NCBI GenBank assembly: GCA_944388935.1 | Contig: CALXKK010000006.1 | Coordinates: 1 to 64,000, forward strand | DNA length: 64,000 bases | Origin: an uncultured Clostridia bacterium | Lineage (GTDB): Bacteria; Bacillota; Clostridia; TANB77; CAG-508 | Reading direction: 5' to 3' | Shown: positions 1 through 64,000 of the stretch, piece after piece | How the letters are laid out: every line of letters begins with the position of its first letter | Position numbering within the stretch: the first letter of the stretch is position 1 | Position numbers and translations under genes: made by a program | Notes under the pieces: model-generated | The model's database searches: none | What the model was told of the DNA's origin: nothing | The model's input: the letters and a program-made list of their open reading frames with translations, nothing else

Positions 1-3000
1 ACTTTTGATGGTACTTGTGTTTCTGTTCCATCAATATAATGGTGTACTAATACGCTTGTGTCTTTTAATCTGTAATAATAATTTACTTCTGTAGTTCCTT
101 CTGTTATCGTTCCACTAGCGTTATCTGGAGTTTCTGCTAATTCATAATAATTACTTACATTATCTGCAGGATTTGTTGTGTAGCTATCTCCTTTTACTCC
201 TTCTATTGTCTCATCCTGGACTTCTCCTCCATCAGTACTTGGAACTCTCGTAGTTGTCTTATCTCCATCATCTAGAATATAGTGATGAACTATTACATTT
301 CCAGTCAAAATCGTATTTGTTATTGTAAATCCATTTGACATACTTCCTGTTGTTGAACTTGAATAGCAATTTAAATCATCAGTATTTTTTACTTGCTCTT
401 CTACTGTATAATTTATCTCACTTAAATTATCATCATATTTTGGAACACTAAATGTGTATGTCCAACTGTTTCCATTGTTTAATTCTTGTCTTCCAACTTC
501 TGCTGTTCCATTCTTTATTACTGCTACTATTCCATCTGGTCTCTTCTTAGCTACATCTGCATTGTCGTTCCATACTTTTGTTACTGGTATATTTATTTTC
601 TTTATTGTTAGACCTGCATTTACATTTGTCTCGATTAGTTCTGGACTTTGTATACTGTCCAACCTTGTTATTTCGTCCGTTTCTGCTGAATTCGTATTAA
701 ATTTACTGTTTATCTCTACGTTTGTTCCTACTTCTTTTTCTGTTAAATCATAATATGTTCCATTTACTTCTATTTGAACTTTATATTTTCCTTTTGCTAC
801 ATCTGTAAATTTATACTCTCCATTCTCGTTTGTGGTTGTCGTTGCAACCTGTGAGCTATTAGCAGTATTTATTAATTTTAAAGTTACATTATTTAAATAT
901 TTTTCTCCATCATCTATTACCCCATTATAATTATTATCTAACCATACTTTTCCTTCTATGTATCTATTTACAACCCTTGAATATACTCTAGATGTCTCCA
1001 TTTGTTCAGAATTGCTATATACTTGCGCCATTGCTGTGTTTGCATATACATCTTTTGCATTATTTCCATTTGTAGCAAGTGTTATTTCTAATTCTATTTT
1101 AGCTTTTCCTGCAAGCTCTCCTTTTATTGCAATTCCTTTTGATGCTTTGTTTACAATTCCGTTAGATATACTTTCCCAGATACTATCTGTTCCAATTCCC
1201 GTATTCTTAGCATCCATTCCCTTTACATTATCAGAATTTGTTGAATAAATTTTTAGGTTATCTAGTGCTTGATTACTTCCATTTACTGTTTGAACTACAT
1301 TTATATTCTTTAATGTGTAACTTCCACCAAAGCTACTTCCTCTACCATCTCCATTATATGGTAATACATCTAGTAATTGAAAATCTGGTACAGTTGCATC
1401 TGTTTTGTTTTCGTATGTTACTTTGTATTTAATCTCTCCGTTTTTCTCTATTATTGGTGTTTCTACCTCTTTATATAGTCTATGACTCTCTAGGTTTATT
1501 ATATTTATTGATGTTGTAGATGTTCTAAAACTTATTGCACTATTTCCTATTTTAGAAACTCCATCACTGCCTATTACTTCCGATACTACAAATTTTGCTT
1601 CATATTGTGTACCATTAGAAGATTCATTATCTATGTTTGCATCAAATGTAATTGGTGTTATTGTTTGTCCGGAAGTTACTCCATATATGTACCATACTAA
1701 TTTTTGACTGCCATCTGAATTTTCTGTTATTTCTGGCTCTGTATAACTACTTTCTCCTTTTTTACTACTTCCTTGTACATACTCTAATCCTTTTGCCAAA
1801 GTTACTTCTGCTTTTAACGTTACATTACTTATTTGTGAACTTAGATTACTATTGGCATCAAGTTGTGGTTCTACACTATACGTTACTGTATTTTCATTTT
1901 TTCCTAAATCATAATTTACTTTATTAGCATTTGAACTATCTACTGCCCTTATGTTTCCATGAATGTTAGCTCCTACTACTAATACTGTATTTCCCCATTG
2001 ATTACCTCCACTATGTGTTCCAGTTATCATATTTCCGTTTGCATCATATTCTGTTTTTATATATTGTTTATTTCCAGAATCCCATGTTGGTGTTGGCATT
2101 TCGTTTTCGGGATGTATTATTGAATATTTATCTCTGTCCAATTTATCAATCCACATTCTTGTTCTTTGAGTTATTCCATATGTTTTTCCAATCGTCGCTG
2201 TATTTTTTATTTTTAATGGTATAACTATAAAATTATTTTCTCCTGTACTTCTCGGTATATCTCCATCTATTGTTTCAACATAAACACCTATGCATATTCT
2301 ATCTTTTGGAATATTTTCTATATTGTCATAAATATCCATATCTACAATATTAGCGTTATTCATCTCTGTTTGGCTTGTCCAATTAGTTCCATCTTTTTTG
2401 GTTACATACCATATTCTAAAAGTTGGATTCCCTGCCATACTACCAATTTTATATTTACTTCCATTTTCAAAATATCTTGGTTCTATTCCATTACCATCAA
2501 ATTTTATAAATTTATCTGCTGATTGTATATTATAATCATTTGTTGCACTCATACTAAATTTAGACCAAAGTGTAAAATTTGCTTCTAAATTTACTCTTCC
2601 ATCACCTCGACCATATCCACTTTCAACAGTTCCGACAACTCTAGTATTTCCACTATATAATTCTATATATTGAGAATAAGAGCCTGGTTTATATATAAAA
2701 TGTTGTGTACTTACACTATCATCAGATGTCTTCATTTGGTTATTTATATTAACTCCTGTTGTAGAAGATATGTTCATATTATTATCTGAAATAGTTAAAT
2801 AATAATTTCTATCTTCTATTGTACTTGCTTCATTATCTGGTACAAATATTTGCATATATCCAACACTAAATGTTCCTATATTATCTGTATATATTTTAAC
2901 TTTATTATTATCGGCAGGCCATGATGATCTATAATATGGAAAAATGCCATTAAAACCATAATTATTTATTGTAACTTTCAACTTACTTCCTTCTTGAACT

Positions 3001-4079
3001 ATTTTTATATTTCCTGAATTATATGTTGAATAATCTGATGGTTCATTTATAGAATTATCATCTAAATATTTCCCTAATGGCAAAGTATAATCATATCTAT
3101 GATAGATATTAGTAGCATATAGTTCTCTTCCATTAATTAAACCCTCATTACTTTGTGTCCAGTCGTTTATTCTATAATTCCATAATATAGGTGTGCATTC
3201 ATTTGTTATATCTTCACGTTCGATTGATTCAAATTCAGTTCTTTCTAATTTTAAATCTATATCAAAGGATATTTCCCCTTTTGGATATTCTACTCCTTTT
3301 AATCCTTTGGATGCATTATCATTAAATAGTTGAACTGCAAAACCATACCCATACATTCTTCCTGAAGTTTCACCTTCACCATAATCAACTGTTGTCTTAT
3401 TTAATAATTTATCCGTATTACTATCTAACTGCACATTATACTTTCCTGTTGCACTAACTATTACTTTCTGTGCTGTTGTCGTAGCTTTTTCTGTATTGTC
3501 ATTCCCATCTATATTAAAGTTAAAAGTAGGTTGTATCTCTGTTCCATTTCCTGCTCCATAAACTTGAAGAACAAATACTAGAGTTTGTTTTGCAGAAGAA
3601 GATGTTTCTGTATCAGCTACTGTATAACTTCCTGTAACTGTTCTACCATCTCCGCTAACTTTTCCATTCACCATCCATTGCATTGAGCTTAAATCCCATT
3701 TCACAAGGTTTGCTATATCTTCTGGCAAAGTAGCTTCTACATTTATTTTAGAACCTGCAATTGCTTTGCTGTCTTTTGAATTCATTGTTAAATCCACTGT
3801 CCATGTTACTTGGTCAAATGAACGAACAATATTGTTGTCTTCTGAACTATCGTTTCCAGGTTCATCATCATTATCAAATGGTCCTGTTCCTGTCTTTGTG
3901 CTAATTATTGCTGCTGAACTTACAACCGCATTTGATTCGTTTGCGTTTCTTATATTTTCTCCAATCCCATTTATTATTCCGTTCCTCATTTTAGGATTTA
4001 AACGAATTGCAGCCACGCACAAAAATGCTAATATTAAAAATACTAGCATTGGCCATTTTATTATTCTCCTTTTATCCAT
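1..4079 (-). CDS. Large multidomain surface adhesin (C-terminus outside window)
   Basis: The open frame continues past the left edge, so about 1359 N-terminal residues are visible. From the ATG ending at 4079 the product starts MDKRRIIKWP and has one hydrophobic segment at about residues 9-26, a signal peptide or membrane anchor. A long Asn/Thr/Ser-rich beta-type ectodomain follows. Near residues 880-930 there is a DUF11-like stretch (YKVTYENKTD). Near 1040-1105 there is an SdrD/Cna-B-like domain with an acidic loop (DNNYNGVIDDGE). Near 1160-1225 there is a second Cna-B domain (VTKVWNDNAD), then MucBP-like repeats (VHHYI.DG). These folds are typical of wall-anchored adhesins; the anchor itself is not in view. 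The ATG at 4079 has no well-placed ribosome site: the nearest AGGAG is 20 bases upstream inside a hairpin. The frame is open upstream through a CA tract, so translation probably starts at 4228 when the tract length permits. Confidence 0.85.
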   Translation of the reverse strand, partial: MDKRRIIKWPMLVFLILAFLCVAAIRLNPKMRNGIINGIGENIRNANESNAVVSSAAIISTKTGTGPFDNDDEPGNDSSEDNNIVRSFDQVTWTVDLTMNSKDSKAIAGSKINVEATLPEDIANLVKWDLSSMQWMVNGKVSGDGRTVTGSYTVADTETSSSAKQTLVFVLQVYGAGNGTEIQPTFNFNIDGNDNTEKATTTAQKVIVSATGKYNVQLDSNTDKLLNKTTVDYGEGETSGRMYGYGFAVQLFNDNASKGLKGVEYPKGEISFDIDLKLERTEFESIEREDITNECTPILWNYRINDWTQSNEGLINGRELYATNIYHRYDYTLPLGKYLDDNSINEPSDYSTYNSGNIKIVQEGSKLKVTINNYGFNGIFPYYRSSWPADNNKVKIYTDNIGTFSVGYMQIFVPDNEASTIEDRNYYLTISDNNMNISSTTGVNINNQMKTSDDSVSTQHFIYKPGSYSQYIELYSGNTRVVGTVESGYGRGDGRVNLEANFTLWSKFSMSATNDYNIQSADKFIKFDGNGIEPRYFENGSKYKIGSMAGNPTFRIWYVTKKDGTNWTSQTEMNNANIVDMDIYDNIENIPKDRICIGVYVETIDGDIPRSTGENNFIVIPLKIKNTATIGKTYGITQRTRMWIDKLDRDKYSIIHPENEMPTPTWDSGNKQYIKTEYDANGNMITGTHSGGNQWGNTVLVVGANIHGNIRAVDSSNANKVNYDLGKNENTVTYSVEPQLDANSNLSSQISNVTLKAEVTLAKGLEYVQGSSKKGESSYTEPEITENSDGSQKLVWYIYGVTSGQTITPITFDANIDNESSNGTQYEAKFVVSEVIGSDGVSKIGNSAISFRTSTTSINIINLESHRLYKEVETPIIEKNGEIKYKVTYENKTDATVPDFQLLDVLPYNGDGRGSSFGGSYTLKNINVVQTVNGSNQALDNLKIYSTNSDNVKGMDAKNTGIGTDSIWESISNGIVNKASKGIAIKGELAGKAKIELEITLATNGNNAKDVYANTAMAQVYSNSEQMETSRVYSRVVNRYIEGKVWLDNNYNGVIDDGEKYLNNVTLKLINTANSSQVATTTTNENGEYKFTDVAKGKYKVQIEVNGTYYDLTEKEVGTNVEINSKFNTNSAETDEITRLDSIQSPELIETNVNAGLTIKKINIPVTKVWNDNADVAKKRPDGIVAVIKNGTAEVGRQELNNGNSWTYTFSVPKYDDNLSEINYTVEEQVKNTDDLNCYSSSTTGSMSNGFTITNTILTGNVIVHHYILDDGDKTTTRVPSTDGGEVQDETIEGVKGDSYTTNPADNVSNYYELAETPDNASGTITEGTTEVNYYYRLKDTSVLVHHYIDGTETQVPSK

Positions 4080-4123
4080 CACTTTTAGAGCAGACTTTTC
4101 TCCTGCTCTTTTTTCTTTTTGGC

Positions 4124-4228
<105 letters not shown>

Positions 4229-4271
4229 AATTTGTATGCACCTACTTTTTCCATACTAATTTATTATTTTT

Positions 4272-4300
4272 ATTGTAACTACTTATATATAATAAGTAAA
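4272..4300 (-). promoter_or_regulatory. Candidate sigma-A promoter of the adhesin
   Basis: On the minus strand TTTACT (4300-4295) and TACAAT (4277-4272) are separated by 17 bases, about 45 bases before the ATG at 4228. The hairpin at 4301-4336 directly upstream would insulate it from the antitoxin gene. Confidence 0.45.
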
Positions 4301-4336
4301 TAGAGCACTGTTTCACATTTTTGAAACAATGCTCTA
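4301..4336 (-). terminator. Hairpin between antitoxin and adhesin genes
   Basis: A 15-base stem (TAGAGCACTGTTTCA and its near complement, one mismatch) with a short loop. On the minus strand it is followed by a short T-containing run. It probably terminates the antitoxin transcript; the T-tract is weak. Confidence 0.5.
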
Positions 4337-4421
4337 TCTCTTTACGGAAGCCATTTTTCGACGTTCTATATTATTTTTTTGTTACATTAAACATTTTTTC
4401 CTAATTTTTATTTTTTTAGCC

Positions 4422-4691
4422 CTATTTATCTAACTCCTCAAACATTTCATCTACATTATCAAAAGTTTTACTTAAGTTTTTTCCTTTCATTGTATCTTCC
4501 ATAGCTTTTGTAGTTTCTTCATTAAATCTAGGCTTTTTTATTTCAAAAGGTATTCCCTCATTTAAAATGACTTGATTTAAGAATACATTTACAGCTTCAG
4601 CAATTGTTAAGCCTAATTCATTTAATGTTTTTTCCGCTCTTTCTTTTACACTTGGTTCTACTCTTATATGCAAAGTTTCCGTTTTTGCCAT
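4422..4691 (-). CDS. DinJ/RelB-family antitoxin, apparently without a toxin partner
   Basis: The product has 89 residues. The N-terminal ribbon-helix-helix (LHIRVEPSVKERAEKTLNELGLT) and the following segment (AVNVFLNQVILNEGIPFEI) are characteristic of the DinJ/RelB antitoxin family, which dimerises on its own operator and neutralises a YafQ/RelE-type mRNA interferase through its acidic C-terminal tail, here ending DEMFEELDK. The start follows a GGAGG site. In this family the toxin gene normally follows immediately, but the 120 bases downstream hold only an 8-codon frame and a terminator-like hairpin. It is either a solitary antitoxin acting as a repressor or anti-toxin, or the remnant of a pair. 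Confidence 0.85.
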   Translation of the reverse strand: MAKTETLHIRVEPSVKERAEKTLNELGLTIAEAVNVFLNQVILNEGIPFEIKKPRFNEETTKAMEDTMKGKNLSKTFDNVDEMFEELDK

Positions 4692-4822
4692 AAATAAACA
4701 CCTCCAAATTTATTGTATACATTGTATCACTTTTCTTATGCGTTTGCAATACAATTATAAACTTTTTCGTTGACTCAATTCGAGTTCTTCCGCTTTTTTT
4801 CGATAAAAAATATAAATAATAA

Positions 4823-4872
4823 AAGCATCTATTAATCGCTTTCTTCTTAAAAGTTCACATTAATAGATGCTT
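4823..4872 (-). terminator. Rho-independent terminator of pflB-pflA
   Basis: A 14-base perfect inverted repeat (AAGCATCTATTAAT and complement) with a 22-base loop. On the minus strand it is followed by a T-rich run, about 75 bases past the pflA stop. Confidence 0.7.
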
Positions 4873-4906
4873 CTTTCTTTATTTAATATTTAATTATGTT
4901 TACCAA

Positions 4907-4936
4907 TGAACTTTTAAGGTCCGTCCCTAAAGTTCA
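4907..4936. repeat. GGACGGACC-core palindrome, copy 1
   Basis: An imperfect palindrome (TGAACTTTTAAGG, then TCCGTCC, then CTAAAGTTCA) whose centre matches the core of similar intergenic elements at 5688, 14301 and 53130. It sits directly after pflA. Confidence 0.55.
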
Positions 4937-4945
4937 AAGTTTTAC

Positions 4946-5668
4946 TTAAATTCCTAAAATCTTCTTCGCCCTATCTACCTCTTCATTTGTTGGTGCTTTT
5001 ACACCTTCCAATTCATATGGTACGTTTAATTCTTCCCATTTGAATTTTCCTAAATCATGATATGGCAATATTTCTACTTTAGAAACTGTTTTCAATGAAT
5101 TTATAAATTCTCTTAATTTAATTAAATCTTCTTCTTTATCTGTATAACCAGGAACTAAAACTTGTCTTATCCACATTTCTTTCCCATGGTCACTTAAATA
5201 TTTTGCAAATTCTAATTCGTATTTATTAGAAGCTCCAATTAAATCTTTACAAATCTCATCATTTATGCATTTTATATCTAATAAAAATAAATCCGTAAGG
5301 TCTATTACTTCTTTAATTTTATCCGTAATTGGCAGATTTCCAGAAGTATCAATTGCTACGCTTATATGCCTTTTCTTCATTTCTTTTGCTAAAGTTATTA
5401 ATGCATCTGGCTGTAACAATGGTTCACCACCACTTACTGTGATTCCGCCATCTTTACTCATATAGGCTGTATATCTTTCAATTTTCTCTACAACGTCCTT
5501 TATGTCGTAGACTGTCCCAGAATTCATATCCCATGTATCACGATTTTGGCAATATTTACATTGTAAGTGACAACCCTGCGTAAATATTACATATCTTATT
5601 CCTGGGCCATCTACAGCGCCCAATGTTTCAAAGGAATGTATTCTCATTTGATTTTTTACGTCCATCAT
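4946..5668 (-). CDS. pflA: Pyruvate formate-lyase activating enzyme
   Basis: A radical-SAM enzyme that installs the glycyl radical on pyruvate formate-lyase. The cluster motif CxxxCxxC is visible as CHLQCKYC near the N-terminus, followed by the conserved GGITVSGGEPLLQ stretch. I chose the ATG at 5668 (MMDVKNQMRI) because GGAGG lies just upstream; the next ATG at 5665 is equally possible, and an ATG at 5686 lies upstream of that ribosome site. It follows pflB on the same strand, 82 bases downstream, with a GGGAC-type repeat between. The pair is the usual anaerobic cassette that makes acetyl-CoA and formate. Length (240 residues) is normal. Confidence 0.96.
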   Translation of the reverse strand: MMDVKNQMRIHSFETLGAVDGPGIRYVIFTQGCHLQCKYCQNRDTWDMNSGTVYDIKDVVEKIERYTAYMSKDGGITVSGGEPLLQPDALITLAKEMKKRHISVAIDTSGNLPITDKIKEVIDLTDLFLLDIKCINDEICKDLIGASNKYELEFAKYLSDHGKEMWIRQVLVPGYTDKEEDLIKLREFINSLKTVSKVEILPYHDLGKFKWEELNVPYELEGVKAPTNEEVDRAKKILGI

Positions 5669-5687
5669 ATTTCCTCCAATTAACATA

Positions 5688-5736
5688 GAAACAGGGGATG
5701 GTTCTGTTTCCTTTTGGAATTTCTAGAATCGTCCCC
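5688..5736. repeat. GGGACGG-type imperfect palindrome, copy 2
   Basis: It lies between pflB and pflA. It contains AGGGGATGGTTC on the plus strand, TTTCTAGAA in the middle and CGTCCCC at the far end, which together match the arms and middle of the copy at 14301. Confidence 0.5.
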
Positions 5737-5750
5737 ATTTTTCTTAATTA

Positions 5751-7997
5751 TTATATTCTTTCATGAATTGTTCTGTGTATTACATCTAATTGTTGTTCTC
5801 TTGTTAATTTTATAAAGTTAACTGCATATCCAGAAACACGTACTGTTAATTGTGGGTATTTTTCTGGATGTTCCATTGCATCCTCTAGTAATGCTCTATC
5901 AAATACATTTACATTTATGTGATGTCCTGTTTGGATAAAATATCCTTGTAACATATTTACCATATTAGTAATTTGTGTTTCTTTGTCTTTTCCTAATGTT
6001 CCAGGTGTTATTGCAAATGTATAAGAAATACCGTCTTCTGAATATTCATATGGTAGTTTTGCAATAGAGTTCATAGAAGCTAAAGCTCCGTTAACATCTC
6101 TTCCGTGTAATGGGTTTGCTCCTGGTCCGAAAGGTTCTCCTGCTCTTCTTCCATCTGGAGTATTTCCTGTTGCTTTACCGTATACAACGTTTGATGTGAT
6201 TGTTAAGATTGATAATGTGTGTTTAGAATTTCTGTATGTTACGTGTTTTTGTAATTTTCTTAAGAATGTTTTTACTAAGTCTACTGCAATATTATCAACT
6301 CTGTCATCATCATTTCCGAATTTAGGAAAATCTCCTTCTACTTTATAATCTACAGCTAAACCGTCTTCATTTCTTATTACTTTTACTTTTGCATATTTTA
6401 TTGCAGAAAGTGAATCTGCAACTACAGATAAACCTGCAATACCACAAGCCATAGTTCTTACTATATCTGCATCTCTATCATGTAATGCCATTTCTAATGC
6501 TTCATAAGAATATTTGTCGTGCATATAATGAATTGCATTTAATGCTTTAATATATATTTTTGCTACATAATCCATCATTTGGTCAAATTTTTCCATAACT
6601 TCATCATAATCTAGGTATTCTGAAGTGATTGGCTCAAATAATGGTGTAACTTGTTTTCCTGTCATTTCATCTTTTCCACCATTAATTGCATATAATAGTG
6701 CTTTTGCTAGGTTTGCTCTTGCTCCGAAGAATTGCATTTGTTTTCCTATCTTCATAGCAGAAACACAACAAGCTATTCCGTAGTCATCTCCAAGTGTAAT
6801 TCTCATTAAATCATCATTTTCGTATTGAATTGATGATGTAGCTATAGAGATTTTTGCACAGTATCTCTTAAATGGTTCTGGTAAATTCTTTGACCATAAA
6901 ACTGTTAAGTTTGGTTCTGGAGCTGATCCTAAGTTTTCTAATGTGTGTAATACTCTGTATGAGTTCTTTGTAACTAAAGTTCTTCCGTCGATTCCCATAC
7001 CTCCGATGCTTTCTGTTACCCAAACTGGATCTCCACTGAATAATTCATTGTATTCTGGAGCTCTTAAGAATCTAACTAATCTTAATTTTATTATAAATTG
7101 GTCCATTAAAGATTGAGCTTCTTCCTCTGTTAAAACTCCGTTTTCTAAATCTCTTTCTATATATATGTCTAAGAATGTTGATGTTCTTCCTAAACTCATT
7201 GCTGCTCCGTTTTGGTCTTTTATTGCTGCTAAATATCCAAAATATAACCATTGTATTGCTTCTTTAGCATTAGAAGCAGGCTCTGATATATCGAATCCAT
7301 AAGATTCAGCCATTTCTTTTAATTGTTTTAATGCTTTTATTTGATCTGCAACTTCTTCTCTTTCACGAATAACAGACTCTGTAAATTCATCTGTATTTAA
7401 TGATGTGTCTAGTAATTTTTGTTTGTCTGCAATTAGTACATCCACACCATATAAAGCGACCCTTCTGTAGTCACCAATAATTCTTCCTCTTCCATATCCA
7501 TCTGGAAGTCCTGTAATTAAGTGTGAACTTCTTGCTGCTCTAATATCTTTTGTGTATACATCGAATACACCATCGTTATGTGTTTTTCTTAAAGTATGAT
7601 AAACATATTCTACTTCGTTATCAACTTTAAAACCATAACTTGCAGCTGATTTTTCTACAATTCTAATTCCTCCATTTGGCATTATTGCTCTTTTTAATGG
7701 AGCATCTGTTTGTAATCCTACAATTTCCTCTAAATCTTTATCTATATATCCTGGTGCATAGGCATTTATTCTTGAAGGTGTTTTGCAATCTGCATCTAAA
7801 ACTCCTCCATTATCTCTTTCTTTTTGATATAGGTCCATTACCTCGTCCCATAATTTTTTAGATTTTTCTGAGACTCCCTTTAAAAAGCTTTCATCTCCTT
7901 CATATGGAGTATAGTTTGCTTGAATGAATCCTCTTACATCTATTTCTTTGGTCCATTCTCCATCTTTTTTAAAGCCATCCCATTGTTTAAACTTCAT
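5751..7997 (-). CDS. pflB: Formate C-acetyltransferase (pyruvate formate-lyase)
   Basis: A glycyl radical enzyme that converts pyruvate and CoA to acetyl-CoA and formate in the cytoplasm under anaerobiosis. The 748 residues compare with about 760 in E. coli. The catalytic cysteine pair is at residues 410-411 ([10 protein letters not shown]). The glycyl radical loop near the C-terminus reads [10 protein letters not shown], with the radical glycine at residue 723. The start follows a strong GGGAGG site. It is divergent from the XRE regulator at 8211 across 213 bases holding a palindromic operator candidate, and co-directional with pflA. Confidence 0.98.
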
Positions 7998-8051
7998 GAT
8001 ATACCTCCCATAATATATATTAGCATACCGCTTTAATCATCATAACATAAG

Positions 8052-8066
8052 TGATAATAGTTATCA
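8052..8066. promoter_or_regulatory. Palindromic operator candidate between pflB and the XRE gene
   Basis: TGATAATAGTTATCA is a perfect 6+3+6 inverted repeat about 55 bases before the pflB start. The minus strand carries a possible -10 (TAATAT) between it and pflB. It could bind the adjacent XRE protein or a redox regulator; the sequence does not say which. Confidence 0.45.
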
Positions 8067-8210
8067 ATAAATTTTTGAAAATTTAAGAATATTTTATCGA
8101 ATTCATGGAACAATAATATCAATTAATGGCTTAATATTTACCAAATAGTTTCTTCTAGGCGTTTTATTTAAATGCTATATTGAACATACTAAAATATTGG
8201 GAGGAGCATT

Positions 8211-8540
8211 ATGGCTTTAGATTATTCTATTATTGGAGAAAGATTAAAACAAGCAAGACTTTCTAAAAATTTGACTCAAGAAAATTTAGCTGAGCAATTA
8301 GACGTTTCTGTTGCTTTCTTGAGCCGAGTAGAACGCGGACATTCACATCTTAATTTAAATAGACTAGCTCAAGTTTGTAAATTATTAGATGTTTCAGAAG
8401 GTTATATTTTATCTGGAAGTTCAGAAGATTCTAAATCATATCTTGATGAAGATTTTAAGAAAATATTAGATAAATGTTCTCCAGAAAAACAAAGACTTAT
8501 TTATAATATTGCTAAAACAATAGCCGAAGATGAGAATTAA
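8211..8540 (+). CDS. XRE-family helix-turn-helix regulator
   Basis: The product has 109 residues with an N-terminal HTH_3 domain at about residues 6-62 (IGERLKQARLSKNLTQENLAEQ, LSRVERGH) and a short helical C-terminal extension that may mediate dimerisation. A GGGAGGAG ribosome site precedes the ATG. It is transcribed divergently from pflB. Its stop codon abuts the stop of the convergent S4-domain gene (8540 and 8541). A role in pfl control is suggested only by position. The second XRE gene at 15448 has similar size and design but a clearly different sequence. Confidence 0.9.
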   Translation: MALDYSIIGERLKQARLSKNLTQENLAEQLDVSVAFLSRVERGHSHLNLNRLAQVCKLLDVSEGYILSGSSEDSKSYLDEDFKKILDKCSPEKQRLIYNIAKTIAEDEN

Positions 8541-8777
8541 TTATAATAATTCTATCATCTCCGGCATATTTTTTCCTAATGTTTTTGGTATTGCTATAAT
8601 TTTAAATTTTGATATTTTTTCTCCAAATTTTATTTCTACTATATCTCCAATTTTAACTTCGTAACTAGGCTTTACCTGTTTTCCATTTACAGATATTCTT
8701 CCCATATCAGCCATTTCGTTTGCTATTGTTCTTCTTTTTATAACTCTTGCTACTTTTAAAAATTTATCTATTCTCAT
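8541..8777 (-). CDS. rqcP: S4-domain RNA-binding protein, RqcP (YabO)-like
   Basis: The 78-residue protein is almost entirely one S4 domain (MRIDKFLKVARVIKRRTIANE, then GRISVNGKQVKPSYEVKIGD). It matches the family of small Firmicutes proteins that bind obstructed 50S subunits in ribosome quality control with RqcH. The length is typical. It is convergent with the XRE gene with no spacer. Paralogous S4 proteins of similar size exist, so the symbol rests on the N-terminal signature. Confidence 0.85.
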   Translation of the reverse strand: MRIDKFLKVARVIKRRTIANEMADMGRISVNGKQVKPSYEVKIGDIVEIKFGEKISKFKIIAIPKTLGKNMPEMIELL

Positions 8778-8928
8778 TTCTTATTCCTTTCCTTACTTTA
8801 TTCATTTTTTTACGAAACATCCAGATTAAATTAAAATCAAATTCTTCCAAAATTTAATTAAATACTGCTAAGATGTAATAGTTGTTACCTCTACTTGGTT
8901 TAACAAGGATTAAATTTAGTTATTTAAC

Positions 8929-9408
8929 CTATCTTCTTCTATAACATCCACAAAAAGTACCTGTATTATTTTGGTTTCCATTTTGATTATTAGAATCTAA
9001 TAACCTTACTCTTCCGTTTACAGTTAATGTATTATTGTCTCCATTATCATTTCCATTATTGCAATTATTATTACAGTTATTATTACCATTATTTCTACCA
9101 CTTCTTCCATTACGAGAACAACCACAATTGTTATCATCATCACAATTATTGCAATTGTTAACGCAATTTCTTATACTTCGTATAAATCTACAAATGTATT
9201 TACTAATTAATGCTGCTAAAAACGATATTATTGTATAAATTATAGCAAGTATAAAAAATAATGTACTAGAAAATATTACTGCAATTAATAGTAATATAGA
9301 AAATATAATTGAAGCAACAAGTACTGGGCAATCTAAAAGTTTTTCTAAAGCTATGGAAATTACTATTACTGCAAATGGTATTGCAAAAAATATTAATAAA
9401 ACATTCAT
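8929..9408 (-). CDS. Small membrane protein with Asn/Cys-rich cytoplasmic or exposed tail
   Basis: The 159 residues form two parts. Residues 1-75 contain two or three hydrophobic segments and resemble the DUF2651-type small membrane proteins of Bacillus by pattern (IPFAVIVISIAL, then FFILAIIYTIISFLAALISKYI). Residues 76-159 are low complexity: about nine Cys, many Asn and Asp, then a last segment ending TFCGCYRRR. The Cys/Asn tail could bind metal or be cross-linked, for instance in a spore layer. That is inference only and I recognise no function. It stands alone between the rqcP-like gene and truA. Confidence 0.7.
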   Translation of the reverse strand: MNVLLIFFAIPFAVIVISIALEKLLDCPVLVASIIFSILLLIAVIFSSTLFFILAIIYTIISFLAALISKYICRFIRSIRNCVNNCNNCDDDNNCGCSRNGRSGRNNGNNNCNNNCNNGNDNGDNNTLTVNGRVRLLDSNNQNGNQNNTGTFCGCYRRR

Positions 9409-9552
9409 AATAATTCAAATCCTTTCACGCTTTTATCGCGATATCTTTTCTTATCTTATATATATTATGAATGTATAATTTTTTTGTTACTAATTATAGT
9501 TAACTTAAATTTTCTTATAATTAGGCAACAAACAAAGTTCTGCTATCTATCA

Positions 9553-10293
9553 TTATTCATCATAGTTAACTTCCACTAAGTATAACCCATATGGTGGCAA
9601 GGTTTTTCCAGCATTCTGTCTGTTTTTTGATTCTATTATTCCAGTTATTTCTTCTGGTTTAATTTTTCCCAAACCTACTTCTACCAGTGTTCCAGATATT
9701 ATTCTTACCATATTATATAAAAATCCATTTCCTGTAAGCTCTATATATATTCTTTCTCCTTCTTTAGTTACTTTAGCTGAATATATAGTTCTTACACTGC
9801 TTTTACTACTTGTTCCACTTGCTTTAAATGCAGAAAAATCGTGTTCACCTTCAAAATATATTGCTGCTTCTTGCATTTTTTCTAGATTTAAAGGTTGTTT
9901 AATATTATATTCTAGGTTCCTATAAATTGCACTTCCTGTTTCGGAATTATTAATTACATATCTGTATGTTTTTTGTTTGCAATTATATCTGCTATGAAAT
10001 CTTTCTGGAACTTCTTCTGCCTTTTTTATGACTATGGATTTTTTTAGTCTGGAATTTATGGCTATTGCAAATTTTTCTATTGGAATATTAGAATTCGTTT
10101 TAAAATTAGCTACTTGTCCTAGCGCATGTACGCCTGCATCTGTTCTACCTGAGCCAATAATTTCTATATCTTCTTTAGTTATATCCGAAATTACCTTTTC
10201 TATATTTCCTTGAATATTTAATTTATTAGGTTGTTTTTGCCATCCGTTAAATTCTTTTCCATCATATTCAATTGTTAATTTTATATTTCTCAT
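9553..10293 (-). CDS. truA: tRNA pseudouridine(38-40) synthase
   Basis: It isomerises uridines 38-40 of tRNA anticodon arms. The catalytic aspartate motif [11 protein letters not shown] is present near residue 50, after the N-terminal [11 protein letters not shown] signature. The 246 residues are the usual length. Its ATG overlaps the recR stop by 4 bases (ATGA), which indicates translational coupling in the dnaX-ybaB-recR-truA order. Confidence 0.97.
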
Positions 10294-10889
10294 ATTTCCC
10301 TACGTCCTTCTAGAGCTTGCAATAAAGTAATTTCATCTGTATATTCCAAATCTCCTCCGATTGGAATTCCTCTTGCAATTCTTGTAACTTTAATTCCTAA
10401 AGGTTTTATTAATTTAGACAAATACATTGCTGTTGCTTCCCCTTCTACCCTAGGATTTGTTGCTAAAATTACTTCTTTTACTTCTCCCGATTGTAGTCTT
10501 GCTAAAAGTTCTTTTATTTTTATATCATCAGGTCCTACACCATTCATTGGTGAGATTGAACCATGTAATACATGGTATACTCCTTTATATTCATGTGTTT
10601 TTTCCATTGCTATAATATCTTTTACATCTTCTACAACGCAAATAGTAGATTTATCCCTCTTAGGATTTGCGCAAATTAAACATGGGTCAGTATCAGAAAT
10701 ATTAAAACATATAGAACAGTATTTTAAATTTTTTCTTGCATCTTGTATAGCTTTCACAAATTCTTCTGCAACTTCATCACTGCAATTTAACATATAAAAT
10801 GCAAGTCTTGTTGCTGTTTTATTTCCGATACTTGGTAATCTTTCAAAATTTTCTATTAGTTTTTCTATTGATGGTGAATATATAGACAT
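10290..10889 (-). CDS. recR: Recombination mediator RecR
   Basis: It works with RecF and RecO to load RecA at gapped DNA. The 199 residues hold the N-terminal helix-hairpin-helix ([17 protein letters not shown]), the four-cysteine zinc finger ([16 protein letters not shown]), and a TOPRIM domain ([14 protein letters not shown]). It lies directly downstream of the ybaB-like gene, the conserved dnaX-ybaB-recR arrangement. Confidence 0.98.
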
Positions 10890-10898
10890 TTCTACTCC

Positions 10899-11243
10899 TT
10901 ACATTAATCCAGGTATATTATATTTTCCCATTTGTTGTTCTGCCAAACTATCTACTTTGCTTAATGCATCATTAACACATGTTAAAATTAAATCTTGTAA
11001 CATTTCCACATCATCTGGGTCTACAATATCTTTACTTAGTTTGATTTCTTTTATTTCTTTTTTTCCGCTAACTTTTACTGTTATTGCTCCTCCACCTGCT
11101 GTACTTTCAAATTCCTTAGATGCTATTTCTGTTTGTGTTTTTTCTATATCTGCTTGCATCTTTTTAGCTTCTTTCATTAAATTATTAAGATTCATTCCTC
11201 CGAATCCTCCCATACCTCCTGGGAATCCTCCACGTCTTGACAT
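10899..11243 (-). CDS. YbaB/EbfC-family nucleoid-associated protein
   Basis: The 114-residue protein has a glycine/methionine-rich N-terminus (RRGGFPGGMGGFGG) followed by the YbaB fold (NLMKEAKKMQADIEK, then VKVSGKKEIKEIKLSKDIVDP). The family binds DNA as dimers. It is located between dnaX and recR with short spacers (14 and 9 bases), consistent with one operon. Confidence 0.96.
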   Translation of the reverse strand: MSRRGGFPGGMGGFGGMNLNNLMKEAKKMQADIEKTQTEIASKEFESTAGGGAITVKVSGKKEIKEIKLSKDIVDPDDVEMLQDLILTCVNDALSKVDSLAEQQMGKYNIPGLM

Positions 11244-11257
11244 AATTTTACCTCCTA

Positions 11258-12874
11258 TTATTCATCTATTATATCTATCGGAATATCTAAACCTTCTACC
11301 AAATTTTCGAAATCTGATTTTTGTGGTTTAGCTTCCACTTTGTTATCTATTAATTTTACTTTCATAGTTTTTCCATAGGCCATTGATATTTCCTTAGAGA
11401 TTTCATTTATATTTTCTGGCTTTTCCAAAATACCTTTTGCCAATGGGTTTAGTCCATTTTTAAAATTAATGCCTACAGTCATATCATTAATTTCTGTAAT
11501 ATTTGTATTTAATAAATTTGCATATAATCCCATTTTTCCTTCGGTCTTAAATTTTCCTACAATATCTTTCCAATAATTATTCTTTTTTAATTCCTCCGGT
11601 GTTAATGGTTTTCTTTCTACCTGTTTTTGTACGGGTGTGGCTTGTTTTGCAGTATTATTAGGATTTACCGCTGTTTTATTTTTTCCAGCTTGACTTAAAA
11701 AATTTTCTATCCTAAATAATCTTCTTTGCAATTCTTGTATTTCGCTGCTGCTTGCACCTGTTCCCGTAGATGCTGGTATTTGCACACTTACAGGTTGGTT
11801 TGTATCACATAATTTTATAAATCCTGCTTCTAGCATTATAGTTTTTTGTGATGACCATTTCATATCATTTTCTAAGTCTGACAATTCATAAATTAAATGC
11901 ACTAATTCTTCTTTTGATGCCTTTTCAGCAAATTCTTTTAATTTCTGCTGTTCTGCTTCGCTATAAATGCCTACGTCTCCAGTTACTTTATATAATAAAA
12001 CATCTTTTACATATTTTATTACTTCCCATAAAAAATTGTTTTGGTCCTTGCCTTCGCTAATTATTGTTTTTAATGTTTTTAGACAATTATCAATATCCTT
12101 TGCTAAAACACTGCCAACAATATCTTCTATAAAGCTTAGTTTTGGTATTCCTACCAACTCTTTTACTTTATCCTCATTTATTTCGTTGTCCCCATCTTGC
12201 AAACATCTTTCTAGTATGCTTAATGCATCCCTCATTGCTCCTTCAGATAAAGATGCAATAATTTTTAATGCATTTTCGTCGGCTTCTATATTACTTGATT
12301 TACATACTATTTTCAATCTTTTTACGATATTTTCTGGAGATATTTTTTTAAAATCAAATCTTTGACATCTTGATAATATAGTAGCTGGTAGTTTTTGTGG
12401 TTCCGTTGTAGCCAAAATAAATTTAACGTGTGCTGGTGGCTCTTCCAATGTTTTTAATAAAGCATTAAAAGCCCCAGTAGATAACATATGAACCTCGTCT
12501 ATTATATAAACTCTATATTTAGCAAGGGTTGGTAAAAAATTAACTTCATCCCTTATTAATCTTATATCCTCTACACTATTATTAGATGCTGCATCCATTT
12601 CTACAATATCTGTTAATGAGCCATTAAGAGCTGCCTTGCAGATTTCACATTCATTACATGGTTCTCCATTTTTTGGATTTAAACAGTTAACAGCTCTAGC
12701 TAATATTTTAGCGGCTGAAGTTTTTCCTGTTCCTCTACATCCATTAAATAAATATGCATGTCCAACTCTTCCTGCTATCAACTGATTTTTTAGCGTTTTT
12801 GTAATATGTTCTTGTCCTACAATTTCATCAAAAGTTAAAGGTCTAAATTTTCTATACAAAGCTGTATATGCCAT
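11258..12874 (-). CDS. dnaX: DNA polymerase III subunit gamma/tau
   Basis: The clamp-loader ATPase of 538 residues. The N-terminus MAYTALYRKFRPLTFDEIVG is typical. Walker A is GCRGTGKTSAAK, a cysteine zinc module spans CLNPKNGEPCNECEIC, and the DEVHML Walker B and SRC arginine-finger motif (LSRCQRF) follow. A Q/T-rich linker leads to a C-terminal tau-like region ending IPIDIIDE. I chose the ATG at 12874 because AGGAAGTG lies just upstream. The upstream in-frame extension runs into the SRP RNA and is not coding. No slippery A-run for frameshifting was evident. Confidence 0.97.
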   Translation of the reverse strand: MAYTALYRKFRPLTFDEIVGQEHITKTLKNQLIAGRVGHAYLFNGCRGTGKTSAAKILARAVNCLNPKNGEPCNECEICKAALNGSLTDIVEMDAASNNSVEDIRLIRDEVNFLPTLAKYRVYIIDEVHMLSTGAFNALLKTLEEPPAHVKFILATTEPQKLPATILSRCQRFDFKKISPENIVKRLKIVCKSSNIEADENALKIIASLSEGAMRDALSILERCLQDGDNEINEDKVKELVGIPKLSFIEDIVGSVLAKDIDNCLKTLKTIISEGKDQNNFLWEVIKYVKDVLLYKVTGDVGIYSEAEQQKLKEFAEKASKEELVHLIYELSDLENDMKWSSQKTIMLEAGFIKLCDTNQPVSVQIPASTGTGASSSEIQELQRRLFRIENFLSQAGKNKTAVNPNNTAKQATPVQKQVERKPLTPEELKKNNYWKDIVGKFKTEGKMGLYANLLNTNITEINDMTVGINFKNGLNPLAKGILEKPENINEISKEISMAYGKTMKVKLIDNKVEAKPQKSDFENLVEGLDIPIDIIDE

Positions 12875-12896
12875 ATTATCACTTCCTAATTTAAGT

Positions 12897-13015
12897 TTAG
12901 CCTCTCTATGGGAAGCAATTACTCCACATAAATACACTACTTATTGCTGCTTCCTTCCGGACCTGACAAGGTTCATAGCTTTTTATTGGAGATTGCCTTC
13001 CATACAAAGGCTAAA
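12897..13015 (-). ncRNA. ffs: Signal recognition particle RNA (small bacterial type)
   Basis: On the minus strand the molecule contains the diagnostic SRP domain IV sequence (CAGGTCCGGAAGGAAGCAGC), and its ends pair (TTTAGCC with GGCTAAA, plus flanking bases). It lies just upstream of dnaX, a common Firmicutes position, and works with Ffh in co-translational targeting. Confidence 0.95.
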
Positions 13016-13081
13016 CATTGTAAACTGATTTATTTATTACATCGTTATTATATATGATTTATTGCATTTTATCAAGATATT

Positions 13082-13825
13082 TTACATTCTTTTAAAAATA
13101 ACATCGCTAAAATCTGTTTTCTCCATCTGAGATTTTCCATCTGTTTCTATGTTTCCAGTTGGTAATAATAAAGATACAGTTCCTTTATATTTTATATTTT
13201 TATTTGTTTCTATTATTATGTCAAAACTTAATTTATATTCTAAATCTTCTGGATTAACATTTCCTTTTGCAAGCAAAGTACCGTCATGCACGATTGATTC
13301 ATCATTGTTTCTTACTTCGCACACATTTTGATTAACAGATCTTAATAAAATTATTCCTCCTTGGTTTGAAATTTCCAACGCGTCTAAATTATTTTCTTTA
13401 GCACCTTTATAATTTAAAGTATTATTTACTAAATGTGCATCATCTTCTGTTATTTTTCCTTCGGAATTAACTCTATATAATTTTATTTTTTCTGCTCCAT
13501 TTGCTTTTTCTATATTAAAATTTTCAAATGTTATATTCTTTATATTAGTATTTTGCTTATACTCATCATTTTTTTGTATTTGAATATAAATATCATTATT
13601 TTGATTTACGCTAAAATTCCATCTGGCTCCATCTACGGGTTCTATCTCATTACCTTCCGCAGTACTTACAACTATTATTTTAGATAATTCAAATGGTAAG
13701 TTTTTTTCTCCTTCTACTTGGTATCTTAGCATTATAATTCCTGCAATAACTAAAACTATTGCTATAATTCCTAAAATAATACATACGTGAACAATCTTTT
13801 TATTTTTTAATTCACTAATTTTCAA
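13082..13825 (-). CDS. Membrane-anchored extracytoplasmic protein of unknown function
   Basis: The 247 residues begin with a lysine-rich tip and one transmembrane segment at about residues 12-33 (VHVCIILGIIAIVLVIAGII). The remainder is a polar, beta-rich predicted domain with no motif I recognise. Its start overlaps the end of tadA by 11 bases, so it is co-transcribed and probably translationally coupled with tadA. No lipobox is present. Confidence 0.75.
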   Translation of the reverse strand: MKISELKNKKIVHVCIILGIIAIVLVIAGIIMLRYQVEGEKNLPFELSKIIVVSTAEGNEIEPVDGARWNFSVNQNNDIYIQIQKNDEYKQNTNIKNITFENFNIEKANGAEKIKLYRVNSEGKITEDDAHLVNNTLNYKGAKENNLDALEISNQGGIILLRSVNQNVCEVRNNDESIVHDGTLLAKGNVNPEDLEYKLSFDIIIETNKNIKYKGTVSLLLPTGNIETDGKSQMEKTDFSDVIFKRM

Positions 13826-14300
13826 TACTTACACCTCTATCTTTTTTATTTCTGGCTCTTAATTCTTTAAAAAAATCTTGTAAGATTTCTTTGCTTTCCT
13901 CCGCCAAAATATTTTTTTCGTATTCTGGTATATGATTAAATTTATATTTAGTTAAATCTATAACAGATCCACAAGCACCAGCTTTTAAGTCTGAAACTCC
14001 ATAATAAATTTTTCTTATTCTTGAATTGATAATTGCACCCATACACATTGGACAAGGCTCCATCGTTATATAAATATCGCAATCTTCCAAACGCCAAGAA
14101 TCTAGTTTTTTACTTGCCTTTTCGATTGCAATAATCTCTGCATGTTTTACAGTATCTTTTTTACTTTCCTTTAAATTATGCCCTCTCGAAATAATTTTAC
14201 CATCTTTAACAATTACTGCACCTACGGGAACCTCTCCTTTACTATATGCCTTATTAGCTTCCTTTAATGCTTGTTTCATAAAAAAAATTTTTTCTTCCAT
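13815..14300 (-). CDS. tadA: tRNA-specific adenosine deaminase
   Basis: It deaminates A34 of tRNA-Arg(ACG) to inosine. The zinc and catalytic motifs are visible: HAEIIAIEKA and PCPMCMGAI. The 161 residues are normal for the family. No clear Shine-Dalgarno lies before the ATG; the sequence immediately upstream is a GGGACGG palindromic repeat, which may have displaced or replaced the native leader. Confidence 0.96.
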   Translation of the reverse strand: MEEKIFFMKQALKEANKAYSKGEVPVGAVIVKDGKIISRGHNLKESKKDTVKHAEIIAIEKASKKLDSWRLEDCDIYITMEPCPMCMGAIINSRIRKIYYGVSDLKAGACGSVIDLTKYKFNHIPEYEKNILAEESKEILQDFFKELRARNKKDRGVSIEN

Positions 14301-14352
14301 AGGGATTTGGGGACGGTCCTTATTTCCCTGTTCTAGAAATTAGGGAGTCTCC
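14301..14352. repeat. GGGACGG-core imperfect palindrome, copy 3
   Basis: It starts AGGGATTTGGGGACGGTCCT, has TTCTAGAAAT in the middle and ends AGGGAGTCTCC, so the outer arms are near-complementary. It lies directly before tadA and shares its core with the copies at 4907, 5688 and 53130. Confidence 0.6.
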
Positions 14353-14371
14353 ATTTTCCTCCTTTTCTTTT

Positions 14372-14448
14372 TGGTGCACTTAGCTGGATTCGAACCAGCG
14401 GCCTCTCCCTTAGGAGGGGAGCGCTCTATCCACCTGAGCTATAAGTGC
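14372..14448 (-). tRNA. tRNA-Arg (anticodon CCT)
   Basis: A complete cloverleaf on the minus strand: acceptor GCACTTA/TAAGTGC, T-loop GGTTCGAATCC, anticodon stem CTCCC/GGGAG with loop CTCCTAA, giving anticodon CCT. The 3' CCA is encoded at 14374-14372. Confidence 0.97.
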
Positions 14449-14525
14449 ATAATTTTTGGTACTGTGTTATTATATCAAGATTATTAGTTTTTTTCAAGCT
14501 AACGAACTACGAAATTATGAAACTA

Positions 14526-14554
14526 TTGAATTTTGTCGCTTTTTCCGGTATAAT
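14526..14554 (+). promoter_or_regulatory. Sigma-A promoter of the ttcA-like gene
   Basis: TTGAAT (14526-14531), a 17-base spacer and a perfect TATAAT (14549-14554), about 80 bases before the chosen ATG. Confidence 0.75.
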
Positions 14555-14633
14555 AAAATAACTTAATCAACTTGCTCCGGAAAAATCTAACGATTTTTCT
14601 TACGCAATGACAAAAATTAGAAGGGATTTCATT

Positions 14634-15344
14634 ATGCAAAAAATATTAGGTTCAATGAGAAAAGCAATAGAAGAATTTCATATGATAGATGAAGGCGACA
14701 AAATAGCAGTAGCATTATCCGGAGGTAAAGACTCCGTTACATTATTAATGGCACTTAAAAATTTGCAAAGATTTTATCCTAAAAAATTCGACTTAATGGC
14801 AATAACAGTTAATCCTGGTTTCGAATTTTTTGATGTAAGCTTATTACAAAATCTTTGTAAAGATTTAGATGTAGAATTAGATGTTGTAGATAGTTATATA
14901 AAAGAAATTGTATTTGATATTAGGAAGGAAAAAAATCCTTGTTCACTTTGCGCAAATCTACGACGTGGCATTTTAAATACTACTGCAATCAAACATGGAT
15001 GTAATAAAATCGCTTTAGGTCATAACGAAGATGATGTTTTAGAAACATTTCTTATGAATATTTTGTATACAGGCAATATTTCTACCTTTGCACCAACATC
15101 ATATATGGATAGGTCTAAAATGACACTAATTAGACCTTTAATATATATTAGCGAAAAACAAACTCGTAGTTTTATAAAAAATAACAATATTACTATTATG
15201 CCAAAAGCTTGTCCAATGGATGGTAATTCTAAACGTGAAGACATAAAAAAATTATTATATGATTTAAGTAAGCAAATCCCTCATGTTAGAGCTAATATGT
15301 ATGGTGCAATAAAACGAAGTAAAATTAAAGGTTGGAATATATAA
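14634..15344 (+). CDS. TtcA-like tRNA 2-thiolation PP-loop ATPase
   Basis: The 236-residue product has the ATP pyrophosphatase loop SGGKDS near residue 31 and a paired cysteine motif CSLCANLRRG, which in TtcA/TtuA enzymes binds an iron-sulfur cluster. The tail KACPMDGNSKREDIKKLL adds another conserved cysteine. These enzymes thiolate tRNA bases such as cytidine 32. I chose the ATG at 14634 because AGAAGGG lies 8-9 bases upstream; an earlier ATG at 14607 lacks a ribosome site. The exact modified base cannot be decided here. Confidence 0.9.
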   Translation: MQKILGSMRKAIEEFHMIDEGDKIAVALSGGKDSVTLLMALKNLQRFYPKKFDLMAITVNPGFEFFDVSLLQNLCKDLDVELDVVDSYIKEIVFDIRKEKNPCSLCANLRRGILNTTAIKHGCNKIALGHNEDDVLETFLMNILYTGNISTFAPTSYMDRSKMTLIRPLIYISEKQTRSFIKNNNITIMPKACPMDGNSKREDIKKLLYDLSKQIPHVRANMYGAIKRSKIKGWNI

Positions 15345-15447
15345 TTTAATTATAGTTTAATTTGATTGTAGTTTTTTATTATTTAGTTCATTAAATTATT
15401 CTTAAAGTGCTGTTATACTTAATATAAATTTTTTAGGAGGATAGCAC

Positions 15448-15774
15448 ATGGATTTAAAAGAAGCAAATAAAATTATTGGTAGTACTTACAAACAAATTAG
15501 AAAAAGTAAAAGATTTACACAAGAAGAAGTAGCTGAAAAAAGTGATTTAACACCAGAATATTTATCAAAATTTGAAAATGGTAAATATAACGCAAGTATT
15601 TATAATATTATCTTGCTTTGTAAAGCTATTGATACCAATCCAACACAATTGTTTAATCAATTCTTCGATGATGATTCAGATGCTATTGTTACGACTATAA
15701 CAGATGAATTAAAGGATATGAGCGTTTCAGACCAAAAACTAATCTTGGATTTAATCAGGAGAATGAAAAAATAA
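15448..15774 (+). CDS. XRE-family helix-turn-helix regulator
   Basis: The 108-residue protein has an N-terminal HTH_3 domain (YKQIRKSKRFTQEEVAEKSDLT, YLSKFENGKY) and an acidic helical C-terminus. It follows GGAGGATAGCAC before the ATG and is monocistronic: a terminator hairpin follows immediately. The architecture is like the regulator at 8211. Its target is unknown. Confidence 0.9.
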   Translation: MDLKEANKIIGSTYKQIRKSKRFTQEEVAEKSDLTPEYLSKFENGKYNASIYNIILLCKAIDTNPTQLFNQFFDDDSDAIVTTITDELKDMSVSDQKLILDLIRRMKK

Positions 15775-15804
15775 AGCCAATATTTTTATATTGACTTTAT
15801 TTTT
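15773..15804. terminator. Terminator between convergent genes
   Basis: A stem of AAAGcCAATAT paired with ATATTGaCTTT followed by ATTTTTT on the plus strand. The A-rich left flank makes it usable for the minus-strand phosphohexomutase gene as well. Confidence 0.8.
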
Positions 15805-15813
15805 TGCTTTATT

Positions 15814-17538
15814 TTATTTTTTTATTATTTCGTTTAAATCTTCTTTTAATTTTTTTACTTTATCTTCAGAATCTTTTAAACTTGTTCCTTTAACCCCAAC
15901 ATAGAATTTAATTTTAGGTTCTGTTCCAGAAGGTCTTACACATACCCAAGAATCATTTTCAAGATCAAAATAAAGTACATTTGATACAGGTAATCCTGTT
16001 ACCGTTTCTTCTTTTGTTTTCATGTCTATTATTTTTCCTGTTTTATAATCTCTAAATTTCTCTACTGTGTAATCTCCTATTTTTGTAGGAACATTATTTC
16101 TTAGGTTATCCATCATTTCTTGTATTTGTTTTGCACCGCTAGCACCTTCCAATGTTAAAGATAATAAATCTTCTTTAAAGTATCCATATTTTTCATAAAT
16201 ATTAATCATTTGATCCCATAAAGTTAAACCTTTATCTTTATAATATGATGCTGCTTCGCAAAGTGCCATTACCGCTGCAATACCATCTTTATCCCTAGCA
16301 TGTGTTCCTATTAAGCAACCATAACTTTCCTCGAATCCGAATAAGTATGTATGTTCATGTGTTTGTTCAAATAATTTTATTTGCTCTCCAATATATTTAA
16401 ATCCTGTTAAAACCTCTATTAATCCTATATTATAATTTTTAGCAATACTGTCTGCTAAATTAGAAGAAACAATTGTCTTTATTAATACACCATTTGATGG
16501 AATCATATTTCTTTCTTGTTTTTGTGATAATTCATATTCTGCTATTAGTAGTCCAGACATATTACCTGTAAATGATTTATATTCTCCTGTTTTAGAATCT
16601 TTTGCGTATACCCCTAATCTATCAGCATCTGGGTCCGTTGCTAAAACTATGTCTGCATCCTTTTCTTTTGCTAAATCTAATGCTAATTTAAATGCTTTTG
16701 GGTCTTCTGGATTTGGATAATCTACTGTTGGAAAATCTCCATCTGGTAATTCTTGTTCTTTTACTACATATACATTTTCAAATCCTAATCTTTTTAAAAT
16801 AGTTCTTACTGGCTTATTTCCTGTTCCATGTAATGGAGTATAAACTATTTTTAAATCTTTTTGTTTTTTAATTACATCTGGATTTAAAACAAGTTTTTCT
16901 AGAACATCCATATATTTGTCATCTATTTCTTTTCCAACTACATTAAATAGTCCTTTGCTTTCAGCTTCTTCTTGAGAAATCTTTTTTATGCTACCATAAT
17001 CTTCTACTTTTTTTACTTCTTCTATTATTCCTTTATCTACAGGAGGAACTATTTGTGCACCATCTTCCCAATAAACTTTGTATCCGTTATATTTTGGTGG
17101 ATTATGACTTGCTGTTATCATAATTCCGGCAATACAATTTAATTCTCTTACAGAATAAGATAATTCTGGTACTGGTCTTAACTCATCAAATAAATATGTT
17201 TTTATACCATTTGCATTTAATATTAATGCAGCTTCCTTACTAAATTCTGGTGACATATGTCTTGAGTCGAAAGCTATAACAACACCTCTATCTTCACCAT
17301 GTTGTTTAATTATGTAATTTGCTAATCCTTGTGTAGCTTTTCCTACAGTATAGATATTCATTCTATTTGTTCCAGCACCGATTACTCCTCTTAATCCTGC
17401 TGTTCCAAATTCTAATTCTTTATAAAATCTATCTTCAATTTCTTTATTATCATCTTTAATTGCCATTAATTCTTTCTTTGTGTCTTCATCGAAAGCATCA
17501 CTTGTACACCATTTTTTATATTCATTTAAATATTCCAT
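15814..17538 (-). CDS. Phospho-sugar mutase (phosphoglucomutase/phosphomannomutase)
   Basis: The 574-residue alpha-D-phosphohexomutase interconverts hexose-1- and hexose-6-phosphates. The phosphoserine loop is TASHNPPKYNGYK, the metal site is DPDADR (residues about 300), and the phosphate-binding loop near the C-terminus is VRPSGTEPKIKFYV. I chose the ATG at 17538 (MEYLNEYKKW) because AAAGGAGG is 5-6 bases upstream. It follows the UDP-sugar pyrophosphorylase gene on the same strand, a logical pair for making nucleotide sugars from glucose-6-phosphate. PgcA-like by length. Confidence 0.95.
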   Translation of the reverse strand: MEYLNEYKKWCTSDAFDEDTKKELMAIKDDNKEIEDRFYKELEFGTAGLRGVIGAGTNRMNIYTVGKATQGLANYIIKQHGEDRGVVIAFDSRHMSPEFSKEAALILNANGIKTYLFDELRPVPELSYSVRELNCIAGIMITASHNPPKYNGYKVYWEDGAQIVPPVDKGIIEEVKKVEDYGSIKKISQEEAESKGLFNVVGKEIDDKYMDVLEKLVLNPDVIKKQKDLKIVYTPLHGTGNKPVRTILKRLGFENVYVVKEQELPDGDFPTVDYPNPEDPKAFKLALDLAKEKDADIVLATDPDADRLGVYAKDSKTGEYKSFTGNMSGLLIAEYELSQKQERNMIPSNGVLIKTIVSSNLADSIAKNYNIGLIEVLTGFKYIGEQIKLFEQTHEHTYLFGFEESYGCLIGTHARDKDGIAAVMALCEAASYYKDKGLTLWDQMINIYEKYGYFKEDLLSLTLEGASGAKQIQEMMDNLRNNVPTKIGDYTVEKFRDYKTGKIIDMKTKEETVTGLPVSNVLYFDLENDSWVCVRPSGTEPKIKFYVGVKGTSLKDSEDKVKKLKEDLNEIIKK

Positions 17539-17561
17539 TTTTTCCTCCTTTTTTAAACGCA

Positions 17562-17586
17562 AAAATGGGCTATGATAGCCCATTTT
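17562..17586 (-). terminator. Hairpin between pyrophosphorylase and mutase genes
   Basis: A perfect 11-base stem (AAAATGGGCTA with TAGCCCATTTT, 3-base loop) followed on the minus strand by TTTGCGTTT. It may terminate the upstream gene partially and uncouple the two. Confidence 0.65.
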
Positions 17587-17609
17587 ATTTGTCTCTATAT
17601 TTTTTCATC

Positions 17610-18857
17610 TTATTTTGCAGAATTTTTATGAAAATTTATATATAATTCTCTTGCTGTTTCTGGGCTATCTACACCTTCTGCATTTTTTACAGGTGCAAAT
17701 TCATCTTCTCTTTTAACTCTCATTATTGCCATACTTTCCATACTTTGGAATGCATCAAATATAAATGTTTCAAATTTATATGCATTTGGCTTATCAGCTA
17801 CAACTAATTCACCTTTACTATTTATGTAATTAGCTTTTTTAAAAGCTTCGTGATATGGTAATTTGTTAGCTGCAATTTCATTTACTCTTTTTATGTTGAA
17901 TAAATTACAATTTATATGAGATTCTCCAAAAACTAATTCCCCATTTTCATCTCTTTTATTGCTCATTTCTTCTGAAATTTCTGTATATTCTACTACGCTT
18001 GGTTTTCCATTTCTTTTACAGAATACTCCAACTCTTTCTTCTGGTCTTGCTTTAACAACAGACTTTCCTGCTGCCATACATTTTCTTGTTTCTGCAACAG
18101 CAACAAAAATTGGATCTACCATATTAACTAAAGGATTATCTACAGGTCCTATAAATACCCATTCTATTTTCCTTTTGTTCATATCTTCTAGTGCTCCACT
18201 TTTTAGCATAGATTCGAAAACTCCACCATGTCCATCTGCTGCTAATTTTAGAAATCCTTGCTCATTTACTAATATTTTTCCTTCTGTATCTATCATTGGT
18301 AATTCACCTTGAATGAAAAATATTACGTCATTTTTTGGATATCCAAAATAATCATGGTCTTCAAAGAACTTAACTGTTTGTGCATTGTTTTCATGACTTG
18401 TCATAATATACCAAGGAATTGTAATACCATATTTTTTATTTGCTTCTTTAATAGGTTTACATATAAGTTCGAATAAAGACTCATGTGTATCTAATCCTAT
18501 ATCGAATGTTCCTTTTGGTCCATTATAACCAAGTCTTGTTCCTTGACCTCCTGCTAATGTTAGAACTGCTAATTTACCATCTTTTATAGCTTGGTCTCCT
18601 ATTTTTTCTAGTTTTTCGTATTCTTCTTTTGATAATTTGCTCTTATCTACGTAGTCCACAGGTTCAATAACATCATCCCCCATCTCTACGCCTTTTTTAG
18701 TTTGCTCATATAATTTATTTATTAAATCAAAATCTACATTTAAAATTTGATCTAATAATTTTTCTTTACCTTTCTCATCCAATTTATCGTAGCAAACTAG
18801 CAATTGTTCTTGATTGTTTTTCTTTAGTATTTCTTTTACTTTTTCGTATTTTTCCAT
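17610..18857 (-). CDS. UDPGP-type UDP-sugar pyrophosphorylase
   Basis: The 415-residue protein carries the UTP-binding signature LAGGQGTRLGYNGPKGTFDI at about residues 100-120 and a later substrate region (GHGGVFESMLKSG). This is the eukaryote-like UDPGP type 1 family, which makes UDP-GlcNAc, UDP-GalNAc or UDP-glucose from UTP and sugar-1-phosphate. Substrate specificity cannot be read from sequence. It precedes the phosphohexomutase on the same strand. Confidence 0.92.
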   Translation of the reverse strand: MEKYEKVKEILKKNNQEQLLVCYDKLDEKGKEKLLDQILNVDFDLINKLYEQTKKGVEMGDDVIEPVDYVDKSKLSKEEYEKLEKIGDQAIKDGKLAVLTLAGGQGTRLGYNGPKGTFDIGLDTHESLFELICKPIKEANKKYGITIPWYIMTSHENNAQTVKFFEDHDYFGYPKNDVIFFIQGELPMIDTEGKILVNEQGFLKLAADGHGGVFESMLKSGALEDMNKRKIEWVFIGPVDNPLVNMVDPIFVAVAETRKCMAAGKSVVKARPEERVGVFCKRNGKPSVVEYTEISEEMSNKRDENGELVFGESHINCNLFNIKRVNEIAANKLPYHEAFKKANYINSKGELVVADKPNAYKFETFIFDAFQSMESMAIMRVKREDEFAPVKNAEGVDSPETARELYINFHKNSAK

Positions 18858-18951
18858 AAAATCTGCCTCTCTTAATTTTATATTATCATAAATGACATTT
18901 CTATCTTATAATATAAAAATTTTTTCGTCAATATCTACGGATTTATATTTT

Positions 18952-19479
18952 TTATGCCTTCTTTTTTTCTCTTATATTTTCTCTTACATATTCAGGAAAG
19001 ATTTCTTCTATTTCGTGTTCTCCAGAAGTATTAAGTATTTTATCCGTATTATTTAATATATCAATGATATTTTTATTAAATTCTACAATGTCATAACAAT
19101 TTATTAAAACTATTTCTTCATCTTTTTCACCTTTTTTTAATTTTTTTATTTGTTTATTCATTTCTCTAACATATTTTTCATTTCCATTTATAATTATATA
19201 TTTTTTACTATGATTATTAATTCGTTTTTCCAAGTTTTTGCAATCTTTTATTGTTTTTGATTTCCAATCAATACTATTTATTTTGTCTTTTAGTTCTTGT
19301 TTTAAATTTAATCTTGATAATAGTAGTTGTACGGTTTTTTCTAGACTTTTTTGTAATACTGTATATATTTCGCCTTCCTCCTTAATTATTTTTTCCATAT
19401 ATGGAAGTAACATCGTTATTAAATGTACTTCATTAACATAGAAACTAGACATCCTTTTAAAACTTTTTTCATAATACAT
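18952..19479 (-). CDS. Hypothetical helical protein
   Basis: The 175-residue, highly charged, lysine/glutamate-rich protein has predicted coiled-coil or helical content (LEKTVQLLLSRLNLKQELKDKI) and a few Asn/Lys clusters. There is no signal or transmembrane segment. I chose the ATG at 19479 (MYYEKSFKRMSSFYV) because GGAGGG lies 5-6 bases upstream. It stands divergent from spoIIR. I recognise no family. Confidence 0.7.
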   Translation of the reverse strand: MYYEKSFKRMSSFYVNEVHLITMLLPYMEKIIKEEGEIYTVLQKSLEKTVQLLLSRLNLKQELKDKINSIDWKSKTIKDCKNLEKRINNHSKKYIIINGNEKYVREMNKQIKKLKKGEKDEEIVLINCYDIVEFNKNIIDILNNTDKILNTSGEHEIEEIFPEYVRENIREKKKA

Positions 19480-19661
19480 AGTATCCCTCCAATATTTTTG
19501 GCTACTTACAAATTTTACCATTTGATGTTTTTAATGTCAATATTTTCCATTTCTGTTTTTGGAAATTTCATCGACAAATATTTTAATTTTATATTCTTAC
19601 GTATATTTTTTTAATTTTTGTTCATATTCCTAGTATACCAATATTTCAGGAGGTTATATTT

Positions 19662-20303
19662 ATGAAGAAAAAACTAATCTTTATCTTTACCATAGTTGTA
19701 TTAATATTTTTTTATGTTTTTTTACTTTCAGTTAACTATGTAAAAGCTGTATCTTACAATTTATCGGATAGTGTTTTTAGATTACATATTATTGCTAATA
19801 GTGATTCTGAAAATGACCAAAATCTAAAGCTTAAAGTAAGAGATAATGTAATTGAATATATGAATACATTAACTTCTAATTGTTCTAACAAAGCAGATGT
19901 AATATCTATTGTTTCAGATAATTTGGATAATTTTAAAAATATTGCATTAAATACCATTAAAGAAAACGGTTATAATTACGATGTTAATATAGAAGTTGGA
20001 AACTTTTATTTCCCTACAAAAACATATGGTGACATATCTTTTCCCTCTGGAAATTATGATGCACTTAAAATAGAAATAGGTCAAGCAGTTGGACAAAATT
20101 GGTGGTGTGTTTTATTCCCTCCTCTTTGTTTTGTTAATTCTACAACAGGTATTGTTCCAGAAGATTCTAAAGAAGAACTAAAAGAAAATATTACTTCCGA
20201 AGGTTATAAAATAATTAGCGAAGGAAATACAAATGAAACTGGTGAACCTGATATAAAAATAAAATTCAAATTAATCGAATTTTTTAATAATTTAGAAAAT
20301 TAA
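19662..20303 (+). CDS. spoIIR: Stage II sporulation protein R
   Basis: The forespore-made signal that activates SpoIIGA and hence sigma-E in the mother cell. The 213 residues begin with a signal-anchor segment (residues 4-25), then the family signature VFRLHIIANSDSENDQNLKLK, and the conserved NWWCVLFPPLCFV. GGAGG precedes the ATG. It is direct evidence that the organism sporulates. It is followed closely by murA, as in many Clostridia. Confidence 0.96.
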   Translation: MKKKLIFIFTIVVLIFFYVFLLSVNYVKAVSYNLSDSVFRLHIIANSDSENDQNLKLKVRDNVIEYMNTLTSNCSNKADVISIVSDNLDNFKNIALNTIKENGYNYDVNIEVGNFYFPTKTYGDISFPSGNYDALKIEIGQAVGQNWWCVLFPPLCFVNSTTGIVPEDSKEELKENITSEGYKIISEGNTNETGEPDIKIKFKLIEFFNNLEN

Positions 20304-20326
20304 GAGAATTATTTATGTATAATTGG

Positions 20327-20355
20327 TTGTCAACATCTACATTTTATGTTATATT
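20327..20355 (+). promoter_or_regulatory. Sigma-A promoter of murA
   Basis: TTGTCA (20327-20332), 17-base spacer, TATATT (20350-20355), 45 bases before the TTG start. Confidence 0.6.
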
Positions 20356-20399
20356 TTATTAGGTATTCAGTTAAAAAAAACGTGATGGAGGTAATCAAT

Positions 20400-21662
20400 T
20401 TGGATAAATTAATAATAACAGGGGGCACACCTTTAAGAGGCGAGGTTACAATTAGTGGCGCTAAAAATGCTGCTATAGCAATATTACCAGCAACGCTTTT
20501 AATTAATGGTACTTGTACAATCGAAAATGTACCTAATATAAGTGATGTAAAAATATCTTGTAAAATATTAGAAGAATTAGGTGCAAAAGTAACATGGACT
20601 GATAAAAATACTTTGGAAATCGATTCAAGTAATATTACTTCTACTCATGCTCCATTAGATCTTACTAGAAAGTTTAGAGCATCTTATTATTTAATTGGTG
20701 CTTTACTTGGAAGATTTAAAAATGTTGAAGTTGGATTACCTGGTGGATGTAATTTAGGTCCAAGACCTATAGACCAACATATAAAAGGATTTGAAGCCTT
20801 AGGAGCTAAAGTTGATGTTTCTCAAGGTAAAATTCAAGCTAAAGCAAAGAAATTAATTGGAACTCCAATTTACTTAGACGTGGTATCTGTTGGAGCAACA
20901 ATAAATATAATGTTATCAGCAGTTCTTGCTGAGGGTACAACTACAATAGATAATGCAGCCAAAGAACCTCATATTGTTGACGTTGCTAACTTCTTAAACA
21001 CTATGGGGGCAGATATTCGTGGAGCTGGTACAGATGTTATAAAAATAAACGGAGTTAAGGCTTTACACGGAAATGCTACATATTCAGTAGTTCCAGACCA
21101 AATAGAAGCAGGAACATTTATGTTAGCTGCTGTAGCTTCTAAGGGAGATATAACAATTAAGAATTGTATTACAAAGCACTTAGAATGTGTAACAGCAAAA
21201 ATATTAGAGATTGGTGCACATGTAGAAGATATAGATGGTGATACTTTAAGAGTATGGGCAACAAAAAGACCAAATAAAGCTACTATAAAAACAGCACCAT
21301 ATCCTGGTTTCCCTACAGATTTACAACCTCAAATGGGAGTTGTTTTATCTATAGCTAACGGAACAAGTATAATTAATGAAAGTATTTGGGAATCAAGATT
21401 CCAATATACTGCAGAATTAAACAAAATGGGAGCTAATATAACAGCTTCTGGTAAATCTGCTGTATTCCAAGGAGTAAATGAGTTATCTGCTGCTCCTGTA
21501 TATTCTACAGATTTACGTGCTGGTGCTGCATTAATAATTGCAGGTGCCATAGCTAAAGGAAAAACTGAAGTTTATAATTTGGAACATATAGATAGAGGTT
21601 ACGAAAATATAGAAAATAAATTCAGAAATTTAGGAGCAAAAATAGAAAGAGTTTCTGAATAA
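20400..21662 (+). CDS. murA: UDP-N-acetylglucosamine 1-carboxyvinyltransferase
   Basis: The first committed step of peptidoglycan synthesis: enolpyruvyl transfer from PEP to UDP-GlcNAc. The active-site cysteine is at residue 117 in PGGCNLGPRPIDQH, so fosfomycin sensitivity at this enzyme is expected. I chose the TTG at 20400 (LDKLIITGG) because GGAGG is 8 bases before it; the in-frame ATG at 20385 overlaps that site. The 420-residue length is standard. It is followed by walJ and rlmH on the same strand. Confidence 0.96.
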   Translation: MDKLIITGGTPLRGEVTISGAKNAAIAILPATLLINGTCTIENVPNISDVKISCKILEELGAKVTWTDKNTLEIDSSNITSTHAPLDLTRKFRASYYLIGALLGRFKNVEVGLPGGCNLGPRPIDQHIKGFEALGAKVDVSQGKIQAKAKKLIGTPIYLDVVSVGATINIMLSAVLAEGTTTIDNAAKEPHIVDVANFLNTMGADIRGAGTDVIKINGVKALHGNATYSVVPDQIEAGTFMLAAVASKGDITIKNCITKHLECVTAKILEIGAHVEDIDGDTLRVWATKRPNKATIKTAPYPGFPTDLQPQMGVVLSIANGTSIINESIWESRFQYTAELNKMGANITASGKSAVFQGVNELSAAPVYSTDLRAGAALIIAGAIAKGKTEVYNLEHIDRGYENIENKFRNLGAKIERVSE

Positions 21663-21678
21663 GCAAAGGATGAATAAA

Positions 21679-22470
21679 ATGTTACATTTTAGAAGTTTAT
21701 ATAGTGGCAGTACAGGGAATAGTCTTTTTGTAGAAAGTGAAAATACTAAAATATTGGTAGATAGTGGAGTTAGTTTGAAAAAATTAACTTCTGCTTTATC
21801 TTCTAATGATATTTCACTTGATGATATAGATGCAATTATCGTTACACATGAACACTCAGACCATGTACAAAGTTTAGGAATGGTATCTTCTAAATTTAAT
21901 ATACCTGTATACGCAAATGAAAAAACTTGGGATGCAATGCCAAAACAAAAAGATAGAATATCAGATACTAATCAAAAACTTTTTAAATCATATGAGAAAT
22001 TCGAAATTGGTGATTTAATAATAGATCCTTTTTCTATTCCACATGATGCTGCAGACCCTTGTGGTTTTAATATTACAAATAATAATGAAAAAATTAGTAT
22101 TGCTACAGATATTGGACATATGACTAAATCTATTGTAGATAAATTAGATGGTAGTTCTTTTATATTACTAGAATCTAATTATGACCCAGAAATTTTAAAA
22201 TCTGGAAAATACCCATATTATTTAAAAACAAGAATTCTAGGTCCTAATGGTCATTTACCAAACGAAATGGCTGGAAAAACTATTGCTTATTTACTAAAAG
22301 GTTCTTTAAAAGAAGTTATGCTTGGACACTTAAGTAAAGAAAACAATTTCCCAGAATTAGCATATCAAACAGTTGTAGATGAATTAATACATAGTAATTT
22401 TGATGAAAATTCTATTAGAGTATCTGTTGCAAATAGAAACGAGCCTAGTAAAATAGTTACGGTTTCTTAA
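21679..22470 (+). CDS. walJ: MBL-fold metallo-hydrolase, WalJ (YycJ)-like
   Basis: The 263 residues carry the metallo-beta-lactamase metal motif THEHSDH and the N-terminal FRSLYSGSTGNSLFVE typical of WalJ/YycJ, linked in Bacillus to the WalKR cell-wall regulon and DNA replication coordination. The start is either 21679 (with AAGGATG 8 bases upstream) or 21670. It lies 16 bases after murA and 57 bases before rlmH, the same neighbourhood that walJ and rlmH share in Bacilli, but without walKR here. Confidence 0.9.
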   Translation: MLHFRSLYSGSTGNSLFVESENTKILVDSGVSLKKLTSALSSNDISLDDIDAIIVTHEHSDHVQSLGMVSSKFNIPVYANEKTWDAMPKQKDRISDTNQKLFKSYEKFEIGDLIIDPFSIPHDAADPCGFNITNNNEKISIATDIGHMTKSIVDKLDGSSFILLESNYDPEILKSGKYPYYLKTRILGPNGHLPNEMAGKTIAYLLKGSLKEVMLGHLSKENNFPELAYQTVVDELIHSNFDENSIRVSVANRNEPSKIVTVS

Positions 22471-22527
22471 ATTTCGCACTATTGGAATATACTAAACGAA
22501 TCCAATTAAGCAAAAAGGAGTTTTAAC

Positions 22528-23010
22528 ATGTTATTCATAAATATAGTTTGTATTGGAAAAATTAAAGAAAACTTTTTTAAAGATGCTATAAATGAATATT
22601 CAAAAAGATTATCTAAATATTGTAATTTAAACATTATAGAACTTCCTGATGAGAAAATACCATCTAAAGTAAACGATAAAATAATTGAAAATATTAAAAA
22701 TACTGAAGGTAAAAAAATATTAGACCATTTAAAAAAAGATTCTTATATAATATGTTTAGATTTACATGGAAAACAATTTTCCTCTGAAGAATTTTCTTCT
22801 AAACTTGATTCTATCGCTCTAAACTACAATAGTTCTATTACATTTATTATTGGTGGAACTTTAGGAATATCAAATGAAGTTTTGAATTCTGCAAATGAAA
22901 AAATTTGCTTTTCCAAAATGACATTTCCACACCAATTAATACGTATATTTTTATTAGAACAATTATTTAGAGCATTTAAAATTTCTAATAATGAAACTTA
23001 TCATTGGTAA
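22528..23010 (+). CDS. rlmH: 23S rRNA pseudouridine(1915)-N3-methyltransferase
   Basis: A SPOUT-family methyltransferase of 160 residues. The C-terminal SAM knot is visible as FIIGGTLGIS and the family end RAFKISNNETYHW is intact. AAAAGGAG precedes the ATG. It modifies Psi1915 in helix 69 of 70S ribosomes. Confidence 0.96.
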   Translation: MLFINIVCIGKIKENFFKDAINEYSKRLSKYCNLNIIELPDEKIPSKVNDKIIENIKNTEGKKILDHLKKDSYIICLDLHGKQFSSEEFSSKLDSIALNYNSSITFIIGGTLGISNEVLNSANEKICFSKMTFPHQLIRIFLLEQLFRAFKISNNETYHW

Positions 23011-23345
23011 TTATATGGGGGCTACAGAAGGAACATTATATTATTTTTTACTTACATTATATTTAACCGATTGGGGGAGCTATAATAATTATATACAGAT
23101 AAAAAATTGCTCCTTCTGTAAGATTATTAACTGTTATTAATTTCTTTTTGGATTTTTTTAGAAATAATTTTTTGAATAATTTGTTTTATAAAAAAATAAA
23201 TTGAAATAAAAATTAATATTTTAAAAATCATATTTCCTCTTTGAATTAATTTTTTATTATCTTACTCTCTTTTATATTCTTTGTCAACAAAAACTCTTCG
23301 ACAAATTTCTACATATAACTACATTTGAACAATTAATATAATCCT
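23011..23345. other. Intergenic region between convergent rlmH and spmB
   Basis: 335 bases with no convincing gene. A 43-codon plus-strand frame from 23015 begins MGATEGTLYYF and weakly resembles the SpmB segment MGATETTFYTI; no ribosome site precedes it. ACAGAAGGA near 23025 and TCCTTCTGT near 23112 form a 9-base inverted repeat. The rest is AT-rich without visible structure. Confidence 0.5.
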
Positions 23346-23870
23346 TTAATACCCACTAAAAATTATTATTGCAGTTGCTACACCAACAAAGTTTGCAATT
23401 AATGATGAAACCAAGGTAAATCTTATTTTCTTTACACCTATAGAGCTTGTATATAATGCAATTGTATAAAAGGTTGTTTCCGTTGCACCCATTATTGTTG
23501 AAGCAATTAGTCCTATTTTACTATCAACTCCATTTTCTTGCATTATATTTGTTGCAATTCCCATAGAAGCACTACCAGAAATTGGCCTTAAAATTGCAAG
23601 TGGCATTATTTCTACTGGTATATTAAATATCTTTAACACTGGAGAAATTAAATTTATAATGTAATCTATTATTCCAGAACTTTTTAGCATGTTAATTGCT
23701 AAAAAAATCGCCAATAAGGTTGGAAAAATTTTTATAACTATTTCTATTCCGCTCTTAACACCATTCATAAATATATCATAAACGTTCTTTTTTTCTATTA
23801 CTCCATAAGCTACAACAAAAACAATTACAAATGGAATTATTATTGTAGAAATATAATTTATAACTTTCAT
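23346..23870 (-). CDS. spmB: Spore maturation protein B
   Basis: The 174-residue polytopic membrane protein of the nucleoside-recognition (Gate) family needed for spore core dehydration in Bacillus. Conserved segments include IFPTLLAIFLAINML, LRPISGSASMGI and STIMGATETTFYTIALY. Its ATG overlaps the stop of the out-of-frame spmA 3' segment by one base (TAATG), evidence that the two were, or are, translationally coupled. Confidence 0.95.
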   Translation of the reverse strand: MKVINYISTIIIPFVIVFVVAYGVIEKKNVYDIFMNGVKSGIEIVIKIFPTLLAIFLAINMLKSSGIIDYIINLISPVLKIFNIPVEIMPLAILRPISGSASMGIATNIMQENGVDSKIGLIASTIMGATETTFYTIALYTSSIGVKKIRFTLVSSLIANFVGVATAIIIFSGY

Positions 23871-24452
23871 TAATGAACACCCTTTTTAGATAAAATTTTA
23901 ACCGAACCTATTCCTGCTATTGCTGCGGTAATTGTAGCAATCCAAACCGGCAGTATTATACTTGATGGATTGCTAGAGCCGAAGAGAACTCCTTATCGCA
24001 ATTACAGTCGTTGGAATTACTTGTATAGAAGCAGTATTTAAAACAATGAACATTATCATTGAGTTTGATAATTCTTCCTTATTTGTATTTTCCTCCTGTA
24101 ATGATTTTATTGCTCTTAATCCTAATGGAGTTGCTGCATTACCTAAGCCTAATAAATTTGCGACAATATTCATAGATATTTCTTCGTAGGCTTTATTTTC
24201 CTTTTTTATATCCGGAAAAAGGAATCTCATAATTGGAGATAAACATTTTGTTATTTTATTAATTAACGTAGTTTCTTTAATAATCTCCATTACCCCGTTC
24301 CACATGCACATAACACCAATAAAGCTTAATATCATTTCAACTGTTTGCTCACATGATTCAAATACAGAATTATTTAATTCATTCATATTAAAATTTAAAA
24401 TTGCATATATAAATGAAACAATGATAAATCCTGGCCATAATTTATTTAGCAT
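23870..24452 (-). pseudogene. spmA: Spore maturation protein A, frameshifted near its 3' end
   Basis: The ATG at 24452 (MLNKLWPGFIIVSFIYA) follows GGAGG with 7 bases. The reading frame carries typical SpmA motifs (NLLGLGNAATPLGLRAI, LNTASIQVIPTTVIAIRSSL) then reads RL and stops at TAG. Skipping one base at CTTCGGC (about 23985) restores GSSNPSSIILPVWIATITAAI and an end at 23870 overlapping spmB. So the last ~38 residues are in the +1 frame. It may be a real mutation, a base-call error, or recoding, since AGGAG lies 4 bases before CTT as in prfB. The family normally ends with this GS.NP.EIILP region. Confidence 0.85.
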
Positions 24453-24589
24453 TATAATTCCTCCATATTTTATTTTATTAAACACCTTAACAAATATTCC
24501 CAAAATTAGGAAATTGCACTACCTTAAAAATCTTTGATTTTTCTATGTTGTACATTATTTTTAGAAAGTCAAAAAAACTTCTTAAATTA

Positions 24590-24618
24590 TTGACCAAAAA
24601 CGATTTATATGATATTAT
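24590..24618 (+). promoter_or_regulatory. Sigma-A promoter of the AbrB-type gene
   Basis: TTGACC (24590-24595), 17 bases, TATTAT (24613-24618), 44 bases before the ATG. Confidence 0.7.
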
Positions 24619-24661
24619 TATAGTATAATTTGTCGTTTATTTTGATTAGGGAGGATTGTAA

Positions 24662-24913
24662 ATGAAAGCAACGGGAATTGTAAGAAGAGTTGATGAATTA
24701 GGAAGAGTTGTTATTCCTATAGAATTAAGAAATAAGTTTGACATAAAAGAAAAAGATCCAATCGAAATATATGTTGACGGATCTTCTATAGTTCTTAAAA
24801 AATATGAACCTAATTGTGTTTTTTGTGGAAGTACAAAAAAATTAACTGAATACAAAGGAAAATTAGTTTGCTCTAAATGTATAGAAAATCTTTCTAAAAC
24901 TGAAGAAAAATAA
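24662..24913 (+). CDS. AbrB/SpoVT-family transition-state regulator with zinc ribbon
   Basis: The 83 residues contain an N-terminal swapped-hairpin DNA-binding domain (GIVRRVDELGRVVIPIELR) and a C-terminal pair of CxxC motifs (CVFCGSTKK, CSKCIENL) that likely binds zinc. AbrB-family proteins control transition-phase and sporulation genes. A GGGAGG site precedes the ATG. The gene is monocistronic with its own promoter and a strong terminator. Confidence 0.93.
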   Translation: MKATGIVRRVDELGRVVIPIELRNKFDIKEKDPIEIYVDGSSIVLKKYEPNCVFCGSTKKLTEYKGKLVCSKCIENLSKTEEK

Positions 24914-24932
24914 TTTAAATATTACATATATT

Positions 24933-24962
24933 AAAAGATTGTAACTGTTGTTACAATCTTTT
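24933..24962. terminator. Bidirectional terminator
   Basis: A perfect 13-base stem AAAAGATTGTAAC/GTTACAATCTTTT with a 4-base loop, between the convergent AbrB-type gene and rsmI. Confidence 0.9.
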
Positions 24963-24967
24963 ATTTA

Positions 24968-25792
24968 TTATATGAACTTTTGATAAATCTCATTCTTAGG
25001 AACTCCCCTATCTTTTGCGATTTTCTTTATTATTTCTTTTTTATCCAATCCCATATTTTCATAATATTTATAATGTTCTTCTAAAGATAATTCATTTAAT
25101 TCGTTTTCTTTATTGTCAGGCTCCTCATTATCTTCATCAATTATTATTACATATTCTCCCTTTGGAGAATTTATTTTTTCTTGAACTTCTTTAATTGTTC
25201 CTCTAATAAATTCTTCGTGTATTTTAGTTAATTCTCTTGCTAAAACAATCTTTCTATTTCCCACATAATCTTCTAAATCTTTTAAAGTATTTAATATTTT
25301 ATGTGGTGCTTCGTATAAAATAATTGTATTTCTATTATTTTTTATTTGTTCTAATTCTTTATTTCTAAGCTTTTTATTAATGGATAAAAATCCGTAAAAA
25401 GTAAAACTCCTTGTGTTTACACCTGCTGCCATTAAAGCTGTTATAATGGCACAAGCCCCAGGAATTGGAATTACTTCTATATTTCTTTCTAATGCTTTCT
25501 TTACAATCACTTCTCCCGGGTCAGAAATAATAGGTGTTCCTGCATCAGATATTAATGCAATATTATTACCTTCTTCTATTTTATCTAAAATACCATCTGT
25601 TCTTTCTTCCTCATTATGTCTGTGATAACTAATTAGCGGTTTAGATATTTCCAAATGATTTAATAATTTTAAAGAATGTCTGGTATCCTCCGCAATTATT
25701 ATATCTACATTTTTTAAAGTATTAATAGCTCTTAAGGTTATATCGTCCAGATTTCCTATTGGCGTTGCTACTACATATAATTTTCCCTTCAT
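24968..25792 (-). CDS. rsmI: 16S rRNA (cytidine1402-2'-O)-methyltransferase
   Basis: The 274-residue tetrapyrrole-methylase-fold enzyme has the family signatures TPIGNLDDITLRAI, EDTRHS and ISDAGTPIISDPG. It methylates C1402 of 16S rRNA at the 2' oxygen. It lies 11 bases downstream of the trmN6-like gene on the same strand, the usual pairing in Firmicutes. Confidence 0.97.
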   Translation of the reverse strand: MKGKLYVVATPIGNLDDITLRAINTLKNVDIIIAEDTRHSLKLLNHLEISKPLISYHRHNEEERTDGILDKIEEGNNIALISDAGTPIISDPGEVIVKKALERNIEVIPIPGACAIITALMAAGVNTRSFTFYGFLSINKKLRNKELEQIKNNRNTIILYEAPHKILNTLKDLEDYVGNRKIVLARELTKIHEEFIRGTIKEVQEKINSPKGEYVIIIDEDNEEPDNKENELNELSLEEHYKYYENMGLDKKEIIKKIAKDRGVPKNEIYQKFI

Positions 25793-25803
25793 TTTTCCTC
25801 CTA

Positions 25804-26541
25804 TTATTTTTTATTATATATTTCTAAAATCTCATCAGTATAATTGTTGTCATTTTTATAAACAATTAATGGCTTTTCTATTTCTAAAAATGGCCTTGCA
25901 TTTTTTATTCCTTTAATTAAAATTAAATTTGGTTTGTTATTTATTTTAGGATAAACAAGTCTTAATTTTTTTGGTTCTATTTTATATTTTCTAAACAAAC
26001 TTATAATATCCGCTAATCTTTCTGGTCTATTGACCATATAAAAAGCTCCCTTATCCTTTAGCACTTTACTTCCCTTGGCAATAAAGTCTTCTAAATTAGC
26101 TGTAATTTCGTGTCTAGATATTAATTTGTTCATATTTTCATTTTTTACACCACTATCTTTCCTTTTGTATGGTGGATTTGTAACAATTGCATTAATAGAA
26201 TTATTTTCTAAATAATTTTCTATATTTTTTATATTGTCATTTATTATCTCTATTTTATCTTGCAGATTATTCATTTCTACACTACGCTTTGCCATCTCAG
26301 CAATTTCTTGCTGTACTTCTAATGCAAAGATTTTTTTACATTCTGTTTTTTTAGATAATAAAATACTAATAATTCCCGTACCTGTACCAATATCCAATAT
26401 TGTACTATCCTTTTTTATTTCTTTTGCAAAATCACTTAATAAAATACTATCCATTCCAAAGCAAAAATAATTCTCGTTTTGTATTATTTTTAGTCCCTTA
26501 TATTCTAAATCATCTATTCTTTCATTTTCTTTTAATTTCAT
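25804..26541 (-). CDS. TrmN6/YabB-like N6-adenine methyltransferase
   Basis: The 245 residues have a SAM motif (LDIGTGTGIISILLS) and the N6-adenine signature NPPY (VTNPPYKRK). By length and neighbour it matches tRNA1(Val) A37 N6-methyltransferases (YfiC/YabB) rather than rRNA enzymes. It forms an operon with rsmI. Confidence 0.9.
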   Translation of the reverse strand: MKLKENERIDDLEYKGLKIIQNENYFCFGMDSILLSDFAKEIKKDSTILDIGTGTGIISILLSKKTECKKIFALEVQQEIAEMAKRSVEMNNLQDKIEIINDNIKNIENYLENNSINAIVTNPPYKRKDSGVKNENMNKLISRHEITANLEDFIAKGSKVLKDKGAFYMVNRPERLADIISLFRKYKIEPKKLRLVYPKINNKPNLILIKGIKNARPFLEIEKPLIVYKNDNNYTDEILEIYNKK

Positions 26542-26618
26542 TTTTATTCCTCAACATAATTAATTTCATTGCATATTATATAATATATAGTAACTTTTTT
26601 CAAATATGGAGGCCAGAT

Positions 26619-26759
26619 ATGAATAATAATAAAAATAAAATAATCGATAAAAAAAATAATATTATTTGTTCACTTTATCAAGTAGAAAACTTTTTAAATA
26701 AATTTACTATCTTATTAAAGACTAAGAATTTCGCAGATTTCATAAGAAAAAATCAATAG
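26619..26759 (+). CDS. Putative small protein of 46 residues
   Basis: An ATG with GGAGG 6 bases upstream opens a frame encoding MNNNKNKIIDKKNNIICSLY to FADFIRKNQ, a basic amphipathic small protein. Its stop overlaps the end of the convergent GerMN-domain gene by 7 bases. A TATAAT lies at 26579 but its -35 is weak. The good ribosome site and intact frame support it; no family is recognised. Confidence 0.55.
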   Translation: MNNNKNKIIDKKNNIICSLYQVENFLNKFTILLKTKNFADFIRKNQ

Positions 26760-27325
26760 TCTTCCCTTGCAAAAGTTTTTTCAAAATTTATTCCTTCGTC
26801 TTTAAAGCATTTATTTTCTTCTCCATCAATTAATATTTTTACGGAATTAACTTCGTTCAATTCTGTAACTGTTTTTACAATTGTTTCTATAATTTTATTT
26901 TCAGCATCTTTTCCTTCTGGTGCATTGTCTATAAATTCGTGTGAAAAATCTATATTTAAGGTATCTCCATTTAATTCTACATTATTAATTTTTGTGTTAT
27001 CCGGTATAGCTTTTGTTAATTTTTCATTTTTTGGACCTTCAATTAATTGCTCTAATAAATATTTATATGGATTATCTATTAGTAAATTTGTGCTTATAGT
27101 TCTTGCTTCTGGATTAATTTCTCCACTTTCTTTATTTATAAAATATAACGAAATAATAGTATTTCTTAATTGTTCATCACTTACTTCCTCCTGTGGTACA
27201 TACTCCTCAATTATCTCATTTTGTGTATCTTTTTTATTTACATTAAAATAATATATTACTCCTCCTAAAATGACTACTAATAATATTAAGAAAAATACTA
27301 TAATAAAACCTTCTTTCTTTTTCAT
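26753..27325 (-). CDS. GerMN-domain membrane-anchored protein
   Basis: The 190 residues consist of an N-terminal signal-anchor (FIIVFFLILLVVILGGVIYYF) and one GerMN domain (ISLYFINKESGEI, TNLLIDNPYKYLLEQLIEGP, LNGDTLNIDFSHEF). GerM proteins act in sporulation and germination at the spore envelope; single-domain variants like this are common in Clostridia. Monocistronic, minus strand. Confidence 0.88.
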   Translation of the reverse strand: MKKKEGFIIVFFLILLVVILGGVIYYFNVNKKDTQNEIIEEYVPQEEVSDEQLRNTIISLYFINKESGEINPEARTISTNLLIDNPYKYLLEQLIEGPKNEKLTKAIPDNTKINNVELNGDTLNIDFSHEFIDNAPEGKDAENKIIETIVKTVTELNEVNSVKILIDGEENKCFKDEGINFEKTFAREDY

Positions 27326-27469
27326 TTAATCCCTCCTTTTGTTTGATTAATTATTATGTGAGACAAGTAAAAAAAAGAACTTCTCTTTTTTAATTTTTTT
27401 TAATTTAGTTCTAATTCCTGTAATCTAGTATAATACTTAAAAAGGGGCATTATTTCCAATTTCTGCAAT

Positions 27470-27498
27470 TTGACAAAAGTCCCTTTTCCGTATAAAAT
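27470..27498 (+). promoter_or_regulatory. Sigma-A promoter of the dehydratase activase
   Basis: TTGACA (27470-27475), 17 bases, TAAAAT (27493-27498), 47 bases before the ATG. Confidence 0.7.
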
Positions 27499-27544
27499 TA
27501 GCTTGTGAGATTATGCTTTTATAAAGCTATGAAAGGAGAAATTT

Positions 27545-30500
27545 ATGGAAAATATACTTCATGTTGGTTTAGACGTTGGGTCAACAACAGTAAAAATTGT
27601 AGTTATAGATTCTAATAAAAAAGAAATATATTCTGATTACACAAGACATTATTCAGATACAAAAAATACTGTTTGTAATGTCTTAGAAGATCTTGCAAAA
27701 AGATTTCCAAATAGCAAATTTACAATTGCTCTTACTGGTTCAGGAGCTATGTCTGCAGCTACATTCTTAGGGCTACCTTTTATACAAGAAGTTGTAGCTT
27801 GTAAAAGAGCTGTTGAGAAATTTATACCTCAAACAGATGTAGTAATTGAATTAGGTGGAGAAGATGCAAAAATAATCTACTTTGACCAATCCGTTGAGCA
27901 AAGAATGAATGGAACTTGTGCCGGAGGTACTGGTGCCTTTCTAGATCAAATGGCATCTTTATTAGATACGGATACAGCAGGACTTAACGAACTTGCCAAA
28001 GATTATACAACAATCTATCCAATAGCATCACGTTGTGGAGTTTTTGCTAAAACTGATGTACAACCTTTAATAAACGATGGTGCTGAAAAATCTGATATTG
28101 CTGCTTCAATTTTTCAAGCAGTAGTAAATCAAACTATTAGTGGTCTTGCTTGTGGTAGACCAATTAGGGGAACCGTAGCATTCCTAGGAGGACCTTTAAA
28201 TTATCTTCCAGAATTAAGAAAGAGATTTATAGAAACTCTTCACTTAAAACCAGATGAAATAGTTGTACCAAACGAAGCTCATTTATTAGTAGCTAAAGGT
28301 GCTTGTTTAGATGCTTTCGATAATGAGCCAATTACTGTGGATGAATTAAAAGAAAAAATACATAATTTAAGAATATCTCATGATAATACAACTAATCCTG
28401 TAGAGCCTCTTTTCAATTCTGATGAAGAATACCAAGAATTTAAGAAAAGACACGAAAAAGCTAAAGTTCATAGAAAAGATTTAAAAGACTTTAAAGGAGA
28501 TTGTTTTATAGGTATAGACGCAGGTTCTACTACAACAAAATTAGTTTTAATTGATAATGAAGATAATTTATTATATTCACTATACGATAGCAACGAAGGA
28601 AATCCTTTAAAAAGTGTTATGAAGATGTTAAAAGAACTTTATTCAGTACTACCAGAAAAAGCTAAAATAAGATTTAGTGGTGTTACTGGATATGGAGAAC
28701 AATTAATTCAAACAGCTTTAAATGTGGATTTAAATGAAATAGAAACAATTGCACATTATACAGCTGCAAAAAAATTCCAACCAGACGTTACTAGTATTGT
28801 AGATATTGGTGGTCAAGACATGAAATATATTAAACTAAAAAATGGTGCTATCGATAATATAATGCTTAACGAAGCTTGTTCTTCTGGATGTGGTTCTTTT
28901 ATAGAAACTTTTGCAAAAAGCTTAAACCTTTCTATAGAAAAATTTGTTGAGGAAGCAATACTTTCTAAAAGACCTGTAGACTTAGGTTCAAGATGTACAG
29001 TATTTATGAACTCAAAAATTAAACAAGCTCAAAAAGAAGGCTATAGTGTAGGAGATATCTCTGCAGGACTTTCTTATTCAGTTATTAAAAACGCTATTCA
29101 AAAAGTTATGAAAGTTAGGGATGTAAGCACTTTAGGTGACCACATTGTAGTACAAGGAGGAACTTTCTATAACGATGCTGTATTAAGAGCATTCGAGAAG
29201 ATTGTAGGTAAAGAGGTTGTAAGACCAGACATATCTGGATTGATGGGAGCTTATGGTGTTGCTATTTTAGCAAGACAACAATATGAATCTAATTTTGATA
29301 TGGAATATTATTCTACAATTGCTAAAGAGGAAGACATAGATAAATTAGAAATTAAAGTTACACATGCTCGTTGTAATAGATGTGAAAACCACTGCTTATT
29401 AACTATTAATACTTTTAATAATGGACATAGACATATATCTGGAAACCGTTGTGAAAAAGGTGCTGGAATAGTTACTGGACATAGTGATTTACCAAATCTA
29501 ATTAAATATAAACAAGAAAGACTATTTAATTACTATAAACCATTAGATGAGAAAGATGCACCTAGAGGTACAATTGGTATTCCTAGAGTTTTAAATATGT
29601 ATGAAGATTACCCATTCTGGTTTACATTCTTTACATCTTTAGGATTTAGGGTAATAGTTTCTGAAAAAAGTACTAGAAAAACTTACGAAAAGGGAATGGA
29701 ATCTATGCCATCAGAATCAGTTTGCTATCCAGCAAAACTATCTCATGGTCATGTAATAAGTTTAATACAAAATGGAATTAAAACAATATTCTATCCTTGT
29801 ATGCCTTATTCAAGAAAAGAATATGAAAAAGCAGACAATCATTACAATTGTCCAATAGTAATTTCATATTCTGAGGTATTAAAAAATAATGTAGAAGAAC
29901 TAAAAGACCCAAGTATTAAATTCCTAAATCCATTCTTACCATTTGATGCTAAGAATTTAACAAAGAGAATTTTGGAATTGAATGAATTTAAAGAATATAA
30001 CTTTAATAAGAAAGAATTAATGGAAGCAGCTAAAAAAGCTGAAGATGAATATCAACATTTTAAACAAGATATTTTCCAAAAAGGTCAAGAAGCTCTTGAA
30101 TATATGGATAAACATCATACAAAAGGAATTGTACTTGCAGGTAGACCTTATCATTCTGACCCAGAAATAAATCATGGTATAGATACATTAATCACAAGTC
30201 TTGGTTTATGTGTCTTAACAGAAGATAGTGTTGCAAATCAGACTGAAGCAAAACGTCCTTTAAGAGTTGTTGACCAATGGGTATTCCACGCTAGACTATA
30301 TGCTGCCGCTGAATTTGTAGGACATCACGATAATCTAGAATTAATACAATTAAATTCATTTGGTTGTGGTGTAGATGCTGTAACAACAGACCAAGTAGAA
30401 GAAATACTATCTAGTTACGGAAAAATGTATACATTAATAAAAATAGACGAAGTAAATAACTTAGGCGCTGTTAGAATCCGTATTCGTTCTTTACTAGCTA

Positions 30501-31906
30501 GTATGAAAAAAAGAGAAGCATTAAAAAAGGATGAATCAGATGATGGCAACTACGGAATAAATAAAAAGATATTTACAAAGGAAATGAAAAAAGATTATAC
30601 AATTCTTTGTCCTCAAATGGCTCCAATACATTTCGAATTATTGGAAACAGCAATGAGAACAGCAGGATATAACTTAGTATTATTAAGAGAATTTACTCAA
30701 AAAACTGTTGAAACAGGATTAAAATATGTTAATAATGATGCTTGTTATCCATCAATATTAGTTACTGGACAAATGATAGAAGCTTTGGAATCTGGTAAAT
30801 ATGATCCAAACAAAACTGCTTTAATAATGTCACAAACTGGTGGTGGATGTAGAGCAACAAATTACATAGGATTTATAAGGAAAGCCCTTAAGGATGCAGG
30901 ATATCCAAACATTCCAGTTATCTCATTTAATGTAGTTGGAATGGAAAAAGTACCAGGATTTAAATTAACTATTCCTTTATTAGAAAAATTATTAAGAGGT
31001 GTTCTATATGGTGATTTATTACAAAAAATGCTAACCAAAAATAGAGCATATGAAAAAAATAAAGGAGAAACTCAAGCTTTATTCGATAAATGGATGAATA
31101 AATGCAAAGAAATACTTAAAAATGGAAATAGTAAAGAATTTAAACAAAGTATCTATGATATAGTTGATGACTTTGAGAAAATAGAATTAGATACATCTGT
31201 TGTAAAACCTAAAGTTGGAATTGTTGGAGAAGTTTTAATAAAATATCATCCTTTTGGAAACAATTTCGTTGCAGACTTATTAGAAAAAGAAGGAGCAGAA
31301 GTTGTACTTCCAGATTTTATGGGATTCATTAAATTTATGGCAACACATAAAGTTACATTTAATAGTTTACTAAAAACAAATCCAATTGTTTCAAAAATAT
31401 CAAAAGCAGCTATTAGCTTAATTGATATATTAGAAAAAGATTCTAAAGAAGCATTAGCTAAATCTAAGAAAGGATATTTACCACCATGTGATATTTGGCA
31501 CCTAGAAGATACTGTTAAAAATATTTTATCTATAGGAAATCAAACTGGTGAAGGTTGGTTCTTAACAGCTGAAATGATTGAATATATAGAACATGGAATT
31601 CCAAACATTATATGTGTTCAACCATTTGCTTGCCTACCTAACCATGTTGTTGGAAAAGGTGTTATTAAAACAATAAGAGAACAATATCCTAATGCAAACA
31701 TTTCTCCAGTTGATTATGACCCAGGAGCTAGTGAGTCTAACCAAACAAACAGAATTAAATTATTAATGACTGTTGCAAAAGATAATTTGAAGAGAGAAAT
31801 GCAAGAAAAGAAAGCAGTAGAAAATGAAAACAAACAAACACAGGAACCAAATAAAACAGCAAAAGATTCTGAAAAGGTTCATGAAAATGTTAATATAAAT
31901 AATTAA
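27545..31906 (+). CDS. 2-hydroxyacyl-CoA dehydratase activase, long fused form
   Basis: The 1453-residue protein combines two BadF/BcrA/HgdC-type ASKHA ATPase domains (GLDVGSTTVKIV at residue 7, GIDAGSTTTKLV near 325) with cluster-binding cysteines in GTCAGGTGAF, SRCGVFAKTD, ACSSGCGSF and SRCTVFMNSK. A cysteine-rich segment (HARCNRCENHC) follows, then a DUF2229 region and a C-terminal HgdB-like dehydratase domain (CPYSR-type CMPYSRKEYEK). Such giant proteins are common in anaerobic Firmicutes; they use ATP to drive low-potential electron transfer, but the substrate is unknown. GAAAGGAG precedes the ATG. The C-terminal 40 residues are low-complexity Lys/Glu/Asn. It is monocistronic. Confidence 0.93.
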   Translation: MENILHVGLDVGSTTVKIVVIDSNKKEIYSDYTRHYSDTKNTVCNVLEDLAKRFPNSKFTIALTGSGAMSAATFLGLPFIQEVVACKRAVEKFIPQTDVVIELGGEDAKIIYFDQSVEQRMNGTCAGGTGAFLDQMASLLDTDTAGLNELAKDYTTIYPIASRCGVFAKTDVQPLINDGAEKSDIAASIFQAVVNQTISGLACGRPIRGTVAFLGGPLNYLPELRKRFIETLHLKPDEIVVPNEAHLLVAKGACLDAFDNEPITVDELKEKIHNLRISHDNTTNPVEPLFNSDEEYQEFKKRHEKAKVHRKDLKDFKGDCFIGIDAGSTTTKLVLIDNEDNLLYSLYDSNEGNPLKSVMKMLKELYSVLPEKAKIRFSGVTGYGEQLIQTALNVDLNEIETIAHYTAAKKFQPDVTSIVDIGGQDMKYIKLKNGAIDNIMLNEACSSGCGSFIETFAKSLNLSIEKFVEEAILSKRPVDLGSRCTVFMNSKIKQAQKEGYSVGDISAGLSYSVIKNAIQKVMKVRDVSTLGDHIVVQGGTFYNDAVLRAFEKIVGKEVVRPDISGLMGAYGVAILARQQYESNFDMEYYSTIAKEEDIDKLEIKVTHARCNRCENHCLLTINTFNNGHRHISGNRCEKGAGIVTGHSDLPNLIKYKQERLFNYYKPLDEKDAPRGTIGIPRVLNMYEDYPFWFTFFTSLGFRVIVSEKSTRKTYEKGMESMPSESVCYPAKLSHGHVISLIQNGIKTIFYPCMPYSRKEYEKADNHYNCPIVISYSEVLKNNVEELKDPSIKFLNPFLPFDAKNLTKRILELNEFKEYNFNKKELMEAAKKAEDEYQHFKQDIFQKGQEALEYMDKHHTKGIVLAGRPYHSDPEINHGIDTLITSLGLCVLTEDSVANQTEAKRPLRVVDQWVFHARLYAAAEFVGHHDNLELIQLNSFGCGVDAVTTDQVEEILSSYGKMYTLIKIDEVNNLGAVRIRIRSLLASMKKREALKKDESDDGNYGINKKIFTKEMKKDYTILCPQMAPIHFELLETAMRTAGYNLVLLREFTQKTVETGLKYVNNDACYPSILVTGQMIEALESGKYDPNKTALIMSQTGGGCRATNYIGFIRKALKDAGYPNIPVISFNVVGMEKVPGFKLTIPLLEKLLRGVLYGDLLQKMLTKNRAYEKNKGETQALFDKWMNKCKEILKNGNSKEFKQSIYDIVDDFEKIELDTSVVKPKVGIVGEVLIKYHPFGNNFVADLLEKEGAEVVLPDFMGFIKFMATHKVTFNSLLKTNPIVSKISKAAISLIDILEKDSKEALAKSKKGYLPPCDIWHLEDTVKNILSIGNQTGEGWFLTAEMIEYIEHGIPNIICVQPFACLPNHVVGKGVIKTIREQYPNANISPVDYDPGASESNQTNRIKLLMTVAKDNLKREMQEKKAVENENKQTQEPNKTAKDSEKVHENVNINN

Positions 31907-31932
31907 TTTAATAATTATTTAATTTAAAAAAT

Positions 31933-31979
31933 AAAAGTGCATTTTAAATATTAATAAAATAATATTTAAATGCACTTTT
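31933..31979 (+). terminator. Terminator of the activase gene
   Basis: A long stem (AAAAGTGCATTTtAAATATT with its complement) ending in TTTTATTT, starting 27 bases after the stop. Confidence 0.85.
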
Positions 31980-34900
31980 ATTTAATTAATTTATTATTAT
32001 TATTTTATTTATTATTTAATTTTTATTATTTTATTTATTATTTATTTTATTTTTAATTTATTATTTTTTTAAATTTTATTTATAAAAAAATAATTGATAC
32101 TATTAAACAAAAATAGTACCAATTATCTATAAAGCTAAAATTACTCTTGTTCATACTAATAAAAATAATATTTAAACCTATTAAATATTACTATTTAACT
32201 AAGCCTAATACCACCAATATTAATAATTCACTCGAATATGAAAACACCCTTACTAGCTATATTCTTCCCTAAGGGAATATTAATAACCATTCAGATATCA
32301 ACATACTCTTATCTTGAATATAATACCTATAATTTAACCCTTAAAATAAGAGCTTACATACAAATATTATACTCTTAATGCCAGCATAATATAACCAAAT
32401 AATTAGCTATATCACACCAAACATTTCGAATATAAAGAACCATATATAAAATAGCCCTTTACACTCTTCGATTAAATAATATTAACCTTATACTATTAAT
32501 ATGTACAATTTAATTTTTTTTATACATTTTTTATAATATTATTTATTTAAATTAAATAATTTTAATTTGTTTTTTTATAATTACTTTTTATATTATTATT
32601 TGTTTATTTTTATTATTTAATATTTAAATTTAATTAATAATTTTTAATTAATTTATTTTTTATACTAATATTTAAATAATTATTTATTTTAATTTAATAA
32701 ATATAATTATTTAAATTTAATTTTTATTTATTTAAAAATATTATTTTATTATTTAATATATTTTTATTAATTATTAAATTAATTTCTTTCTATTTTTTTT
32801 TTATAAATAATATTAATTTATTTATTATTTATTTTTTATTTTTTATATTAAATAATAATATTCTTATTTTTTAATTAGATCTTAATCCTTTACTTCCTAA
32901 AGCTTACAAATATTATAATTTTATATTTAATATTTATTTTTAAATTATGTTTTAATAAATAATTATATTTTATTTATTATTTAAATATTTAATTATTTAT
33001 ATAATATTTTATTGAATATCTATATTTAATTAAAATTTAATTATTTTATCTTATGCTTAATAATTATATTTATATTTTAATTTTTATTTAATAAATCAAA
33101 AATATAATATTTAATTTATTTTTAATTAATAATTTTATTTATTGTTTTTAATTTAAATTTTTTTAAAATTTATTTTCTTGTTATTTTTTTAATTTTAAAA
33201 TTATTTATTTATATTTAATTATTTATTATTATTTAATTAAATATTTTTTAAATCATTTTTTGTAAGAATTTTTTATTTAATATATTTACCCATTAATTAT
33301 TAAATTAATTTATTTCCCTTATTTTTTATATTTAATATTAACTTATTTTTATTTTTTAAATTAAATATATTATTATTTAATTAGCTGCTAATCCTTTACT
33401 TTCCAACGCTTTTAAATTATTATAATTTACATTAAACATTTATTTTTAAATTATGTTTTAATAAATAATTATTTTTTATTAATTTTTTTATAATTTTTAA
33501 ATTTATTTATTTTATTATATTACTATTTAATTATTTAATTATTAATATAATTATTTTTAATTAAATATTTTTTATTTAATTGGAATTTAATTGTTTTATC
33601 TTATGCTTAATAATTATATTTATAATTTAATTTTTATTTATTAAATCAAAAATATAATATTTAATTTATTTTTAATTAATCATTTTATTTATTATTTTTA
33701 ATTTATATTTTTTTAACTTATTTACTTATTATTTTTTATAATTATAAAATTATTTATTATTATATAATTAAATATTTTTTTAATCATTTTTTGTAGGAAT
33801 TTTTTATTTAATATATTTACCTATTAATTATCAAATTAATTTATTTCCATTATTTTTTTATTTAAATTAATTTTATTTATTTAATCAGATGCTAATCTTT
33901 TACTTCCCAATGCTTATAGATTATCATAATTTATATTAACCATTTATTTTTTATTAATTTATTTATAATTGTTAAATTCATTTATTTTATTATATTACTA
34001 TTTAATTATTAATATAATATTTTTATTTAATTGGAATATAATTATTTTATCTTATACTTTATAATTATATTTATAATTTAATTTTTATTTATTAAATTAA
34101 AATATAATATTTAATTTATTTTTAATTAATAATTTTATTTATTATCTTTAACTTAATTATTTTTTAATTAAATTACTTATTATTTTTATATGTTTTTTTA
34201 TAATTATTTTTAATAATAAAATAATTTATTTATATTTAATTATTAATTATTATTTTATATTATTTAATTAACTATTTTCTCTAGCTATTCCTAAATTATA
34301 TTTTATAAATTTTTTTATTTTAATATTAATCATTAAATATTTTATTTGCGTAAGTAAATTTTTTTATAAAAAATATAATAATTATTATTTAAATTTATTT
34401 AATTGATTTTTTATTATTTATAAATAAATTATTTAATATTTTTTCTAATAAATTTTTTATTATTATTTGCTTATTAATTAATTTTTCTATTTTATATAAA
34501 TTAAATTATTTATATAAAATTTTCTATTAGATCTTTTTTATTATTTTTTAATTTTTAATTTAATATAAATTTCACTTATTTATATTAAATATTTTTTTAT
34601 TTTTAATTTAATAAATATAATTATTTAAATTTAATTTTTTTATTAATTATTAAATTAATTTATTTCTATTTTTTTTTATATTTAATATTAACTTATTTTT
34701 TTATAAAATTAAATTGATTTGTTTTTTTATTTTTATATTAAATAAAATATTATTATTTAATTAGCTGCTAATCCTTTATTTCCTGACGCTCATAAATTTT
34801 CATATTTTATACTAAATATTTATTTTTAAATTATGTTTTAATAAATACTATTTTTTATTAGTTTTATTTATAATTGTTAAATTTATTTATTTAATTATTT

Positions 34901-36698
34901 TATATTAAATTATTTCTATAATATTTTTAATTAAATATTTTTTATTTAATTAGAATTTATTTTTATCTGATAATTAATAATTATATTTATAATTTAATTT
35001 TTATTTATTAAAAAAAATATAATATTTATTTTTTAAAATTAATAATTTTATTTATCATTTTTAAATATTTTTTTAATATATTTATTTGTTGTTTTTATAT
35101 GTTTTTTAAAACTATATATATTTAAAATATTATTTTTTTATAATTTAATAATTTATTAGTATTTTATATTCTTTAATTAAATTTTTTCCTAATTATTCCT
35201 AAATTTTATTTTATAGAATTTTTTTATTTTAATATTAATCATTAAATATTTAATTTGCGTAAGTAAATTTTTTTATATAAAAAGTATAAAAATTATTTAA
35301 TATTTATATCTATTTAATTTTTTAATATTTATTTCTTATTAATTTATTTTATATAAATTAAATTATTTATATAAAATTTTCTATTGGATCTTTTTAATTA
35401 TTTTTTAAATTTTTAATTTAATATAAATTTTACTTATTTATATTAAATACTTTTTTAATTTATTTACTTATTATTTTTATAATTATTTATTTGTTTTTTA
35501 TTATTTAATTTAATAAAAATATTTATTTGAATTTAATAATTATTTTTTTAAAATAGTAGGTTATAATTTTATTATTTAATATTTTTTTAATTATTAAATT
35601 AAACTTTTTATATAATTAATATTAATCTATTTATTATTTAGTTTTTATTTTTTATTTTTAATAAAAAGATTATAATTATTCAATTAAGTTTAAGCCTTTG
35701 CTTCCCAAGGCTTGTAGATTTTTATAATTTTATATTTAATATTTGTTTTTAAATTATGTTTTAATAGATAATTATTATTTATTATTTATAAATTAATTAT
35801 TTAATATTTTTATTTATTTAATTAATAATTATATTTTTATTATTAATTAAATTATTTTATTAATTTATTTATTTAATTGAGATTTAATTATTTTATACTA
35901 AATAATTATTTTTATATTTTAATTTATATTTATTAAATTCAAAATATAATATTTAATTTATTATTTTTAAATATTTTTTTATTTGTTTAATTATTATTTT
36001 ATATATTTTTTAAAACTATTTATAATTAATATATTATTTATATTTAATAATTTATTAATAAATATTTTTTGTACATTATTAAATTTATTTATTATTTTTA
36101 TATTTAATATTAATTAATTTTTTATTATTTATTTTTCTATTTATATTTTTATTATTATTTTAAATAAAAATATTATTATTATTTAATTATCGTCTAATTC
36201 CTTAGTTCCCAATACTTACAGCTTCTTATAATTTTATATTTAATAATAATTTTTTATATAATTTTTTAAAATAATTATTTATTATTTTCTAAATAATATA
36301 TTTAATTAATAATTATTTTTTATTATTAATTAAATTAATTTATTAATTTTTTTATTTTATTTTTTAATTAATTATTTTATTTATTTAATTATTTTTATAA
36401 ATTATTTTTTTTATATTAAAATATTTTTAATTATTTCTATTTTTATTTTTAAAAATATCTACTAAATAATTTTACTTAAAAATCTCTATTAAATAAAATA
36501 TTTTAAAAAGTATATTTTTCTAATATTTCTTTTCAAATTCTCTTTTAAGAGATTTTTGCCTTTATTCGATAAATTATACCTTTTTATAATTATCTTTCTT
36601 TATATTTGATTCTCGTAAGTCATTTTTGAACCTTTTTTCTTTTGTTTCTAAAAACAATATTAACGCAAAAAAAAGAAATGCCTATTCAGCATTTCCTT
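31980..36698. other. 4.7-kb AT-extreme gene desert
   Basis: No frame with a ribosome site or recognisable product exists on either strand. Most lines hold only 1-5 G or C per 60 bases. From about 32150 to 32510 the plus strand is noticeably C-rich and G-poor, with a TTCCCTAAGGGAA palindrome near 32267. A 13-base hairpin (AATTGATACTATT and near complement) lies at 32090-32123. The rest, 32.5-36.3 kb, is a degenerate tandem repeat array described separately. 36240-36698 is featureless AT-rich sequence leading to the tRNA-Ser genes. Confidence 0.9.
32871..36215 (-). repeat. Array of six degenerate repeat units with a conserved GC-containing core
   Basis: Cores lie at 32871-32903, 33377-33409, 33881-33913, 34757-34789, 35676-35711 and 36183-36215. 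Start-to-start spacing is 506, 504, 876, 919 and 507 bases. On the minus strand each core reads as about ten codons resembling A-L-G-S-K-G-L-x-x-N then stop. Flanks are also shared: TAAATTATGTTTTAATA after cores 1, 2, 4 and 5, and TTATCTTATGCTTAATAATT in several units. The two long units share extra segments, including TTTGCGTAAGTAAATTTTTT at about 34345 and 35255. These are diverged tandem copies. Confidence 0.85.
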
Positions 36699-36791
36699 TG
36701 GCGGAGAATGAGGGATTTGAACCCTCGCGGCCCCTTACGAAACCCTAACGGTTTAGCAAACCGTCCCCTTCAACCACTTGGGTAATTCTCC
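36699..36791 (-). tRNA. tRNA-Ser (anticodon GCT)
   Basis: A class II tRNA with a long variable arm on the minus strand: acceptor GGAGAAT/ATTCTCC, anticodon stem ACGGT/ACCGT with loop TTGCTAA, T-arm GAGGGTTCGAATCCCTC. The CCA is encoded at 36701-36699. Confidence 0.97.
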
Positions 36792-36813
36792 AAATCGTTA
36801 GCGTATAAAAAAA

Positions 36814-36905
<92 letters not shown>

Positions 36906-36926
36906 GTGTCGCAATCGACAATATAT

Positions 36927-36955
36927 ATATTAGCATAATCTTAAATTCTTGTCAA
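36927..36955 (-). promoter_or_regulatory. Sigma-A promoter of the tRNA-Ser pair
   Basis: On the minus strand a consensus TTGACA (36955-36950), 17 bases, TAATAT (36932-36927), about 22 bases before the first tRNA. Confidence 0.85.
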
Positions 36956-37095
36956 TATAAATTTTCCCTTTTTAATTAAATTTATGCATTACATAGCTAT
37001 TTATTTATATATTAATTTTAATCTATAACGTGTTATTTTAGGTTTTAAGCAATTTTATTATAATATTAGATTAATTTTACATTGGCAATAGAAAA

Positions 37096-37121
37096 AGCTA
37101 CTAAAATCTAATTTAGTAGCT
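37096..37121 (-). terminator. Terminator after the DUF4446 gene
   Basis: A perfect 10-base stem (AGCTACTAAA/TTTAGTAGCT) with a 6-base loop, followed on the minus strand by TTTTTC. Confidence 0.85.
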
Positions 37122-37127
37122 CTAATT

Positions 37128-37640
37128 TTATTTTACTATATAACCATTTGATTCAATTGCTTTATTTATTGCTTCTTGTTCTTGTTCAGATATTGTATAA
37201 GTTGATTTTCCACCTTTTATTGGCTTTGCATATATATTTGACATTTCTCTTGAATAAATTCCGTTTAATACAACACCATCATTATTTTCATTTAATAATG
37301 CAAGAGCAAAACTTAAATCACTTCCTGTATCTTTAAATGCATTATATCTTACAATTCCAACTTTCTTAATTGTTTTTGCAATCTCTTTATTTAAAGATTC
37401 ACAATAATCTTCTATTTCTTTGTTTTCTTTTTCAACTTTTTCTACTTTATTTATGTATACCTTTAAATTTTCTTCTATATCTTCACCTTTACCAATTTTC
37501 TTCATAAAATTGCGGTATTCTTTATTTAATTTTCTTAATTTTAAATTACTTGATATATATAGTATTGTTAGTATTATGTTAACTATTATTATACCTAAAA
37601 TAACATAATTATTATTTAGCATTTCCATTAAATTTTCCAT
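37128..37640 (-). CDS. DUF4446 family membrane protein
   Basis: The 170 residues begin with a transmembrane helix (YVILGIIIVNIILTILYI), then a coiled coil (VEKVEKENKEIEDYCESLNKEI) and the DUF4446 core (VGIVRYNAFKDTGSDLSFALALL, NGIYSREMSNIYAKPI). It lies directly after parA-parB on the same strand, the usual place in Clostridia, which suggests a link to origin segregation. Function unknown. Confidence 0.93.
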   Translation of the reverse strand: MENLMEMLNNNYVILGIIIVNIILTILYISSNLKLRKLNKEYRNFMKKIGKGEDIEENLKVYINKVEKVEKENKEIEDYCESLNKEIAKTIKKVGIVRYNAFKDTGSDLSFALALLNENNDGVVLNGIYSREMSNIYAKPIKGGKSTYTISEQEQEAINKAIESNGYIVK

Positions 37641-37653
37641 ATTCTTCCTCTCT

Positions 37654-38511
37654 TTATTTCTTAATTAACTCTAAAATTCTCTCTAAATCATCATTATTCT
37701 TGTATTCTATTATAATCTTTCCTTTTCTTTTTCCTACATCTAACTTAACTTTAGAACCGAAGAAATCTCTAAATGATGTCTCTATATCTCTATAAATAGG
37801 CTCATATTTCCTATCTCTGTTAGTTTTTGTCTTGTTTCTAGCCATCTTCTTTTCAGCTTCGTTAACACTATCTCCAGATTCTAAAATATATTTAGCCATA
37901 GCATATTGCTTATCCTTGTTAGGTACTGCTAATATTGCCTTACAGTGCCCCTCAGATAGCTTTCCATCTAATGCCATTTGAATTACTCTTTCGTCAAGAT
38001 TAAGTATTCTTACTGTATTCGCTATACTACTTCTAGCTTTACCAAGCTTATCTGCTACTTGCTGTTGAGTTAAGCCATACTCATCCATTAAGCTCTTTAT
38101 ACCTAAAGCTTTTTCAATTGGATTTAAGTCTTCCCTTTGTAAATTTTCTATTAATGATATTTCTTTATTTTTTCTATCATCATTTTCTCTTACTATTACT
38201 GGAATCTCAGTTAAACCAGCCTTTTTACAAGCTCTCCATCTTCTTTCTCCAGCTACAATTTCATAGTAACCGTCTTTTGGAGTAACTATTATAGGCTGTA
38301 ATAAACCATATTCCTTTATAGAATTAGCTAATTCCTCTAAGCTTTCTTCATCAAATTTCTTTCTAGCTTGGCTTTTATTAGGCTCAATGTCAATAAGCTT
38401 TAACTTCTGTATTCTTTCGCCTTCTTGGATTTCTTCTTCCTTTTTTTCTTCCTCTATAGTGCTTGCAAATAGAGCATCTAGTCCTTTTCCTAGTCCTGTT
38501 TTTTTAGCCAT
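37654..38511 (-). CDS. parB: Chromosome-partitioning protein ParB (Spo0J)
   Basis: A CTP-dependent DNA clamp of 285 residues that loads at parS sites. Visible are the N-terminal IDIEPNKSQARKKFDEES, the CTP-binding GERRWRACKKAGL, and the helix-turn-helix (YGLTQQQVADKLGKARSSIAN). It lies 37 bases downstream of parA. I saw no consensus parS in the window by eye. Confidence 0.97.
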   Translation of the reverse strand: MAKKTGLGKGLDALFASTIEEEKKEEEIQEGERIQKLKLIDIEPNKSQARKKFDEESLEELANSIKEYGLLQPIIVTPKDGYYEIVAGERRWRACKKAGLTEIPVIVRENDDRKNKEISLIENLQREDLNPIEKALGIKSLMDEYGLTQQQVADKLGKARSSIANTVRILNLDERVIQMALDGKLSEGHCKAILAVPNKDKQYAMAKYILESGDSVNEAEKKMARNKTKTNRDRKYEPIYRDIETSFRDFFGSKVKLDVGKRKGKIIIEYKNNDDLERILELIKK

Positions 38512-38548
38512 TTATATCATCATCCTTTCTTTTATTTATATATATCAA

Positions 38549-39313
38549 TTATTCTGTAGTCCTTTTTATAAACTCTCTAGCTAGCTTGTCGTAAGCTTTT
38601 GCTCCTTTAGATCTAGGATCGTATGTTATAATTGGCATACCATAACTTGGAGCCTCACTAAGTTTAACATTCCTAGGTATTACTGTCTTAAACACCTTAT
38701 TTTCAAAATATTTCTTTACTTCTCTTACAACTTGATTTGCTAAATTTGTCCTTAAATCATACATTGTAAGAATAGCTCCTTCTATATATATTTCTTTATT
38801 TAAATGTTTTTTTACTATATTAATTGTATTCATCAATTGTCCTAAGCCTTCTAGCGCAAAGTATTCACACTGTACAGGTATTAATACACTATCTGATGCT
38901 GTAAAAGCATTTAAAGTAATTAATCCTAATGATGGCGGACAATCTATGAAAATATAATCATAATTATCTCTTATTTTTTCTAATTGCTCTTTTAATCTTT
39001 GCTCTCTTGAAACCATTGATACAAGCTGAACTTCGGCTCCTGCTAAATTAATATTTGAAGGGCAAATGTCTAATTTTTTCGTGGTAGTTGTTTGAATAAC
39101 CTCGTTCAAATCAACCTCATTTACTAATACATCATAAGTTGATAATTCACAATCTTTATCAACACCAACTGCACTAGTTGCATTTCCCTGTGGATCCGCA
39201 TCAATTATTAATACTTTTTTACCTCTATTAGCTAAACATGCACTTAAATTAACTGTTGTAGTTGTTTTTCCAACTCCACCTTTTTGATTTGCTACTGATA
39301 ATATTTTTCCCAA
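38549..39313 (-). CDS. parA: ParA-family ATPase (Soj)
   Basis: The 254 residues have the deviant Walker A KGGVGKTTTTVNLSA, the DADPQGNAT motif and FIDCPPSLGLIT. It is the first gene of the parA-parB-DUF4446 unit, in the left arm about 7 kb from oriC. It governs origin segregation and, in Bacillus, DnaA activity and sporulation entry. Confidence 0.97.
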   Translation of the reverse strand: MGKILSVANQKGGVGKTTTTVNLSACLANRGKKVLIIDADPQGNATSAVGVDKDCELSTYDVLVNEVDLNEVIQTTTTKKLDICPSNINLAGAEVQLVSMVSREQRLKEQLEKIRDNYDYIFIDCPPSLGLITLNAFTASDSVLIPVQCEYFALEGLGQLMNTINIVKKHLNKEIYIEGAILTMYDLRTNLANQVVREVKKYFENKVFKTVIPRNVKLSEAPSYGMPIITYDPRSKGAKAYDKLAREFIKRTTE

Positions 39314-39511
39314 AATTATTCCCCCTCGCTTAATATTATAAATATTAATTTTTATTATGATATTCGTTACAAATAGCTAAATATCAAGCATTTGAGCTGT
39401 TCATAAAAAATCTGCATTTAAATATTAGAATAAAAAAATTAACACATTAATCATATAAAAATATGATTAATATGTCAATGAAATTTGTTAATATTTTTAT
39501 AATTTTTTTAG

Positions 39512-40234
39512 TTATTTTATAGGTTCTTTTGAAGGTTTTCCTGCCTTTCTTGGATACTGCTTAGGTGTAGGTTTTAGCTTGTTTATAACAATTATACTTC
39601 TTTTATTATCTGTATCTATTAAATTAAATTTTTCTACTTTTTCTACCTTTCCACCTAAAACATTTATTGCTTTTTTAGCATTTTCTAGTTCATCATCAAT
39701 TTCAAAACCTTTCATAGCTATCATTTGACCATTTATTTTTACAAAAGGCAAATCGTATTCAGATAAAGTAGATAAATTTGCAACCGCTCTTGAAACAGAT
39801 TTATCGTATTTTTCTCTATATTCCTTATTTTGTGCTAAATCTTCGGCTCTTCCATGTATTATCTTTAAATTTTTAAGATTTAAATCTTCAGCAACTTCTT
39901 TTAAAAAGTTAATTCTTTTATTTAAAGAATCAATTAATGTAATGTTTAAACTTTCATTTAATATCTTTATTGGAATACCCGGGAAACCTGCTCCAGTACC
40001 TACATCTATAACATTATCATTATTATTTATATATTTTAAAATAGTTCCGCAATCAACAAAATGTTTAATTATTATATCATTTGGCTCTATAATTGATGTT
40101 AAATTTATTTTTTCATTCCATTCTATTAAAAGATTCATATATTTATAGAACTTTTCTATTTGCTCATCTGTTATTTCTATATTTATTTTTGCCATATTTT
40201 CCTTCATTTTAAGGGAAAATTCATTTATTTGCAT
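39512..40234 (-). CDS. rsmG: 16S rRNA (guanine527-N7)-methyltransferase
   Basis: The 240 residues include the SAM-binding VGTGAGFPGIPIKIL and the C-terminal KQYPRKAGKPSKEPI signature of RsmG/GidB. It begins two bases after the mnmG stop on the same strand, in the conserved mnmE-mnmG-rsmG order. Confidence 0.97.
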   Translation of the reverse strand: MQINEFSLKMKENMAKINIEITDEQIEKFYKYMNLLIEWNEKINLTSIIEPNDIIIKHFVDCGTILKYINNNDNVIDVGTGAGFPGIPIKILNESLNITLIDSLNKRINFLKEVAEDLNLKNLKIIHGRAEDLAQNKEYREKYDKSVSRAVANLSTLSEYDLPFVKINGQMIAMKGFEIDDELENAKKAINVLGGKVEKVEKFNLIDTDNKRSIIVINKLKPTPKQYPRKAGKPSKEPIK

Positions 40235-40236
40235 AT

Positions 40237-42123
40237 TTATTCTCCTTTTTTACTTCTTTTTAATTGCTCTAAATATATTAAAATTACTGAAATATCCGCT
40301 GGTGAAACACCAGAAATTCTTGAAGCTTGTCCTACAGATCTTGGTCTTAATTTTGATAATTTTTGTCTAGCTTCTATTCTAATACCACCTATTGCTTCAT
40401 AGTTGATATCATCTGGCAATAGCTTATTCTCTAGCTTTTTAGCCTTTTCTACTTGTTGATTTTGTAACTTAATATATCCTTCATATTTAATTTGTATTTC
40501 TACTTCTTCTTTTACTTGCTCACTTAAATCTGGTCTATCATCGTCAATTTCTTTTAAATCTTCATAAGTTAATTCGGTTCTTCTTAATAATTCTGCTAAT
40601 TTAACACCATTATTTATCTTTGAAGAATTATGTTTTTCTAAAAATTCATTAACTTTTTCCGTTGGTTTTATCGTTTTATTGCGAATTCTTTCTTTTTCTT
40701 CTTCTATATCCTTCTTTTTTTCAAGGAACTTCTTATATCTTTCGTCTGATATAAGGCCAACTTCGTGTCCTATATCTGTTAATCTTAAATCAGCATTATC
40801 TTGTCTTAATAAAAGTCTGTATTCTGCCCTTGAAGTCATCATTCTATATGGTTCATTAGTTCCTTTTGTAACAATATCATCAATTAAAACACCAATATAT
40901 CCATCATATCTATGTAATATAATAGGATCTTTTTCTTGTATTTCTCTAGCAGCATTTATTCCGGCTATAAGACCTTGTGAGGCAGCTTCTTCGTATCCAG
41001 ATGTTCCATTTATCTGTCCTGCAAAAAACAATCCTTTATATTTTTTATGTTCCAAACTTAATTGTAATTCTAATGGATCTATACAATCATATTCAATTGC
41101 ATACGCAGACCTTGTAAATTCACAATGTTCTAGTCCAGGAATAGTTCTATACATCTCTATTTGCACATCTTCTGGTAAAGATGAGCTCATACCTTGTATA
41201 TACATTTCGTCTGTATCTAATCCTACTGGCTCAACAAATATTTGATGTCTTTTCTTATCTGCAAATCTTACAACTTTATCCTCTATTGAAGGACAATATC
41301 TAGGTCCTGTTCCAGAAATTTCTCCAGAGAACAATGGAGATCTGTCTAAATTCTTTCTAATAATTTCATGAGTCTTTTCATTTGTATATGTTAAATAGCA
41401 AGGTACTTGTTCTATATTTGGAGCTTTATCTGTAAAAGAAAATGGGATAATGTCCTTATCACCTTCTTGAATTTCCATCTTAGAAAAATCTATTGTCTTT
41501 TTATTTATTCTTGCTGGAGTACCTGTTTTAAATCTTACAATCTTTATACCTAAATCTTTTAAACAATCTGACAATTCATTAGCTGCAAAAACTCCATCAG
41601 GTCCACTTTCTTTAGAAAATTCACCCATAAATATTTTCCCTTTTAAATATGTACCTGTAGCCAAGATAACTGCTTTAACGTGATAAACAGCACCTACACT
41701 TGTCTCTATACTCTCTACTTTATCATCCTTAATATTTATTTTTGTTATTTCTGCTTGCTTTATATCTAAATTTTCTTGCTTCTCTATTGTATGCTTCATT
41801 TCCATTTGATATCTTTTTCTATCAGCTTGAGCTCTTAAAGAATGAACAGCAGGACCTTTAGATGTATTTAACATTTTTATTTGTATTAAGGTCTTATCTA
41901 TATTCTTAGCCATCTCTCCTCCTAGAGCATCTATCTCTCTTACAAGATGACCTTTTGAGCTTCCTCCTATATGAGGATTACAAGGCATATTAGCAACAGC
42001 CTCTAAACTAATAGAAAATATAACTGTTTTCATTCCAATTCTTGCTGCAGCTAAAGCTGCTTCACAACCTGCATGACCTGCTCCGATAACTGCAACGTCA
42101 TAATCTCCTGCATTATATTTCAT
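40237..42123 (-). CDS. mnmG: tRNA uridine-5-carboxymethylaminomethyl(34) synthesis protein MnmG
   Basis: An FAD-binding protein of 628 residues, partner of MnmE in modifying U34 of tRNA. Features visible: the dinucleotide fold [19 protein letters not shown], the [23 protein letters not shown] signature, and the C-terminal [20 protein letters not shown]. Length is standard. Confidence 0.98.
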
Positions 42124-42370
42124 TTTTAACCTCCGTTTATTATTTTATTTTTTCGTTTTATATGGAACAGCCAAAAATGTTCCATGGCATTTTTTGTTTA
42201 CATTTTAATATTATGTATTTACGCATTTGCAACGGAAAATCGTATTTTTTTATTTTTCATTTTGTCTTTTGGACAACCGTTGTTCGCCCTCTGAATCCTT
42301 ACTGCCAGTTTAAGTTCCAGGTTTCTTCTTAACTTATTGTTTAAAGACGATTTTCGCTGTGGATAACTTT

Positions 42371-43741
42371 CTATTTTCCCAGGCAAAATTTGGAAAAAAT
42401 TTCATTAATTATGTTATCTGAAACATTTTCTCCTGTAATCTCTCCCAAATTTTCTAGTATATTTTTTATATCGATTGCTACTATATCCATAGGCATATTA
42501 TTTTCCAGACTAATTTGCGCATTATTTGTAGATTCTATTGCCTTATTAATTAAATTTTTATGTCTGGTATTAGTTACTATTACTTCATTATCTATATTAA
42601 TTTCATTTATTTTAAATATATCAGAAATAGTTTTATTAATTTGTTCAATTCCATCTTTGTTTAAAGCTGAAATTTTAACTATTTTTTTATTTAGATTCAA
42701 TATTCTATCGTCAATTTTACAATTTTCATCTACTAAATCCATTTTATTTAAAACAACTATTGCTTTTCTGTCTTTTATTAAGTCAATAATTTCTAAATCT
42801 TCATCATCTATTTTATCACTTATATCAAAAATGGCAATTAATAAATCTGCATCATTTGCTATTTCTTTAGCTCTTTGAATACCAATCTTCTCTACTTCGT
42901 CTGCTGCATTTCTTATTCCTGCTGTATCTATTATTTTAATTGGAACTCCATCTATATTCATTAACTCTTCTATACTATCCCTTGTTGTACCCTTATATTG
43001 GCTTACAATGGCTCTATCTTCTCTTAACAATGCATTTAATAAAGATGACTTACCTGCATTTGGTTTTCCTATTATAGCTATTTTTATTCCATCTTTAATA
43101 ATTTTTCCATTATCAAAAGTATTTTTTAAGTCTAGTAAATCTTTTTTTACATCTTCTAACATATTAGAAGCCTTTTTTTCTGTAACTCCTTCAAGATTAT
43201 ATTCTGGATAATCTATATCTGCTTCTATATCAACCATTACATCCATTATTTTATCTTTAATACTTTTTACTTTTCTAGATAAAAAACCTTCTAATTGTTT
43301 TATAGATGCTTTTGATTCTTTTTGAGTTTTACTATTTATAATATCTATTATAGATTCAGCTTGTGATAAATCTATTCTTCCATTTAAAAATGCTCTTTTT
43401 GTAAATTCTCCTGGTTCTGCTAATTCTGCACCATTTTCTAAGCAAATCTCTAAAATATTTTCCATAACAATATTTCCACCATGAGAATTTATTTCACACA
43501 TATTTTCTGTAGTATAACTACGAGGTTTTATAAAATAAGATACTAATACTTCATCTATTATTTCTTTTGTTTTTGGATTAATAATATGTCCATATTTAAA
43601 ATTATATCCTTTTATTTCTTTATTTTTATTTTTTGGAATAAATATTTTTTCAATTATTTTAAATGTATCTTCGCCACTTAATCTAATTATTCCAATCCCT
43701 CCAACGCCTGGAGCCGTAGATATTGCTGCAATTGTGCTCAT
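42371..43741 (-). CDS. mnmE: tRNA modification GTPase MnmE
   Basis: The 456 residues comprise the N-terminal tetrahydrofolate domain (STAPGVGGIGIIRLSG), a Ras-like G domain (GKPNAGKSSLLNALL, DTAGIR, NKMD) and the terminal FCLGK motif whose cysteine is conserved. It is first of the mnmE-mnmG-rsmG series. A DnaA-box-like TGTGGATAA lies just beyond its stop at 42359-42367, in the gap before mnmG. Confidence 0.98.
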   Translation of the reverse strand: MSTIAAISTAPGVGGIGIIRLSGEDTFKIIEKIFIPKNKNKEIKGYNFKYGHIINPKTKEIIDEVLVSYFIKPRSYTTENMCEINSHGGNIVMENILEICLENGAELAEPGEFTKRAFLNGRIDLSQAESIIDIINSKTQKESKASIKQLEGFLSRKVKSIKDKIMDVMVDIEADIDYPEYNLEGVTEKKASNMLEDVKKDLLDLKNTFDNGKIIKDGIKIAIIGKPNAGKSSLLNALLREDRAIVSQYKGTTRDSIEELMNIDGVPIKIIDTAGIRNAADEVEKIGIQRAKEIANDADLLIAIFDISDKIDDEDLEIIDLIKDRKAIVVLNKMDLVDENCKIDDRILNLNKKIVKISALNKDGIEQINKTISDIFKINEINIDNEVIVTNTRHKNLINKAIESTNNAQISLENNMPMDIVAIDIKNILENLGEITGENVSDNIINEIFSKFCLGK

Positions 43742-43857
43742 TATTTTACCTCTTTTCTTTATTTATTTAATTAATTAATTTATTATTTTTTTATTTTATT
43801 TTTTATTTATTTTAATATTATTTTTTTATTAATTATTTATTTAATTAATATTTAAAA

Positions 43858-43939
43858 AAGTCAAAGCTTGGAAATATTTAAGATTTTGGAATTTAAAATT
43901 CCAAATTATTTTCTTATTTATTACCCAGAACTTTGACTT
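43858..43939 (-). terminator. Structured terminator downstream of jag
   Basis: Outer arms AAGTCAAAG/CTTTGACTT enclose an inner palindrome TTTGGAATTTAAAATTCCAAA (43888-43906 region). On the minus strand the outer arm is followed by TTTTTTAAAT. It lies between jag and mnmE; sequence from 43745 to 43857 is AT-only filler. Confidence 0.65.
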
Positions 43940-43958
43940 CTGTTTTATCTTTATTTAC

Positions 43959-44630
43959 TTATTTTAGATCAATTACTACTCTTCTATTAGGTTCTTCTCC
44001 TACACTATATGTTTTTACTTTTGAATTATTTTGTAATTTTGTATGTATTATTTTTCTTTCGTAAGCAGTCATTGGCTCTAATTCTATTTTCTTTCTATTT
44101 CTTATTACTGTCCTTGCTATTTTTTCTGCTAAGCCTTCTAATACGACTTTTCTTTTTTCTCTATAATTTTCTATATCTAATATTACGCTACATTTATGTT
44201 TTATTTCTTTATTTGCAACATTAGAAAAAATTAATTGTAAATAATTTAAAGTTTCTCCTCTATATCCAATTAAATAATTCATATCGTCGCCAGTAACATT
44301 AATATATATTCTTTTTTCTTTAATTTCTAAATTAATTTTTAAATTATTTATATTTAATAAATTAAAAAATTCATTAGCAAATTTCTTCATTACTTCAAAA
44401 ACTTCATTTAATTCTTCGTCTGATATATTAGGCTTTTTATTTTTTATTTGTTCTTTTAATGTTAATTCAACTTTTATTTTTGTTGGTTCTAAAATACTAA
44501 AGAAACTTCTTTTTTCTTCATTTCCTATTACATTAATAATTACATCTTCTCTTTTTGCATTAAGTTCTTTTAATCCATTTTCTATAGCTTCATTTGTAGT
44601 TCTACCTTCTGCAAATATACTATTTGGCAT
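43959..44630 (-). CDS. jag: RNA-binding protein Jag (KhpB)
   Basis: The 223 residues show the Jag_N domain (SIFAEGRTTNEAIENGLKEL), a KH domain (YLIGYRGETLNYLQLI) and an R3H domain ending EEPNRRVVIDLK. I chose the ATG at 44630 (MPNSIFAEG) because GGAGG lies upstream inside the yidC end; the genes overlap by 11 bases. KhpB proteins bind many mRNAs and affect cell division and envelope growth. Confidence 0.95.
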   Translation of the reverse strand: MPNSIFAEGRTTNEAIENGLKELNAKREDVIINVIGNEEKRSFFSILEPTKIKVELTLKEQIKNKKPNISDEELNEVFEVMKKFANEFFNLLNINNLKINLEIKEKRIYINVTGDDMNYLIGYRGETLNYLQLIFSNVANKEIKHKCSVILDIENYREKRKVVLEGLAEKIARTVIRNRKKIELEPMTAYERKIIHTKLQNNSKVKTYSVGEEPNRRVVIDLK

Positions 44631-45504
44631 CTTCCTTTTCCTCCTTAACCTCAAGATATTTAGTTATAAAGAATCTTTCTAATATCATTAGTACATTGCT
44701 AGTTAACCAATATAAAGCTAGTCCTAATGGAGCTACTAGAGAAATTGATATAGACATAATTGGCATTAATAAAGACATACTTTTATTTGTTTGTTCAACC
44801 ATATCTACTTCTTCAACTTCTTTTTTAACTTCGTTACTTTCGCCTTTATATTCTTCTACATGATCACTTAGTAATTTTTTATCTTTATTTTTCTTAGTAG
44901 CATTTGTTGATATTTTAGTACTTATAAATGTTGATAAAATATATAAAACTGGAATTATATATACCTTTGGGTCAGATAAATTTTGCATTGGTACTTTATT
45001 TAAATCCAAACCTAAGAAATTCATATTTAAATATACTCTATCATCCTCATTTCCTTTATGTTGAATAATTGAAATTTCTGGATAAGCTTGGTTTACTTCG
45101 ATATTTGCAGTTTGAAGTTCATTTTTATAATTATTTATATCTTCTTCAGAAACTTTTTTTACAAATGTTAAAGGACTTCTTACCATATAAAAAACTGCTA
45201 ATAAAATAACTAATTGAAGTATTGCACTTAAACATCCGCTAAAAGGGCTCATGTTTTCTGATTTGTATAACTTCATAGTTTCTTGATTTAGTTTTTCTGG
45301 ATCATTTTTATATTTAAACTGTAATGATTGCATTTGTTCTTGAATCTTTGCAGTCTTTTTCATCGTCCTTTGTTGTTTAATAGATAATGGCAATAATACT
45401 ATTTTTAAAAGAATAGAAAATAATATTATTGCAAAACCGTAATTATTTACGATATTATAAATAACATTTAATATCGTACCAAATATATTCGCTAAAAATG
45501 ACAT
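44620..45504 (-). CDS. yidC: Membrane protein insertase YidC/Oxa1 family
   Basis: The 294 residues have no lipobox. Transmembrane segments lie near residues 18-40, 90-112, 180-200 and 245-275, with the cytoplasmic loop KQQRTMKKTAKIQEQMQSLQ between the first two. The extended insert (residues 115-170) and the charged stretch KEVEEVDMVEQTNK are unusual but within the family range. It follows yidD by 13 bases. Confidence 0.94.
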   Translation of the reverse strand: MSFLANIFGTILNVIYNIVNNYGFAIILFSILLKIVLLPLSIKQQRTMKKTAKIQEQMQSLQFKYKNDPEKLNQETMKLYKSENMSPFSGCLSAILQLVILLAVFYMVRSPLTFVKKVSEEDINNYKNELQTANIEVNQAYPEISIIQHKGNEDDRVYLNMNFLGLDLNKVPMQNLSDPKVYIIPVLYILSTFISTKISTNATKKNKDKKLLSDHVEEYKGESNEVKKEVEEVDMVEQTNKSMSLLMPIMSISISLVAPLGLALYWLTSNVLMILERFFITKYLEVKEEKEDAK

Positions 45505-45517
45505 ATTTTAATCTCCT

Positions 45518-45736
45518 TCATTTTAATGGATCATATCCACCCTTTGAAAAAGGATTACATCTTAAAATCCTTTTTATCCCTAGGAAACTACCTTTTATAG
45601 AACCATATTTTTCTATTGCTTGTTTAGTATATTCAGAACAAGTGGGATAAAATTTACAATGTATTCCCTCTTTTGAAATAAGAGAAGATATATGTTTTTG
45701 ATATATATTTATAAAAAAAATTAATATTTTTTTCAT
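45518..45736 (-). CDS. yidD: Membrane protein insertion efficiency factor YidD
   Basis: The 72 residues contain the family core [19 protein letters not shown] and [15 protein letters not shown]. The start overlaps the rnpA stop by one base. It assists YidC-mediated insertion. Confidence 0.96.
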
Positions 45737-46089
45737 TAATCCTCATCTTTTTTTAATAAATTACTTTTATTTAATATGTTAATAAAATCTTCCTTTATAT
45801 TAGAAAAAGTTGCCTCTGAAATATTTTTATTTTTTTTCCATAAAAAAATTATATCATAACCAGTAAAAATTTTATTTTCTAGTAATCTATAATTTTCTCT
45901 AATTAATCTTTTTATTCTATTTCTTTTTACAGCTTTTCCAACTTTTACACTTACTGCTATTCCTATATAATTGAAATTTTTATTATTTTTTTTTATATAA
46001 ATATCTATATAATTTCCATTACAATATTTGCCTTTTGTTAAAACTCTTTTAAATTCGTAATTTTTTTTTAATGTATCTGTATATAACAT
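45736..46089 (-). CDS. rnpA: Ribonuclease P protein component
   Basis: The 117-residue protein carries the RNR signature [19 protein letters not shown]. It forms RNase P with the RNA subunit and matures tRNA 5' ends. It sits between rpmH and yidD as in nearly all Firmicutes. Confidence 0.96.
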
Positions 46090-46120
46090 TTTTTACCACT
46101 CTTTATTTTTTATAGATTGC

Positions 46121-46142
46121 AAAAAGACCACTTAATGTGGCC
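46121..46142 (-). terminator. Attenuator or terminator between rpmH and rnpA
   Basis: GGCCAC/GTGGTC with a 5-base loop followed by TTTTTGC on the minus strand. It would lower rnpA expression relative to the ribosomal protein gene. Confidence 0.65.
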
Positions 46143-46149
46143 ATGTAAC

Positions 46150-46284
46150 TTAAGCTGATAATCTTTTTCTTCCTTTATTTCTTCTAGCTTTTAAAACAGC
46201 TCTTCCAGATCTAGTTTTCATTCTTTTCATAAAACCATGTTCTTTACTTCTTTGTCTTGTTTTTGGTTGATAAGTCATTTTCAT
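46150..46284 (-). CDS. rpmH: Large ribosomal subunit protein bL34
   Basis: The 44 residues end [18 protein letters not shown] and start [20 protein letters not shown], the universal bL34 pattern. I chose the ATG at 46284 because GGAGGTG lies 7 bases upstream; the longer in-frame extension reads through the promoter and is not coding. Confidence 0.97.
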
Positions 46285-46355
46285 TTCACTGCACCTCCTA
46301 TTATTTATATTGTAAAATATATAAATTTTTTCTTTCTTAACTAAAAAGCATATCA

Positions 46356-46385
46356 ATTATACTATAGGGGAAGTGCATTTGTCAA
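46356..46385 (-). promoter_or_regulatory. Sigma-A promoter of rpmH-rnpA
   Basis: Consensus TTGACA (46385-46380), 18 bases, consensus TATAAT (46361-46356) on the minus strand, about 72 bases before rpmH. Confidence 0.85.
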
Positions 46386-46870
46386 TATTTTCTTGCATAT
46401 TCTTTTATTTCCATTTTTCAACTAAAAATTCAAAATTCAACAACTTATCAACATGGTGGATAAAAAACTTATTCACACCCAAAAAGGTCAATTATTGTCG
46501 TAAAAAATAAAAATTTGTTCTGTATTGGAAGATTACGGTATTACAGGCTTTATAAAATTTGTAATATTTTGTAATAAAATGTAATTTTTATATTTTTTAT
46601 ACACTTATCCACAAAATTATCCACATTATACACAGATTTATTTAAGTTTTTTGTCCATTATTATTGACTAAGTAATTTTAATTATATATAATGTAAAAAC
46701 AATAGGGAATAGTGATATTTTTTATTTTTTTTTGAAAAGTTTGACACTTGTATTACAGTATTTTTACATACTTTTCAAAGTTATCAACAGCTGTGGATAC
46801 CGTTGTGGATAACCAAAAAAAATCCCGATATCCTTTATTCCCTTATACTTTTTAGGAAGGATTGAAAGAA
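46386..46870. other. Chromosomal replication origin (oriC), dnaA-upstream part
   Basis: The gap between divergent rpmH and dnaA holds at least eight DnaA-box matches: TTATCAACA (46445), TTATTCACA (46469), TTATCCACA (46605 and 46617), TTATACACA (46626), TTATCAACA (46781), and the inverted TGTGGATAC (46792) and TGTGGATAA (46804). Long AT stretches between 46500 and 46600 and at 46640-46740 can serve as unwinding elements. The arrangement matches bipartite Firmicutes origins, with the second part after dnaA. Confidence 0.93.
46741..46770 (+). promoter_or_regulatory. Candidate dnaA promoter
   Basis: TTGACA (46741-46746) with TACATA (46765-46770) after 18 bases, immediately before three DnaA boxes, so DnaA could autorepress it. 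The -10 is imperfect. Confidence 0.5.
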
Positions 46871-48214
46871 ATGTCAAATGAACTAAATGAACTTTTAACT
46901 AAAGCAAAAGATCTTTTAAAAAATGAAATGACAAATATTTCTTATGAGACTTGGATAAAATCATTAGAAATAAAAGATTTTACTGATGACAAAATAACAT
47001 TAATTGCTTCTTCACCTTTTCAAAAGGATGCTGTGGAAACAAGATATTATGATCTAGTTGTAAACACTTTTAAATTTATTACTAATAAAGATTGTAAAAT
47101 TAAAGTAGAATACAAAGATCCTAACGCTGTAGAAGAAGAAGTTAATTTAGAAGATAATGGCTTTAATGACAATGACATTGGAGTTTCCAATGATTCTTTA
47201 AATCCAAACTATACATTTGATACATTTGTAGTTGGAAACAATAACAGATTTGCTCATGCAGCATCACTTGCGGTTGCAGAGGCTCCAGGAACTTCTTATA
47301 ATCCACTATTTTTATATGGAAATGTTGGATTAGGAAAAACTCACTTAATGCATGCAATCGGACATCAAGTAATAAAAAATAATCCTAATTCAAATGTATT
47401 ATATGTAACTTCTGAAAAATTTACTAACCAATTAATTAATGCAATAAAGGATAACAAAAACGAACAATTCAGAAATAAATATAGAAATATCGATGTTCTA
47501 TTAATAGATGATATTCAATTTATTGCTGGAAAAGAAAGAATTCAGGAAGAGTTTTTCCACACATTTAACACATTACATGATAATAGAAAACAAATTGTTA
47601 TATCTAGTGATAGACCACCAAAAGATATTCCTTTATTAGAGGATAGATTAAAATCAAGATTTGAATGGGGATTAATTGCTGATATTTCAAATCCTGATTA
47701 CGAAACACGTTTAGCAATTTTAAGAAAGAAAGCTCAAACAGATAATATAATAGTAGATGATCAAATATTATCAACAATTGCAACAAGAGTTGTTTCTAAT
47801 ATAAGAGAGTTAGAAGGAGTATTTAATAAATTAGTTGCTTTTTCCACATTAGCTAATGGTCCTATAACAATTGAAATGGCAGAAAAAGCTATAAATGATA
47901 TTTCTGCACAAAAGGAAAAAGTAATTTCTGCAGATTATATACAAGACGTTGTTGCAAAATATTTCAATATAAATAAGAAGGATTTAAAAAGTTCAAAAAG
48001 ATCAAATGATATTGCATATCCAAGACAAATTGCAATGTATTTATGCAGAGAAGTTGCAGGCCTTTCATTTCCTAAAATAGGTGAGGAATTTGGTAAGAGA
48101 GATCATACAACTGTAATGCATGGATGTAACAAAATCGAAAAAGAAATAAAAGAAAATACAAATACAAAATTAATTGTGGAAAGTGTGAAAAAAATTATTT
48201 TAGAAAAAAAATAG
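46871..48214 (+). CDS. dnaA: Chromosomal replication initiator DnaA
   Basis: The 447 residues show Walker A GNVGLGKTH, Walker B LLIDDIQF, and the C-terminal DNA-binding signature GKRDHTTVMHGCNKI. I chose the ATG at 46871 because AGGAAGG lies about 10 bases upstream; a TTG at 46862 is too close to it. It initiates replication at the DnaA boxes on both sides of the gene. Confidence 0.98.
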   Translation: MSNELNELLTKAKDLLKNEMTNISYETWIKSLEIKDFTDDKITLIASSPFQKDAVETRYYDLVVNTFKFITNKDCKIKVEYKDPNAVEEEVNLEDNGFNDNDIGVSNDSLNPNYTFDTFVVGNNNRFAHAASLAVAEAPGTSYNPLFLYGNVGLGKTHLMHAIGHQVIKNNPNSNVLYVTSEKFTNQLINAIKDNKNEQFRNKYRNIDVLLIDDIQFIAGKERIQEEFFHTFNTLHDNRKQIVISSDRPPKDIPLLEDRLKSRFEWGLIADISNPDYETRLAILRKKAQTDNIIVDDQILSTIATRVVSNIRELEGVFNKLVAFSTLANGPITIEMAEKAINDISAQKEKVISADYIQDVVAKYFNINKKDLKSSKRSNDIAYPRQIAMYLCREVAGLSFPKIGEEFGKRDHTTVMHGCNKIEKEIKENTNTKLIVESVKKIILEKK

Positions 48215-48535
48215 GATAATTTCAAACAAAAGAAAAATTTTTCAAAACCTTGGTTCGCCAAAACAAATTTTTGAAAAAAGTTTTTAAATTTTACTTACGG
48301 AAGTAATACATTAGATATACACAAGGTGGGTGTTAATAATGTGTAAATAAACTGTTAATATCTCATTAATCCACATTTTTTTCAAACCCTTGTGGATTAA
48401 ATTACAACTTTTCCACGGAAATATAAACATAGTTTTTTTACGGAAATAGGGACTTTCGGAACTTTTCCCCACAATTAACAACACCTAATACTATTACTTC
48501 TATAATTATTATATATTAATAAAGGAGAGAGAAAG
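48215..48535. other. dnaA-dnaN intergenic region, second part of the origin
   Basis: 321 bases. A perfect 10-base inverted pair of DnaA-box-like sequences, TTAATCCACA (48366-48375) and TGTGGATTAA (48391-48400), is separated by 15 bases. The motif TTACGGAA occurs at 48295 and 48438, with related CCACGGAAAT at 48413. GGAGAGAG precedes dnaN. This is the likely site of origin unwinding or dnaN regulation. Confidence 0.7.
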
Positions 48536-49651
48536 ATGAAGATAGTTTGTTACAAAGATAAAATTCTTAAAGCTATTAATTCCGTAGTAAAAGCTGTAGC
48601 ATCAAAAACTACAATGCCTATACTAGAAGGAATACTTATTCAAACAAATGATAATGAAATAAAATTAACAACATATGATTTAGAAATAGGTATCGAATAT
48701 GTAATGGAATGTGAAGTAAAAGAACAAGGTTCAACAGTAGTAAATGCTATAATGTTTAGTGAAATTATCAGAAAATTACCAGATACAGAAATAAATATTT
48801 ATTTAGATGATAATAATTTATTAGTAATAGATTGTGAAGGTTCACTTTATAAATTAGCTACAATGGATCCAACAGAATTTCCAGAATTACCAAGAATAAA
48901 TGTGGAAAATTCTATCCAAATAGAACAAAACGTTTTAAAGAATATGATTAGAAGAACTATTTTTGCTGTTAGTAACGAAGAAAATAGACCAATATTTACA
49001 GGATGTTTATTTGAAGTTGTTAACAATAAATTAAATGTAGTTGCAGTTGATGGATTTAGATTAGCATGGAGAAGTAGTTTTTTAAATGTACAAGCAAATG
49101 ATTTTAGTGCAGTAATACCAGGAAAAACATTAAATGAAGTAAATAAAATTATTTCAGATTCTTTTGAACCAATAAAAATTGGAATTTCAAAAAATCAAGC
49201 TTTATTCGAAATGGATAACTGTAAAATTGTTACTAGAGTATTAGATGGTGAATTCTTAAATTATGCAAATGTAATTCCTAAAGAATGGGATACAAGAATT
49301 AGAGTAAATAAAAATATTTTACAAAGTTGTTTTGAAAGAATTAGTTTAATTTCTTCATCTTCTGTGGAAAAAGAAAAGAAATATCCAGTAAGAGTCACAG
49401 TTGATATTGGAAAATTAACAATATCTTGTGCAAACCAAACAGGAGATGCAAAAGAAGAAATATATGTTTCAACAGAAGGAAAAAATATTGAAGCAGGATT
49501 TAATCCAAAATATTTCTTAGATGCACTTAAAGTTATTGATGATGAAGAAATATATGTTCATTTTGGTTCAAGTATATCACCTTGTGTTATAAGACCAGTT
49601 GACGAAGGTGATTACGTATATATGATATTACCAATAAGATTAAAAGATTAG
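48536..49651 (+). CDS. dnaN: DNA polymerase III beta subunit (sliding clamp)
   Basis: The 371 residues show the three-domain clamp pattern: N-terminal KILKAINSVVKAVASKTTMPILEGI, central FTGCLFEVVNNKLNVVAVDGFRLAW and the terminal YVYMILPIRL. It is the processivity clamp and hub for replication proteins. The length is normal. It has its own terminator before recF. Confidence 0.98.
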   Translation: MKIVCYKDKILKAINSVVKAVASKTTMPILEGILIQTNDNEIKLTTYDLEIGIEYVMECEVKEQGSTVVNAIMFSEIIRKLPDTEINIYLDDNNLLVIDCEGSLYKLATMDPTEFPELPRINVENSIQIEQNVLKNMIRRTIFAVSNEENRPIFTGCLFEVVNNKLNVVAVDGFRLAWRSSFLNVQANDFSAVIPGKTLNEVNKIISDSFEPIKIGISKNQALFEMDNCKIVTRVLDGEFLNYANVIPKEWDTRIRVNKNILQSCFERISLISSSSVEKEKKYPVRVTVDIGKLTISCANQTGDAKEEIYVSTEGKNIEAGFNPKYFLDALKVIDDEEIYVHFGSSISPCVIRPVDEGDYVYMILPIRLKD

Positions 49652-49666
49652 GTTATAAATATAGAA

Positions 49667-49700
49667 AAAATAGGCTATCGGGAAATAGTCTATTTTTTTT
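49667..49700 (+). terminator. Terminator after dnaN
   Basis: AAAATAGGCTAT paired with ATAGtCTATTTT followed by eight or more T, 16 bases after the stop. Confidence 0.85.
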
Positions 49701-49760
49701 TGATAAAAATTACTTGCTTTATTTTTTGATTATGTGTATAATGCAATATATATTTAAAAA

Positions 49761-49792
49761 ATATCCACAGAATCTTACGGAAATGTGGATAA
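49761..49792. promoter_or_regulatory. Inverted DnaA-box pair upstream of recF
   Basis: ATATCCACA (49761-49769) and TGTGGATAA (49784-49792) face each other and enclose TTACGGAAAT (49775-49784). It lies 17 bases before the recF ATG, so binding would be expected to affect recF-gyrB expression. Confidence 0.6.
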
Positions 49793-49808
49793 TTAAGTGG
49801 AGAACTTT

Positions 49809-50879
49809 ATGAATATTACAAAATTAAAATTAGAAAATTTCAGAAATTACGATAGCCAAGAAATAGAATTTAATAAAGGAATAAATATTATTTATGGTGA
49901 TAATGCACAAGGAAAAACAAATATATTAGAGGCTATTTTTTTATGCTCTATGGGAAAATCATTTAGAACAAACAAGGATAAAGAGCTTATTAAAATAAAT
50001 TCTAATTATGCAAAATTAAATGTTGAATATGAAAAAAGTGATAGAGATGGAAAGATAGAATATATAATATCTGATAAAAAGAATATTTCAGTAAATGGTG
50101 TAAAAATAAAAAGACTAAGTGAGTTATTAGGTAATATAAATTCTATAATTTTTTCTCCAGATGATATGGAAATTCTTAAAGATGGTCCACAAAAAAGAAG
50201 AAAATTTTTAAATATGCTAATAAGTCAGTTAAGACCAAAATATGTATTTAATTTGAATGCATACAATAAAACATTAGAACAAAGAAATAATTATTTACGT
50301 CAAATAAAATACGAAAATAAACCTGAAAATATGTTAGAAATTTGGGATGAAAAATTAGCTAATCATGCTCAAGTTATACACGAATACAGGAAAGAATTTG
50401 TGGAAAAAATACTTAATAAAATTATAGATATCCACAAAAATATAACAGACAATTCAGAAATAATAGATTTAAAATATGTAAGTGAATTTAAAGATAAAAA
50501 TAGTTATAAACAAAAATTATTAGATAACAGAAAAAATGATATTTATAAAGGATATACAACAAAAGGAATACACAGAGATGATTTTGAAGTATTCCTTAAT
50601 GGTAAAAGCATTAATCTATACGGTTCACAGGGACAATTTAGGACAGCAATTTTATCTTTAAAACTATCTGAACTTTATGTAATTTATGATGAAATTGGAG
50701 AATATCCAATTTTATTATTAGACGATTTTATGTCTGAATTAGACGAAAAAAGACGTAGAAAATTTGTGGAAAACATTACGGATGCACAAGTAATATTAAC
50801 TGGCACTCACAAATTAATACTTGAAAATTTTAATTATAATATATATAATGTAAAAGATGGACAAGTAGAAATGGAATAA
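49809..50879 (+). CDS. recF: DNA replication and repair protein RecF
   Basis: An SMC-like ABC ATPase of 356 residues: Walker A YGDNAQGKTNILEAI, signature region STFRTAILSLKL-like (SQGQFRTAILSLKLSEL) and Walker B LLLDDFMSELDEKRR. I chose the ATG at 49809 because GGAG lies 6 bases upstream. It acts with RecO and RecR at single-strand gaps. Confidence 0.97.
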   Translation: MNITKLKLENFRNYDSQEIEFNKGINIIYGDNAQGKTNILEAIFLCSMGKSFRTNKDKELIKINSNYAKLNVEYEKSDRDGKIEYIISDKKNISVNGVKIKRLSELLGNINSIIFSPDDMEILKDGPQKRRKFLNMLISQLRPKYVFNLNAYNKTLEQRNNYLRQIKYENKPENMLEIWDEKLANHAQVIHEYRKEFVEKILNKIIDIHKNITDNSEIIDLKYVSEFKDKNSYKQKLLDNRKNDIYKGYTTKGIHRDDFEVFLNGKSINLYGSQGQFRTAILSLKLSELYVIYDEIGEYPILLLDDFMSELDEKRRRKFVENITDAQVILTGTHKLILENFNYNIYNVKDGQVEME

Positions 50880-50902
50880 TTTTAACAAAAGAGGGATAAT
50901 AA

Positions 50903-53123
<2,221 letters not shown>

Positions 53124-53129
53124 TAAAAG

Positions 53130-53166
53130 AAGGGATTTAGGGACGGTCCTAAAATCCCTTTTTTAA
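53130..53166 (+). terminator. gyrB terminator formed by a GGGACGG-core palindrome (copy 4)
   Basis: AAGGGATTT and AAATCCCTT pair around AGGGACGGTCCT and are followed by TTTTT. The same core occurs at 4907, 5688 and 14301, so the element has been adopted as a terminator here. Confidence 0.8.
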
Positions 53167-53182
53167 AATAATAAAAGTAAAG

Positions 53183-53222
53183 ATCCGAATTTTAGAAATA
53201 AGATTTGGGTTTTTTTAAAAAT
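53183..53222 (+). terminator. Second hairpin after gyrB
   Basis: CCGAATTTTA with TAAGATTTGG (wobbles included) and a 4-base loop followed by TTTTTTT. Confidence 0.55.
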
Positions 53223-53333
53223 TACAAAAAGCTATAAGTATTTTTGAAAATGTTAATGCTTTATAATTCTTTAAATAAATAGATTTAAAAACAAAAAATA
53301 AAAATAATGTCGATTTATGTATGACGAATTTAA

Positions 53334-53362
53334 TTGACAAATGTAAAAAGCCAAGTTATTAT
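53334..53362 (+). promoter_or_regulatory. Sigma-A promoter of the VirB4 module
   Basis: Consensus TTGACA (53334-53339), 17 bases, TATTAT (53357-53362), about 20 bases before the first start codon. Confidence 0.75.
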
Positions 53363-53381
53363 AGTACCAAGATAAGAGGTG

Positions 53382-53942
53382 ATGAACTTAAAAACAAATA
53401 ATAAATCTACACAGGATTGGCTAATCATAGAAAATATTGATAAAAACGGAATAATAAAAATAAAAAATAAAAATACCTATATTAAAATATTAAAAATTCA
53501 ACCAATTAATTTTAATCTAAAAACATCTTTAGAAAAAGAAGCGATTTTAAATTCTTATAAAATTTTTTTAAAAACTTGTAATTTTAATATTCAAATTTTA
53601 ATTCATACAAATAAAGAAGATATTTCTAAAATTGTTAGTAATGTTAAACAAAGTAAAGATGAAAAAATTTCAATCATTTCTAAAAAGTATATTGAATTTC
53701 TAAACAAAATTAATTCTGAAAAACAAACATCCACAAAAAATTATTATATTATTGTTGATGAACACACAGAAGAAGAACAAGAAAATTTAGAAAATATTTA
53801 TTATTTATTAAATGAAAAATATTTTAAGATAAAAGAATGTCTTAATAAATGCGGAAATCAAGTAAAAGAATGTAGAAAAGAAGAAGTTATTAAAATACTG
53901 CATTTTTTCTTAAACACAAATAATGATTTAAAAAATAAATAA
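53382..53942 (+). CDS. VirB4-associated N-terminal-like conjugation protein
   Basis: The 186-residue, Lys/Asn/Ile-rich protein resembles the N-terminal domain found in front of VirB4/TraE-type ATPases: a short beta segment (YIKILKIQPINFNLKTSLEKEAIL), then an alternating alpha/beta fold (NIQILIHTNKEDISK, NYYIIVDEHTEEEQEN) and RCG-like end (FKIKECLNKCGNQ). The start at 53382 lies against AGAGGTG; GTG at 53379 is possible. The VirB4-like ATPase follows by 18 bases, so the two may be a split form of one protein. The assignment rests on pattern and context. Confidence 0.65.
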   Translation: MNLKTNNKSTQDWLIIENIDKNGIIKIKNKNTYIKILKIQPINFNLKTSLEKEAILNSYKIFLKTCNFNIQILIHTNKEDISKIVSNVKQSKDEKISIISKKYIEFLNKINSEKQTSTKNYYIIVDEHTEEEQENLENIYYLLNEKYFKIKECLNKCGNQVKECRKEEVIKILHFFLNTNNDLKNK

Positions 53943-53960
53943 AAAATAAAAAGGAGATTA

Positions 53961-55769
53961 ATGAAAAATATTTTAAATAAATTATTTGAAAAAAATAAAA
54001 AAATAAATTATTTTCCAGAAGAAAATTATATTTGTCCAGGATATATAAATAATGAAAATCCAAAATATTTAGAAATAGATAATATGTATTATTCTGGTTT
54101 AATGATTGTAAATTATTTAAGAGAAAATGAAGACCTCTTATTAAAAAATCTAATAGACACAGATATAAATATGAATATCTCAATTTTTTATGAAAAGCAA
54201 GATAAATATAAAATGCTAAAAGATTTAACATATAATATTGGAAATGTATCTGCGGATTTAGTAGATATAGGAGAAAATAGGCAGGATGCAGATATAGCAA
54301 AATACACATATAATGACGCGAAATATATAAGAAGAGAAATGCAAATAAACAACCAGGATATTTATTATTTATATATTTATATAAATGTTTTTTCTGATTC
54401 AATAAAAGAGCTAGAATATAATTTAAATAAAATAGAAGGAATTATACAAGGTAATGGAATGCAGGGAAGAAGAGCTAACTTTAGACAGGAGCAAATATAT
54501 AAATCTAGTCTTCCATTAATGGATAATGATAAAGATTTAAAATTGGCAACAAGAAGAAATATTTTAACAGATGGTCTAATTAGTACTTATCCATTTATTT
54601 CTTCATCAATTTTTGATGAAAAAGGAGTTTATATAGGAAGAAATATTCATAATAATTCTATGATATTTATAGACAGATATAATTCTAAAAAATATAAAAA
54701 TCCTAATATGTGTGTCTTTGGAACATCAGGAGCAGGAAAATCATTTTATATTAAATTATTAATTTTAAGATATGGTTTGCAAGATATAAATCAATATGTA
54801 ATAGACCCAGATAGAGAATATGGAAATGTCTGCAAAGCATTAAATGGAACATTATTAAAATTAGGACCAACTTCTAATACATATATAAATGTTTTTGATA
54901 TAAGAAAAGAAAGTATAGAAAAAGATGAAAAAGGATATTTAGGAATTAAAATAAATAAATTAAAAGGATTTTTTAATTTAATTTTTGGAGAAATGAATGA
55001 AGAAGAAAAATCAATAATAGAAGAAAAATTAATAGAATTATATGCAAGTAAAAAAATTAATTTTAATGATAAAAGTTTATATAAAATTAAAAATAAAAAA
55101 TTGGTTTTTAAAGAAAGTAAGGACATGCCAATTTTAGAAGATTTTTATAATTTATTAGGAAAAGATAAAAGAACAAAAAAATTCCATATTAAATTATTAC
55201 CATTTGTAAAAGGTAGTTTAAATTATTTTAATAAATATACAAATATAAAAATAGAAAATAAATTAATAATTGCAGATATTTATGAATTAGGAGAAGAAAA
55301 TATAAAATATGGAATGTATATTTTTATCGATTTATTTTGGGATTTAATTAAAATAAATAGAAAAAAAAGAAAAGTAATTTATATGGATGAAATTTGGAGA
55401 TTAATTGGCGTAACCTCAAATAAAGAAGTCGCTTCCTTTATTTATAAAATATTTAAAACAATTAGGAAATATAGCGGAAGTGGGGTTGCAATAACACAAG
55501 ATGTTTCAGATTTATTTAGTTTAGATAATGGCACATATGGAAAAAGTATTTTAAATAATTCTAATATTAAAGCTTTCTTTTGTTTAGAAGAAGAAAATAT
55601 AAATATATTAGAAAAATATTCAAAATTATCAGAAAAAGAAAAAATAGAAATAAAATCATTTTCTAAAGGTGAATGTTTAATGTTTGTTGGCAATGATCAT
55701 ATTTTAGTAAAAATAGACGCCTCTGATTTTGAAAAAAATATTATAGAAAAAGGAGAGATAATTAATTAA
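53961..55769 (+). CDS. VirB4/TraE-like transfer ATPase
   Basis: The 602 residues contain Walker A GTSGAGKSFYIKLLIL near residue 255, the DPDREYGNV motif, Walker B KVIYMDEIWRLIG and the IKTxRKYSGSGVAITQD-like sensor (KTIRKYSGSGVAITQDVSD). These define the cytoplasmic motor of type IV secretion and conjugation. AAGGAG precedes the ATG. No coupling protein, relaxase, VirB6 or VirB8 gene accompanies it, so it is either a stripped conjugation remnant or a chromosomal export or assembly system. Codon use is even more AT-rich than the neighbours. Confidence 0.85.
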   Translation: MKNILNKLFEKNKKINYFPEENYICPGYINNENPKYLEIDNMYYSGLMIVNYLRENEDLLLKNLIDTDINMNISIFYEKQDKYKMLKDLTYNIGNVSADLVDIGENRQDADIAKYTYNDAKYIRREMQINNQDIYYLYIYINVFSDSIKELEYNLNKIEGIIQGNGMQGRRANFRQEQIYKSSLPLMDNDKDLKLATRRNILTDGLISTYPFISSSIFDEKGVYIGRNIHNNSMIFIDRYNSKKYKNPNMCVFGTSGAGKSFYIKLLILRYGLQDINQYVIDPDREYGNVCKALNGTLLKLGPTSNTYINVFDIRKESIEKDEKGYLGIKINKLKGFFNLIFGEMNEEEKSIIEEKLIELYASKKINFNDKSLYKIKNKKLVFKESKDMPILEDFYNLLGKDKRTKKFHIKLLPFVKGSLNYFNKYTNIKIENKLIIADIYELGEENIKYGMYIFIDLFWDLIKINRKKRKVIYMDEIWRLIGVTSNKEVASFIYKIFKTIRKYSGSGVAITQDVSDLFSLDNGTYGKSILNNSNIKAFFCLEEENINILEKYSKLSEKEKIEIKSFSKGECLMFVGNDHILVKIDASDFEKNIIEKGEIIN

Positions 55770-56349
55770 TAAAATAATAAATATATTTGGAAATAATGGT
55801 TCAGGAAAAAGTATTATATCTATTTTATTAGCAAATATTTTAGCAGAAAATAATTTAAAAGTATTAATTATAGATTCTAATTTTTATGATTATAGTATTT
55901 ATAAAATATTTAATAAAAAACCAGAAAATAAAATAATTAAAATAGAAAATATTTATTTAATAAATAAATATTTAAAAAAAGAAATAAATAAATTTAATAT
56001 AATTATTTTTGATAATCCAAATATTAATTTTTTAAAAACAAAAGAATTATTAAAAAATTCTACAAATATATTTTTGTCAGAATGTAATTTACTAGGAATA
56101 AAAAAATTAAATAATTTAATTAATAAAAATACAAAAGAAATAAAAAAAGAAAAAATAAATATTATTTTTAATAAATATAATTTAAATTCTATAGATTATG
56201 AATTATTAAATAAAGCATTTAAAAATATTAGAATACTAGGGAAAATCAATTATACAAATAAAATAGAAAAAATAATAAATACAGGAAAAATAATTAAAAT
56301 TAATTCCATAAAAAAAGATTTATTAAAAATAATAAAAAAAATAAATTAA
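55765..56349 (+). CDS. MinD/ParA-like P-loop ATPase with non-standard start
   Basis: An open frame of 195 codons begins INKIINIFGNNGSGKSIISILL, with Walker A GNNGSGKS at once, then VLIIDSNFYDYSIYK, FNIIIFDNPNINFL and FLSECNLLGIKKLNNL, the order of TadZ/CpaE/MinD-like ATPases. There is no ATG, GTG or TTG before the Walker A. The only placed candidate is ATT at 55765, 9 bases after GGAG and overlapping the VirB4 stop (ATTAA). So start selection is inferred. It is the most A/T-rich gene in the window, with long Asn/Lys/Ile runs. Confidence 0.7.
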   Translation: MNKIINIFGNNGSGKSIISILLANILAENNLKVLIIDSNFYDYSIYKIFNKKPENKIIKIENIYLINKYLKKEINKFNIIIFDNPNINFLKTKELLKNSTNIFLSECNLLGIKKLNNLINKNTKEIKKEKINIIFNKYNLNSIDYELLNKAFKNIRILGKINYTNKIEKIINTGKIIKINSIKKDLLKIIKKIN

Positions 56350-56466
56350 TAAAAAAAATAATTAATTAAAAAATAATTAATAAAAAAAAATTAATTTAAA
56401 ATAAATTAATAAAAAATTTAAAAAATAAAAAATAATTTTTTATTTTTTTATGGAAAGGAAAAAAAT
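56350..56466. other. AT-only spacer with a hairpin
   Basis: 117 bases with almost no G or C before the ribosome site of the next gene. AAAAAATAAAAAAT facing TTTTTTATTTTTTT can form a weak A/T stem that may act as a partial terminator. Confidence 0.4.
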
Positions 56467-57180
56467 ATGGATATGGAATTAACAAATAATTTAACTGACC
56501 AAAATATAGAAGTGGAAAAAGAACAAAAAAGTTTTTTGGAGACAACTTTAGGTGGAATAATAAATACTGGTTTGGATGTTGGAATAAAATTTTTATTACC
56601 TGATTTTATAGAAGATGAAGTAATAAATATTAAGGATGCTATTTTAAAAGATGGATTTAAAGAAGGTCTTAATACTGCAATAGATGAAGTAATAGATTTT
56701 GGTAAAAGTGCTATTGGGATATTTACAGGTAAATTTGATAATATAGAGCAAATGCAAAATGCTGTGGAAACAGGTGGAATAATTGATTCTGTATCTAAAG
56801 GAATTGATACAGCTTTAAATAAAATAAAAGAAAGCGGAAAATTAAATTCTAGTATAACTAATGTAATTAAAAAAGGAAAAAATTTAATATTAGATAATAT
56901 AAGCAGTAATATTGAGGAAATGATTGTAGACCAAGGAAATGAAATTAATCAATTCGAAAATTCAATTAATAATTGGAAAGAAGCATATCAAAATCAGGAT
57001 TTTAAATTAATGGAAAATGAAATGAAAAATATTAATAATACATTAGAAAAAATAATACCATTAGAAAATTTAATTAAAGAAGCAAGACAGATAGAGAATA
57101 TTCATAATGTAATTAAAAATAATAATAAGAATTTTAATTTAAATGAATTGCAATTAGAAGCAGCTACTGCATTGGCTTAA
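56467..57180 (+). CDS. Helical protein of the VirB4 module, unknown function
   Basis: The 237 residues are acidic and Asn-rich with predicted amphipathic helices (LGGIINTGLDVGIKFLLPDF, IDEVIDFGKSAIGIFTG) and a long coiled coil-like C-terminal half (ENSINNWKEAYQNQDFKLMENEM). No signal peptide is visible; two short hydrophobic stretches near residues 28-45 could insert into a membrane. GAAAGG precedes the ATG. It is the last gene of the module and ends just before the first high-GC hairpin. I recognise no family. Confidence 0.75.
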   Translation: MDMELTNNLTDQNIEVEKEQKSFLETTLGGIINTGLDVGIKFLLPDFIEDEVINIKDAILKDGFKEGLNTAIDEVIDFGKSAIGIFTGKFDNIEQMQNAVETGGIIDSVSKGIDTALNKIKESGKLNSSITNVIKKGKNLILDNISSNIEEMIVDQGNEINQFENSINNWKEAYQNQDFKLMENEMKNINNTLEKIIPLENLIKEARQIENIHNVIKNNNKNFNLNELQLEAATALA

Positions 57181-57185
57181 AAACA

Positions 57186-57230
57186 TCTGTGGCGAGCAAA
57201 TTCGTTTTAATTCGAATCGCTCGCCACAGA
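57186..57230 (-). terminator. Long hairpin ending cassette 1
   Basis: A perfect 12-base stem TCTGTGGCGAGC/GCTCGCCACAGA with a partly paired loop, followed on the minus strand by TGTTTTTAA. It is far richer in GC than the genome around it and marks the left border of the cassette array. Confidence 0.8.
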
Positions 57231-57266
57231 AGCTTCAGAGGACTACAATTTGTATCGGATGTCCCC

Positions 57267-57893
57267 TTATGAGGTCGTTTGAAGGTCACGCGGAATACTC
57301 AGATCAATATCCTGTCTGTTTTCATGCACAAAGATTTCCCAACCAAGCTCCCTTAATTTAGGAAAAGCACACTCCATAAGGTTTGGAAAAAAGTGAATGT
57401 ACAGAGGAACATTCGGGTTGTGTCTATTGAAGAGAGACTCCAGTATAGTGTAGAGACACAAATCCAAAGCATCCTTTACAGGGGCGATAGGCTCCTCCAG
57501 GAGATAGTCCAGTTGTTTGGATACTGCCTCGCCTGAAAAAAGCATATATTTAGACGCTTCGTTCACACTAGAGAGCTGCTCTCTTGGTGAGATAACTTTG
57601 AAAACCCAATAATAAGACGAGGGCTGAACTGTGAGACCGAAATTTTCTAGTATACGCTTTGTATTTGGGTTTAAAGCGAAAAAACTGTATGGTTCTACTA
57701 GCAAGCAAGCGCGCCCTCTGGCTAAGAGAGTTTCCCTCAGTTTGTCGCTCATTTTGTAACGAGTAAGACAGCGACATAAAAACAGATTTATACCATCGAG
57801 TTCTCCTTGAATTAGATTGCCATTTAGATGATCGTACCGACTGCTAAGAGCTGTAAAAGCTTCCTGAGCAGACAACATTTCGAACGAGTCCAC
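57267..57893 (-). CDS. Cassette-1 protein, two-repeat paralogous family
   Basis: The 208 residues contain two diverged copies of a module beginning LSAQEAF (N-terminal half) and FSGEAVSKQLDYLLEEPIAPVKDALDLCLYTIL (C-terminal half), and end with KLRELGWEIFVHENRQ. It is related to the proteins at 58061 and 58819. The GTG at 57893 follows GGAGG closely. Gene base composition is visibly richer in G and C than the neighbours. Function unknown; cytoplasmic by sequence. Confidence 0.75.
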   Translation of the reverse strand: MDSFEMLSAQEAFTALSSRYDHLNGNLIQGELDGINLFLCRCLTRYKMSDKLRETLLARGRACLLVEPYSFFALNPNTKRILENFGLTVQPSSYYWVFKVISPREQLSSVNEASKYMLFSGEAVSKQLDYLLEEPIAPVKDALDLCLYTILESLFNRHNPNVPLYIHFFPNLMECAFPKLRELGWEIFVHENRQDIDLSIPRDLQTTS

Positions 57894-57971
57894 TTAACCT
57901 CCATATGTTAGTGTTTAATGAAACAAAAAAACAAACCTCCAATCAACGAAATATACTGTGATACATAAATT

Positions 57972-58000
57972 ATTATAGCATATTTTACATAAAATAACAA
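57972..58000 (-). promoter_or_regulatory. Promoter of cassette 1
   Basis: TTGTTA (58000-57995), 17 bases, TATAAT (57977-57972) on the minus strand. The spacer pattern TTATGTAAA is shared with the other two cassette promoters. Confidence 0.65.
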
Positions 58001-58023
58001 TTTCAAATGATTATAAACGCAAG

Positions 58024-58050
58024 AAACCCTCGGGGTTAACCGAGGGTTCT
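58024..58050 (-). terminator. Terminator of cassette 2
   Basis: AACCCTCGG/CCGAGGGTT with a 6-base GGTTAA loop. A second conserved stem (GAACACT/AGTGTTC) overlaps the gene end directly beside it. Confidence 0.75.
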
Positions 58051-58060
58051 TGAGAACACT

Positions 58061-58696
58061 TTATTGCTGAGTGTTCTTGCGGGAGGCTCGGATGAGAGCT
58101 TGAGGGATGTACAGGTTTAAGATATGCTTCCTCGGATATTCGGGGAAGCTAATCTGCCATCCTAGCTCCTTAAGGGTACTCTCAGTTTCATCCTGAGCAT
58201 CTTCAACCAGCCTAAGTTTGATAGGCTCGGATAGTGATGGCCTGTTTACCAGCTTCTTAAGAAAACAGAGGTAGCAAAATTCCAGTTGATCCCTTGGAAG
58301 ACTGTTAGGTCCATAAAAAAGTTGATACATCCGGTTCGTTGCTTCTTGTGCAGTCATAATATATTTATCTGCACAATTTCCATTTTCTGTGGAAATAGTT
58401 CTGGGTAGTTCGATGCTTAGGCCTCTATGACCATTTTTACCAACCAGCCAATCAGTTTGTTTTAAGGCATCAATAGTGCCTTGTTGTATGCTTGTAGAGA
58501 AGAATATGGAGCAAATAAAAGACTCCCTATTCTTAAGATTTGCAAGGTCGAACGCACTTAGACATTGGCGCGTCAGTTTTTGGCATATAGCCAGCTCGCA
58601 TGAATCCAGTTGATCCTTTACAGGGTCTTGAGGGCCATGTACTCTCCTTTCCATTTTCTCGAACGCATCCTGTGCTGAAATCATAGACGATTTCAT
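58061..58696 (-). CDS. Cassette-2 protein, two-repeat paralogous family
   Basis: The 211 residues start MKSSMISAQDAFEKMERR and have the internal repeat pattern GPQDPVKDQLDSCELAI and GPNSLPRDQLEFCYLCFLKKL; each half therefore carries a (K/R)DQL(D/E)xC motif. The tail KELGWQISFPEYPRKHILNLYIP is shared with the cassette-3 product. I chose the ATG at 58696 because GGAGG lies 5 bases upstream; the longer reading upstream crosses the promoter. Base composition reaches about 48% G+C in some 60-base lines, unlike the ~27% host. Confidence 0.78.
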   Translation of the reverse strand: MKSSMISAQDAFEKMERRVHGPQDPVKDQLDSCELAICQKLTRQCLSAFDLANLKNRESFICSIFFSTSIQQGTIDALKQTDWLVGKNGHRGLSIELPRTISTENGNCADKYIMTAQEATNRMYQLFYGPNSLPRDQLEFCYLCFLKKLVNRPSLSEPIKLRLVEDAQDETESTLKELGWQISFPEYPRKHILNLYIPQALIRASRKNTQQ

Positions 58697-58736
58697 ACTA
58701 ACCTCCAAACAACGATGTGAATATAATACAACTTTT

Positions 58737-58765
58737 ATTATACTATAATTTACATAAATAGTCAA
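58737..58765 (-). promoter_or_regulatory. Promoter of cassette 2
   Basis: TTGACT (58765-58760), 17 bases, TATAAT (58742-58737) on the minus strand; the spacer ATTTATGTAAATTATAG is identical to that of cassette 3. Confidence 0.8.
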
Positions 58766-58784
58766 AAAATATATATAAAAAGCA

Positions 58785-58804
58785 CCCCCGGTGTTAACCG
58801 GGGG
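58785..58804 (-). terminator. Terminator of cassette 3
   Basis: CCCCCGG/CCGGGGG with a 6-base loop followed on the minus strand by TGCTTTTTATA. The adjacent GAGAACACT stem is shared with cassette 2. Confidence 0.8.
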
Positions 58805-58818
58805 CACTTGAGAACACT

Positions 58819-59478
58819 TTATTGCCAAGTGCTCTTGTTGGAAGTCTTGGTAAGAGATGTTGGAAAATAGAGATTCACATTGTGACGAGGATGAATAGTT
58901 TCAAAAGGAATTTGAACTTCCCATCCAAGTTTCTCTAGAGTATAAATGGCCTCCTCCGTAACATCTTCACCAAACCAAATTTCAATTGGCTCAGATAAAG
59001 AGGCATCCATAATCAGTTGATTTAGAAAGCTAACATAGCAATATTCCAACTGATCTCTTGTAAGATTTACAGGTTCATGTAGCAGATAGTTAAGTCGCTT
59101 ATCTGCTTCTTTTGCAGATAATATTTTACTTTCCCTACAATTCCTTGTGGAGGGGAAAGTATCTGGTAAAGAAATTGCTAAACAATATCTATTAACAGAA
59201 AAAGGACTATAACGACCTGTTTGCACGATATAACCTGCTTTTTCTAACGCGTTGATGGTGCCTTGTTGAACTAAGCCATAAATAACTAGATGAAATAATG
59301 TGCGACCATTCTTTCTAAGGAACGACTTATAGTCCAAACCTAAAGAAGCTCGTGTAAGATGCAAATTCAATTGATACTCACACAGGTCCAGTTGTTCTTG
59401 TACAATGTCTCGAGGACCATTCAACCTCCTTTCCATTCTCTCGAACGCATCCTGAGCGGAAATCATAGACGACTTCAT
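58819..59478 (-). CDS. Cassette-3 protein, two-repeat paralogous family
   Basis: The 219 residues begin MKSSMISAQDAFERMERR, nearly identical to cassette 2 over the first 20, then diverge. The halves read GPRDIVQEQLDLCEYQL and EPVNLTRDQLEYCYVSFL, then LEKLGWEVQIPFE. Start at 59478 with GGAGG 5-6 bases upstream. It is the copy closest to gyrA. The family combines a conserved head and tail with a variable middle; function unknown. Confidence 0.78.
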   Translation of the reverse strand: MKSSMISAQDAFERMERRLNGPRDIVQEQLDLCEYQLNLHLTRASLGLDYKSFLRKNGRTLFHLVIYGLVQQGTINALEKAGYIVQTGRYSPFSVNRYCLAISLPDTFPSTRNCRESKILSAKEADKRLNYLLHEPVNLTRDQLEYCYVSFLNQLIMDASLSEPIEIWFGEDVTEEAIYTLEKLGWEVQIPFETIHPRHNVNLYFPTSLTKTSNKSTWQ

Positions 59479-59518
59479 GCCAACCTCCAAACAACGAAGT
59501 ATAAATAATACGAGTTTA

Positions 59519-59547
59519 ATTATACTATAATTTACATAAATGGTCAA
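59519..59547 (-). promoter_or_regulatory. Promoter of cassette 3
   Basis: TTGACC (59547-59542), 17 bases, TATAAT (59524-59519) on the minus strand. Confidence 0.8.
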
Positions 59548-59699
59548 AAAAACATATTTATAATAGCTAAATTTTGTATTAGTGATAATAAAAGAAAATT
59601 AAATTTTATTCCAGTTAAAATATATATTTTAAATTACAAAAAGTTTTGATAACATAATGTCAGTTTTTTCTATTTCCGTAAGTTTTTCGGAGAATTTCC

Positions 59700-59728
59700 T
59701 TGCATATTTTTTTGCGTTTTAGTATAAT
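59700..59728 (+). promoter_or_regulatory. gyrA promoter with upstream TTACGGAAAT motif
   Basis: TTGCAT (59700-59705), 17 bases, TATAAT (59723-59728). An inverted TTACGGAAAT lies just upstream at 59672-59681. The separate promoter lets gyrA be expressed despite its distance from gyrB. Confidence 0.75.
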
Positions 59729-59765
59729 ACATTGTGTAGCACAAAGAAAGAAAAGAGGTAAAGAA

Positions 59766-62216
59766 ATGGACAACCATGATGGAAAAATAATTGATAGAGA
59801 CATTGAAAGCGAGATGAAAACAGCATACATAAGTTATGCTATGAGTGTTATCGTACAAAGAGCTTTACCAGATGTAAGAGATGGTTTAAAACCAGTTCAC
59901 AGAAGAATATTATATGCAATGCATGAAGATGGAATAACTTCAGACAAACCATACAGAAAGTGTGCAAATACTGTAGGTTCTGTTTTAGGAAGATACCATC
60001 CACATGGAGATTCATCAGTTTATGATGCAATGGTAAGAATGGCACAAGACTTCTCTTTAAGATATATGCTAATAGATGGACATGGTAATTTTGGTTCTAT
60101 AGATGGTGATGGAGCAGCTGCAATGAGGTACACAGAAGCAAGAATGTCAAAAATTGCAGAATATATGCTTACAGACATTGAAAAAAATACAGTAGATTTT
60201 ATGCCTAACTATGATGATAGATTACAAGAACCAACAGTACTACCTGCAAAAATACCACAATTATTAATTAATGGTTCATCAGGTATAGCAGTTGGAATGG
60301 CAACAAATATACCACCACACAACTTAACAGAAGTATGTGATGGACTTATAAAAATAATTGACGATCCTAACACAACAGATGATGAATTAATGACAATTAT
60401 AAAAGGACCAGATTTCCCAACGGGTGGAATGATTCTTGGTAAAGAAGGAATAAGAGAAGCATATAAAACTGGAAAAGGAAAAATAATTGTAAGAGCCGAA
60501 GCAGAAATAGAAGAAATGGCAAACAATAAACAAAGAATAGTAGTAACATCATTACCATATCAAGTAAATAAAGCTAGATTGATAGAAAATATTTCAAAAT
60601 TAGTAAGAGAAAAGAGAATAGAAGGAATCTCAGAATTAAGAGATGAATCAGACAGAATTGATAAAGTTAGAATAGTAATCGAACTTAAGAGAGATGCTAG
60701 GGCACAAGTAGTTTTAAATCAATTATATAAAAATACTCAAATGCAAGATACTTTTGGAGCAATATTATTAGCTTTAGTAGATGGAGAGCCAAAAATCTTA
60801 ACATTAAGACAATGTCTAGATTATTATATAGATCACAGAAAGACAGTAATCGTAAGAAGAACAAAATTCGAATTAGACAAAGCATTAGCTAGAGCTCATA
60901 TATTAGAAGGTTTAAGAATAGCTATAGATAATATTGATGAAGTAATAAACATTATTAGAAATTCTTATGATGATGCAAAAGAAAGATTAATGGAAAGATT
61001 TGGTCTAACAGATATACAAGCTCAAGCAATTCTAGATATGAGATTAAAAACATTATCAGGTTTGCAAAGAGAAAAAATAGAAGAAGAATATAAACAATTA
61101 ATGGAATTGATCGCGCATCTAAGAGAAATCTTAAGTAACGAGCAACTAGTATATGACATAATAAAAGAAGATTTAATAGAAGTTAAAACAAAATTTGGCG
61201 ATGAAAGATTAACTAAAATAAAACCTGCAGAAGGAGATATCGAAGAAGAAGACTTAATTAAAGAAGAACAAATAATAGTAGCATTAACACATTTTGGTTA
61301 TATCAAGAGAATGCCTGCAGATACATATAAGAGCCAACACAGGGGCGGAAAAGGAATTACAGGTATTTCTACAAGAGCTGAGGATTTTGTTACAGAAATA
61401 TTTACAGCTTCAACACATGACACTATATTATTCTTTAGTAATAAAGGAAAATTATATAGATTACGTGGATATGAAATTCCTGAAGCTGGTAGAACTGCAA
61501 AAGGAACAGCAATTGTAAACTTATTAAGTTTAGATGCTGGAGAAAAAATAACAGCTGTTATTCCAATTTCTAATTTTGCAGAAGGAAAATATTTGTTAAT
61601 GGCAACACAAAAAGGATTCATTAAGAAAACAGCTCTTACAGAATATAATTCTGCAAGAAAAACTGGACTTCAAGCTATAACATTAAAAGATGAAGATGAA
61701 TTAATAGCTGTAAGATTAACAGATGGACAAGATAATGTTGTATTAGTAACAACAGATGGATTATGTATTACCTTCAGTGAACAAGATGTAAGACCAATGG
61801 GTAGAACAGCTCAAGGTGTAATAGGAATTAAACTTGGTGATGGTGATAAAGTAATTGGAATGGAATCTATTATAGAAGGAGCTAAAGCAACATTATTAGC
61901 AATAACAAAAAATGGATTTGGAAAGAGAACAGACCTTGATGAATATAGAGTTCAAAAGAGAGGCGGTAGAGGAGTAATTACATATAAAGTTACTCAAAAA
62001 ACTGGAAAATTAGTTGGAATTAGAGTTACAGATGATTCAAAAGATGTTATGATGATTACAGACAAAGGAACAATAATAAGAATAAGTGCTAAAGATGTAA
62101 GCATCTTAGGAAGATCAACACAAGGTGTAACTTTAATGAGAACAAACGATGGAGGAAAAGTTGTAAGCATCGAATTAGTAGATCCAGAAGAAACAAAAGA
62201 AACTAAAAATAAATAG
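59766..62216 (+). CDS. gyrA: DNA gyrase subunit A
   Basis: The 816 residues carry the breakage-reunion domain with catalytic Tyr122 (AAAMRYTEARM) and the quinolone region PHGDSSVYD, in which residues 83 (Ser) and 87 (Asp) match the sensitive E. coli state. The C-terminal beta-pinwheel repeats include the GyrA box-like QRGGKGITGIS (here HRGGKGITGIS). I chose the ATG at 59766 because AGAGG lies 8 bases upstream. Confidence 0.98.
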   Translation: MDNHDGKIIDRDIESEMKTAYISYAMSVIVQRALPDVRDGLKPVHRRILYAMHEDGITSDKPYRKCANTVGSVLGRYHPHGDSSVYDAMVRMAQDFSLRYMLIDGHGNFGSIDGDGAAAMRYTEARMSKIAEYMLTDIEKNTVDFMPNYDDRLQEPTVLPAKIPQLLINGSSGIAVGMATNIPPHNLTEVCDGLIKIIDDPNTTDDELMTIIKGPDFPTGGMILGKEGIREAYKTGKGKIIVRAEAEIEEMANNKQRIVVTSLPYQVNKARLIENISKLVREKRIEGISELRDESDRIDKVRIVIELKRDARAQVVLNQLYKNTQMQDTFGAILLALVDGEPKILTLRQCLDYYIDHRKTVIVRRTKFELDKALARAHILEGLRIAIDNIDEVINIIRNSYDDAKERLMERFGLTDIQAQAILDMRLKTLSGLQREKIEEEYKQLMELIAHLREILSNEQLVYDIIKEDLIEVKTKFGDERLTKIKPAEGDIEEEDLIKEEQIIVALTHFGYIKRMPADTYKSQHRGGKGITGISTRAEDFVTEIFTASTHDTILFFSNKGKLYRLRGYEIPEAGRTAKGTAIVNLLSLDAGEKITAVIPISNFAEGKYLLMATQKGFIKKTALTEYNSARKTGLQAITLKDEDELIAVRLTDGQDNVVLVTTDGLCITFSEQDVRPMGRTAQGVIGIKLGDGDKVIGMESIIEGAKATLLAITKNGFGKRTDLDEYRVQKRGGRGVITYKVTQKTGKLVGIRVTDDSKDVMMITDKGTIIRISAKDVSILGRSTQGVTLMRTNDGGKVVSIELVDPEETKETKNK

Positions 62217-62239
62217 ATATAGGACATATATATATTTGG

Positions 62240-62275
62240 AAAGGAGTTAATAGATATCTATTAGCTCCTTTTTTT
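62240..62275 (+). terminator. Terminator after gyrA
   Basis: AAGGAGTTAATAG paired with CTATTAGCTCCTT (one mismatch) and followed by TTTTTTT. Confidence 0.85.
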
Positions 62276-62297
62276 AAATATATGGTTTGGAGGTGGA

Positions 62298-63782
62298 ATG
62301 ATGAATAAAAAAATTAATAAAACAATAATGCAATATTTTGAATGGTATTTACCACCAGATTGCGGATTATGGAAAAAAGTTGCAAATCAAGCAAGTTATT
62401 TGGACAGTATAGGAATTACAGGTATATGGTTACCTCCAGCATATAAAGCAGAGGGAGGAAATAAGGATACAGGATACGGAGTATACGATTTATATGATTT
62501 AGGAGAATTTGACCAAAAAGGTTCTGTAAATACCAAGTATGGAAGTAAAGATGAATATATAAATGCAATAAAAGTTTTAAAAGGAAATAACTTAGAAGTA
62601 TATGCAGATATTGTTTTAAATCATAAATTAGGAGCAGATGGAACGGAAGAAGTTATGGCAATAGAAGACCAGCCTGATAATAGAAATGTAGATTTAAATA
62701 CTCCGGTTGTAATTGAGGCATGGACCAAATATAATTTTGAGGCAAGGAATAATAAGTATTCAGATTTTAAATGGAACTGGACGCATTTTCACGGTGTAGA
62801 TTGGGATGAAAAAACAAAACGAAAAGGAGTTTTTAAATTCTACGGAAAGCATTGGGATAATGATGTAGATAAAGAAAACGGAAACTTCGACTATTTAATG
62901 GGAGCAGATGTAGACTTTAATAATGTTGATGTTATTCAAGAACTAAACAAATGGGGAGATTGGTATGTAAATACTACGAATGTAGATGGGTTTAGACTAG
63001 ATGCAGTAAAACATATTAGGGCTGGTTTTTATAAAGAATGGCTAGCAAATATGCGTGAAGAATTTGCGAAGGACTTTTTTGCGGTTGGTGAATATTGGAG
63101 TACAAATATGGTAGCTATAAATAATTATTTAAATGAAGTAGACTATTCTATGAAATTATTTGATGTTCCATTACATTATAATTTATTTAATGCTTCAAAT
63201 TCTTCTGGAAATTATGATATGCGTACGATTTTAGATAACACACTTGTAAAAGAAAATCCTGAATATGCAGTTACATTTGTAGATAATCATGATACACAAC
63301 TTGGTCAGTCTTTAAATTCTTGGGTACAAGATTGGTTTAAACCTTTAGCCTATGCACTAATTCTATTAAGAAAAGATGGAATACCTTGTATTTTTTATGG
63401 AGATTATTATGGAATTCCACACGATAATATTGAACCTAAAAAGAAACTATTAGAAAATATGATAAAAGCAAGAAAACATTTTTCTTACGGAAAACAAAGA
63501 GATTATTTTAAAGATGAAAATATTATTGGATGGGTAAGAGAAGGAGACAGTGACCACACAGATTCAGGACTAGCAGTTGTTATGAGCGACAATGCAGGTG
63601 GTTGTATAGAAATGAATGTAGGCGACAGACTTGCTAATACTGTATTCTATGACTGCACAGGAAATTTAAAAGAAACTGTTTATGTTGATGCAAACGGAAA
63701 TGGAATATTCTATTGCGCAGGTGGTAGTGTTTCTGTTTGGATAAAAAAAGATAATATATATGATAAAAGTGAAGAAGAATAA
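62298..63782 (+). CDS. Cytoplasmic alpha-amylase (glycoside hydrolase 13)
   Basis: The 494 residues lack a signal peptide. The GH13 regions are visible: DIVLNHK, GFRLDAVKHI (nucleophile Asp), AVGEYW (acid/base Glu) and FVDNHD (transition-state Asp). The opening MQYFEWYLPPDCGLWKK is typical of the AmyA/AmyS (GH13_5) group. It probably breaks down intracellular glycogen or imported maltodextrins. GGAGGTGG precedes the start (62298 or 62301). It is an isolated gene with its own terminator. Confidence 0.95.
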   Translation: MMNKKINKTIMQYFEWYLPPDCGLWKKVANQASYLDSIGITGIWLPPAYKAEGGNKDTGYGVYDLYDLGEFDQKGSVNTKYGSKDEYINAIKVLKGNNLEVYADIVLNHKLGADGTEEVMAIEDQPDNRNVDLNTPVVIEAWTKYNFEARNNKYSDFKWNWTHFHGVDWDEKTKRKGVFKFYGKHWDNDVDKENGNFDYLMGADVDFNNVDVIQELNKWGDWYVNTTNVDGFRLDAVKHIRAGFYKEWLANMREEFAKDFFAVGEYWSTNMVAINNYLNEVDYSMKLFDVPLHYNLFNASNSSGNYDMRTILDNTLVKENPEYAVTFVDNHDTQLGQSLNSWVQDWFKPLAYALILLRKDGIPCIFYGDYYGIPHDNIEPKKKLLENMIKARKHFSYGKQRDYFKDENIIGWVREGDSDHTDSGLAVVMSDNAGGCIEMNVGDRLANTVFYDCTGNLKETVYVDANGNGIFYCAGGSVSVWIKKDNIYDKSEEE

Positions 63783-63787
63783 TAGAT

Positions 63788-63826
63788 AAAACCACTCCAG
63801 CAAATAAGTTTTTGGAGTGGTTTTTC
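63788..63826. terminator. Bidirectional terminator between amylase gene and right-edge gene
   Basis: AAACCACTCCA/TGGAGTGGTTT with a loop of about 13 bases, T-run after it on the plus strand and on the minus strand. Confidence 0.85.
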
Positions 63827-63829
63827 TTT

Positions 63830-64000
63830 TTAATTTTCTTTAGCGTTTTTGAAAAATTCATGAAAATTTATTAAAGGCATAGTAATAGGTGGCATTCCGC
63901 TTAAAGCTGTTGCAGAAGTAATATATGCTCTACATAAATGTGATAAAGTGGTTGCACCATTAATTTTTAACATATGTTCAAATGTTTTTTTATCAATCTT
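63830..64000 (-). CDS. Unidentified gene, C-terminal 56 residues only
   Basis: The minus-strand frame enters from the right edge and reads KIDKKTFEHMLKINGATTLS, then a segment including SATALSGMPPITMPLI and the end HEFFKNAKEN before TAA. Too little is present to name the family. The frame is clean to the edge and stops beside the terminator. Confidence 0.65.
   Translation of the reverse strand, partial: KIDKKTFEHMLKINGATTLSHLCRAYITSATALSGMPPITMPLINFHEFFKNAKEN

Follow-up and report, generated by a model that had tools for sequence, protein, structure and literature searches.

The A+T-rich control region of insect mitochondrial DNA carries repeats, has tRNA neighbours, changes its content fast at a fixed place and holds the replication origin. 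Among the large RNAs of bacteria, the OLE, ROOL and GOLLD families are included in Rfam 15. In the section of PMC12286853 relevant here these are treated as orphan large structured RNAs whose function is largely unknown. The regional centromeres of Plasmodium, as outlined in the part of PMC3316556 on which we draw, are non-coding stretches of 2–3 kb with more than 96% A+T and internal repeats; they were found by synteny, and their function was demonstrated by plasmid segregation. AT-biased mutation in bacteria is established, on the account given in the relevant part of PMC2936535, and predicts that unselected DNA drifts toward A+T. The locus described here combines an AT desert near a bacterial oriC with a structured RNA gene at its edge, and we compared it with these systems.

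We analyzed a window of 64,000 nucleotides within contig C6 (93,666 bases) from the draft genome of an uncultured Clostridia bacterium (1.63 Mb in 41 contigs; G000 hereafter). The initial annotation had described positions 31980–36698 as a single 4.7-kb non-coding desert almost devoid of G and C, about 10 kb from oriC and arranged as a degenerate tandem array. The near absence of G and C is confirmed, with 7.9% G+C across 31980–36698 and 5.85% across 32501–36500, compared to 22%–33% in most kilobases of the window. The non-coding character is borne out as well, there being no ATG-started ORF of at least 40 amino acids within 32521–36650, and so is the distance from oriC, with a cluster of DnaA boxes at 46445–46804 and dnaA at 46862. 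What did not hold is uniformity: the desert proper, as delimited by G+C, self-similarity and the lack of ORFs, is a core at approximately 32528–36500 (94% A+T, no strand), and positions 32201–32500 have 24%–31% G+C and form part of the structured RNA gene. We conclude that the desert is probably a neutral spacer in which tandem duplications turn over, and that the RNA at its edge is a separate functional gene.

The tandem array is clearly visible against randomized sequence. The desert contains 54 self-similar segments, compared to one and none in two second-order Markov shuffles, and 35 diagonals of at least 30 bits, compared to none in ten third-order Markov controls. The main repeat offsets are ~450–550 and ~900 bases, and array copies are 77%–97% alike. 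Copies with a G+C-richer island, none assigned to a strand, lie at 32864–32982 (0.82 identity to 33370–33488), 33364–33522 (0.84 identity to 34744–34902) and 33877–33951 (0.87 identity to 33373–33447), and, by self-similarity, at 34744–34902, 35688–35783 and 36165–36245. A further run of 120 bases made up of A and T only (31976–32095, no strand) separates the RNA from the convergent activase gene. Promoter-like sites are not enriched in the array (68 found, 85.5 expected), the desert holds neither parS nor DnaA boxes with up to one mismatch, and its only Rfam matches are to tRNAs or at chance level. None of 50,697 phage records matches the stretch, and the exact 19-base island pattern is absent from all viral contigs searched. 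The best matches of desert DNA on another contig of the same genome, C3, proved, by eye, to lie in an AT-rich coding gene and reflect composition rather than homology. Retention of G and C in the repeat copies was discarded as a test of selection, because the score used to pick the segments itself favours shared G and C.

Fourfold-degenerate third positions in 21 genes of the window have 5.6% G+C. On the minus strand (leading in this region), the desert's base frequencies are A.585, T.357, C.021 and G.037; leading-strand genes to the left of oriC give, at their fourfold sites, A.589, T.340, C.036 and G.035, and lagging-strand genes give A.457 and T.500. The composition and asymmetry of the desert are therefore those of sites nearly free of selection in this genome, read on the same strand. 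Because the fourfold sites match its base frequencies, no special cause has to be invoked for the scarcity of G and C, and because leading-strand fourfold sites show an equal asymmetry, that of the desert is simply the neutral one. It follows that two roles suggested by the initial annotation, a nucleoid or SMC landmark and a target of xenogeneic silencing, are not needed to account for the composition. It is the length and place of the desert that remain to be explained.

As to place, the desert lies between a BadF/BcrAD and DUF2229 activase gene (27545–31906, plus strand, by Pfam), beyond the RNA, and a pair of tRNA-Ser genes on the minus strand, gct at 36699–36791 and tga at 36814–36905. 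A terminator-like hairpin directly follows tRNA-Ser(gct) (36671–36699, minus strand) and would be expected to end tRNA transcription ahead of the desert. Past the tRNA pair come DUF4446, parB (37654–38511, minus strand, by Pfam) and parA, in that order. There is no parS within three mismatches in the window or within one mismatch in the whole assembly, and the canonical site (up to one mismatch) is absent from 56 of 59 family genomes; as a control, 37 parB neighbourhoods from other records were scanned, and 34 have parS within one mismatch. The parB gene itself is kept in 36 of 38 relatives searched, and a ParB scan of genome contigs recovered at least seven close family members among the matches listed (L093–L099). 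The missing canonical parS leaves room for an unusual partition site, though nothing links such a site to the desert. Since ParB is 88% identical between G000 and congener G009 and yet their islands differ, the islands are not shared ParB sites.

Counting either side of it, a desert sits at the same place in 11 of the 14 genomes of the genus (G000, G001, G003, G004, G005, G006, G008, G009, G011, G012 and G013), with G005 counted on only ~100 bases at a contig end. G007 is contiguous through the place and has no desert, G010 shows none, and the parB search returned none for G002. In ten genus genomes (G001, G003, G005, G006 and G008–G013) contigs stop 212–2094 bases downstream of parB, several of them inside sequence of 0%–5% G+C; G010 has a second, contiguous parB copy on its contig C24. 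On the RNA side, sequence of 2.0%–8.7% G+C extends for 130–4178 bases in eight genomes, and these eight species share the strand asymmetry, with 56%–67% A on the RNA strand. G009 has the whole arrangement on one contig: tRNA-Ser at 1–93, the desert, the RNA at 2819–3253 and the activase gene beyond. In other genera, AT tails or runs adjoin the same tRNA-Ser pair, parB or the activase gene (L055, L058, L060, L070, L075, L076, L083, L085, L087, L088 and L092), and the contigs of G014 and G021 continue through the place without a desert.

The place is thus kept, but the sequence is not. Pairwise comparison of 15 desert pieces from 14 genomes against Markov controls found no shared sequence, apart from the sisters G001 and G004, the two contig ends of G006, simple AT arrays (G003, G005, G008 and G011), a tRNA-adjacent stretch in G008 and G012, and a 10-base match between G003 and G020. 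With these exceptions, desert sequence is not conserved between related species, as expected of a neutral spacer. Array offsets are specific to species (~170–210 bases in G013 and ~415–463 in G009), and the islands of the G009 and G013 arrays differ from those of G000. The two refutations named by the initial annotation were pursued in part: identical sequence turned up neither in the phage records nor, the exceptions apart, in other deserts of the genus, and G009, an independent genome with the same order on one contig, makes misassembly unlikely. The gap is an old feature near oriC whose contents turn over within the genus, and its place and persistence are mildly surprising.

Deserts of this kind were also called rare in bacterial chromosomes, which is true within this genome, but short AT-only runs are common across the family. 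In G000 there are 140 start positions of 100-base A/T-only runs, all within C6:31976–56451, 24.5 kb around oriC (102 in the desert region at 31976–36436, three at 43758–43859 and 35 at 56318–56451). None of 81 contig ends examined (all but the end of C41, out of 82) is below 12% G+C in its last 200 bases, and with no AT-only ends, hidden deserts at contig breaks are unlikely in G000. In the family, by comparison, 51 of 117 genomes have at least one AT-only 100-mer, and some of these runs sit in long open frames (L090, 663 codons; L080, 660; L071, 655; L089, 655). Thirty of the 51 genomes yielded an AT-only locus, and 16 of these loci have homologues of window genes or of the tRNA-Ser pair within 1.5 kb, against a window that makes up ~4% of the genome. 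This concentration in the oriC region is the strongest argument against mere neutrality. If AT decay of useless DNA sufficed, kilobase deserts would be expected elsewhere, and none was found elsewhere in G000, which counts against the neutral reading; so does the 4 kb of useless DNA in a compact 1.6-Mb genome, which is unexpected under deletion bias. The oriC enrichment is not decisive, because AT runs close to the origin may assemble preferentially through their higher read coverage.

The structured RNA gene lies on the minus strand, its body of ~400 nt placed by fold z-score and covariation at 32091–32495 (ends approximate). The minus strand of 32080–32520 folds at −133.4 kcal/mol, compared to −78.7 (standard deviation 4.8) for shuffles (z −11.4), and a distant homologue (L258) has a z of −6.0. 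An alignment of 11 genus genomes supports 132 pairs, 44 of them with compensatory changes; the supported structure includes a closing helix and, in columns 434–468, a terminator-like hairpin that keeps its pairing as its sequence varies. In a family alignment of 38 genomes (38 of 41 matches, leaving out L178, L232 and L242), both partners have changed in 69 of 89 pairs. Double-changed cells number 399, compared to 99.6 in shuffled and 55–99 in slid versions, and 96.5% of cells are paired, compared to 35%–47% in slid versions, both for a structure derived from the same alignment. The family consensus lacks the closing helix and the terminator, which come from the genus alignment only.

A putative promoter (ATGTAT, 17–18 nt, CATATT; 32498–32527, minus strand) was proposed from conservation and is not listed by a consensus scan; nor does that scan list an intrinsic-terminator-like hairpin with a T tail (32084–32125, minus strand), whose stem shows compensatory changes in 11 genomes. 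Identity to G000 is 0.75–0.95 in the block 40–21 bases upstream of TATAAGG and 0.30–0.75 further up; within the genus, upstream conservation begins sharply ~40 bases before the first helix of the RNA, at the putative promoter. Across the family, TTGWAT-like and TATAAT-like boxes align by eye upstream of the RNA. Judged from these alignments, the RNA is a stand-alone gene separate from the desert, widely conserved and with its structure under selection, and would have a promoter of its own. Because the RNA appears to own both promoter and terminator, faces a convergent gene and leads no gene, its action is probably in trans, and it may serve as the scaffold of a ribonucleoprotein. The suggestion in the initial annotation that the desert is an RNA source is thus right for this gene, which lies inside its coordinates, and not for the array, with its fewer promoter-like sites than expected.

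Within the genus, 11 of 14 genomes, G000 included, hold the RNA at E below 1e-45; G002 and G012 have only short weak matches and G003 none. A covariance model of the central 170 nt, run with strict filters over 59 family genomes, finds it in 42 of them and in 32 of 39 genera, one copy each, and with such filters the 17 genomes without a match are no proof of absence. In other families of the order, 37 genomes gave two weak matches, which fall in a single genus, against 15 of 20 for the home family. The usual neighbour is gyrB, whose 3′ part lies on the 3′ side of the RNA in 27 of 30 loci, the exceptions being the window (activase gene), L242 (where the contig stops) and L238 (no match). G007 has dnaA, dnaN, recF, a short ORF and gyrB in succession, followed by the RNA on the opposite strand; these genes were named by how their homologues are ordered in the window and by similarity to gyrB at family loci. 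The RNA of G005 also adjoins gyrB (locus L227), that of G010 is not beside the activase gene, and in G000, G001, G004, G006, G008, G009, G011 and G013 it adjoins the activase gene at the desert edge. We infer that the RNA relocated within the genus.

The RNA seems to be undescribed. Rfam 15 gives only tRNA-related and chance matches for the window stretch at E up to 5, and nothing but two chance-level matches for the RNA of four relatives at E up to 10. The best matches for RNase P RNA (C29:5603–5931, below cut-off), SRP RNA (window 12888–13026, minus strand, below cut-off) and tmRNA (C4:89963–90317, above cut-off) all lie away from it. It was not found in viral contigs with one exact 28-base pattern, and has no blastn match on plasmids; a literature search found no paper on such a desert or RNA. 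Thousands of RNA candidates have been predicted from the human microbiome, according to the relevant part of PMC8040213, and this RNA may be among them, unnamed.

How the desert itself arose can be pictured as follows. It would be an unconstrained spacer between the tandem tRNA-Ser genes and the small RNA gene, in which local tandem duplications of ~0.2–0.55 kb arise and expand, presumably by slippage or unequal recombination. With the array sequence under no selection, as we suppose, the strongly AT-biased mutation of the lineage would bring it to an equilibrium of ~5%–6% G+C, a step supported by the fourfold-site comparison, and the G+C-richer islands would be those parts of the most recently duplicated unit that have decayed least. 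The array would be species-specific and satellite-like, and the gap old and tolerated. It is unlikely, although it deserves consideration, that the desert is instead a functional, sequence-independent AT tract near oriC (a domain boundary, a nucleoid-protein or SMC landmark, or easily melted DNA), where selection acts on nothing but composition, length and place, in the manner of regional AT-rich centromeres. This would suit its uniqueness in the genome, its persistence beside tRNA-Ser and parAB in 11 of the 14 congeneric genomes, the AT-only runs near oriC genes in 16 of 30 loci and the loss of canonical parS in a family that mostly keeps parB. Yet G014, G021 and the congeneric G007 run through the place without a desert, the composition is that expected without selection, and islands differ between G000 and G009 despite their similar ParB. 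We give only a slim chance to the further idea that this family, which keeps parAB but has lost recognizable parS, handles its origin by AT tracts recognized through composition, with the structured RNA as part of the machinery; if true, it would explain why the RNA is retained in the origin region and sits at the desert edge in most of the genus, and such tracts would be a bacterial counterpart of regional AT-rich centromeres.

It is improbable that the desert represents what is left of a mobile element or a tandem gene family. Some minus-strand islands read, by eye, ...ALGSKGLAAN before a stop, and the copies are alike enough for such an origin, but stops break this frame in other copies (again by eye), no ATG ORF of 40 amino acids remains, and neither the island pattern nor the stretch has a viral or phage match. 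The decayed gene family of the initial annotation finds no support across species, the G009 and G013 arrays carrying different islands. An origin of the array as one long transcript, or as the precursor or leader of the structured RNA, could draw on the asymmetry common to eight species and on the position of the RNA at the array's downstream end; it is very unlikely, given that in most loci the RNA adjoins gyrB without a kilobase array, that conservation starts at the putative promoter, that a terminator follows tRNA-Ser, and that the asymmetry is the general one of leading strands. An assembly artefact, or a collapsed or misjoined repeat, would fit a draft in 41 contigs and relatives whose contigs often stop here, so that the true desert length may differ; with the G009 layout on one contig and the same repeat at both contig ends of G006, we hardly credit it.

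If the neutral reading is right, mutation alone sets the composition of the desert, and the locus shows cleanly how a satellite can turn over on the kilobase scale in a compact bacterial chromosome while its place near oriC stays fixed. The desert also accounts for the tendency of draft genomes from this family to break next to parB. The RNA is the more important of the two: it is ~400 nt long, deeply covarying, present in most genera of the family and usually next to gyrB, and, being without an Rfam counterpart, it lends itself readily to studies of expression, knockout and structure. The more valuable content of these coordinates is this apparently undescribed structured RNA.

Set against the systems described at the outset, the RNA resembles OLE, ROOL and GOLLD, as characterized in the portion of PMC12286853 used here, in being stand-alone, long, ornate and covarying, and differs in its ~400-nt size, near confinement to one family, position beside gyrB and lack of an Rfam 15 match. 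The account of AT-biased mutation, in the part of PMC2936535 considered, predicts the drift and leaves deserts and satellites untreated. With the Plasmodium centromeres, to the extent that they are described in the part of PMC3316556 cited, the desert shares very high A+T (94% in its core), non-coding character, repeats and synteny; the likeness lies in such sequence features, and its host, a bacterium, has a ParAB system. The insect mitochondrial control region is similar in AT-richness, repeats, tRNA neighbours and a fixed place with fast-changing content, but that region contains the origin, whereas the desert lies 10 kb from an oriC with its own DnaA boxes.

In the source genome (G000), every A/T-only run of 100 bases falls inside positions 31976-56451 of contig C6, a span of 24.5 kb around oriC. 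Among relatives, 16 of the 30 loci with A/T-only runs (L063-L092) adjoin homologues of window genes or the tRNA-Ser pair. AT-rich DNA also occurs within long open frames: A/T-only runs of more than 100 bases lie inside open frames of 655-663 codons in the relatives' loci L071, L080, L089 and L090, and on another contig of the source genome (C3) a long gene that appears SbcC-like by eye (locus L009, ~7886-9747) drops to 3% G+C across 250 bases.

The covariance model of the structured RNA at the desert edge has a second, weak match (22.5 bits) in the same-genus relative G007, adjoining the main one (locus L220, 13161-13258, minus strand). Elsewhere in the window, an SRP RNA-like match (12888-13026, minus strand) scores 58.9 bits, slightly below the Rfam cut-off, and a perfect TG dinucleotide repeat of 19.5 units (4134-4172) is possibly a phase-variable tract.

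The parAB region occupies window positions 37654-39313. No canonical parS, allowing at most one mismatch, was found in 56 of the 59 family genomes searched, and parAB is retained; around parB in the control loci from other records, parS with at most one mismatch is present in 34 of 37. A near-perfect inverted repeat of 40 bases (39427-39466, minus strand) contains the parA promoter. Just one exact copy of its arm occurs in the window, and, judged by eye, the two arms change together in other genera. The repeat is a candidate operator or a candidate drifted partition site.
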